A DNA stretch of 29,632 nt, taken from the IMG/VR virus record IMGVR_UViG_3300029448_000272, positions 1 through 29,632 of that record. One strand, written 5' to 3'. The number at the start of each line of letters is the position of its first letter. Position 1 is the stretch's first letter. Positions 1 to 29,632 of this stretch are shown here, piece after piece. Below the pieces are notes generated by a model. The model saw nothing but the letters and a program-made list of their open reading frames with translations. It did no database searches and was not told where the DNA came from. The DNA is from a virus. The position numbers were made by a program, and so were the translations under genes.

Positions 1-2413
1 GCGGTGGCTGTGGCGGCTGTGGCGGCTCAGGTGGCTGCTGTTGTTGCTGCCTAGCGTCCTGCTGCTGCTTTACCCTGTTGATATACTGACCAAGGTAGAA
101 TTGAGCCTTCTCAGCGTTGCCACCGTTATTAGTGATAGTATCGATGGCATCTTGAAGCTCTTGTGTTGCACGGTTCACTGGATCAAGACCCAGATCATCG
201 TCACGGTAGATCTCCAGTTTCGACAAGATCACTCCTCTCGTCACTGGATCTAGGTCAATGTCAGCATTTACGCGATCAATGAGCTTGTTAGCGGCTGCTC
301 TGTTTGCTTCGATACCTCTTTGGATTGCCTCATTAGTCTGGTGTTCTGCCACAGCACCTTTGTCGCGTGGTCGAACCATCTGCGCTGTTGTTGCGCCAGC
401 GTCGATCATTTGGTCAACAAAGGTGATCAGGTTTGTAAGACCTTCGATGCGACCACCTTCTCTTAGGCTTTTCAGTGCGCCTTTTGCGTACACTTCCTGT
501 GCGCTCCCGCGTGGGCTATTGCGGATGATGTCAGCTAGTGCTTGTTCGATGTTAAGAAGGTCTGTACCCGTTCCGCGTAGCAGGATGTCTTGAGGGCTAC
601 CTAGCTTGTATCCCTGATCCTGCCGTGTGCCGTTTCGGTACATCTCAATGTTCATATCGCGCTCACGGGCTACTTTCGCGGCCTCTTCAGCAGCTTTAGC
701 TCGTCTTGCTTCTTCAGCAGCCTTTTGTCTTGCTGCTGCCTCTGCTTTGCGCTTGGCGATCTCAGCTTGCTTTGCTTTGTAGGCAGCTATGCCTTTAGCT
801 CTGGCTGAGGCTCCAGAAGCTACCTGACCAGCCTTGCCTCTGTTCTTTTTAACGAACTTAGCAACGCTACTCCGGCGTCCTGTAACAGCGTCTACAAGCC
901 TTCCTGACGCCGCTAGACCACCTTGGAGGGCAAGTGATGCTCCACCTGTCTGAAAGGCCGCACCGCCTGTCACAAGAGGCCGTAAAAGGCGTTCTGTGGC
1001 AATCATTCCTGTGTCGTAACCAGAGCGACCACCGATGGGTGAGAAAAGGTCTGTATATTGAGACAAACCGCCTACATATCCAGACTTGTGAAGGGCTGTG
1101 AGTTCGTTACTCTCGCGCATAAGGTTGATGAGTTGCTGGCCTTCTAATGTGCCACCCACTAGCTCTTCTACAGCCTGTATTTGGTCAATGGTTGTGATGC
1201 CTTTGACCTTGTTTCTCGCGTTCTTGACGCCAAGCAGTGCTTTAGCCTTCTTTTCGGCTAATTCTTGACTATCGCCTTTACGTTTGTTCAGTGTTGTGCT
1301 GTCGGTCTGGTTTAGACCGTCTAATGCAACCGCAATTTCGCTGACAATCTCTGTATGGGCGTTATCAACGGCGTCTACTGCGCCTCTGCTGCCCATTTTG
1401 CCTACATTCTTGAGGTTCATGTTGTTTTCAGAGGCAATACGCTCGACTCTGGTAGCTAAACCTTCTCTTGCAGACAATGTTTCTGGCGTGACATCTTCTG
1501 GAGCAATGCCCACAGCCCTACCAGCGGCTCTTGTGCCTTCGATAGCAGCGGTTGTGGTGCCACCCATCGTGCCGCCAATAGCAGCAGCTTCTAATGAGCG
1601 GTCAATAAGCTCATCTGGAGTGTATGTGCCGCCCTGAGAGACCGCACTAGCGACCACTGCACCCTCTTGAACAGCCTCAGTACCAGCCTCGAAGCCTGTT
1701 GCTCGTAGAATACGTTTGCCTATGTTGATAGCAGCGTCTGGATGACCAGCTTTAATCAGCCTTTCGACAAGCTCCTGACCACTGAGGCTGGCAAGATCCG
1801 ACTTTGGGATAACTTTGCCAGCACCAAACTTATCTAGGAGACCGATGATAGCACCTGTGCCAGCCGCAACCTTACTATTGTAGTCACCTGTCTTGTCTTC
1901 TTGCTCGAAGGCAGACTCACCAGCACCCATAACGGCTGATCCAGCCAGCGTACCACCACCGATCAGGAAGGCAGCGGTTGCAGAGAAGGGGGCAGTTAGT
2001 GCAGCAAGACCAGTACCAGCCAAGGCAGCACCACCAGAAGCAGCGTTCTCCATTGACTTCTCAGCAATCCAACCAATCGCATCAGCAATGCCACCACTTT
2101 TGTAAGTGTCACGCAGAGAACCCGTATAAGTTGGTTTATAACCGCCAGCAGCGATGTCCTTTTCTTGTTGGGCAACGACAGAAGAACCATAGTCTTTCAC
2201 CGTTTCTGATCCGACAAGATCACCAGCTACCTCAATACCTTTACCTAATAGCTGCTGGGCACGGTCTACTGAGTAGGCAAGCGCACCATCTGGCTCTTGC
2301 TGTTGTTGTGGCTGTTCTTGAGCAGCAAGCTCAGTAAGGATCTGGTTCAGTTGCTGCTCAGAGATGTCATCTGGTATCTCGTAGCGCGATGAACCTACTT
2401 GGTACTGAGCCAT
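1..2413 (-). CDS. Large internal virion protein (3' end outside window)
   Basis: An uninterrupted frame of 804 codons runs from an ATG at 2413 to the left edge without a stop, so the protein is longer than 804 residues. The start follows GAGGTAA with good spacing and lies 15 bases after the transglycosylase-bearing gene. Seen: a Gly/Ala-rich hydrophobic stretch around residues 125-180, an Ala/Lys/Glu-rich helical segment near residues 535-585, and a Gln-rich then Pro-rich stretch where the window ends. No enzyme motif was recognised. Its size, helical composition and place after gp13-like, gp14-like and transglycosylase genes suggest an equivalent of the large T7 core proteins gp15/gp16, which leave the capsid with the DNA and form a channel across the envelope. 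The role is inferred from position and composition, not from a clear sequence match. Confidence 0.8.
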   Translation of the reverse strand, partial: MAQYQVGSSRYEIPDDISEQQLNQILTELAAQEQPQQQQEPDGALAYSVDRAQQLLGKGIEVAGDLVGSETVKDYGSSVVAQQEKDIAAGGYKPTYTGSLRDTYKSGGIADAIGWIAEKSMENAASGGAALAGTGLAALTAPFSATAAFLIGGGTLAGSAVMGAGESAFEQEDKTGDYNSKVAAGTGAIIGLLDKFGAGKVIPKSDLASLSGQELVERLIKAGHPDAAINIGKRILRATGFEAGTEAVQEGAVVASAVSQGGTYTPDELIDRSLEAAAIGGTMGGTTTAAIEGTRAAGRAVGIAPEDVTPETLSAREGLATRVERIASENNMNLKNVGKMGSRGAVDAVDNAHTEIVSEIAVALDGLNQTDSTTLNKRKGDSQELAEKKAKALLGVKNARNKVKGITTIDQIQAVEELVGGTLEGQQLINLMRESNELTALHKSGYVGGLSQYTDLFSPIGGRSGYDTGMIATERLLRPLVTGGAAFQTGGASLALQGGLAASGRLVDAVTGRRSSVAKFVKKNRGKAGQVASGASARAKGIAAYKAKQAEIAKRKAEAAARQKAAEEARRAKAAEEAAKVARERDMNIEMYRNGTRQDQGYKLGSPQDILLRGTGTDLLNIEQALADIIRNSPRGSAQEVYAKGALKSLREGGRIEGLTNLITFVDQMIDAGATTAQMVRPRDKGAVAEHQTNEAIQRGIEANRAAANKLIDRVNADIDLDPVTRGVILSKLEIYRDDDLGLDPVNRATQELQDAIDTITNNGGNAEKAQFYLGQYINRVKQQQDARQQQQQPPEPPQPPQPP

Positions 2414-2428
2414 TTATTACCTCTGTAT

Positions 2429-4441
2429 TTAAGGAGTTACTTTAGTCACTTGAACGCCGTTGATCGTTTGAGATCCCCCCGAAGAACCATTGAACTTGGG
2501 TGTTCCGTATGGCCTATTACCAATCCCGTGTACGATGTCTAGGTAAGACTCGCGCAACCTAAGCAAGTTGCGTTTAAGCTGCTCTGGAGACTGTGATTGC
2601 TCGACGTTACTCAGAACACTCTGGAGCAACAGGTTCTCTTGGTTCGACACGTTACCCAGCGCACCTCCTGTCGGTGATGCCTCACGCATTGACTGTAGTT
2701 TATCGAAGCCCACGTTGGCTCTGACTGTATCGAGCATGGTTCTGAGGTCATTGGCCTCTGTACCGCCTATACCAGACATGATCTTGCCAAAGAAGCCTGT
2801 GGTGTTACCGCCCATACCTGTGACTTTGTTGAACAGACCGTCAATGTCGTCATTGATGATAGGCATGATGTCATCAATTGTTGATGTCACAATGCGGCTA
2901 GATACTCTGGCTGCGTTGTTGTCTTTGACTTGCTTCTTTTGAGCAGCGTCCATGTCGGCTTTGTATTTCTCAAGAGCAGCAGAACCTTTTGCATCCATGA
3001 TTGCGCCATACTCTTGACCAGCCCTATCGATGGCGTTTAAGCCGCCCGTAGCTGATCCACCTACCATAGCTGATCCAATGCGGATCAAATCACTACCATC
3101 GATGCTGGCTGTTGGCAGGGTTGTGAGGCCAGTGGCGTTTCTACGTCCCTCAGATGCCTTAGCTGCTGATGCTGCTTGTGCGTTTCTCAGTATTGATTGG
3201 TTTTCAGTGCTGAGTGCGCCTGTTATTGGGGCAGGAGGGTCTGGGTTCAAGATAGCGGATGAATGATCTATTGGGTATTGAGTGTTTGCCCCAGAAGACA
3301 GAAGACCTTGCTCGAAAGCTAGATCAGCGTCAGCTAATGCTGCATTACTTCTTATTTTAGGCATTCCAATGTTAGGAGCATTATATTGACCAGTGGGTTC
3401 ATAACGGAGGTCAGCATCACTTAGTGCTGCGTTGGGTTGCATCATATTACCCAAACCTACGTTTGGTGCATTAGTTTGGGCACGTTCATACGCCAAGTCT
3501 GCGTCAGCTAATACTCCGTCTGGCTGCATCATATTACCCAAACCTACGTTTGGTGCATTCATCATCTGGGGTGGAAGATTACCGACAGGCTGGGGTGGTT
3601 GTCCCAAACCAATGCGGCGTCTGACAGCGGGATCGTCTACATCAATGGTTTCCATTGAACGCTGACCTTCATCGAAGACATCGCCTTCTGGATTAGTAAC
3701 ATTTAAGTTATCTTCTGCTCTTAGGACAGTAGCCGCACCGCCCTGCTGCCTCGCTGCGTTATCCAGACCTATCTTTAAAATAGCGTCGTTATCTCCTGCG
3801 CCAAGAGTAGTACCCGCTGCTTCTGCCAGTGCGCCTGTGGTGGGTAGTTCAGATAAAGCGGGTTGTGGTACTGTCTCAGCAGCCAGCATCTCTGCTACCA
3901 TTTGTGGGATAGCTGACTCAGGAACCCGTGCTGCCCTAAGCTGCTCTGTAAGCTCTGCTCGTCTAGCGGCTACAGAAGTATCCAGACCTACTGCAATACT
4001 GTTTTTAGGTAGAGCCATCTTATTCTCCATAAACTTAGCTGCGCGGGTCACATATTGTTGTGTTTCGTCTGGCAGATCATTGAATTTACCGCCTCTGGCT
4101 AACCAGTTCTCAGTGGCCTGTGGACCCATGTTGTAGGCAGCTAGTTTCTGTAAGGGCGTTTTGAAACCGTGATAGTTCGAGTAACCAGCTACATAGCGAC
4201 CAGCGAGACTACGGGCTTTTGTTGGATCTAGGACATCAGATAGGGGAATATTGTCGGGCATCTTGTAGCCCATGCTGTGTAGGTTCTTGGGCATAAACTG
4301 GTATGCGCCTCTGGCACCTTTTTTACTTGTAGCCACAGCAGCCTTGGCGGGGCTTAGGTGTCCTGTCTCTGCGTGTCTGATAGCGTCAAGAAGGAATGGT
4401 TGCTGTATGTTTGGATCATTGAGGATGCCAAGATTACGCAC
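2429..4441 (-). CDS. Internal virion protein with lytic transglycosylase domain
   Basis: 670 residues. The N-terminal 130 residues look like a soluble lytic transglycosylase: candidate catalytic Glu25 in RHAETGH, then GARGAYQFMP near residues 44-53 and AAYNMGP near 103-109. This family cuts peptidoglycan between MurNAc and GlcNAc; in T7 such a domain in gp16 helps DNA enter the cell. The middle (about residues 290-385) holds three diverged copies of a 29-31 residue unit beginning NAPN(V/I)G and containing ADADL or SDADL. The rest is Ala/Ser/Asn-rich with no recognised domain. It starts directly after the gp14-like gene and is followed by the long internal protein. In T7 the transglycosylase sits on the last, largest core protein; here it is on a separate shorter one. 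The enzyme domain call is firm; the ejection role is inferred. Confidence 0.85.
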   Translation of the reverse strand: MRNLGILNDPNIQQPFLLDAIRHAETGHLSPAKAAVATSKKGARGAYQFMPKNLHSMGYKMPDNIPLSDVLDPTKARSLAGRYVAGYSNYHGFKTPLQKLAAYNMGPQATENWLARGGKFNDLPDETQQYVTRAAKFMENKMALPKNSIAVGLDTSVAARRAELTEQLRAARVPESAIPQMVAEMLAAETVPQPALSELPTTGALAEAAGTTLGAGDNDAILKIGLDNAARQQGGAATVLRAEDNLNVTNPEGDVFDEGQRSMETIDVDDPAVRRRIGLGQPPQPVGNLPPQMMNAPNVGLGNMMQPDGVLADADLAYERAQTNAPNVGLGNMMQPNAALSDADLRYEPTGQYNAPNIGMPKIRSNAALADADLAFEQGLLSSGANTQYPIDHSSAILNPDPPAPITGALSTENQSILRNAQAASAAKASEGRRNATGLTTLPTASIDGSDLIRIGSAMVGGSATGGLNAIDRAGQEYGAIMDAKGSAALEKYKADMDAAQKKQVKDNNAARVSSRIVTSTIDDIMPIINDDIDGLFNKVTGMGGNTTGFFGKIMSGIGGTEANDLRTMLDTVRANVGFDKLQSMREASPTGGALGNVSNQENLLLQSVLSNVEQSQSPEQLKRNLLRLRESYLDIVHGIGNRPYGTPKFNGSSGGSQTINGVQVTKVTP
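3300..3562 (-). repeat. Coding tandem repeat (29-31 aa unit, three copies)
   Basis: Three copies of a unit starting NAPNVG or NAPNIG lie in the transglycosylase protein. Two copies share an identical 35-base block at 3438-3472 and 3525-3559, a period of 87 bases (29 codons). The third copy, near 3360-3395, has diverged. The near-identity of two copies suggests a recent in-frame duplication. Confidence 0.85.
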
Positions 4442-4443
4442 TT

Positions 4444-5502
4444 TTAACGACCACCTCTATACCCCATGCCCTGATAAGCAGGAGCAGAAATCATCTGCAT
4501 ATTCGGTCTATTATCTTGCATTGAATAAGCAGCTTGTGTCTGCTGATTGAACATTGGAGACAAGTATTGCTGACCAAATCCAAAGCCAGCCATAGCACCA
4601 CCGATACCAGCCATCATTGGGTTGACTAGGTTAGGGGATTGGTTGCTTGTCTGAGGTGCGCGACCAAGGATACCAGCGTTGTACTTGTTGTACTGATTCA
4701 TCGCAAAGTCGCGGTCTCCCTCAAACTGACCTTTGGCTGCGTTGTACTGGTTTTGTTGGTCTTTCTGTTGAACGTCACCAGCAGCACCCTGCATCTTCAT
4801 TGCATCCATGCCCTGACCAAAGGCTGTAGAGTAAGCACCACCCATAGCCTGATTAGCTGCCATCTGATTACGGAACGCATTGTTTTGCTCAGTCAGTGAT
4901 CTGTTCATGAGATCATCATTGATACCCGCTGTTACATCAGCCGCTCTGTCCATATAGTCACGACCAGCGATAGCTTGGGCTACACCCGCCCGTGATGAGT
5001 TGGTGTTGCCTGTTCCTGATGCACCCATTCCAATGCTTGTCAGTGTGTTCTCTTGGAGGTTTCTTGTGCTGTCTCTGAGCGCACGGTCAACTAGGGGCTG
5101 GGAGTTGTCTAGGGCATACTGCCTAGCGGTAGCCATACGATCCTCACCAGCTTGGTTGTATAAGTCTGCGTAATTCTGAGCAAAGCCACCTGTGGTGTTC
5201 ATCATGTTATTGGCGGCGTTCATGCGATCAGTGCCAAAGCCATACATATTGTTCATGGCATTGTTTTGCATGTCATTCATGCCAGCGTATGTAGGGCCAC
5301 CATAGTAACCAGCGTCTAAAGCACTATTAAGAGCGTCTGTGCCGCCTTTATACATATCTTGGATGTAGGGTCTGGCATCAGTGTAACCACGGTTGTTCAT
5401 CTCAGTTGCGTAGTCAGTGGCTCTGCGTTGTTGCTTTGCGGCTTTGTTTGCAAAGTAGCCGCCCACCACTGCACTTCCGATGTGTGCTACTGGATTACCC
5501 AT
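4444..5502 (-). CDS. gp14-like internal virion protein
   Basis: 352 residues from the ATG at 5502. That start is preferred because GGAGATATGAA lies just upstream and it overlaps the end of the preceding gene, while an upstream in-frame ATG at 5568 would lie inside that gene. The N-terminus (MGNPVAHIGSAVVGGYFANK) resembles the short hydrophobic Gly/Ala starts of internal virion protein B. The body is rich in Asn, Met, Gln and Ala (AANNMM, NQYNAAK), suits long helices, and contains GIGGAMAGFGFG near residues 300-311. The C-terminus is GYRGGR. The order gp13-like, this gene, then large core proteins matches T7 genes 13-14-15/16. T7 gp14 forms the outer-membrane part of the ejection channel. The assignment is by position and composition. 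Confidence 0.7.
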   Translation of the reverse strand: MGNPVAHIGSAVVGGYFANKAAKQQRRATDYATEMNNRGYTDARPYIQDMYKGGTDALNSALDAGYYGGPTYAGMNDMQNNAMNNMYGFGTDRMNAANNMMNTTGGFAQNYADLYNQAGEDRMATARQYALDNSQPLVDRALRDSTRNLQENTLTSIGMGASGTGNTNSSRAGVAQAIAGRDYMDRAADVTAGINDDLMNRSLTEQNNAFRNQMAANQAMGGAYSTAFGQGMDAMKMQGAAGDVQQKDQQNQYNAAKGQFEGDRDFAMNQYNKYNAGILGRAPQTSNQSPNLVNPMMAGIGGAMAGFGFGQQYLSPMFNQQTQAAYSMQDNRPNMQMISAPAYQGMGYRGGR

Positions 5503-5503
5503 T

Positions 5504-5809
5504 TCATATCTCCAATTTGTATATATCAGCCTCACCGTCAGTTGCTGTAAAAGCGTAGGTAAAACCAAACATTCTTATGAACTTCTCTTGTATTTCAGTG
5601 TGTCTTAGGCAGTAGACAGGTTGGGTCCGTAGAGCCAGCAGACTGTTAAAGTCAGAGGACAGCCGTTTCTTTGCTTGTCTTGTCCATCGACAAACAACAT
5701 CACAGTGAACAAACGTAAGCCTGTCACCATCAGGAAGATCTAGGTATTCGTAGTAGATCGTATGCTCTTCAGGACGCACAAAGACAGGAACCTTTATACC
5801 GCTGCCCAT
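5504..5809 (-). CDS. gp13-like (GNAT-fold-like) internal virion protein
   Basis: 101 residues. Read by eye, the sequence follows the layout of T7 gp13: a beta segment, WTRQAKKRL leading into a helix, a strand QPVYCLRH, then EIQEKFIRMFGFTYAF, which looks like the last part of an acetyltransferase-like fold where a helix precedes a GF turn. T7 gp13 is slightly longer (about 138 residues) and is needed for core assembly. No acetyl-CoA loop of the form Q/RxxGxG/A is visible, so enzyme activity is doubtful. The gene overlaps the preceding one by 16 bases, and its stop codon overlaps the Shine-Dalgarno region of the gp14-like gene, which suggests translational coupling. The start lacks a strong ribosome site. 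Confidence 0.6.
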   Translation of the reverse strand: MGSGIKVPVFVRPEEHTIYYEYLDLPDGDRLTFVHCDVVCRWTRQAKKRLSSDFNSLLALRTQPVYCLRHTEIQEKFIRMFGFTYAFTATDGEADIYKLEI

Positions 5810-6072
5810 GCCGTACCGTTGTAAACGACAAGGCCACTAAAGCCGTTGCCTAATGGGTTCCAAGGACTGACTGCGTATCTGACCATGCCTTTGATTGGGT
5901 TGTCGGGTGGAGCATCAGCTACTTGGATTGCAGCTTCAGCTAGTGTCCTGATTGCAGTCTCAATACGCTGTAGCTCATCCTGCATATACCTACGAACACC
6001 AGCCTCAATAACTGGATACTGCTGCCTGACATACTTGTTGACTACAACATTGGTATTATCTGAGACAGCCAT
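5794..6072 (-). CDS. Small tail-region protein of unknown function
   Basis: 92 residues. ATG codons at 6075 and 6072 are adjacent; the second is chosen because GGAG is then seven bases away. The first half is a charged helix (RRYMQDELQRIETAIRTLAE), suited to coiled-coil oligomerisation. The second half is a compact beta-like module with GMVRYAVSPWNPLG and ending VYNGTAWAAV. From general familiarity, short modules with a GMVRYA start and a YxGxAW end recur in tail-region genes of marine podoviruses, but I cannot name a family. It overlaps the tail protein before it and the gp13-like gene after it. A minor structural role is inferred from context only. Confidence 0.65.
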   Translation of the reverse strand: MAVSDNTNVVVNKYVRQQYPVIEAGVRRYMQDELQRIETAIRTLAEAAIQVADAPPDNPIKGMVRYAVSPWNPLGNGFSGLVVYNGTAWAAV

Positions 6073-7688
6073 CATCTAGCTCCTGTCGGTGTCACATCCA
6101 AATCAAAGCCACTAAACTCAAAGTCTTTGTTGTCGGTTACAGTCATCTTGTAACTAAGATACCGACCAGCAGCCCGACTATCTATCTTATGTTCAGAAGC
6201 CATATCAAAGGTGACAGCGGATGCGTAGGTTGGTGTAGCTCTGGGTATGTCAGATGCACCAAACTGAAACGTGAGTGTAGTGTCTGCTGTGTTTACTGTA
6301 TCAGCTTGTGGATAGATCCTAGTAACCACCATGTAACTTGAAACGGCAGTGCCAGCTTCATCTAGGTCCAAACCAATGCGCTCAAGCACTGGAGGTTTGG
6401 TGGCCTCTGTATCAAGCTGGAATGTCAGCTTGCCCTCATCAGCCAGATCAACGCCATACAGTTTGTCGCTTGTCAGACCATCTGCTGAGTTGTCTTCGCC
6501 CACCATGATAGCATGGACATCAAAGTTATCTTCTTGGTCATAGTATGAGCCACCAACAAGAGCATAGGTGAGGGAGGTAGCATTAGCGTATGTGTTTACA
6601 GAATTGACATTCGCTGATGTACCAGATGATACATTAGGCAAATCCATAAATGACCATGTGTTGTTTCTATAGTTGTAAACCGCTGCTCTATTGCACCGCG
6701 TAGCGTTTGTAAAAGAGACATGCTCATCACCTGACTGATAACAGAAGTAGATTTCGTTTAATGCCTCGTTATGCTGCACAAAGCACCTGTCGGAGTTCTG
6801 TACGTTTAAACCTTTGAAGATAAAGTTCTTCACACGCTCATCGCAGATGGACTGCTTGGTAGTGCCGTCGTGGGCATAGATATCTTGGGGGCCAAAGACA
6901 AAGTGCTTGCCTTCGATCTCGACAGAACAGTTCTGGTTGATGATGCCACTGTCAGTGAACAGCTTACGGAAGTTAAAGATAAACGTGCCGCCGACAAACT
7001 CCATCTGCCACACTTGGTCACTGGAGTAGATGATAAAGTTAGAGCCTAGTGTGCCACCATCGATAATCTCAGTTTGCATCTGCACTAGATCGTTGAAGCC
7101 CGCACTTCTAGTTGTATCCGTTTCATCCCAGCTATCGGGGATTGCGTTAGCTGTTACTAGGTTCGAGAACCTCACACGGTTGGGAAAAGCTGTTGTGCCT
7201 TCTGTTATGTTTAAGGCAATCAAGAAATCACCGTATGAACGAAGCGCACCCGCTCTGAAGTTAGAGGGCCAGTTACCAAGGTCAACAAAGTTGGTGCCAC
7301 TTGGCAGTCTGTAGACAGGCACACGGTCTTCACGGTTGATGTAGGTGACATCAGCTAGTGAGGTTCCTGTGAAGGGGCGGGGGTCTGAAGAGGCTGAGAT
7401 GGAACCAGATCTGTTGTTTACAGCTCCTGCTGAGTATTCATGAATTGCGAAAGTGTCTGAGACCATGATTACTGTGTCGTAGCCGTTGGCAGGGGTGATA
7501 CCGTAGACATGGCGCGGCGTGAATCCTAATGATGCTTTAACTGTTCTAAAGATTGGTGCGCGGGTTACTTTGCCTTCATCGAACCTTACGTTCATGGCAT
7601 GTGAGAAGGCGTTGAGGGGGATGTTGTAAGGAGACTTATCGCTCACCACACCTTCGGAGCCTAGCTCCCTGACAGGTATGATCGACAT
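6072..7688 (-). CDS. Tail nozzle / DNA-stabilisation beta-propeller-type protein
   Basis: 538 residues. The pattern of an N-terminal region followed by beta-rich repeats (FRAGALRSYGDFLIALNI; GSNFIIYSSDQVWQMEFVGG; KHFVFGPQDIYAHDGTTKQSI; AAVYNYRNNTWSFMDLPNVSS) resembles propeller-type tail proteins that plug the DNA channel, such as the P22 gp10 group, and serves the place of T7 gp12. The C-terminus (RYLSYKMTVTDNKDFEFSGFDLDV) looks like a final beta-sandwich. It is shorter than T7 gp12 (about 794 residues). The gene begins one base after the fibre gene stop and overlaps the small tail-region gene at its end. A tail role is well supported by context; the exact family needs a profile search. Confidence 0.75.
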   Translation of the reverse strand: MSIIPVRELGSEGVVSDKSPYNIPLNAFSHAMNVRFDEGKVTRAPIFRTVKASLGFTPRHVYGITPANGYDTVIMVSDTFAIHEYSAGAVNNRSGSISASSDPRPFTGTSLADVTYINREDRVPVYRLPSGTNFVDLGNWPSNFRAGALRSYGDFLIALNITEGTTAFPNRVRFSNLVTANAIPDSWDETDTTRSAGFNDLVQMQTEIIDGGTLGSNFIIYSSDQVWQMEFVGGTFIFNFRKLFTDSGIINQNCSVEIEGKHFVFGPQDIYAHDGTTKQSICDERVKNFIFKGLNVQNSDRCFVQHNEALNEIYFCYQSGDEHVSFTNATRCNRAAVYNYRNNTWSFMDLPNVSSGTSANVNSVNTYANATSLTYALVGGSYYDQEDNFDVHAIMVGEDNSADGLTSDKLYGVDLADEGKLTFQLDTEATKPPVLERIGLDLDEAGTAVSSYMVVTRIYPQADTVNTADTTLTFQFGASDIPRATPTYASAVTFDMASEHKIDSRAAGRYLSYKMTVTDNKDFEFSGFDLDVTPTGAR

Positions 7689-7689
7689 A

Positions 7690-8631
7690 CTACCAGACCC
7701 ATATCTCTACATAGCCAGCATGACCCGCTGTTGCAGATGAACTTCCAGCTGCACCAGCTGCGCCATAGGAAATGGTTAGCGTCTCGCCGCCCACGTTGTT
7801 GCCTGTGACGTATTTGTGAACCACGTTTCCGTAGGTTGAGGTTGAGGCTGGTCCATCGTAAGTGTAGTTGCCGCCGTCACCTTTAGTTGAACGACCACCA
7901 GCAGAACCAGCACCCACAAGAACATCACCGCCTGTGGAGCCTGTGATTACGTCAAAGGTAGACATATTGGTATCATAGCGGCCCGCACGACCACCCGTGG
8001 CAGTTATGGCTATGGAAAGTGTGGAGTTGGTAACTGTGGTGCTGCCACCATCTGTGCCGTTTGTTACGCCTAGACCGCCACCAGACCCAAAAACGTGTGT
8101 ACCACCGCCACCACCGCCTGATGCGCGGATCATGATGGCTTGGGCATTTGAGGGGATGCTGTAGTTGCCGCTTGTCACTATTGTGATGACTTGAGGGTAG
8201 CCAACTACGTTATTGATTTGGGTTTGTACATTGCTTGTCACGCCATCCAGATAACCTAGTTCGGTGCTAGTCACTGCTGATACAGCCACCTTGCCACTGC
8301 TGTCAGACATAAGCGCACGGGATGCTGTGAGGTCACTGGATGCGATAGTAGATGCACCGCCTGAGATAGTGGCCTGTTTAGCATTAAGCTGTGTTTGTAC
8401 GTTAGATGTCACCCCGTCCACATAGTTTATCTCTGCTGTGGTAGCTGTGACGCCATCTAGGAGGTTAAGTTCAGCCTGTGTTGCAGTTACCGCGCCAGTT
8501 ACATTAGGCAGCGTAGCTTTAATGGTGGACTTGAGAAGACGTAGGTGGTCGTCGGCTTGGGCTAGACCATCAGTGGCAGCAGGGTTTGAAGCATTGAGGC
8601 TATCTATATATGTGCCAGTTTCTAATGCCAT
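7690..8631 (-). CDS. Tail fibre / glycine-rich adhesin
   Basis: 313 residues from the ATG at 8631, preceded by AAAGGAAAC; an in-frame ATG at 8754 lacks such a site and adds an unlike basic leader. The N-terminal 45 residues (MALETGTYIDSLNASNPAATDG...ADDHLRLLK) resemble attachment segments of phage fibres. Then come repeats of the type LLDGVTATTAEINYVDGVTSNVQTQLN, seen three times with variation, a common fibre shaft motif. The last 115 residues are glycine-rich (GGGGGG, GGRAG, GSTGGD, GAAGAAG) and end AGYVEIWVW, like the glycine-rich receptor-binding tips of fibre adhesins. It is the first gene of the leftward virion cluster, directly before the tail protein. A host-recognition role is inferred. 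Confidence 0.8.
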   Translation of the reverse strand: MALETGTYIDSLNASNPAATDGLAQADDHLRLLKSTIKATLPNVTGAVTATQAELNLLDGVTATTAEINYVDGVTSNVQTQLNAKQATISGGASTIASSDLTASRALMSDSSGKVAVSAVTSTELGYLDGVTSNVQTQINNVVGYPQVITIVTSGNYSIPSNAQAIMIRASGGGGGGTHVFGSGGGLGVTNGTDGGSTTVTNSTLSIAITATGGRAGRYDTNMSTFDVITGSTGGDVLVGAGSAGGRSTKGDGGNYTYDGPASTSTYGNVVHKYVTGNNVGGETLTISYGAAGAAGSSSATAGHAGYVEIWVW

Positions 8632-9083
8632 ACTTAGTTTCCTTTGTTTTCTCTGGGATGGTCCTCCAATGAAGAAGGTTGGAACAACAACAACAACAGC
8701 AACCTTTAGCGGCTTTTTGGAATTGAGATCAGCGCGAGGGTATCGGGGGTCCAAAAGCAGCGCAGGAGTCCCGAAACGCAGCGTGATCCTGTGTAAACCG
8801 TTGTAATACTTAGATTCTTATGTGCTGCTGATGTTGCATCAGCTACTCAAAAGAACCGACAAGCCATAGACATTAGACATTAGGCGGTTCAGTTCTGAAT
8901 ATTGTCTGAGGTGGGCTGTTTTTGTCTTTGTAAGAAATCGGGACTTATGAACCTAAGTGACTTGGGTTGTCTTGGTTCTAAGTTCGACAAAGATTAGCTG
9001 TAACAGCTACCACTTTGCCACCTATTACTGTGTCTAAGTCTTATCAATTGCATCTCATGTTCCCACCACACGTTGAACCAATG

Positions 9084-9106
9084 TTCGTTAAGGGTGGACA
9101 CAAATG
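9084..9106 (-). promoter_or_regulatory. 23-bp element, copy 1 (candidate phage promoter or operator)
   Basis: Read on the - strand this contains CATTTGTGTCCACCCT followed by TAACGAA. It matches the + strand at 13662-13684 with two differences in 23. AAACAGCAAT occurs just upstream in this orientation and a similar AACAGCAGCAAT precedes the other copy. This copy points at the virion genes, about 450 bases before the fibre gene. A T7-type polymerase needs promoters of about this length, but a repressor operator is equally possible. Confidence 0.5.
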
Positions 9107-9299
9107 CTTATTGCTGTTTAGGGTGCTTTCGTGGCCTTTGGTTAGTGCTTCTGGCAGTGCGTAAGCACCCATTATGAACACAGCCAAAGGTCACACCTTC
9201 GACACTTATATATATGTACCTCTCTGGGCACTTGAGTTGCTGATGCGTATTTGTGTCGTCAAATGCACATTTATTGTTGACATATGGAATCGCGTGATT

Positions 9300-9416
9300 C
9301 ACTGTCGCAACATTGGCTAGAGACCTGAGATGACAGCTGACTTCTAATCAGCAGGTTGGGGGTTCGAGATACCCCGCTTAATCATCGAATTGGTCTCTAG
9401 CGACACACTGTCGCAA
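9300..9416 (+). other. attP: attP candidate: tRNA-Arg(TCT)-like core within nested repeats
   Basis: Bases 9336-9368 read like the 3' half of a tRNA: anticodon stem GCTGA/TCAGC, loop CTTCTAA (anticodon TCT, Arg), variable AGGTT, then GGGGGTTCGAG. After 9368 the T arm fails (a 9-base loop before CCCC) and there is no D arm or CCA, so this is not a working tRNA. It is enclosed by a perfect 10-base inverted repeat (9316-9325 and 9392-9401) and then by an 11-base direct repeat CACTGTCGCAA (9300-9310 and 9406-9416). A partial tRNA sequence in a phage with a tyrosine integrase is the usual signature of an attachment site. The integrase gene is 2.8 kb downstream, farther than usual. Confidence 0.5.
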
Positions 9417-9429
9417 GGGAGACAAAACG

Positions 9430-9732
9430 ATGAACACAGGTTATCAACTTATCAAAGCTGCTAAGGCTCAGAACCTTAGTTTCCACGTTTTCTACGAAAC
9501 TGATGACGCATATGATGCGCGTGATCCTGATACGGGTTACGAACCAGCACATTCTCTGGACTCGACACTCGATCACCTATGGAGCGAGGCGCAAGCCTGT
9601 GACTCTGCCAACTTGCGGTTTGCTGACGGGTCATGGGTTTACCTGATCCACGGTAATGCACCTGACGAAACCATTAGCGACTACACCAACAGCGGCACCG
9701 CCAAGGCTCTGGTCGAAGGGGGTGCGTCATGA
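9430..9732 (+). CDS. Early protein of unknown function (100 aa)
   Basis: First gene of the rightward early run, with AAGGGAGAC upstream of the ATG. 100 residues, strongly acidic (ETDDAYDARDPDTGYEP) with an aromatic strand-like segment FADGSWVYLIHG. No membrane segment, signal peptide or known motif was recognised. Its stop codon overlaps the next ATG (ATGA), so the two are probably translated together. Being the first gene after the control region, it is likely expressed at once on entry; a host-directed role is possible but not shown. Confidence 0.75.
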   Translation: MNTGYQLIKAAKAQNLSFHVFYETDDAYDARDPDTGYEPAHSLDSTLDHLWSEAQACDSANLRFADGSWVYLIHGNAPDETISDYTNSGTAKALVEGGAS

Positions 9733-10115
9733 ATATAAATATCTCAAAGCTGGCTGACGGCGAGATCGGCTCCAAGCGTGATCGCGTCACCAATCACTTC
9801 TATAAAGAGCTTTCAACTATCCACGCGGCAGGGGCTACGCCTTGCCGCTTTAGGTTCTACTGTAGCGGCAGTGTGATTCATTGCATTGCGTGGATTAGTG
9901 GCACCGCAGTCCATGGCTCTGGCTATGGCAAGGCTGGTGGCTATGGCTATTGCAAAGAGTCTGCCGCGATGCACGATGCTATCTGCAACGCTGGAATCAC
10001 TATGTCGGAGCATTGGGCGGGCATGGGAGACACCCGTATGCGCTCTGCTGCGCTTGGCATTGCCAAGGCTGTCTCAGGCAAGCGCAAGTTCCATTTGCAT
10101 ATAGCGCACGGGTGA
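9729..10115 (+). CDS. Early protein of unknown function (128 aa)
   Basis: 128 residues starting with an ATGA overlap with the gene before. Features: a strand-like segment PCRFRFYCSGSVIHCIAWI, a Gly/Tyr-rich loop GSGYGKAGGYGYCKESAAMHDA, and a basic C-terminus GKRKFHLHIAHG. Four Cys and several His are present but not in a clear zinc-finger spacing. The YGKAGGYGY segment followed by a helix looks like a conserved loop. I do not recognise the family. Confidence 0.75.
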   Translation: MNINISKLADGEIGSKRDRVTNHFYKELSTIHAAGATPCRFRFYCSGSVIHCIAWISGTAVHGSGYGKAGGYGYCKESAAMHDAICNAGITMSEHWAGMGDTRMRSAALGIAKAVSGKRKFHLHIAHG

Positions 10116-10125
10116 GGGGGCAGTC

Positions 10126-10254
10126 ATGAGCAACCTTATCACAAACATCATTGGAACCTTAATCTTAGTTGCAGCCACGATCCCGTGGCTCAACATCTGG
10201 GGGCCAGAATACACCTATTGGGGCTTGATGGTCCGGCTGGCTGGTGCGTCATGA
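10126..10254 (+). CDS. Small membrane protein (42 aa)
   Basis: A 42-residue reading frame with GAGGGGG upstream of its ATG, fitting exactly between the 128-residue gene and the next, whose ATG overlaps this stop (ATGA). Residues 4-25 (LITNIIGTLILVAATIPWLNIW) form one hydrophobic segment, so an inner-membrane location is likely. The C-terminal half is short and Trp/Tyr-rich. Tiny membrane proteins in phage early runs often act on the host envelope or on competing phages, but nothing here shows the role. Confidence 0.65.
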   Translation: MSNLITNIIGTLILVAATIPWLNIWGPEYTYWGLMVRLAGAS

Positions 10255-10523
10255 ACAGCTACTTTATCACACAGAGGGGTGTCACTCAGATAGGTCAAGA
10301 CCTGACCACGATTGCTGACGCACACGGACTCGATAATGTGGGGCGTTGGTGTCCTGACGCGGTTGCAAACGAGATCACCGGCCAAGCTGATTTCGATCTT
10401 GAAATGCAGCGCAACGGTCACTTCGTTCATGAGCTAGGCATAAGATCACCACGCGGTGATGTCCTAACTATCACCATAGACCGCGCACAGTGTGAGGCTC
10501 TCAGCTTCGAGGTGACATCATGA
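10251..10523 (+). CDS. Early protein of unknown function (90 aa)
   Basis: 90 residues from the ATG at 10251, which overlaps the stop of the small membrane protein. An upstream in-frame ATG at 10185 would lie inside that gene and is not used here. The protein is acidic, with MNSYFITQRGVTQIGQDLTTIADAHG at the start (helical) and strand-like LTITIDRAQCEALSFEV at the end. No catalytic motif or membrane segment is visible. Its stop overlaps the next ATG. Confidence 0.75.
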   Translation: MNSYFITQRGVTQIGQDLTTIADAHGLDNVGRWCPDAVANEITGQADFDLEMQRNGHFVHELGIRSPRGDVLTITIDRAQCEALSFEVTS

Positions 10524-10738
10524 GTACCCCTAGACCCCCTTGGTCGCGCTGGTCATCGGCGCGACTGTTTCAAGCTGACTTTTACAACCTGAGATGGCCT
10601 GTGTGCGGCACCCGCTATGTGTGGGCTGTCGTGGGCTACAAGTGGGTCCATCTCTGCACACCGATCCAACATGACCGCTGGCGCATTAGTCGCGCCGATT
10701 GGGACGCATTACCGACATCAGAAAGGAAACCAAGCTAA
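10520..10738 (+). CDS. Trp-rich small early protein (72 aa)
   Basis: 72 residues with seven Trp and many Arg. The stretch from about residue 28 (CGTRYVWAVVGYKWVHLCTP) followed by DRWRISRADWDAL looks like a small SH3-like beta barrel, with alternating hydrophobic strands and a final helix. Such small barrels often bind nucleic acid or protein partners. Starts by ATGA overlap and ends by TAATG overlap, so it is locked into the early run. Function unknown. Confidence 0.75.
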   Translation: MSTPRPPWSRWSSARLFQADFYNLRWPVCGTRYVWAVVGYKWVHLCTPIQHDRWRISRADWDALPTSERKPS

Positions 10739-11016
10739 TGGAATACACAGTTATCAAAGAAGGCACTAGACGCCTTGACGCGACACCGACTTGGGAGGGT
10801 CTCGTGAGACCCCTGATCGCATTAGTTCATGAGGGCGAAACCTACGAGTCACGACAGATGGCAAAGGGAGAGCTTCGCCGCATGGCGAGGCTTGCCGACT
10901 GTTGGGTCGAGTACCGTAAGGAGCAATTAAAAGCTGAAGAAGCAGAGCGCGACACTGCTGCAAAACGCTTCGAGACAATGCTTTATGGCGCTGATGAGCA
11001 GGAGGCAGAGCAATGA
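10738..11016 (+). CDS. Charged helical early protein (92 aa)
   Basis: 92 residues from the ATG at 10738, which shares a base with the stop before it (TAATG) and has AAAGGAAAC upstream; an in-frame ATG at 10699 lies in the previous gene. The protein is mostly helical and highly charged (YRKEQLKAEEAERDTAAKRFETML), with a short strand-like start MEYTVIKEGTRRLD. No motif recognised. It could form a coiled coil through its C-terminal half. Confidence 0.75.
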   Translation: MEYTVIKEGTRRLDATPTWEGLVRPLIALVHEGETYESRQMAKGELRRMARLADCWVEYRKEQLKAEEAERDTAAKRFETMLYGADEQEAEQ

Positions 11017-11333
11017 GCAACAAAGCATGGCACATAAGCTATATCTCCGCGATGGTCGGACCCTGCACCGCTACGACAGAAGATGGCGACATGGCATGGG
11101 GAGAAGGCAGTGACTATTCAGTTAGGTTGCTGGATATGGACAACGACGGTGAAAAGCTGCTGCTGCATATCGATCCATCAGTTCTGATTGACGACAAGCT
11201 AGACGAGCTAAAAACATATCAATTGGTTGGGTATGCGATCCATCACGACTTGCCGTATTCGGTGACTCCGTGGGACGAGTTCATATCAGATGACGAGCGC
11301 GACGCTCACCCAAGTTCTGAGGTGCTGTCATGA
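11013..11333 (+). CDS. Acidic early protein of unknown function (106 aa)
   Basis: 106 residues, starting by ATGA overlap. Strongly acidic (ATTEDGDMAWGEGSDYS; LLDMDNDGEKLLLHIDPSVLIDDKLDEL; FISDDERDAHPSSE). Small acidic proteins in early phage regions sometimes mimic DNA, for example some anti-restriction proteins, but acidity alone does not establish this. Its stop overlaps the next ATG. Confidence 0.75.
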   Translation: MSNKAWHISYISAMVGPCTATTEDGDMAWGEGSDYSVRLLDMDNDGEKLLLHIDPSVLIDDKLDELKTYQLVGYAIHHDLPYSVTPWDEFISDDERDAHPSSEVLS

Positions 11334-11695
11334 ACGCATTTGCAAAAGTGGCGGCAGAACACGCGACGGTGGAGTGGTCGATATATCGAAGCGTCAGGCC
11401 ACTCGACGGAGCCTACCGCGCTAGAGAGCCTGATGTTTGGAAGCTGGACTTTCGAGCCTTGATTAGAGGCGACCGCAACCGACTCCGCAAAGGCACCTAC
11501 GAGCTTGTGTACGAGCGCGACGGTATCAAAGCGCGAGGGTACTTCGATGTCGATGGGGCTGGTTTCTTTGCAGACCCGCGACACCTGATGGGCACCATTA
11601 CCGACATGCGCGACGCGACGGGCTACTGGGGCCGCTACATCGAAGGCTTTTACAAAAACCAATACGGCGAGATTGCCGTGAACATTAGTCACTGA
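11330..11695 (+). CDS. Early protein of unknown function (121 aa)
   Basis: 121 residues, starting by ATGA overlap. The middle has beta-like segments (RKGTYELVYERDGIKARGYFDVDGAGFF) and the end is aromatic (ATGYWGRYIEGFYKNQYGEIAV). The net composition is near neutral with many Arg. No membrane segment or catalytic signature was seen. It is followed after eight bases by the next gene, which has its own GAGGAG site. Confidence 0.75.
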   Translation: MNAFAKVAAEHATVEWSIYRSVRPLDGAYRAREPDVWKLDFRALIRGDRNRLRKGTYELVYERDGIKARGYFDVDGAGFFADPRHLMGTITDMRDATGYWGRYIEGFYKNQYGEIAVNISH

Positions 11696-11706
11696 GGAGA
11701 TCTGTG

Positions 11707-12234
11707 ATGGACTGCATAGAGCAAAAACCCGACACACTGCAATTTAAAGTAAGCTACGCGAGGCCGCTCATCAGCTTAGTGGACTATGACGATAGCGACA
11801 CAGATAGGTTGTTAGTAAGCGGTTACTACATCAAGCGACTGTTACGAGAAACCATCGACTGTTGGAACCTAGAACCAAGGGTCGTGCGTGATAATAAAGG
11901 GCGAGTGGCAAAGGTTAATCAGAACCCTTACTGGTGCGCTTACCGCGACATTCTTTTGAACAACCAGTTCCACCCAGAGGATGTCGTCACTTTGCACAAG
12001 CATTTAAGCGAGGGTTTTCAAAAGGCCATAACGCTAAAATTAGAGGCCATCGAAGAGCTAAAGCAAAACTACAACGACGATCTGATTAACAATGAGCAAT
12101 GTCAGAAGCTAATTGGGTTTCTTGAAGAAACCTTGAAGCACTTACAAAACGACAGGTGTAGTTGTTTGACGCAGCTTTTGGACTTGATAATGCAGCTTCA
12201 TCAGCAGCATGAACTATGGGAGACACCACAATGA
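11707..12234 (+). CDS. Early protein of unknown function (175 aa)
   Basis: 175 residues. A GTG at 11704 is directly followed by ATG at 11707; the ATG gives better spacing from GAGGAG. The first half mixes strands and helices (YARPLISLVDYDDSDTDRLLVSGYYIKRLL); the second half is long-helical (FQKAITLKLEAIEELKQNYNDDLINNEQC...FLEETLKHLQNDRCSCLTQLLDLIMQLHQQHE), suggesting a coiled coil. Its last bases overlap the integrase start (ATGA). Proteins made directly before an integrase can be directionality or control factors, but there is no helix-turn-helix I can point to. Confidence 0.75.
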   Translation: MDCIEQKPDTLQFKVSYARPLISLVDYDDSDTDRLLVSGYYIKRLLRETIDCWNLEPRVVRDNKGRVAKVNQNPYWCAYRDILLNNQFHPEDVVTLHKHLSEGFQKAITLKLEAIEELKQNYNDDLINNEQCQKLIGFLEETLKHLQNDRCSCLTQLLDLIMQLHQQHELWETPQ

Positions 12235-13133
12235 CCAACCAATATACATTCACTCAATATGCTGAGTCTCACCACGACATAATCTTTCGCAAGAGCGGCG
12301 ACAAACACAAGAAAGATGTTCGAGGACGCATTTTAAGGTTCGGAGAGTTTCGAGGCGTTGGCGACAGGCTGATCAACGACGTAAGAACAAACGACATACA
12401 TATATACATGGATCATGTCGTTAGTAACTTGAAGCTCTCAGAGTCTACGGCCAACCGCTACGGTGTAGCTGTCACTGCTGTGATGAACAACGCACTCGAA
12501 AACGGTATCGTGAGCCACAAGTGTTCTGTCGATCTTTATGAGGAACAACACGGCAGACCAAGGTACTTTAGTGACGAGGAAATACAGAAGATCACGACGT
12601 TTCTACGGTACTCCCGAAACGCATGGATGGAGCATATGTTTACCTTTGCGCTGCACACTGGCGCGAGGCTGGGCGAGATTATTCGAATCGGCGTGGATGC
12701 TGAGTTTTATTACGACGACGACGGTGATCCTGTCTTGTGGCTCCCTGACAGCAAGAACGGCTGTGAGAGGTACTTCCACCTCACAAAAGACTCAAAGGCC
12801 GCCTACGACGCTCTGAGGGCGATTAACGAGGGATTAGCAGAACGTGGTGGTAGGAAACGACACTTTTACTGCAACTCTGAGTTCTATCGCACTTGGTCGA
12901 GTATGCGACGCAAGATTGCTCCAAATGATAAGCATTTTGTGTTCCATGTCACACGACATACGGCGGCGACGCATTTCGCTAACCGACTGAATCTTGGCAG
13001 CTTAGTTATCAAGAATATCATGGGACACAAGCGCATGGAAACGACATCGAAATACGTCAAGCTGGAGACAGACACAGCTAAAGACGCAGCGACGAAGATG
13101 CAGACGCTTGCAGACGAGCGCAAAGCTAGTTAG
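12231..13133 (+). CDS. int: Tyrosine recombinase / phage integrase
   Basis: 300 residues from the ATG at 12231, which overlaps the previous stop and has GGGAG upstream; an in-frame ATG at 12216 sits on that GGGAG and is less likely. Catalytic residues are visible: Arg146 in HTGARLGE, Lys175 in DSKNG, His239 and Arg242 in HVTRH, His266 in MGHKR, and nucleophile Tyr275 in TSKYVK. This is the complete set for the family. The N-terminal 100 residues fit a core-binding (SAM-like) domain. There is little room for a separate arm-binding domain, so the protein is short compared with lambda Int (356). It integrates phage DNA into a host site, probably a tRNA gene given the attP candidate at 9336-9368. 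It is last in the early run, before a 588-base control region. Confidence 0.95.
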   Translation: MTNQYTFTQYAESHHDIIFRKSGDKHKKDVRGRILRFGEFRGVGDRLINDVRTNDIHIYMDHVVSNLKLSESTANRYGVAVTAVMNNALENGIVSHKCSVDLYEEQHGRPRYFSDEEIQKITTFLRYSRNAWMEHMFTFALHTGARLGEIIRIGVDAEFYYDDDGDPVLWLPDSKNGCERYFHLTKDSKAAYDALRAINEGLAERGGRKRHFYCNSEFYRTWSSMRRKIAPNDKHFVFHVTRHTAATHFANRLNLGSLVIKNIMGHKRMETTSKYVKLETDTAKDAATKMQTLADERKAS

Positions 13134-13584
13134 CGTCATAGGTATCGTAAATGACTTCATCGTCAGGTGGGCTGGAGGGTCAGCCACCGACCAAACTTGA
13201 GGAGCAAAGTAGAATGTTTCAACTACATATTAAAAACGACAATCACCAAGCAAATGCCATCAGATGTAAACTTACATTTCACAATATAAACCCGATGTGT
13301 GCCCCACCAACTTCATCAAATCCTGCTTCGTTGATCAGACGGATTGCATGTTTAATAAGCCCACCAAGCGGCCCACCCTCCGGTTCACATATCAATAATC
13401 ACGACGATTGGGCAATGGGACCGCCGATAAAGCATAAGCCTCTTAAAAAAGCTACAAGTGACCAATTAAATAAATTAAGAAGACGCAATAGTTGGCGTCG
13501 GAGGGCTTTCCACGAAGCCTGTTTTTACACAAACTTCGGTTTTACATTCAAGAGTTCAGCACCCCCAACAACACTTTAAGTCTA

Positions 13585-13619
13585 ACCACTTTTAAGCTGT
13601 TTTTAGCCTAGAAAGTGGT
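13585..13619 (+). terminator. Hairpin, possible terminator after integrase
   Basis: 8-bp perfect stem ACCACTTT (13585-13592) with AAAGTGGT (13612-13619) and a T-rich 19-base loop, followed by CGTTTT. The downstream T run is short, so termination is possible but weak; a regulatory structure is an alternative. Confidence 0.35.
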
Positions 13620-13627
13620 CGTTTTGC

Positions 13628-13643
13628 GCTGTTCCAAAACAGC
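13628..13643. promoter_or_regulatory. Palindrome, candidate operator
   Basis: Perfect 6-base arms GCTGTT and AACAGC around CCAA, 19 bases before the second 23-bp element. The size and symmetry fit a dimeric repressor site. No repressor gene is recognised in the window, so the binder is unknown. Confidence 0.35.
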
Positions 13644-13661
13644 AGCAATTACAATGACTTA

Positions 13662-13684
13662 CATTTGTGTCCACCCTAAGCGAA
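13662..13684 (+). promoter_or_regulatory. 23-bp element, copy 2 (candidate phage promoter or operator)
   Basis: Contains CATTTGTGTCCACCCT then AAGCGAA; matches the - strand element at 9106-9084 at 21 of 23 positions. It ends 37 bases before the chosen start of the RNA polymerase gene and points at it. Placement right before the polymerase and, in mirror orientation, before the virion genes suggests a shared control site for the two outward programmes. Confidence 0.5.
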
Positions 13685-13721
13685 TAGCGGCGGCGGAAAT
13701 CACAATGAAATGGGGAGTGTT

Positions 13722-16457
13722 ATGGATCATTTAAAATCACCCGACAACACCATCATGAGTGGCAGCAATCCTTTTAACAAACTGTCACAGATCAAGTTCT
13801 CTTTATCTCCTGATCATCAAGAGGAGCTAAGACGCGAAGCTGACATGCGACGGCTTGGTCATGAGCGGTTCATGGAACGTCTTAAAAACTCAAAGACGAG
13901 CAGCAACCAAAAGAATACACAGAATGTAATCAGTAATGAGCAAGTAGCTGTTGTCGATTACTTAGATAGCATTATCAAAGATCAACATGAGCCAACAAAA
14001 GGGCGACAGTTCTCTTGGCTCGACAAAGTTGAAGGCATCGACACACAGACTCTAGCTGTCCTTGCTTTGTCGATCATGTTCGATGCGGCTGGAGCTTCAG
14101 CTAAAAGGACTCCCACTATTACTAAACTTGGTCGAGCCGCTGAGATGGAACAATGGGCTTTGTGGCTCAGAGACCAAGACAAGGAGGTCGAGCGACGCAT
14201 ACTTTCTAAAGTAATGAAAGACCACACAAGCTACAGGTATCGTCGGACAGCTATGAAGGCCATTGTCAGCAAAGTGGCAACAGAGCGTGAGTGGGATATC
14301 CCTACTTCTTGGTCGTCTGGTAGTAGCGACGCTGAGTGTACGAAAGTTGGTAGCTTACTGTTCAACGCTGTAATGACTGCCACAAAGCTGTTCGAGGTCT
14401 ATGAGGATGTCGAGCGCACGACGCACAACGGCAAAACAAAGCACAAAACGATCTACAGAATTGGCTTGATGTCGGAAGCCGCGAGTGAGTTAAACGCGAT
14501 GAACGAGGCAAGTTCTTGGATGGAGCCTATGTTTGGCCCAATGACAGTGCCCCCTGTTCCTTGGCAGACTTACAAAGACCTGACAAACCTAGACCCAGCG
14601 CGACGGACTGCTGGTGTGTATCTTGATGCTGCACTGGGTGGCTTGGTGCCTTTGGTGCGTGGAGCAAACCCTCAGCAGCAGGAAATGCTATATAATGGCA
14701 TTAAAGACGGCTCAATGGACCCCATGATGAGGGCACTAAACGCCATACAAGCTACTCCTTTTGCCATCAACACACCTATCCTCGAAGCAGTAGCGTGGTG
14801 TTGGGATAACAACTTTGTCGCTGGTAAGTTCCCACACTCAAAAGAACTAGATGCTCTGGAGTTCCCAGCAAACTACGATCAGTTACCTGAGAAGGCAAAG
14901 AAACGCTGGAGACTAAAAGCTCGACGGCGTGTCAAGCGTAACAAATCGATCAAAGGTGGCATCGCTCAGATGAACCAAGACTTGAGAGTGGCGAGTGAGC
15001 TTGTCGATATTCCGTTCTATGTTGGAGCAAGCTGGGACTTTCGAGGCCGTGTGTATCCTGTCAGCACTTTTAACCACTGCCGCTCAGATCACATTAAGCA
15101 CATGATGGTTCTGGCAAACAAAGAGTTAGTTGGAGAGCAGGGTGCCTTGTGGATTGCTTTGAAGGTCGCTGACCTTGGTGACTTCGGAAAGATTAGTAAG
15201 CAGTCGTTACAAGCGAGGCTTGAGTGGACAGAGGCGAATCTTAGGAAGATTGTCGAGGTTGCTCAGGATTTCAAGCTGTCTTTTGAGGGCACAGACGACA
15301 CAAAGCTGTACTGGAGTGACGCCGACAAGCCCTTTGGTTTTCTCGCTGCTTGCATTGAGCTAACCAACTACTTGGCTGACCCTCTAAACTACGAGTCTGG
15401 GTTCCCTTGTGGGCTTGATGGTAGCAATAGTGGACTTCAGCACTTCAGCGCATTGGCACTCAACGAGGTCGAGGGTTCGTATGTGAATCTGGTGCCAAGC
15501 GACAAGCCAGCGGATCTCTATGAGACTGTGGCGGCAGTGGTGCGCGAGGCTATCGACAACGACACCAACTACACGGTGCATGGGCGCAACCTTAAACCTG
15601 TGATCAAGGCTTGGCAGGAGTTCAGAGTTGGTCGGAAAACTTTAAAGCGTAATGTGATGACCAAGAACTATGGCTCTAACCTATATGGCTTTAAGCAGCA
15701 GATTATCGATGACTTCATGGAGCCAATCAACGATCTAATCGATGAGGGCAAGCCGTGGCAAGGACATACAGTCAATCCCTTCGAGGTCGAGGCTTTCAAC
15801 AAGAAGACAGGGGAGAGCCGTGGGCCAGATGAAGGCAGACTAGCTGCTGACTACTTATCTCGTAAAAGCTGGACAGCAGTGAACACCGTGGTCAAGGGTG
15901 CGAATGAAGGCATGGCTTTTATCCAAGCTCTTTGTCAGGCGTGTAGTAAAGAGGACAAGCTGATGTCGTGGGTTACACCGCTTGGGTTTCCTGTGGTCAA
16001 CAGATACACCAAGCTCCTTAGCAAACCTATCAAGGTGTTCTTGTACGACAGGGAGTTCAAGTCTCTCAAGAGAACACAGGTAACACTGAAGAACCCCGAT
16101 GGTCGTTTGGTGGACCGTAGGAAGGCTGAAGCATCGTGTGCTGCCAACCACACACACTCTCTGGACTCAAACCACCTACATGCGACAGTTCTCAAATGTC
16201 TGGATAACTATGGCATCAAAGACTTCTTTTTGATCCACGACAGCTTTGCAACAACGCCAGCGAGGACAGGTGATCTTTACTACGCAATCCGCGAGGCTTT
16301 CATTGATCAATATGACAATGGTTGTCTTTACGAGAAGCTAAAACAGAGTGTTGTCGAGCAGTTAGAGAAACCAGAAAAAGCTAATCTACCAGACATACCC
16401 GCCAAAGGTACTCTGGACATGAAGAAGATTAGGGACAGTGAATACTGTTTCCTATGA
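13722..16457 (+). CDS. T7-type single-subunit RNA polymerase
   Basis: 911 residues from the ATG at 13722, chosen because GGGGAG precedes it; an in-frame ATG at 13710 would add four residues. The catalytic set of the T7 family is present: Asp566 in GLDGSNSGLQHFSA (T7 Asp537), Lys642-Arg643 and Tyr650 in KTLKRNVMTKNYGS (T7 Lys631, Arg632, Tyr639), and Asp840 in LIHDSFATTP (T7 Asp812). The C-terminus SEYCFL is the counterpart of the T7 FAFA foot. Length matches T7 (883). The enzyme transcribes phage genes from phage-specific promoters, freeing late expression from host polymerase. It lies after the integrase region and begins the replication cluster; the 23-bp element upstream may let it be self-activated or repressed. 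Confidence 0.97.
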   Translation: MDHLKSPDNTIMSGSNPFNKLSQIKFSLSPDHQEELRREADMRRLGHERFMERLKNSKTSSNQKNTQNVISNEQVAVVDYLDSIIKDQHEPTKGRQFSWLDKVEGIDTQTLAVLALSIMFDAAGASAKRTPTITKLGRAAEMEQWALWLRDQDKEVERRILSKVMKDHTSYRYRRTAMKAIVSKVATEREWDIPTSWSSGSSDAECTKVGSLLFNAVMTATKLFEVYEDVERTTHNGKTKHKTIYRIGLMSEAASELNAMNEASSWMEPMFGPMTVPPVPWQTYKDLTNLDPARRTAGVYLDAALGGLVPLVRGANPQQQEMLYNGIKDGSMDPMMRALNAIQATPFAINTPILEAVAWCWDNNFVAGKFPHSKELDALEFPANYDQLPEKAKKRWRLKARRRVKRNKSIKGGIAQMNQDLRVASELVDIPFYVGASWDFRGRVYPVSTFNHCRSDHIKHMMVLANKELVGEQGALWIALKVADLGDFGKISKQSLQARLEWTEANLRKIVEVAQDFKLSFEGTDDTKLYWSDADKPFGFLAACIELTNYLADPLNYESGFPCGLDGSNSGLQHFSALALNEVEGSYVNLVPSDKPADLYETVAAVVREAIDNDTNYTVHGRNLKPVIKAWQEFRVGRKTLKRNVMTKNYGSNLYGFKQQIIDDFMEPINDLIDEGKPWQGHTVNPFEVEAFNKKTGESRGPDEGRLAADYLSRKSWTAVNTVVKGANEGMAFIQALCQACSKEDKLMSWVTPLGFPVVNRYTKLLSKPIKVFLYDREFKSLKRTQVTLKNPDGRLVDRRKAEASCAANHTHSLDSNHLHATVLKCLDNYGIKDFFLIHDSFATTPARTGDLYYAIREAFIDQYDNGCLYEKLKQSVVEQLEKPEKANLPDIPAKGTLDMKKIRDSEYCFL

Positions 16458-16502
16458 CCATCTTTAGTGCAGTTGCTGCATAAGCAACGGCTAGAGATGT
16501 AA

Positions 16503-16552
16503 AGACCAAGAGGCCATGGACCCTGCCTCAAGCGGGGGCTTTGGTCTCTTGG
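16503..16552 (+). terminator. Hairpin with two alternative pairings after RNA polymerase
   Basis: In the 143-base gap after the polymerase gene, CCAAGAG (16506-16512) pairs with CTCTTGG (16546-16552), and AGACCAA (16503-16509) can instead pair with TTGGTCT (16541-16547). The two seven-base stems exclude one another. No T run follows, so it may act as an RNA processing or attenuation structure, not a simple terminator. Confidence 0.4.
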
Positions 16553-16600
16553 CACTTCTAGCCCCTAACAAAAACAAAAAGAATAGGCAGGAGAAACACC

Positions 16601-16786
16601 ATGCACCCTCGTGAGAGAGTGCTGGAACAGGCGAGGCTTTGCCAACTAAGAGGCCAACCAGTTCCAGTAGACCTATTAGCCAAAGCTGATGCACTAGGCA
16701 TCAGCATGACGCACATGGGTCAACCTAAGCCAGTAGACACAAACGCAGACAAAAAGGAGAAACCAAAATGGCTGCAACAAGAATGA
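16601..16786 (+). CDS. Small protein of unknown function (61 aa)
   Basis: 61 residues with GGCAGGAGAAACACC before the ATG, a strong ribosome site. The N-terminal half is helical (RERVLEQARLCQLRG, VDLLAKADALGI) and the tail is basic (DTNADKKEKPKWLQQE). It overlaps the SSB gene by 19 bases in another frame. Position between polymerase and SSB matches where T7-like phages keep small host-interaction genes, such as the host polymerase inhibitor gp2, but there is no visible similarity. Confidence 0.7.
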   Translation: MHPRERVLEQARLCQLRGQPVPVDLLAKADALGISMTHMGQPKPVDTNADKKEKPKWLQQE

Positions 16787-17298
16787 AATACACAACCCCT
16801 CAAGGCACCGCTGTTTACCCTTGGTTGAACAAGGCCGACAAAAAGTTTCGTGATGAAGGTGAGTTCAAGACCAGATTACTTGTAGACGCTGACAAAGCAA
16901 AAGACTTGGTTGATCAGATCAATGAGTTTGCACAGGACAATCTAGGTAAGAAGGTATCTAAAGCTCGTTTGCCTTATGAAACTGACGGTGACACAGGTCA
17001 GATCCTCTTCATAACTAAAAGCCAGTTTGCGCCCAAGTTTAAGGACAGCAGCGCACAAATGATGGTCGGTGAAATACCGCAAGTCTGGGGTGGCTCAACG
17101 CTGCGTGTCGCTGGGACGATGACCGCCTACGACAAAGGCGCAAACTGTGGTGTGTCCCTCAATTTAGGTGCAGTCCAAATCATTAAGCTGTCGGAGGGCA
17201 ATGGTAATGATGGTGACGACTTTGGGGCCGTTGAGGGTGGTTTCGTGGCACCGAAAGATACGAAACAAGAAACGGACGAGTCTGATTCCGACTTCTAG
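16768..17298 (+). CDS. Single-stranded DNA-binding protein (gp2.5-like)
   Basis: 176 residues, GAGAAACCAAA upstream of the ATG. The layout fits T7 gp2.5: a beta-rich OB-fold-like body (GTAVYPWLNKADKKFRDEGEFKTRLLV; GQILFITKSQFAPKF; STLRVAGTMTAYDKG; GVSLNLGAVQIIKL) and a highly acidic tail from about residue 150 ending ESDSDF. The terminal Phe on an acidic tail is the hallmark used to contact DNA polymerase and primase-helicase. Position before endonuclease I and primase-helicase matches T7 gene order 2.5-3-4. The body follows the pattern of marine phage gp2.5-like proteins more than T7 itself. Confidence 0.9.
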   Translation: MAATRMKYTTPQGTAVYPWLNKADKKFRDEGEFKTRLLVDADKAKDLVDQINEFAQDNLGKKVSKARLPYETDGDTGQILFITKSQFAPKFKDSSAQMMVGEIPQVWGGSTLRVAGTMTAYDKGANCGVSLNLGAVQIIKLSEGNGNDGDDFGAVEGGFVAPKDTKQETDESDSDF

Positions 17299-17692
17299 GA
17301 AACGAACACCGTTTCAACGAGGTTACAGGAGTGGCTTGGAAATAAAGATAGCAGAGCAGTTAAAGGCTGCTGGTCGTGATGTCCTTTATGAGCAAGAGAA
17401 GCTCAGTTATGAGTGGCCTCCGCGATTATCCAAGTACACACCTGACTTCAAGATCATCACCGCCTCTGGGCGGTTTTTTTATGTCGAAAGCAAGGGGCGT
17501 TTCATAGCTGGTGACAGGCAGAAACACCTTTTGATCAAAGCACAATGTCCTGACATCGACATCAGGTTCGTATTCAGCAACCAAAACCAGAAGCTCTACA
17601 AAGGCTCTAAGACTTCTTATGCCGATTGGTGTGAGAAGCATGGTTTTAGGTATGCAAACAAAACGATCCCTGATGCGTGGTTGCAGGAGTAG
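17201..17692 (+). CDS. Endonuclease I (gp3-like Holliday junction resolvase)
   Basis: The body matches T7 gp3 clearly: RSGLE (catalytic Glu), YTPDF (catalytic Asp), YVESKG (Glu and Lys), then RQKHLLIKAQCPDIDIRFVFSN, KLYKGSKTSYADWCEKHGFRYA and TIPDAWLQE. The enzyme resolves branched DNA and helps break down host DNA. The start is uncertain. No ATG lies between the SSB stop and the conserved body. The listed ATG at 17201 follows CGGAGGGCA but lies 98 bases inside the SSB gene in another frame and gives 163 residues with a basic N-terminus not seen in T7. By length comparison with T7, a non-standard start at CTG 17282 or ATT 17285 would fit better (about 136 residues). Confidence 0.9.
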   Translation: MVMMVTTLGPLRVVSWHRKIRNKKRTSLIPTSRKRTPFQRGYRSGLEIKIAEQLKAAGRDVLYEQEKLSYEWPPRLSKYTPDFKIITASGRFFYVESKGRFIAGDRQKHLLIKAQCPDIDIRFVFSNQNQKLYKGSKTSYADWCEKHGFRYANKTIPDAWLQE

Positions 17693-17712
17693 TTCACCAA
17701 GGGAGCAAGCGT

Positions 17713-19320
17713 ATGGACACTGAAGTACAGAAGAGTGAGAGCGAGTTTGTAAAGCACATGCCGTGCGAAGAGTGTGGCAGTTCTGATGCAAACTCTCTGT
17801 ATGACGATGGACATACACATTGTTTTTCTTGCGGAACTACGGTGCAGACCAGTGGGGAGACCACAGAAAAGGCTATCGTTACTTCCTCCGACGTGCCTAG
17901 TGGTCTCCTTGCTGGTCGCTTTACAGCCTTAGCCAGCCGCAAGCTGAGTGAGGATCTGTGCAGACGCTTCGATTACTTCATCGCAAAGAAGAGCGGTGAG
18001 CCTGTCCAAGTTGCAAACTACCGCGACAAGAATGGTCTAGTGGTCGCACAGAAAGTAAGGACTAAGAACAAAGACTTTTCAGTATTAGGTGATTCCAAGA
18101 AAGCGACATTGTTTGGATCTCACCTATGGGCCAAGGGCAAGCTACTTGTCATCTGCGAGGGTGAGATTGATACGCTCTCAGCAGCAGCTTGTCTTGGCAA
18201 ATACCACGCTGGCACAGTCGGTCTCCCTAACGGCTGTCAAAGCGCGGTTCGTGCCATCAAAGACAACTACGACTTCGTGTCTGGTTGGGACAAGGTGGTG
18301 CTTTGCTTTGACCAAGACGACGCAGGAAAGAAGGCTAGTCTCGAAGCCGCTCAAATCCTTCCTGTGGGCAAAGCATACATAGCCACCCTTCCTATGAAGG
18401 ATATCAATGAGTGCCTAGTGGCTGGCAAAACAGCAGCCGTGGTGAGTGCTATCTTCGAGGCGAAAGAGTATCGCCCTGACAGCATAGTCGCCGCTGCCGA
18501 TCTCAGAACAGTGATAGGTCAGGATGATGCTGCTTCGTCCATTAAGTACCCTTACGACCAGCTTAACGCCATAACTGGCGGTTTGCGGCGCGGGGAACTT
18601 GTGACCATCACAGCGGGTTCTGGGATGGGTAAAACCACTCTGGTTAGAGAGATTGCCTACAGTCTGCATCAAGACGGTCAAAAGCTGGGCCTGTTGTGTT
18701 TGGAGGAGACCAACAAGCGCACCCTGCAAGGGCTAGTAGGCATCCACCTCAACAAGAACATCACCGTCAACAAGGATCAATCGTCTAGGGAAGAGATTGA
18801 AGAAGCCTTCGATGAGTTGTTCCCAGAGGATCGTCAGGTTTACCTCTACGACCACTTTGGTAGCTGCAACATCGACACCATCATTCAGCGCATCACCTTC
18901 ATGGTTAAAGCTCTTGGCGTAGAGTGGGTAGTCCTCGACCACATAAGTATTCTGGTGAGCGGCCTAGCCACTAACGATGAACGTAAGCTCATTGACATAG
19001 CCATGACACGGCTGCGGTCTGAGGTTGTTCAAGAGCTAAACATTGGCTTGATTATCGTAAGCCATCTGAGGCGACCATCAGGTGACAAGGGGTTTGAGCA
19101 GGGTGAAAAGCCCACGCTCCAGAGCCTTCGAGGGTCAGCCTCAATCGCCCAGCTATCCGATATGTGCCTGTCTATGGCTGTCGATAAAGACGATCCAGAC
19201 AGCGACACCCGCATCCTGTCAGTCCTTAAGAACCGCTGGAGCGGTGAAACAGGCTGGGCAGGAAACATCCAATACAACAGAGACACGGGACGATTGGTCC
19301 CAGAAGGGAGTGAGTTCTAA
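17713..19320 (+). CDS. Primase-helicase (gp4-like)
   Basis: 535 residues from the ATG at 17713, with AAGGGAG upstream; an earlier in-frame start at 17677 lies in the endonuclease gene. Zinc-binding primase module: Cys18, Cys21, Cys37, Cys40. TOPRIM primase signatures: VICEGEIDTLSAAACLG and VVLCFDQDDAGKKA. Helicase: Walker A GSGMGKTT with Lys307, Walker B-like VEWVVLDHISIL, then GLIIVSHLRRP and a C-terminal LKNRWSGETGWAG arginine motif as in the DnaB/gp4 group. It makes RNA primers and unwinds DNA 5' to 3' ahead of the DNA polymerase. It is full length compared with T7 (566) and couples through TAATG to a small basic gene. Confidence 0.96.
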   Translation: MDTEVQKSESEFVKHMPCEECGSSDANSLYDDGHTHCFSCGTTVQTSGETTEKAIVTSSDVPSGLLAGRFTALASRKLSEDLCRRFDYFIAKKSGEPVQVANYRDKNGLVVAQKVRTKNKDFSVLGDSKKATLFGSHLWAKGKLLVICEGEIDTLSAAACLGKYHAGTVGLPNGCQSAVRAIKDNYDFVSGWDKVVLCFDQDDAGKKASLEAAQILPVGKAYIATLPMKDINECLVAGKTAAVVSAIFEAKEYRPDSIVAAADLRTVIGQDDAASSIKYPYDQLNAITGGLRRGELVTITAGSGMGKTTLVREIAYSLHQDGQKLGLLCLEETNKRTLQGLVGIHLNKNITVNKDQSSREEIEEAFDELFPEDRQVYLYDHFGSCNIDTIIQRITFMVKALGVEWVVLDHISILVSGLATNDERKLIDIAMTRLRSEVVQELNIGLIIVSHLRRPSGDKGFEQGEKPTLQSLRGSASIAQLSDMCLSMAVDKDDPDSDTRILSVLKNRWSGETGWAGNIQYNRDTGRLVPEGSEF

Positions 19321-19496
19321 TGACGATGGTTGAAATACGGGGGAACAATATCTGTGATTCGTGGTTTGCCAAAAGCGGCGTTTTGAGGACAAAGCGAACA
19401 AGATCCAGAAGAAGGCGGTTAGCAGCTTTGGAACGCAAAGCAAAACGATCTCTCAGAAAACAAGGAGCAACCAATGACAAACCCACTGACACTTGA
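19320..19496 (+). CDS. Small, strongly basic protein (58 aa)
   Basis: 58 residues starting at an ATG that shares a base with the helicase stop (TAATG), with GGGAG upstream. From residue 23 it is Arg/Lys-rich (RTKRTRSRRRRLAALERKAKRSLRKQG), so it probably binds nucleic acid or an acidic partner. The first 20 residues contain one Cys and two aromatic residues. It overlaps the MazG-like gene by 23 bases. Composition this biased could also come from chance, but the coupled start and fit into the gap support a gene. Confidence 0.6.
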   Translation: MTMVEIRGNNICDSWFAKSGVLRTKRTRSRRRRLAALERKAKRSLRKQGATNDKPTDT

Positions 19497-19818
19497 TGAG
19501 TACCAGCGGCAAGCTGAAACAACCTTCATCGTGGAAGAAAACAAGATTGAGTATGTCGCTTTGGGCCTGTCATCTGAGGTCGGCGAAATCTGTGACAAGC
19601 TCAAGAAACACCTACGCGACCAAGGTGAGCCACTGGCTGACATGGACTATGACAAACGCCTTGAAGTTATGAAAGAGGCTGGTGATGTCCTGTGGTATCT
19701 CGCTGTCCTTGCAGCACAGTTCCAGTTCGACCTTTCTTCTGTGGCTGAGATGAACCTACGCAAGCTAGATCGTAGGATGCAGCTAGACCTTATCAAAGGG
19801 TCAGGAGACAACCGATGA
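19474..19818 (+). CDS. mazG: MazG-like nucleotide pyrophosphohydrolase
   Basis: 114 residues, AAGGAG upstream. The MazG/all-alpha NTP pyrophosphatase pattern is visible: LGLSSEVGEICDKLKKH with acidic pair on the first metal-binding helix and EAGDVLWYLAVLAAQF on the second (EAGD). The family removes pyrophosphate from NTPs or dNTPs; in marine phages it is thought to affect (p)ppGpp or to clean up nucleotide pools, with the exact substrate unsettled. It overlaps the DNA polymerase start (ATGA), tying it to replication. Confidence 0.9.
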   Translation: MTNPLTLDEYQRQAETTFIVEENKIEYVALGLSSEVGEICDKLKKHLRDQGEPLADMDYDKRLEVMKEAGDVLWYLAVLAAQFQFDLSSVAEMNLRKLDRRMQLDLIKGSGDNR

Positions 19819-21593
19819 GGCGGCTGTTCTTTGACTTAGAGACTGACGGGCTGGACCCCGATGTCATCCATTGCATTGCTGTTGGCGAAAAAGGCCATCC
19901 CGTGTGGAGCTATGGCCCCGACCAGATCAAAGAAGGTCTGGAGATGCTTTGTGAGGCTGAAGAGTTAGTCGCTCATAACGGTCTTGGCTACGACTTCAAG
20001 GTGATTGAGAAGCTATATCCATCGTGGCCCTTCAAAGGTAAGCGCACCGACACGCTTGTATTATCTCGCTTGATCAGAGCAGATCTGAAGAACGAGGACT
20101 TTGGATACAATTGGGCTAACGATGTCATGCCCAAGAAGTTCTATGGCTCCCACGGCCTCAAAGCGTGGGGCATGAGACTCAACAGTCGTATCTCAGGGTC
20201 AGAGAACTTCTTGAAGGGTGACTATGACGGTGGCTGGGAACATTGGTCTCAGGACATGCAGGACTATTGTGAGCAAGATGTACGAGTGACAATGGCACTC
20301 TACGACTTCCTAAAAACTGACAAGCAGACACCAGAGGCTATCGATCTTGCACATGAAATCTCAGCTATTGCTGATGACATTGGCAACGCAGGGTGGACCT
20401 TCGATGAGGTAAAGGCTGGCAAGCTGTACGCAGAGCTATGTACTAAACGAGAAGAGTTAGACCATGATCTACAAGACCTATTCGAGCCGTGGGAGATCTA
20501 TGAGACCTTTATACCAAAGCGCAGTAATAAGAGGCTTGGTTATGTCGAGGGTGTGCCCTTTATCAAGACAAAGACTGTCACGTTCAACCACAATTCGAGG
20601 CGGCATATTGAGTTCTGTCTGACCAAGAAGTACGGGTGGAAGCCTGTCAAAACCACACCACAAGGCCACGCTATCATCGATGATGTTGTCCTTGGTACAC
20701 TTGACTACCCAGAAGCCAAGAAACTGTCTGAATTGTTCCTAATACAGAAACGTATTGGTCAACTTGCAGAGGGTCCACAAGCGTGGATGAAGAAGGTTGA
20801 TAGTGACGGCAAGCTGCGTCACAGGATCATATCACCGTCAACTAGGACGCTTCGCTGCACACACATACAGCCAAATCTGTCTCAGGTGCCAGCCGTGCGG
20901 CTACCGTATGGCAAGCAGTGCCGTGAGTTGTTCACTGTACCAGCGGGTTACTCGTTGGTTGGTAGTGACCTGTCAGGCATTGAGATAAGGCTCTTTGCCC
21001 ATTTCCTTTCTTTATACGACGGAGGTGACTATGCGAAGATCATACTTGAGTCAGACATCCATAGCTTTAATCAGAAGGCGACGGGGCTTGCTACAAGAGA
21101 CCAAGCAAAAACATGGCTCTACGCCACCCTCTACGGAGCGGGAGATGCCAAAGTCGGTTCCATCGTTGGCAAAGGAGCCAAAGAAGGAAAAAGACTAAAA
21201 GATAACTTCATTGAAGCTGTCCCTGCTTACGGGCAACTCAAGAAGAATGTAGAGAAAGCTGCTTCTAAAGGCTTCATTAAGACCCTTGGTAGTAATCGTA
21301 TCAAGGTCAACTCCAGCCATACGAGCTTAAATAGCCTCTTGCAATCAGCAGGGGCGGTCATTTGCTCGAAGTGGGTGGCATTAGTTTCCAAAGAAATCAA
21401 AGAACAGAAACTGGACTGCACGATTGTCGGGTGGATTCACGATGAAGTGCAGATCGCAGTCAGGAAAGGACAGGAAGATTATGTCGGTGATTTGGCTAGA
21501 CGATGTGCGAAAGAAGCGGGAGAAGCATATAAACTCAGAATCCCAATCGACGCAGAGTACAGCGTCGGAAGAAGCTGGGCAGACACCCACTGA
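19815..21593 (+). CDS. Family A DNA polymerase with 3'-5' exonuclease (gp5-like)
   Basis: 592 residues, GGAGACAACCG before the ATG. Exonuclease: Asp7 and Glu9 in FFDLETDGLD, further acidic residues in the exo domain. Polymerase motif A: Asp385 in SDLSGIEIRLFAHF. O helix: Arg428, Lys432, Tyr436 and Tyr440 in RDQAKTWLYATLYGAG. Motif C: HDEV with Asp543. The end SVGRSWADTH resembles the T7 ending KNWAICH. It is shorter than T7 gp5 (704), mostly between the exo and motif A regions, where thumb and thioredoxin-binding parts would lie; no large thioredoxin loop was recognised. Tyr436 matches T7 Tyr526 and E. coli Phe762. The next gene begins 113 bases before this one ends. Confidence 0.97.
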   Translation: MRRLFFDLETDGLDPDVIHCIAVGEKGHPVWSYGPDQIKEGLEMLCEAEELVAHNGLGYDFKVIEKLYPSWPFKGKRTDTLVLSRLIRADLKNEDFGYNWANDVMPKKFYGSHGLKAWGMRLNSRISGSENFLKGDYDGGWEHWSQDMQDYCEQDVRVTMALYDFLKTDKQTPEAIDLAHEISAIADDIGNAGWTFDEVKAGKLYAELCTKREELDHDLQDLFEPWEIYETFIPKRSNKRLGYVEGVPFIKTKTVTFNHNSRRHIEFCLTKKYGWKPVKTTPQGHAIIDDVVLGTLDYPEAKKLSELFLIQKRIGQLAEGPQAWMKKVDSDGKLRHRIISPSTRTLRCTHIQPNLSQVPAVRLPYGKQCRELFTVPAGYSLVGSDLSGIEIRLFAHFLSLYDGGDYAKIILESDIHSFNQKATGLATRDQAKTWLYATLYGAGDAKVGSIVGKGAKEGKRLKDNFIEAVPAYGQLKKNVEKAASKGFIKTLGSNRIKVNSSHTSLNSLLQSAGAVICSKWVALVSKEIKEQKLDCTIVGWIHDEVQIAVRKGQEDYVGDLARRCAKEAGEAYKLRIPIDAEYSVGRSWADTH

Positions 21594-21831
21594 ACTAGAC
21601 AAAGCTACTGACGACGCTCTGACAGCAATGTTCTTTGTTCTAAAGAACGCCAAGATGGGCGGGTTTACAACCAAGTCCAAGTTTGCACGGGACGCTGCAA
21701 CAATCATCGCAGTAGCAGCCACAGAAGATTTAATCACAACCAAGCTATCTGAAGAAGAGTGGGGAAACATCTGGTTCCTCACAGAGTTTGGTCACTCGTA
21801 TTTAAAGGAGTTAGAGAATGCTGTTGATTGA
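21481..21831 (+). CDS. Protein of unknown function (116 aa), overlaps DNA polymerase end
   Basis: 116 residues from the ATG at 21481 (AGGA upstream); an in-frame ATG at 21424 would overlap more. The first 38 residues are encoded inside the polymerase 3' end in another frame. The part outside (LDKATDDALTAMFFVLKNAKMGGFTTKSKFARDAATIIAVAATEDLITTKL...WGNIWFLTEFG) is helical and looks like a real protein. Its end overlaps the exonuclease start. Small genes at this place are common in marine T7-like phages. Function unknown. Confidence 0.75.
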   Translation: MSVIWLDDVRKKREKHINSESQSTQSTASEEAGQTPTELDKATDDALTAMFFVLKNAKMGGFTTKSKFARDAATIIAVAATEDLITTKLSEEEWGNIWFLTEFGHSYLKELENAVD

Positions 21832-22567
21832 TGCTGATTTATACTTGTATCGGGCCACTGTTGCTACGGAGCAAGAGATTTGCTGGGATGAAGATGAAGG
21901 GGCGAACCTTTGGAGCCTAGACACTGATCTGAAGCTGGCAAAGGAGCTTTTCTTTGATCAATTAGATACATTCAAAGACAAGCTGCACGATGACAGAATA
22001 ATCCTATGTCTGTCGTCACCAAACAACTTCCGAAAAGATGTTCTGTCCACTTACAAAGGTAGCAGAAAGAAAACGCGAAAGCCTCTTGGCTATTCCGCAA
22101 TGCTCAAGTGGGCGAAGTTTTTATTCTCTTCTGTAGAGATTGATGGTCTCGAAGCTGATGATGTCATGGGCATCTTAGCCACTAAGCCTGAGAACAAAGG
22201 CAAAGCCATCATCGTGTCTGACGATAAAGACATGAAGACAGTGCCCTCGAAGATTTATAGGCCAATGTCTGATGAGCGTTTTGATATCTCTATCGATGAT
22301 GCAGACCGCAACTTCCTCACACAATGCCTCACAGGTGACATCACAGACGGTTACAGCGGCCTAAAAGGGTTTGGACCTAAGACTGCTGAAAAGCTGCTGG
22401 GACCAAGACCAGCGTGGTCGATTGTTGAAAAAGCATATCTGGATGCTGGGCACACTAAAAAGGACGCACTTACCCAAGCACGTTTAGCTCGAATACTAAG
22501 ATGGGAAGATTGGGACTACGACAACAAAAGACCCATCCTGTTCACAGGAGCGAAACATGCGGCATGA
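21818..22567 (+). CDS. 5'-3' exonuclease (gp6 / FEN-type)
   Basis: 249 residues with AAAGGAGTTAGAGA upstream. Metal-binding acidic motifs of the PIN-like FEN group: LLIDADLYLYR at the start, GLEADDVMG near residue 113 and IVSDDKDMKTV near 138, then a helix-hairpin-helix segment TGDITDGYSGLKGFGPKTAEKLL. It removes RNA primers and degrades DNA ends; in T7 gp6 also recycles host DNA nucleotides. It lies after DNA polymerase and before nucleotide-metabolism genes, consistent with feeding host nucleotides to the reductase. Confidence 0.92.
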   Translation: MLLIDADLYLYRATVATEQEICWDEDEGANLWSLDTDLKLAKELFFDQLDTFKDKLHDDRIILCLSSPNNFRKDVLSTYKGSRKKTRKPLGYSAMLKWAKFLFSSVEIDGLEADDVMGILATKPENKGKAIIVSDDKDMKTVPSKIYRPMSDERFDISIDDADRNFLTQCLTGDITDGYSGLKGFGPKTAEKLLGPRPAWSIVEKAYLDAGHTKKDALTQARLARILRWEDWDYDNKRPILFTGAKHAA

Positions 22568-22844
22568 AGAGTTTATGAAGAAGAAAGCGGAAGACCCGCC
22601 ACCTGACACTATAAAACAACCAGAGCATTACGCTCAACACAGGCTCCAGCCCGTAGACTACATCATGTCTAACGGGCTTTCTTTTTGGGCGGGTAACGTC
22701 ATCAAGTATGTGTCGAGAGCAGGGACCAAGCTCTACCCAGACCAAGACTCTTCTCAATCAGAAATCAACGATATCAGAAAAGCCATCCGCTACTGCGAGA
22801 TGCGTATTAACCAGCTTGAAGGGAGGAACCCAAGCCATGAGTAA
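22557..22844 (+). CDS. DUF3310-type small protein
   Basis: 95 residues, AGGAGCGAAAC before the ATG. The pattern QPEHYAQHRLQPVDYIMSNGLSFWAGNVIKYVSRAGTK followed by DIRKAIRYCEMRI is typical of DUF3310. In T7 this domain is found in gp1.7, reported as an unusual nucleotide kinase; most phage versions are untested. Lying between the exonuclease and the reductase, a role in nucleotide metabolism is plausible. It overlaps both neighbours. Confidence 0.85.
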   Translation: MRHEEFMKKKAEDPPPDTIKQPEHYAQHRLQPVDYIMSNGLSFWAGNVIKYVSRAGTKLYPDQDSSQSEINDIRKAIRYCEMRINQLEGRNPSHE

Positions 22845-24789
22845 CCTATTGCCTACAGACTACCAGACATTCATTGCTACAAGCAGATACGCTAGATGGC
22901 TCGAAGATGAAAACAGGCGTGAAACATGGGCCGAAACGGTCCAAAGATACATTGATTACCTAGCAGAAAGTGACAGTGTGGTCCTCTCAGCCCCCGATCT
23001 TGAGGAGCTTGAGGAAGCAATACTGACCTTACAAGTCATGCCATCGATGAGAGCCTTGATGACTGCTGGTATAGCTGCTGATCGTGATAACACTTGTATA
23101 TATAACTGTTCTTATTTGCCTGTGGACCACCCAAGAGCCTTTGATGAGGCAATGTTCATCCTCTTATGCGGCACAGGTGTTGGGTTCTCAGTCGAAAGGC
23201 AGTCTATCAACTGCTTACCAGATATCTGTGGGTCCATCGAAGACGGCGAAGATGTCATTGTGGTCAAGGACTCTAAGGAGGGGTGGGCTACTGCACTGCG
23301 TAAGCTCATCAGTCTTCTCTATGTTGGTGACATACCACGGTGGGATCTAAGCAAAGTACGTCCTGCTGGTAGCCGCCTCAAGACGTTTGGGGGCCGCGCC
23401 AGTGGTCCTGAGCCTCTTGATGATCTGTTTAAGTTTGTTGTCGCCAAGTTTAAGGGTGCTGCTGGACGTAAACTCAACAGCGTCGAGGTCCATGATATTA
23501 TGTGTAAGATAGGTGAGGTCGTCGTTGTCGGTGGTGTACGCAGATCAGCCATGATCAGCCTAAGCAACCTGAGTGATCAGAGGATGTCACATGCCAAATC
23601 AGGCCAATGGTGGGACACTGAGCCACAAAGAGCATTAGCTAACAACTCAGCTTGCTATACTGAAAAGCCCGACATGGAAACATTCATGCGGGAATGGCTT
23701 GCTCTGGTTGAGTCTAAGTCTGGTGAGCGTGGTATCTTTAGCCGCGTAGCAGCCGAAGCTCATATTGCTAAGAGCGGAAGACGCGAGACAGGCTATGCTT
23801 GGGGCACAAACCCATGTAGCGAGATCATCTTGAGAGGACCAAAGATAGACAGCAACGGCAACTACCTTGCTGGCACTGGTGGGCAGTTCTGCAATCTAAC
23901 TGAGGTTGTCGTGCGTGAACATGATGATCTGGAGAGCCTTAAGCGTAAGGTCAGACTTGCCACGATCCTTGGTACAGCACAGGCTACGTTTACTCACATG
24001 CCCTACCTCCGCAAAGTGTGGAAGAAGAACACAGAAGAAGAGCGGCTGCTGGGCGTGAGCCTGACAGGCATCATGGATCATCCTGTGTTGTCTAAGAATG
24101 TTGATAGCCCACGTTGGTTGGCTGAGATGAAGCAGACTGCTATCGATACCAACAAAGAGTATGCCGACAAGATGGGCATAGAGGTATCTGCCGCTATTAC
24201 TTGTGTAAAACCCTCTGGCACAGTTAGTCAGTTAGTAGATAGTGCCAGTGGCATCCACGCCAGACACTCTGATCATTACATCCGCACCGTGAGAGGAGAC
24301 AACAAAGACCCACTCACGCAGTTCCTCAAGGATGCAGGAATACCGTCAGAGCCTGACGTTACTAAGCCTGACAACACAACAGTCTTTAGCTTTCCAACAA
24401 AGTCGCCACAAGGCGCAGTCACAAGAAACCAGATGACAGCCATAGAACAGCTAGAGCTTTGGAAGACATACGCAGAAGCATGGTCTGAACATAAGCCATC
24501 AGTGACTATCACAGTTCGTGATCCTGAGTGGCTTGCAGTTGGCGCATGGGTCTATGAGAACTTCGATCTGTGCAGTGGTATCAGCTTCCTGCCACACTCT
24601 GACCACACATACGCTCAGGCTCCTTATCAGGAATGTACTGAGGAGGAGTATGAGGAGATGAAAGCCAAGATGCCTATAAAGCTGGTGTGGGATGATCTTA
24701 GGTTCTATGAGCTTGAAGATAGTACATCTGGATCACAGACCTTGGCGTGTACTTCTGGAGCATGTGAGATCGTGGATATCGCGTTATGA
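22837..24789 (+). CDS. nrdJ: Class II (B12-dependent) ribonucleotide reductase
   Basis: 650 residues from the ATG at 22837 with GGGAGGAAC upstream; a longer frame from 22708 lies in the previous gene. Matches the monomeric adenosylcobalamin-dependent type: redox Cys91 in YNCSY, thiyl Cys327 in NPCSEI, partner Cys352 in QFCNLTE, PSGTVSQL loop, and a shuttle pair Cys638-Cys643 (CTSGAC) near the C-terminus. It reduces ribonucleotides to deoxyribonucleotides using cobalamin, so the host must make or import B12. It is somewhat shorter than the Lactobacillus leichmannii enzyme (739). Its stop overlaps the start of the zinc ribbon gene. No separate small subunit is needed for this class. Confidence 0.95.
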   Translation: MSNLLPTDYQTFIATSRYARWLEDENRRETWAETVQRYIDYLAESDSVVLSAPDLEELEEAILTLQVMPSMRALMTAGIAADRDNTCIYNCSYLPVDHPRAFDEAMFILLCGTGVGFSVERQSINCLPDICGSIEDGEDVIVVKDSKEGWATALRKLISLLYVGDIPRWDLSKVRPAGSRLKTFGGRASGPEPLDDLFKFVVAKFKGAAGRKLNSVEVHDIMCKIGEVVVVGGVRRSAMISLSNLSDQRMSHAKSGQWWDTEPQRALANNSACYTEKPDMETFMREWLALVESKSGERGIFSRVAAEAHIAKSGRRETGYAWGTNPCSEIILRGPKIDSNGNYLAGTGGQFCNLTEVVVREHDDLESLKRKVRLATILGTAQATFTHMPYLRKVWKKNTEEERLLGVSLTGIMDHPVLSKNVDSPRWLAEMKQTAIDTNKEYADKMGIEVSAAITCVKPSGTVSQLVDSASGIHARHSDHYIRTVRGDNKDPLTQFLKDAGIPSEPDVTKPDNTTVFSFPTKSPQGAVTRNQMTAIEQLELWKTYAEAWSEHKPSVTITVRDPEWLAVGAWVYENFDLCSGISFLPHSDHTYAQAPYQECTEEEYEEMKAKMPIKLVWDDLRFYELEDSTSGSQTLACTSGACEIVDIAL

Positions 24790-24935
24790 CAAGAGAAATG
24801 CCAAAGTGCGATAAGTGTAAAAAGAATGATGCCTTCTATGACCGCAATGGTTGGTACATTTGTGCTGAATGTGCAATTAAAGAACTGCCGCTACAGAAAG
24901 AGCGAAAACCACGCATCTATGATCCAAAGAGGTAG
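24786..24935 (+). CDS. Small zinc-ribbon protein (49 aa)
   Basis: 49 residues, starting by ATGA overlap with the reductase. Cys8, Cys11, Cys26 and Cys29 form CxxC-14-CxxC, a clear zinc ribbon; the tail is basic (KERKPRIYDPKR). Such tiny ribbons bind nucleic acid or protein partners. The stop codon ends at the base before the tRNA gene on the other strand. It is the last gene of the rightward cluster. Confidence 0.75.
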   Translation: MTREMPKCDKCKKNDAFYDRNGWYICAECAIKELPLQKERKPRIYDPKR

Positions 24936-25012
24936 TGGCGATTCCGCGAGGACTCGAACCCCGAACCTATTGCTTAGAAGGCAATTGCTCTATCCAGTTG
25001 AGCTACGGAACC
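24936..25012 (-). tRNA. tRNA-Arg (anticodon TCT)
   Basis: A complete 77-base cloverleaf on the - strand: acceptor GGTTCCG/CGGAATC (one G-U), D stem GCTC/GAGC, anticodon stem ATTGC/GCAAT with loop CTTCTAA (TCT), variable AGGTT, T stem CGGGG/CCTCG (one G-U) with TTCGAGT, discriminator G and encoded CCA. It should read AGA and AGG. It lies past the terminator at 25056-25099 for the leftward genes, so it may need its own promoter; TTGCGT and TTAAGA with 16-base spacing lie just upstream but match weakly. Confidence 0.95.
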
Positions 25013-25055
25013 GCTGCACAGGTTCTTAACTGATCACCCGATCTAACGCAAAACT

Positions 25056-25099
25056 AAAAAACACCGATAGCCTCATTGGGCCTCGTATCGGTGTTTTTT
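25056..25099. terminator. Bidirectional terminator between convergent clusters
   Basis: A 14-bp perfect stem (25056-25069 with 25086-25099) whose arms carry CACCGAT and ATCGGTG, with A runs on one side and T runs on the other, so it can stop transcripts from either strand. It lies where the rightward replication cluster meets the leftward lysis cluster. The loop contains a further GCC/GGC pairing. Confidence 0.9.
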
Positions 25100-25183
25100 G
25101 CTTTTTACGATTATAGACTTTCTTGCTTTTGATCACTTTAGGTTTGTATCGGGCTTCCCTAAGTGTCTTAGCAACATGGTTCC

Positions 25184-25597
25184 TTAGCCGCATGATCTTA
25201 TGTTGTCAGCGACAGTTTGTGCCCTCTGACCCACCTGTCTTGCGTACCTCGAATCCAATATCTCGTCGGCAGCAGAACCCCATTGCTGGGCTTTTAAGGC
25301 CCGTACAGCGGCTTTAAACTTTAGGAGGGTCGGAGTACCCATGTTAAAGGCAAGATCGACCAGTGATTCTTGGACGATCTCTGGCATATCTGTGAAGTCC
25401 TCGAAGACCTTTTGTAGCTCTTCGTAGACAATATCGATGTCCTCATCGAGCATCTGCATTGCAGTTACCTCTGAGATACCTCGGTCATCTAGGTTGCGGC
25501 CTACTCCTATCGTGAGCTTGTCGGACGTACATCGATACGGCTCCAGCCTCAGCCCCTCATGTAATATAAGCTGCTCTCTGATACGCTCTCTGTTCAT
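25184..25597 (-). CDS. T4-type lysozyme (GH24 endolysin)
   Basis: 137 residues from the ATG at 25597, with AAGGA upstream; an earlier in-frame ATG at 25624 lies in the tiny gene before it. Active-site spacing of the family is present: Glu14, then Cys23 where T4 has Asp20, then Thr29, in HEGLRLEPYRCTSDKLTIGVGRNL. Several natural members carry Cys at the middle position. The C-terminal lobe (LVDLAFNMG, LKAQQWGSAADEI, RR/QRA segments) is complete. It cleaves peptidoglycan at lysis. No signal peptide, so it needs the holin for release. Last gene of the leftward lysis cluster. Confidence 0.93.
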   Translation of the reverse strand: MNRERIREQLILHEGLRLEPYRCTSDKLTIGVGRNLDDRGISEVTAMQMLDEDIDIVYEELQKVFEDFTDMPEIVQESLVDLAFNMGTPTLLKFKAAVRALKAQQWGSAADEILDSRYARQVGQRAQTVADNIRSCG

Positions 25598-25689
25598 TTG
25601 TTTTTCCTTATATCCAAAGCCCATCTAATCACGTTGACTAGAGTGTTGGTTGTGATCATGGCAACTAGCCACATTTCCCACCATTCCAT
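25594..25689 (-). CDS. Tiny membrane protein before lysozyme (31 aa)
   Basis: 31 residues beginning by TAATG overlap with the gene before and ending by ATGA overlap with the lysozyme start. It is one amphipathic/hydrophobic segment (WLVAMITTNTLVNVIRWAL) with an acidic start (MEWWEM) and basic end (DIRKNK), which suits a single inner-membrane helix. A holin, antiholin or spanin-related role is possible from position alone. Confidence 0.55.
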   Translation of the reverse strand: MEWWEMWLVAMITTNTLVNVIRWALDIRKNK

Positions 25690-25835
25690 TACTTTTCATG
25701 TCCTAACCAGACAGCAAAAGCTCCTCCTAGAACACCAGTAACCACACTAACTAGAGCCGCCTGTTGGCTTGTTGGCTCCTCTAAAGTCATAAACCACTCC
25801 ACTACCCGCCAGCTTGATAGCGACATCCCAAACAT
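25689..25835 (-). CDS. Small membrane protein in lysis cluster (48 aa)
   Basis: 48 residues from the ATG at 25835 (GAGG upstream); ATG at 25838 and 25826 are alternatives and the open frame reaches back to 25892. Contains SSWRVVEWFMTLEEPTSQQ then a clear membrane segment AALVSVVTGVLGGAFAVWLG and ends GHEK. The pattern resembles short phage membrane proteins near endolysins. Its first 89 bases overlap the 66-residue gene in another frame. Confidence 0.6.
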   Translation of the reverse strand: MFGMSLSSWRVVEWFMTLEEPTSQQAALVSVVTGVLGGAFAVWLGHEK

Positions 25836-25947
25836 CATCAGCCTCGGCAGCAGCTTCCAAGCTAATACTCTTTCCATAGTTACTTCTGGCACGGTTTATC
25901 CTCTCTTGTTCTTCTGTGGTACGCTCATGTAGCCCCCACTTACCCAT
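25747..25947 (-). CDS. Small soluble protein of unknown function (66 aa)
   Basis: 66 residues, starting by TAATG overlap with the holin stop; AGGTAA lies upstream. Hydrophilic and helical at first (TTEEQERINRARSNYGKSISLEAAAEADDVWDVAIKLAGSG), ending FRGANKPTGGSS. No membrane segment. The C-terminal part is encoded by bases that also encode the next small membrane protein in another frame. Either both are made or one of the two calls is wrong. Confidence 0.55.
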   Translation of the reverse strand: MGKWGLHERTTEEQERINRARSNYGKSISLEAAAEADDVWDVAIKLAGSGVVYDFRGANKPTGGSS

Positions 25948-26318
25948 TATTTACCTACTCCTTTGACACGCTCGAAGGATCTCATGCCGCCTAAGCCCAG
26001 CATCCCCATCAGCACAGGGAGCATAGTGCTTGTGTCAGCCTGTGGAATATCGATGCCAAAGCCAGCAGCTAAGGGTGATATTAGGAAGTTCACTGCAAAG
26101 CCAGACACACAAACATAGCCCGTCAAAGGTCTCCAGCTTGATTGGAACCAGTTGCCTTTAGCTTCGGCTTTGTTGACTTCGATCTGGGCAAGAGCAAGTT
26201 CCTGAGCGTGTTTCTCAGACATGGTTGCAATGTCGTGTGCAATCTTAGCTTTCTCGTCTGCGTCAGGAATAAACTTGTCAAGAAGCCCACTGACAGCGGG
26301 GATCAGCGCGGCAATCAT
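25947..26318 (-). CDS. Holin of the 3-TM (GTA holin) type
   Basis: 123 residues from the ATG at 26318 with GAAGGA upstream. Middle region EVNKAEAKGNWFQSSWRPLTGYVCVSGFAVNFLISPL and a last hydrophobic stretch MLPVLMGMLGLGGMRSFERVKG match the 3-TM holin family first described from gene transfer agents of Rhodobacter-like bacteria, frequent in phages of alphaproteobacteria. The N-terminal hydrophobic stretch is short and the charged segment SEKHAQELALAQIEVNKAEAKG is typical. It makes lesions in the inner membrane that release the lysozyme. Confidence 0.87.
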   Translation of the reverse strand: MIAALIPAVSGLLDKFIPDADEKAKIAHDIATMSEKHAQELALAQIEVNKAEAKGNWFQSSWRPLTGYVCVSGFAVNFLISPLAAGFGIDIPQADTSTMLPVLMGMLGLGGMRSFERVKGVGK

Positions 26319-26515
26319 GTCTGTTCCTTCGGTATTTGAAACTGAAAGAGAATACATTGAGCGTCCCACTGCTTAATGTCTCCTGACTCAACGAGGGTTT
26401 CGTAGCCTTCGTGGACAAGTCGAATGTTAGGGCAAGCGTCTACTGGCGAGGAGCGAACACTGGTTTCTCCGCTTGGCAGGATGACGATTACTAAGAAAAC
26501 ATATTTTAGTATCAT
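26315..26515 (-). CDS. Small exported protein in lysis cluster (66 aa)
   Basis: 66 residues from the ATG at 26515 (AAGGAG upstream). The N-terminus MILKYVFLVIVILPSG looks like a signal or anchor segment; the rest has two Cys and is acidic (VHEGYETLVESGDIKQWDAQC). No lipobox. Starts by overlap with the membrane protein before it and its stop overlaps the holin start. A spanin-like role is possible; not recognised. Confidence 0.65.
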   Translation of the reverse strand: MILKYVFLVIVILPSGETSVRSSPVDACPNIRLVHEGYETLVESGDIKQWDAQCILFQFQIPKEQT

Positions 26516-27207
26516 TGTTGGCTCTCCTTGATGGCTTTTAATGTATCTCTGAGGTTGGGTGGGGGTGGTGCGTCGGGATCGTATTTGCACATAAACTCGC
26601 GGGGGAACCACTCAGACAACTCCAGCATAATGCTGGATTGGGTGTTTCCACTGCCTCTGTAGACGCACCAGCGCATCCCATCGATCTTCTCACAACCGAC
26701 CAATCGACATACGACATGCTCAGGTGTGGTGGTTGCTTTGGCTGCGTGGCCTTTAAGGAACATTACGAAACCGTAGAGGAGACCAGCAGCGGCACAGCCC
26801 ATGACGATCCAAGCCACTATCTCGACAAACTTCCTTCGTTTCTCACGTTGCTTGTAGAGTGTGTCTCTTCGGGTCTTTCTTATTGTGGCTTCTTCCTCCA
26901 AAAGATCCTGCCAAGCCTTACGACCTAGCGTCATTTCGATCCAAGTCTTTAAGTCTGCTCGTTGCTGTTCCATGCGCTTCTTTAAGGCGAAGCTGTTGAT
27001 TGCTTCTTCCTCGACGCTGGTGCTTGAGAACATCTTTTTAAAGAGGGGTGGATTGGCTGCTTCACGGGCCTGTTGGTCGGCATCGCTTGCACAGGTCATC
27101 CATTTGCCGATTTCGGCACTTAGCGATAGAGCGTCCTTGCCTAATGAAAGACCCTTTTTTATTGCCTCAAAGCTGGCTGTAGCTGACGCAATTGTAATGG
27201 GGTCCAT
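26512..27207 (-). CDS. Single-pass membrane protein of unknown function (231 aa)
   Basis: 231 residues. Helical N-terminal half (MDPITIASATASFEAIKKGLS..., charged coiled-coil-like RRKTRRDTLYKQREKRR region), one membrane helix near residues 128-151 (VEIVAWIVMGCAAAGLLYGFVMF), then about 80 residues with four Cys (VVCRLVGCEK, MRWCVYRG, FMCKYD) ending Pro-rich DAPPPPN. The Cys-rich part is probably periplasmic and disulfide-bonded. It occurs beside lysis genes; its role (lysis control, exclusion or virion) is not known. Confidence 0.75.
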   Translation of the reverse strand: MDPITIASATASFEAIKKGLSLGKDALSLSAEIGKWMTCASDADQQAREAANPPLFKKMFSSTSVEEEAINSFALKKRMEQQRADLKTWIEMTLGRKAWQDLLEEEATIRKTRRDTLYKQREKRRKFVEIVAWIVMGCAAAGLLYGFVMFLKGHAAKATTTPEHVVCRLVGCEKIDGMRWCVYRGSGNTQSSIMLELSEWFPREFMCKYDPDAPPPPNLRDTLKAIKESQQ

Positions 27208-27215
27208 ATGTGCCT

Positions 27216-27437
27216 CTATCGGTTATAGATTGTTACATCGTCTGGGTTGACTCGCGTAGGGATGCACTGAGCAAACACATGCTTGTCAGCTAGATCGTGT
27301 GAAAAGTGGTGGGTGTGGTGATGTTGTTTGTTTAGGCGGCTGCTGTACCACAAGCAGACATCGATGCTCTCGAAGTATTCTGTCGAGATCGTCTGTTGCC
27401 CCATCATCGTGACGAGAGCAAAGACGAATTGTGTCAT
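27216..27437 (-). CDS. Small, possibly exported protein (73 aa)
   Basis: 73 residues starting by ATGA overlap with the gene before. A short hydrophobic N-terminus (MTQFVFALVTMMG) is followed by YFESIDVCLWYSSRLNKQ, a His-rich run HHHTHHFSH and VFAQCIPTRVNPDDVTIYN. Two Cys could pair. I believe similar short proteins with a signal-like start and the IDVC...RLNKQ pattern occur in marine phages, but I cannot name a family. Confidence 0.65.
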   Translation of the reverse strand: MTQFVFALVTMMGQQTISTEYFESIDVCLWYSSRLNKQHHHTHHFSHDLADKHVFAQCIPTRVNPDDVTIYNR

Positions 27438-27616
27438 GTCGTTAGTATTCCTACCGTTGCTGCCAGTATAGATAAAGTAGAGGCCATCAACAGAGCCTCA
27501 AGCCTCCACATACGCTTGTCGAGACTTTCAAGTTTGCCATGCACCATCTCATAACGGACGGCACATTCCTTCTCGTGAGCATCCAGTTCCATCTGGACTT
27601 TGAGTTCTGGTTCCAT
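27434..27616 (-). CDS. Coiled-coil membrane protein, XhlA-like (60 aa)
   Basis: The frame opens at a GTG at 27649 inside the previous gene; the ATG at 27616 is used here although its ribosome site is weak. Layout: charged coiled coil (ELDAHEKECAVRYEMVHGKLESLDKRMWRLE) then one membrane helix (ALLMASTLSILAATVGIL) at the very C-terminus. This is the architecture of XhlA-type lysis accessory proteins, which help holins. Assignment by layout only. Confidence 0.65.
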   Translation of the reverse strand: MEPELKVQMELDAHEKECAVRYEMVHGKLESLDKRMWRLEALLMASTLSILAATVGILTT

Positions 27617-27636
27617 GGCTTGCTGTAGCTTCAACT

Positions 27637-27999
27637 TTACGCAGTCCACCCAGCCGGAACAGCCTGCCGCATTGGCGGGTTGGCGAGCGCAGTCATCTGC
27701 TCATCAAGCATTGTTTGCATTTCAGCTTCTGTCTTTTCCAAAGCCTCAAGCGTCTTTGTCTTACACCAGTCCTTTGTAATGCTGTCAAAAGCAACGTAGT
27801 CACTGTCACCCTCGTCTGGCGTTTCGACAGCAGCAGTGCCATAGGCTGTGACGTTTAGTGCCTCGCCATCAGCATTTGTCTCGCTGTCAGAAACAGCAGT
27901 TAGCCGCCAGTGAATTGTCTTGATGCAATCAGAGTGTCCGTTCTGGGCCTCGTTGCAAACGTCCAATGCTGGGAAGTCCCAAGTGTATGAATTAGCCAT
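27637..27999 (-). CDS. Conserved-looking protein of unknown function (120 aa)
   Basis: 120 residues. SYTWDFPALDV...HSDCIKTIHWRLTAVSD at the start, an acidic middle (VETPDEGDSDYVAFDSITKDW) and a helical end with LEALEKTEAEMQTMLDEQMTAL ending PAGWTA. The YTWDFP...IHWRLTA start is a recurring pattern in marine phage genes near tail fibres as far as I recall, without known function. Ribosome site AGGAGTAGAAA precedes the ATG. Confidence 0.75.
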   Translation of the reverse strand: MANSYTWDFPALDVCNEAQNGHSDCIKTIHWRLTAVSDSETNADGEALNVTAYGTAAVETPDEGDSDYVAFDSITKDWCKTKTLEALEKTEAEMQTMLDEQMTALANPPMRQAVPAGWTA

Positions 28000-28002
28000 T
28001 TT

Positions 28003-28275
28003 CTACTCCTGTGCGTCCATCGCTTGTTGATAGGAAGTCTTTACTGCGTCTGTCCACACAGCGTTACAGATGCCCTGCACCGCAGTGCTTTCGCCGCTGA
28101 TGTCAGTGTCGGCCCAACCATCGTCAGTCTTGGTGCTAGGTGACAATGTGTGCCTGTGAAAACTGCGACTGATTTCCTCGCCATCACGCTTGATTACTGT
28201 CGCAGTGCGAACATGCACATGAGTGCCGTTCACTACTTCAATCTTGTCTTGTACTGTTTCTTCTGTAAGTGCCAT
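28003..28275 (-). CDS. Protein of unknown function near tail fibre (90 aa)
   Basis: 90 residues with AGGAGATAAAA upstream. Strand-like segments (KIEVVNGTHVHVRTATVIKRDGEEISRSFHRHTLSP), an acidic loop (TKTDDGWADTDISGES) and a helical end. It sits between the tail fibre and the 120-residue gene with almost no gaps; a minor virion role would fit but nothing shows it. Confidence 0.75.
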   Translation of the reverse strand: MALTEETVQDKIEVVNGTHVHVRTATVIKRDGEEISRSFHRHTLSPSTKTDDGWADTDISGESTAVQGICNAVWTDAVKTSYQQAMDAQE

Positions 28276-28327
28276 TTTTATCTCCTATGACTGGACTGTC
28301 TATCGCCACATCCAGTGACGGTATGGG

Positions 28328-29632
28328 TTATGCGACATAATAACTCCCGTGAAATGCGTAATTTTCACCAGTTCTTATTGTGCGCGTACCAGATGCAACA
28401 CCAGTCATAGTGTTGATTTCCATACTGGTGCTGTTTGGGGCAATTCTAAAAACGTAGATAGCGCCGGTGTTGGTGTTTTCTCTGCACACACCAGTTCCCA
28501 GATGCGTAGAATTAGTAAAGGGTGCTGAACCTAAAACAACTGTTGAGGTATTTCCTCCAACCCCACTAAACTGCACAGTTCCCCATAGATGAACAACCCT
28601 GCCGATTTTTGTGTATGCGCCAGAGGAGGAGCTTACAGTGTACCCACCACTTGCAGTCGGAGTCCAAGTGCCTTCTTCATAATCATCCAGATGATTAGTT
28701 GAACCATTGCCGCCCAAGTAGACACCGCCGGATAGGTAGAGGTCTTTGAAACGATAAGTGGGGTAGCCCAAATCAATAGCATTATCTAGTTGAGCATTAG
28801 TGCTGGGATTGTGTGGCAAAATACCGTTCACATTTGGATTAAATGTTACCCCAGTGTCTCCAGACCCGATGTATATGTTTGCGCCGTTATCAAAAGTACC
28901 AATTGTTCCAGCCGTTAAGCTGCTTTTACGGAAATCTAAAATGTCACCATCGCTGTTTCTATTAAAATAACCAGAAACATTAGCAGCACGACTTGCTATC
29001 AAAAAGCCAGCAGGATCTAACTCACAGCCAGCGTTAAAGTTTGAGTCTGGAACTTTACCGACAGCAAAACGGCCTGAACTATCAAACCTAGCCCTCTCTC
29101 CACCGCCAACATGGAACGCTAAGTAACGACCCCCGTGGTTATAGTTTATCAATCCATCAATGTTTGATGAGCCGTTAGGAAAAGCTATTGCAGCACTGCC
29201 AGAATTGTTTGAGCCACCAGCTATGGAAATACCAACATGCTGAGTGCCTTCTACAATAAGAGCGTCATACGAACCATTGATAGCGTAGCCACCATTTCGT
29301 GCGCCTTCGTAAACGTGGCATCTTGAAAGAGGTGACGTAGTGCCAAGGCCTAAATTACCGCCTGAAAGACGCATCCGTTCTGCCGCCCCTGCAACAAAAC
29401 CTAAAACACCATCTGCCGGACGGTAGATTGCGGCATCTGCGTTTGGTGCGCTAGAGTTTGGATAGAGCGTAACGTTAGGTGCAAATACAGTGCCATTGAA
29501 TGTAGCATTGCCGTTGCTAGAGATGGTCATCCTAGTTGCATAACTACCCGCACTATTAGTGACATTAAAGTTCATAGAGCCGTAGCTGTATGTGCCGCCC
29601 TGCGCCTCATGCTTAACGTGAATACCAGCCGT
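28328..29632 (-). CDS. Tail fibre (5' end outside window)
   Basis: 434 residues visible; the frame remains open through an internal ATG at 29575 to the right edge, so the true start is outside. Gly/Ser/Asn-rich beta-type repeats (TISSNGNATFNGTVFAPNVTLYPNSSA; LGFVAGAAERMRLSGGNLGLGTTSPL; RARFDSSGRFAVGKV) are typical of fibre shafts, and the segment NHLDDYEEGTWTPTASGG followed by a beta-rich tip is common in marine phage fibres. It probably binds a host surface receptor. It lies upstream of the lysis cluster, like T7 gene 17. Confidence 0.88.
   Translation of the reverse strand, partial: TAGIHVKHEAQGGTYSYGSMNFNVTNSAGSYATRMTISSNGNATFNGTVFAPNVTLYPNSSAPNADAAIYRPADGVLGFVAGAAERMRLSGGNLGLGTTSPLSRCHVYEGARNGGYAINGSYDALIVEGTQHVGISIAGGSNNSGSAAIAFPNGSSNIDGLINYNHGGRYLAFHVGGGERARFDSSGRFAVGKVPDSNFNAGCELDPAGFLIASRAANVSGYFNRNSDGDILDFRKSSLTAGTIGTFDNGANIYIGSGDTGVTFNPNVNGILPHNPSTNAQLDNAIDLGYPTYRFKDLYLSGGVYLGGNGSTNHLDDYEEGTWTPTASGGYTVSSSSGAYTKIGRVVHLWGTVQFSGVGGNTSTVVLGSAPFTNSTHLGTGVCRENTNTGAIYVFRIAPNSTSMEINTMTGVASGTRTIRTGENYAFHGSYYVA

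Follow-up and report, generated by a model that had tools for sequence, protein, structure and literature searches.

The locus considered here raises the question of what reads two mirrored copies of a 23-bp element that face outward from the early-integrase block of a T7-like phage genome. The window, i.e. the whole stretch of DNA that was analysed, is an entire linear virus record of 29,632 bases and possibly a fragment. The two copies might be promoters, repressor operators, integrase, packaging or replication sites, or a chance repeat. Comparison with relatives, based on sequence alone, indicates that both are very probably promoters of the phage's own T7-like RNA polymerase (RNAP).

A scan of the window located CATTTGTGTCCACCCT exactly at 9091-9106 on the minus strand and at 13662-13677 on the plus strand. 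At full length the left copy reads CATTTGTGTCCACCCTTAACGAA and the right copy CATTTGTGTCCACCCTAAGCGAA, the first 16 bases being the same and 21 of 23 identical overall. Coordinates and orientation of the two outward-pointing mirror copies were thus recovered as given in the original prediction, and no third copy, none having been noticed there either, was found: none lies within 3 mismatches of the 16-mer in the whole window, and the runner-up 18-mer match is 12/18. Both copies are intergenic, the left one directed at the minus-strand tail and virion genes and the right one at the RNAP ORF, which starts ~30-40 bp beyond it. The element is asymmetric, comprises ~17-23 bp and is repeated in sense ahead of transcription units. 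It forms the sole inverted exact 16-mer pair of the window; Markov-1 random sequences contained a mean of 0.13 such pairs, with at least one pair in 10 of 100 sequences. Within the window alone the pair is weakly non-random and proves little. The features of the locus are listed in Table 1.

Table 1. Position, strand and basis of the features surrounding the element pair in the window.
Feature	Position	Strand	Basis or remark
P_late (predicted late promoter for phage RNAP)	9084..9106	-	Exact 16-mer common with RNAP-side copy; equivalent position in 14/14 genomes
P_late core TGTCCACC	9093-9100	-	Predicted transcription start ~9087-9090, by spacing analogy
P_RNAP (predicted RNAP-gene promoter for phage RNAP)	13662..13684	+	Core exact in 27/39 dereplicated relatives
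P_RNAP core TGTCCACC	13668-13675	+	Predicted transcription start ~13678-13681
Late (virion) arm head	2429..8754	-	Tail protein first, then virion structural, ejection-type and internal virion proteins
Early block, small ORFs without assigned function	9430..12234	+	ORF list; element scan
Tyrosine integrase, final gene of early block	12216..13133	+	PF00589 E=2.5e-15; phrog_1 integrase
Hairpin in integrase/P_RNAP spacer	13585..13620	+	ACCACTTT...AAAGTGGT then CGTTTTG
T7-like single-subunit RNAP	13710..16457	+	PF00940 E=2e-79; phrog_414 E=5e-168; phmmer to T7 RNAP E ~1e-68
Inverted layout	Late arm 1-9106 and 25184-29575 versus 9430-24789		

The right copy stands between the integrase and the RNAP gene, and the late arm has the left copy at its 5' end. 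The genome encodes a cognate T7-like RNAP (PF00940, phrog_414, phmmer), and the closest solved structures to this ORF are T7 RNAP and its relatives; the true start is probably the ATG at 13722, with a GGGGAG ribosome site ahead of it, rather than the ORF start at 13710. Past the RNAP gene, the plus strand encodes SSB (phrog_112) and RNR (phrog_367), and for the ORFs between, their sequence and a gene order like that of T7 suggest endonuclease I, primase-helicase, DNA polymerase and exonuclease. The late arm matched phrog_6465 (tail), phrog_3287 (virion structural), phrog_4287 (DNA ejection) and phrog_2013 (lytic tail protein), and the coding start of its tail gene is probably at 8631, not 8754. 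A direct repeat of 35 exact bases (3438-3472 and 3525-3559) was observed within the 670-aa internal virion protein ORF, where 3438-3459/3525-3546 encodes APN(V/I)GLGNMMQP-like repeated motifs. Judged by position, the minus-strand ORFs at 25184-29575 appear to be of lysis or late type; if the map is circular or terminally redundant, they may form the other end of the late arm. A full tRNA-Arg (tct) gene is located between the convergent ends of both arms (24936-25012, minus strand). Within the window phage no in-sense element was found ahead of the early block by the element scan, and the early-block ORFs tested gave no Pfam hits above cut-off.

Stable hairpins are located directly upstream of P_RNAP at 13585-13640 (fold z-score -4.0 for 13570-13660). 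The hairpin listed in Table 1 possibly acts as a terminator for host-driven early/integrase transcripts; its outer stem CCACTTT/AAAGTGG is kept, with a different loop, in L018, the closest relative. Hairpins occupy the interval from integrase to element in the window as well as in L018, and those of L044 and L047 are terminator-like. Two further candidates were rejected: a terminator at 13503-13520, whose site is not kept in L018, and the palindrome GCTGTTCCAAAACAGC beside P_RNAP as an operator, which is weakened in L018. A sigma-70 promoter scan of 8.7-13.8 kb performed no better than on shuffled sequences and placed no host promoter for the early block. Most of the integrase-RNAP spacer (13134-13570) is absent from or unalignable in L018, forming a variable spot beside the integrase; the same was observed for a 176-aa ORF before the integrase (11704-12234). 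A tRNA-like stretch at 9313-9402, with an anticodon-arm-like CTGACTTCTAATCAG and a T-arm-like GGGGGTTCGAGATACCCC enclosed by GCTAGAGACC/GGTCTCTAGC, contains a block of more than 50 bases identical in L018; ARAGORN made no call, and the stretch is a candidate attP core for the integrase.

RNAP relatives were gathered from IMG/VR by a single-sequence search followed by a profile search, and dereplicated to 39 representatives with less than 85% RNAP identity to one another. The core TGTCCACC occurred exactly and in sense between -160 and +30 of the RNAP start in 27 of these 39 representatives (~1.1 expected), whereas the antisense, reversed and complemented control strings occurred in none at this position. 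It was also the commonest 8-mer in an unbiased count. The scan of window and relatives for the motif, which the original prediction had proposed as a check, with a lack of conservation counting against its promoter reading, therefore revealed conservation, and this reading was not refuted. The full consensus is approximately an AT-rich stretch followed by TT(G/A/T)TGTCCACC(C/T)TTAG. Relatives carry further in-sense copies ahead of the integrase/early genes, of SSB (by ~200 bp) and of the first late gene (by ~340-740 bp); in many of them the copies number 3-5 and are arranged in the manner of T7 class II/III promoters. The few antisense matches lay inside coding ORFs or were chance-like, apart from the late-arm copies of a clade with an inverted arm. 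L066, L067 and L079 have no copy before RNAP, but carry one before the SSB gene and, where the sequence is present, before the integrase/early genes; L067 also has one after RNR. The exact 16-mer was found in 15 stretches of IMG/VR and was relevant only in three T7-like contigs (one comprising L004 and L006; L016; L017), the remaining matches being consistent with chance. No such core was found before the RNAP of BB8, IME-DE1, CRP-804, CRP-125, HTVC031P or uncultured Deep1-KM23. A search for close prophages in bacterial genomes yielded none, the RNAPs found there being just 23-31% identical, so that no host is indicated.

Two observations concern the sequence behind the element. A short hairpin starts right after it in L046 (1045-1075), L047 (3034-3065) and L043 (9946-9970) (e.g. 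GTACACACACGCTGTGTAC), which looks as if the RNA begins with a 5' stem. An apparently non-coding leader of ~450 bp (8631-9090) separates P_late from the point at which the first late gene probably starts, and is highly conserved with L018; long leaders recur among relatives, and this one may hold a packaging/terminal-repeat signal or be a structured leader.

In a blind test, the best common 16-mer was sought between 190 bp around the RNAP start and 900 bp before the late tail gene. The element was the best common word in 14/14 genomes. Mean agreement of the best 16-mer was 15.4/16 within genomes versus 13.1 between genomes, the antisense control yielding 12.4, and none of 100,000 permutations reached the within-genome mean. 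The same method recovered the mapped promoter upstream of the RNAP gene of phage LUZ100, which served as a positive control. The concerted change could be followed in L018, whose RNAP is 92% identical to that of the window: both copies are altered alike (CATTTG to AACTTG, CCCT to CCCA), and the surroundings of its late copy are otherwise highly conserved with the window. Copies that are alike within and different between genomes indicate one reader per genome and a reader that differs between genomes.

The specificity loop of T7 RNAP reads the promoter through N748, R756 and Q758, whose role is established. By phmmer alignment, the corresponding residues in the window RNAP are K775, R788 and Q790 in a loop of approximately residues 764-793, the equivalence being one of sequence alignment. 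The combination K775/R788/Q790 goes with TGTCCACC, while R775 goes with TGTACACC, TATACACC, TTTACACC or TGTGACCC, K790 with TGTCCCCC, Q788/R790 with GGGACCCC and M775/K790 with TGTAACTG. By phage, the cores are TGTACACC in L069, TGTCCCCC in L107, GGGACCCC in L115 and TGTAACTG in L052. When the loop was masked for tree building, changes of loop and element fell into five separate lineages, and L052 was nested among K/R/Q phages. L113 and L116 are an exception, carrying V790 for Q790 yet retaining TGTCCACC. The element was not found in L096, L101, L105 and L106, all of which carry R775, and L095 has a single deviant copy, TGTCGACC. The covariation is correlative and comprises few lineages; it would identify the RNAP as the reader. 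The conserved position and sense, the way in which the copies change together and the loop covariation can all be observed directly in the sequences.

These observations bear unequally on the alternatives. Since ~10% of random sequences of window size contain an inverted 16-mer pair, the window alone cannot carry the promoter claim; conservation in relatives (27/39 at RNAP, 14/14 genomes in the blind test), however, removes chance as an explanation of the pair, and a repeat without function is already refuted, with a negligible probability left to it. Operators holding both programmes off had been named in the original prediction as the other option, i.e. sites at which a phage repressor would silence the RNAP/replication and virion arms in the lysogen, the RNAP itself not recognising the copies. 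The element is asymmetric, lacks dyad symmetry and is in sense with the downstream gene, its changes follow the RNAP specificity loop, and many relatives have 3-5 copies in a T7-like arrangement, with SSB among the genes preceded by one; all this argues against operators, even though placement is symmetric before both lytic units of an integrase-bearing phage, related temperate T7-like phages have MarR-type regulators before the integrase and MarR sites flanking an RNAP promoter were proposed (PMC10134795). A search by Pfam among the early ORFs tested revealed no repressor. Operators thus gained no positive support and are very improbable; a repressor, possibly a novel regulator, may act on or next to the promoters in the lysogen.

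The latter would amount to a dual use, in which RNAP promoters have flanks that bind a lysogeny regulator. This is an addition to the promoter reading and does not exclude it, but is itself unlikely: no palindrome or second common motif was found beside both copies, the outer flanks agree at 5.5 of 15 positions within genomes and at 4.6 between them, which is hardly a difference, and no candidate regulator was found. In its favour stands the model proposed for LUZ100, in which the phage promoter ahead of RNAP is blocked by a MarR-like protein (PMC10134795). Integrase arm-type sites, packaging signals or replication signals would agree with the way in which the copies flank the early-integrase block and the conserved tRNA-like stretch in the window phage. 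Spacing to the integrase is not kept in relatives, however, whereas the position before RNAP and late genes is, copies are also found distant from the integrase (before SSB, after RNR), and the element covaries with the RNAP, making this explanation slightly less probable even than operators. Promoters for the phage polymerase, which had been predicted together with autoactivation and late switching, have strong support from the conservation of position and orientation, from the concerted change and from loop covariation, while autoactivation itself is suggested by the layout.

All genes of T7-like phages usually lie on one strand. Late genes and RNAP are read in opposite directions in a single clade, made up of the window, L018, L043, L052 and L053, and are colinear in the remaining relatives with both late genes and RNAP. 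Under either layout, the late element marks the 5' end of the late arm, in sense, in all genomes whose leader sequence is present. Its presence in sense at the 5' end of the inverted arm explains the mirror geometry of the pair as a trace of arm inversion. The window keeps two promoters only, the integrase- and SSB-side copies of relatives being absent.

From this layout, one copy would autoactivate the RNAP gene and the other would fire the virion genes. After entry or exit from lysogeny, host RNA polymerase would transcribe the early/integrase block, and read-through past the integrase may seed the phage RNAP. The latter would start at P_RNAP (13662, plus strand), amplifying its own transcript and continuing across the replication genes as far as ~24.8 kb, and likewise at P_late (9106, minus strand), transcribing the whole late arm in the opposite direction. 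Two promoters would suffice because each arm is one long unit. We infer initiation at the element, seeding by host RNAP and positive feedback; the feedback and lysogeny steps are likely but unproven.

An element of this kind is already known from T7, Syn5 and LUZ100. The Pseudomonas phage LUZ100 (OP329100) is an integrase-bearing T7-like phage with a mapped phage promoter, phi1, between integrase and RNAP that is repeated downstream, and a model of self-activation, seeded by read-through of host transcription, has been put forward for it (PMC10134795). The window agrees with this model in having the integrase upstream of RNAP and a predicted phage promoter between them, and the hairpins of the window, L018, L044 and L047 match LUZ100 terminator T4, with which they may share their function. 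In contrast, LUZ100 differs in promoter sequence (AATTACCACACAGTCTTGGA) and number (eight, the annotated ones all lying on a single strand), its integrase has an annotated MarR-like regulator upstream, and its RNAP is ~27% identical to the window RNAP. Among the early ORFs of the window that were tested, Pfam gave no MarR hit. The RNAP of cyanophage Syn5 recognises ATTGGGCACCCGTAA, and two promoters serve its whole genome (PMC3950665). Syn5 and the window have in common a marine T7-like RNAP, two promoters, a similar CACCC.TA segment and similar spacing. The specificity bases upstream of CACCC differ, and the element does not match the 15-bp promoter ATTGGGCACCCGTAA, sharing CACCC.TA alone, which is resemblance and not membership. 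Promoters of the T7/SP6/K11 type (e.g. TAATACGACTCACTATAGGG) are likewise composed of an AT-rich upstream part and a short CAC-bearing specificity block followed by the start, and are read by the specificity loop. The element, however, has TGTCCACC(C/T)TTAG where the T7 type has GACTCACTATAG, so that this block of the T7-consensus class (TAATACGACTCACTATAG) is not matched by its core TGTCCACC(C/T)TTA; the window loop has K at the T7 N748 position and retains R756 and Q758. A promoter proven in vitro for the RNAP of Cronobacter phage Dev-CD-23823, AATGTATACCCCTATATACAC (PMC12272871), is similar in build to TGTACACCCTATAGG and TATACACCCTACGG of the R775 lineages. Identity of the window RNAP to the KpnP and Ro45Iw RNAPs described in PMC12272871 is ~24-25%.

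Neither the sequence class of the element nor the covariation series was found in the phage papers searched; overlap with Zhu 2025 (NAR) is possible. A further proposal, which is tentative, is that the clade holds a natural series of RNAP-promoter pairs, each orthogonal to the others, with a single substitution at the N748 or Q758 equivalent altering how one promoter base is read, and that the sub-clade of the window uses just two divergent phage promoters, placed on either side of a lysogeny block transcribed by the host; the pair would act as a compact lysis switch that arose when the whole late arm was inverted. The analysis defines a class of promoters for uncultured marine T7-like phages of one clade; dozens of uncultured relatives carry this signal, or a co-evolved form of it, at these positions. 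The natural covariation series ties polymerase loop residues to promoter bases and lends itself to direct tests using purified enzymes and synthetic DNA. An inverted late arm that brings its own promoter illustrates how such a phage can reorder its genome and still keep late transcription, and the arrangement supports the idea, so far based on LUZ100 alone, that integrase-bearing T7-like phages self-activate their polymerase.

Follow-up and report, generated by a model that had tools for sequence, protein, structure and literature searches.

We consider it likely that the nine small genes (g1 to g9) preceding the integrase gene in the window, the whole 29,632-nucleotide stretch of viral DNA analyzed here, form an accessory operon in the early region of a T7-like temperate phage, in which an ordered backbone is combined with swappable single-gene cassettes and the g2 position serves as an anti-defense slot. 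The backbone of g3, g5, g6, integrase (int), and RNA polymerase (RNAP) genes keeps its order, and the remaining genes would be cassettes gained, lost, or exchanged one at a time at start/stop overlaps, so that the operon would stay translationally coupled. The operon would be expressed soon after phage entry. Feature coordinates are given in Table 1.

Table 1. Features of the small-gene run and its surroundings in the window
Feature	Position	Strand	Remarks
Other exact ATTTGTGTC copies	9097-9105; 13663-13671	-; +	Second copy lies before RNAP
Promoter-like motif ATTTGTGTC	9249..9257	+	Upstream of attP and g1; 3 exact copies in all
Arm A	9316..9325	+	GCTAGAGACC; 5' of attP core; complementary to arm B
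attP core	9334..9368	+	35 nt of tRNA-Arg(UCU) sequence, from anticodon arm to T loop; identical in candidate hosts
Arm B	9392..9401	+	Can pair with either A or the SD strand, C
Leader hairpin B:C	9393..9423	+	Holds g1 Shine-Dalgarno (SD), 9417-9421; GTCTCT/GGAGAC and GCGACA/TGTCGC; -16.2 kcal/mol
g1	9430..9732	+	100 aa; acidic; function-unassigned protein
g2	9729..10115	+	128 aa; basic; candidate anti-defense gene; ArdA slot in relatives
g3	10126..10254	+	42-aa hydrophobic peptide; conserved backbone gene
g4	10251..10523	+	90 aa; optional gene
g5	10520..10738	+	72 aa; Trp-rich; backbone gene
g6	10738..11016	+	92 aa; backbone gene
g7	11013..11333	+	106 aa; acidic; present in L002
g8	11330..11695	+	121 aa; fastest evolving of the shared genes
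g9	11707..12234	+	175 aa; optional gene; missing from L002
Tyrosine integrase (int)	12231..13133	+	300 aa; PF00589, E 1.6e-15; phrog_1, E 2.6e-32
T7-like single-subunit RNA polymerase (RNAP)	13710..16457	+	Phage RNA polymerases matched by tblastn; lowest E among the matches listed, 3e-84
Intact tRNA-Arg(UCU)	24936..25012	-	ARAGORN; Rfam RF00005, 65.4 bits

The first-pass annotation placed the run at positions 9430 to 12234, and these coordinates and its gene lengths were correct; its title counted eight genes, but the lengths it listed and the DNA itself give nine. The coupling by overlap that it described was also found, with seven of the nine junctions from g1 through int overlapping (six by a 4-nt ATGA and one by TAATG) and the other two being gaps of 10 and 11 nt. 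Its Trp-rich protein proved to be g5, with 7 Trp among 72 residues, and its very acidic protein g7, with 22 Asp plus Glu versus 6 Lys plus Arg and a pI of 4.2. The g3 peptide is hydrophobic (GRAVY, 0.86).

Protein conservation and purifying selection confirmed that the run is more than a chance series of reading frames. L002, a close relative, had counterparts of six of the genes at 76 to 100% protein identity, and their dN/dS values in this comparison, which covers the shared genes and gives no value for g2, g4, and g9, were 0 to 0.31 (RNAP, 0.08), so these six are genuine genes. The g1 protein was 94% identical in L002 (dN/dS, 0.05), with further relatives in L008 and L091, and the g3 protein was identical in L002 at a pS of 0.225, and was also present in L008, L093, and L160. 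Relatives of both g5 and g6 (phrog_22670; E 6.3e-10) occurred in L002, L093, and L160, and g7 gave a dN/dS of 0.18 against L002. For g8 (76% identity; dN/dS, 0.31), the L002 contig was the sole relative found, with none in INPHARED. The genes missing from L002 were g2, g4, and g9: g2 had 10 relatives in viral contigs and matched phrog_7028 (E 1.2e-10), g4 had a 65% identical relative in L120 and is missing from L002 at a TCATGA, and g9 was the only one of the nine for which no relative was found, whether in INPHARED (tblastn), L002, or the other lineage loci (tblastn, E 1e-3). The absence of these three genes from L002 is a high turnover that, like the tight overlaps, would fit small open reading frames that are mostly neutral or selfish and retained only to couple translation through to int. 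However, the purifying selection largely refutes this for the six shared genes, and g3, g5, and g6 are kept at 45 to 73% identity in L160 and L093; we regard this explanation as highly improbable.

The backbone genes g3, g5, g6, int, and RNAP had the same order in all four complete regions read (the window, L002, L093, and L160). Early regions were read in seven of 74 lineage loci (L130 by way of L160), which were chosen because a match to ArdA, "x," int, or a known early gene was present, so that early genes without a match may sit in other loci; L146, from another subgroup, was read but excluded from the counts. An RNAP scan for relatives returned only the L002 contig, probably due to narrow patterns. 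ArdA inhibits type I restriction by mimicking DNA, and an ArdA gene (PF07275; cut-off, 27 bits) occupied the g2 slot in three of the eight relatives with a readable slot (three of nine phages counting the window): in L002 (40 bits, E 8e-10), in L127 (41.9 bits, E 2.1e-10), and, in a truncated form that scored 19 bits, below the cut-off, in L091, whose protein is 48% identical to that of L002. The L002 protein also matched phrog_2059, "anti-restriction protein" (E 1.8e-10). No anti-defense match was obtained for the other slot-2 proteins scanned, "m" of L160, "b" of L093, and "x" (scanned as the L008 copy); L120 also has an "m" in this slot. Of three plasmids with "m" relatives, the two viewed had no annotated anti-restriction gene nearby.

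The g2 slot is probably an anti-defense slot, since relatives carry ArdA there. Unlike ArdA, the window's g2 matched nothing in Pfam up to E 1, and thus not PF07275, and is basic (pI 9.4) rather than acidic (pI 4.1 for the L002 ArdA); that g2 itself inhibits a host defense or takes over a host process is a tentative suggestion, to which we give somewhat less than an even chance. Genes g1, g4, g7, g8, and g9 would be of the same kind. The assignment of the region to host takeover and anti-defense in the first-pass annotation was thus partly supported, by ArdA in the g2 slot of relatives and by the position before int and a T7-like RNAP; the genes of the window itself are putative anti-defense genes. 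We also weighed whether the small genes instead control lysogeny, as repressor, excisionase, or establishment functions. They do lie between attP and int, and Pelagibacter phage HTVC019P has an annotated MarR regulator directly before int, but searches of Pfam, NCBIfam, and PHROGs linked none of the nine window proteins to a repressor or excisionase, and the ArdA that relatives carry among their small genes is an anti-restriction protein, which leaves this alternative unlikely. Slot 2 serves phages of a hardly cultured marine group as a store of exchangeable genes, a known anti-defense gene among them, and the list of unassigned genes becomes a testable panel in which g2 (phrog_7028), "m," and "x" stand beside ArdA.

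Searches with the window proteins gave no significant match for any of the nine in Pfam, NCBIfam, or PADLOC, and in PHROGs g2 and g6 matched families of unknown function; none of these four collections gave a clear structural or metabolic assignment, the kind of result that would have spoken against the annotation. No g2 match was found in INPHARED or plasmids, and phrog_7028 was found in 0 of 385 alphaproteobacterial genomes, in a search whose controls gave no signal either. The AlphaFold2 model of g2 had a pLDDT of 47, too low for a fold search; profile searches against the PDB with either g1 or g2 returned nothing useful. The g1 model (alpha/beta; pLDDT 77; alignment of 4 sequences) had one Foldseek match below E 0.001 in BFVD, to an uncharacterized Pseudomonas phage VCM protein, plus seven others with a probability of 0.92 or higher, all structural matches being uncharacterized phage proteins. 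A reading of the acidic g1 as an Ocr-like DNA mimic found no support; when the same model was searched against the PDB with Foldseek, no match reached E 0.001. The best VIA-align rows for g1 (Z up to 4.5, about 70 aligned residues, rmsd about 3) included many Rubisco small subunits, a likeness that we treated as a common arrangement.

For the six breakpoints of homology between the window and L002, the distances to a gene border were 0, 17, 0, 2, 4, and 0 nt, and none of 200,000 random breakpoint sets had five of six within 4 nt of a border, as was found here. TCATG occurred at 21 of 41 listed junctions (22 with L160 g3 at its correct start, 3 nt earlier), compared to 40 of 514 ATGs on the plus strand of the window; the 41 junctions are not independent, some being common to several relatives, and they exclude the starts of L093 g5, the L093 and L160 integrases, and one late L160 gene. 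By position, the motif was present at 19 of 25 junctions up to g5 and at 2 of 16 after it. The recurring ribosome site and TCATGA border may double as homology for exchange. The lambdoid nin region is a precedent for boundary-sequence exchange. Short conserved boundary sequences at gene borders are discussed as a proposed exchange mechanism in mosaic phages (PMC3029335); the exchange seen here is likewise at short conserved border sequences, but the border consists of a ribosome site plus the overlapping stop/start TCATGA, and the phage is T7-like. Such exchange offers small phage operons a way to swap genes with translation intact.

The window has a T7-like temperate layout, with small genes before a tyrosine integrase and the integrase before RNAP. 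The best listed of the RNAP tblastn matches, which involved 2,568 INPHARED records, was about 29% identical over 100% of the query. The integrase-bearing Autographiviridae HTVC019P, Mesorhizobium phage Lo5R7ANS, and Caulobacter phage S2B also have a run of small hypothetical genes before the integrase, in S2B including a g6 relative, and in HTVC019P and Lo5R7ANS RNAP follows the integrase as in the window, but their other gene content differs, and the window integrase is only 31% identical to that of Lo5R7ANS and 28% to that of HTVC019P. An Rfam search (E 1) of the stretches read from these three phages recovered no attP-like tRNA fragment, although short fragments could escape it; it did find a full tRNA-Leu in the Lo5R7ANS stretch. 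Among 136 genomes of the order of one SAR116 genome, no prophage of the window's lineage was recognized; the search gave five integrase matches at E 1e-20, of which one belonged to a related T7-like prophage with a different layout, and longer stretches were fetched for three of the five. In the prophage of G222, for which no att was recognized, int is directly preceded by host-like genes.

The annotation's placement of the run between attP and int has sequence-level support in the 35-nt identity to tRNA-Arg(UCU) at 9334-9368. This core matched 64 genome stretches, many of them from SAR116 and Rhodobacteraceae, and, judged from the tRNA match alone, the host of what is probably a temperate Autographiviridae-type phage would be SAR116 or a related alphaproteobacterium. 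The identity ends at TTCGAG, short of the tRNA 3' end, where the phage has ATACCCC and candidate hosts mostly TCCTCC, and integration at the core would thus not be predicted to rebuild the tRNA. A candidate replacement for the broken tRNA is the intact phage-borne tRNA-Arg(UCU), which was present in all three Arg-type phages, the window included. An attP core that does not restore the tRNA and a phage tRNA of the same isotype are both features of tRNA-dependent lysogeny as described by Guerrero-Bustamante and Hatfull (2024; PMC10865867); the shared core here is 35 nt rather than approximately 10, and the phage, a marine T7-like one, would be a candidate for such dependence.

Each exact ATTTGTGTC copy lies either in the interval separating the tail genes from g1 or in the one separating int from RNAP, and the three may be phage RNAP promoters; the two other than that before g1 are joined by a 23-nt inverted pair (91%). 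Copies with one mismatch were at chance (8 versus 8.26 expected), sigma-70-like promoters numbered 4 versus 6.2 in shuffles, and terminator-like sites, at 7 versus 4.5 (SD, 2.2), were not clearly more frequent than in shuffles.

In 10 of 10 leaders compared (L169, which repeats the L091 leader, was excluded; L127 and L120 have B and C in common), half or more of the g1 SD was paired within a hairpin, and the 5' strand of this hairpin was complementary as well to an arm on the far side of attP. Pairing of A with B was stronger than with shuffled A in at least 971 of 1,000 cases in each phage, and in a five-class permutation the cognate A:B sum ranked 2nd and the B:C sum 3rd of 120. An Rfam search of the leader gave no match. 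One reading, which we hold to be rather doubtful, is an integration-sensed translational switch. In the free phage, A would pair with B during leader transcription and leave the g1 ribosome site exposed; integration would recombine the tRNA-like core that lies between the two arms, so that A and the phage promoter would end up at the opposite end of the prophage; and in the prophage B would close on the ribosome site, so that read-through from the host tRNA gene could not start the coupled operon, int included. At the level of translation, such a switch would parallel integration-dependent immunity and the sib effect of lambda, and the attP-spanning leader, if regulatory, would link integration directly to translation.

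The probability of A:B was 1.00 before strand C was made, a value without a shuffled control, but at equilibrium it was at most 0.124 in all 10 full leaders, a minority state that argues against the switch. In the minimum-energy fold of the 150-nt leader, A:B formed only in the window and L002, and the outcome therefore depends on the folded length. In the three Arg-type phages, opening four SD bases cost 3.0 to 3.4 kcal/mol in the attP leader versus 7.3 to 9.4 without A (three bases, 2.6 to 3.2 versus 5.2 to 9.0), but in the seven Thr-type phages A changed the cost by only 1.8 (L008), 0.5 (L093), or 0 (the five others). The chance of a wholly unpaired GGAG was at most 0.012 in each of the full leaders; by this measure, the upstream arm in shuffled form equaled the real one in 0 of 50 cases for six leaders and in 4 (L095), 17 (L091), 44 (L120), and 49 (L127) of 50 for the others.

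About as probable as its opposite is that A and B are paired integrase arm-binding sites acting as DNA, the hairpin being merely a palindromic part with no translational effect. Repeated arm sites are a feature of this type of integrase, and a direct repeat, CACTGTCGCAA, flanks the core at 9300-9310 and 9406-9416; CCTTG-like repeats, read by eye, occur several times around the L008 attP, and the minority state of A:B at equilibrium also fits. Against such a role stand the pairing of the SD in every hairpin and the pairs just 3' of GGAG, which vary on both strands between phages: T-A,G-C in the window, T-A,G-C,G-C in L160, C-G,T-A,A-T,T-A in L008, C-G,A-T,G-C,A-T in L095, and C-G,A-T,A-T,G-C in L127 (tabulated per sequence because the MAFFT alignment was out of structural register). 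In addition, among 25 window gene starts, as placed by us and with that of RNAP set 3 nt late, the g1 start was the sole one with a z below -2 (z, -3.2).

The DNA directly upstream of the integrase gene (int) encodes nine small proteins (g1 to g9), and not the eight given in the title of the first-pass annotation, whose description of a coupled run of small genes leading up to int was otherwise accurate: from g1 through int, the junctions comprise an ATGA overlap at 6 and TAATG at 1. Gene runs of this kind are already known; what is unusual here is the structure of the borders. The window, an IMG/VR virus record of 29,632 bases, encodes a T7-like RNA polymerase (RNAP) together with endonuclease I, MazG, ribonucleotide reductase, and lysozyme domains, and our reading of the gene list adds primase/helicase-, polymerase-, and exonuclease-like genes.

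Features of the small-gene run and its surroundings (window coordinates)
Feature	Position	Strand	Remark
Arm A	9316-9325		
attP core	9334-9368		35 nt of tRNA-Arg(UCU)
Arm B	9392-9401		5' strand of hairpin
Hairpin B:C	9393-9423		encloses g1 SD, 9417-9421
Nine small genes	9430-12234	+	directly before integrase
Integrase	12231-13133		after g9
Intact tRNA-Arg(UCU)	24936-25012		

The earlier statement that these genes lack a recognised function held. No match to g1 through g8 was found in Pfam, NCBIfam, or PADLOC at E values up to 1, and g9 gave weak matches only (best E 0.017). PHROGs placed g2 in phrog_7028 (1.2e-10) and g6 in phrog_22670 (6.3e-10), both of unassigned function. The g1 model (pLDDT 77) had structural likeness to uncharacterised phage proteins only; the g2 model was set aside, its quality being too poor to use. 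Six of the genes occur in unchanged order in the related phage L002 (contig 3300046170_000062; int 83% and RNAP 92% identical), with dN/dS values of 0.05 for g1, 0 for g3, 0.13 for g5, 0.08 for g6, 0.18 for g7, and 0.31 for g8, compared to 0.09 for int and 0.08 for RNAP, and the g3 protein is identical in the two phages although pS is 0.225. Relatives of g2 (51 to 82%) were found on ten viral contigs which, apart from that of phage L008, match the window at E 1e-4 in g2 only, plus the lysis region in L011 and L012; because they share so little else with it, g2 is also carried by other phages. A g4 relative is present in L120 (65%). Seven Sinorhizobium phage records contain g6 relatives, and Caulobacter phage S2B has one within its pre-integrase run. 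For g9, no relative was found in L002, nor by tblastn in the other lineage loci (E 1e-3) or in INPHARED. A bacterial genome (G003; L181, 2880-4100) carries a relative of g5, divided between two frames, directly following an integrase.

A tail-gene scan yielded 74 loci, and early regions were read in seven of these, picked for a match to a known early gene, the antirestriction protein ArdA, protein 'x', or int. Adding the window, L002, and L008 to these and leaving out L146, of a different subgroup, gives nine phages in which the second gene position (slot 2) could be read (the window, L002, L008, L091, L093, L095, L120, L127, and L160). It holds ArdA in three (L002, L091, L127), g2 in two (the window, L008), protein 'm' in two (L160, L120), 'x' in one (L095), and 'b' in one (L093). 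The ArdA proteins of L002 and L127 scored above the Pfam cut-off; that of L091, truncated by the contig end, reached 19 bits against a cut-off of 27 and was 48% identical to the L002 protein by BLASTP. Around this slot, the order of g3, g5, g6, int, and RNAP is the same in all four complete regions. Early host-takeover and anti-defence genes of T7-like phages are known from this position. The operon is best read as such a set, on the basis of its position and of ArdA in the relatives' array, the latter giving direct support; the role first proposed is thereby partly supported overall, and sharpened.

Exchange at gene borders is also visible between the window and L002. Within 9401-12300, blastn found homologous blocks at 9402-9732, 10098-10254, 10518-11699, and from 12231 onward, with breakpoints 0, 17, 0, 2, 4, and 0 nt from the nearest gene border; in 200,000 random draws, five of six never fell within 4 nt of one. 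Of 41 listed junctions, 21 have TCATG, compared with 40 of the window's 514 + strand ATGs (binomial 3e-13); the share is 19 of 25 up to g5 and 2 of 16 beyond it (Fisher 9e-5). Both p-values are too small because the junctions are non-independent, some being common to relatives. The simplest reading is that a ribosome site with an overlapping stop and start forms a conserved border permitting gene-by-gene exchange. Boundary sequences are discussed as a proposed exchange mechanism in PMC3029335.

The attP core is matched in 64 genome stretches, many from SAR116 or Rhodobacteraceae, some assigned just to Alphaproteobacteria, and a few to others. Since its identity to tRNA-Arg(UCU) ends short of the tRNA 3' end, integration at this site would disrupt the tRNA. 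An intact copy is present in the window and equally on the contigs of L002 and L160, the two further phages whose attP is Arg-type. This pattern of broken core and intact phage copy is that of tRNA-dependent lysogeny (PMC10865867), which the sequences of all three phages would fit. The cores of the seven remaining leaders keep the 3' end with CCA and, by anticodon, are probably tRNA-Thr; in L093, the sole Thr-type record searched whole, only a sub-threshold tRNA match was found, at a position fitting its attP. Matches between attP and tRNA have linked phages to SAR116 before (PMC3861242). Two SAR116 genomes carry the tRNA-Arg core three times (L067, L083) and twice (L027, L031) on one contig, which suggests that integrations at this tRNA may be repeated.

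Experiments would be most worthwhile on the leader around attP. A hairpin encloses the g1 SD in 10 of 10 leaders (-14.7 to -22.5; 0 to 2 of 300 shuffles equally good), pairing four GGAG bases in three leaders, three in three, and two in four, and the pairs 3' of the SD vary between phage classes on both strands. Among 25 window gene starts, as we placed them, g1 alone had a z below -2. Strand B is also complementary to arm A, beyond the attP core (window 9316-9430; 10 leaders), and arm A outdoes its shuffles in 971 to 1000 of 1000. Integration would part A from B. By a four-base measure, A lowers the cost of opening the SD by 3.9 to 6.3 kcal/mol in the three Arg-type phages; the gain in the seven Thr-type leaders is 1.8, 0.5, and 0 in five. 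In all 10 leaders, A:B pairing is complete until strand C has been transcribed and a minority state from then on, and shuffled arms match the effect of the real arm A in L091, L120, and L127. Folding gives mixed support to a putative leader switch, and paired integrase sites would account for A and B equally well or better. Our literature search found no precedent for this leader combination, which does not show its absence from print.

Three exact ATTTGTGTC sites lie between operons, at 9097-9105 (-), 9249-9257 (+), and 13663-13671 (+), and could possibly be phage RNA polymerase promoters. Genome G222 (L179, L180) holds a related T7-like prophage (RNAP 27% and int 33% identical) of different layout. 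The early region of Caulobacter phage S2B (L187, 643-700) contains a type III hammerhead ribozyme match of 46.6 bits, just under the cut-off of 48.5.
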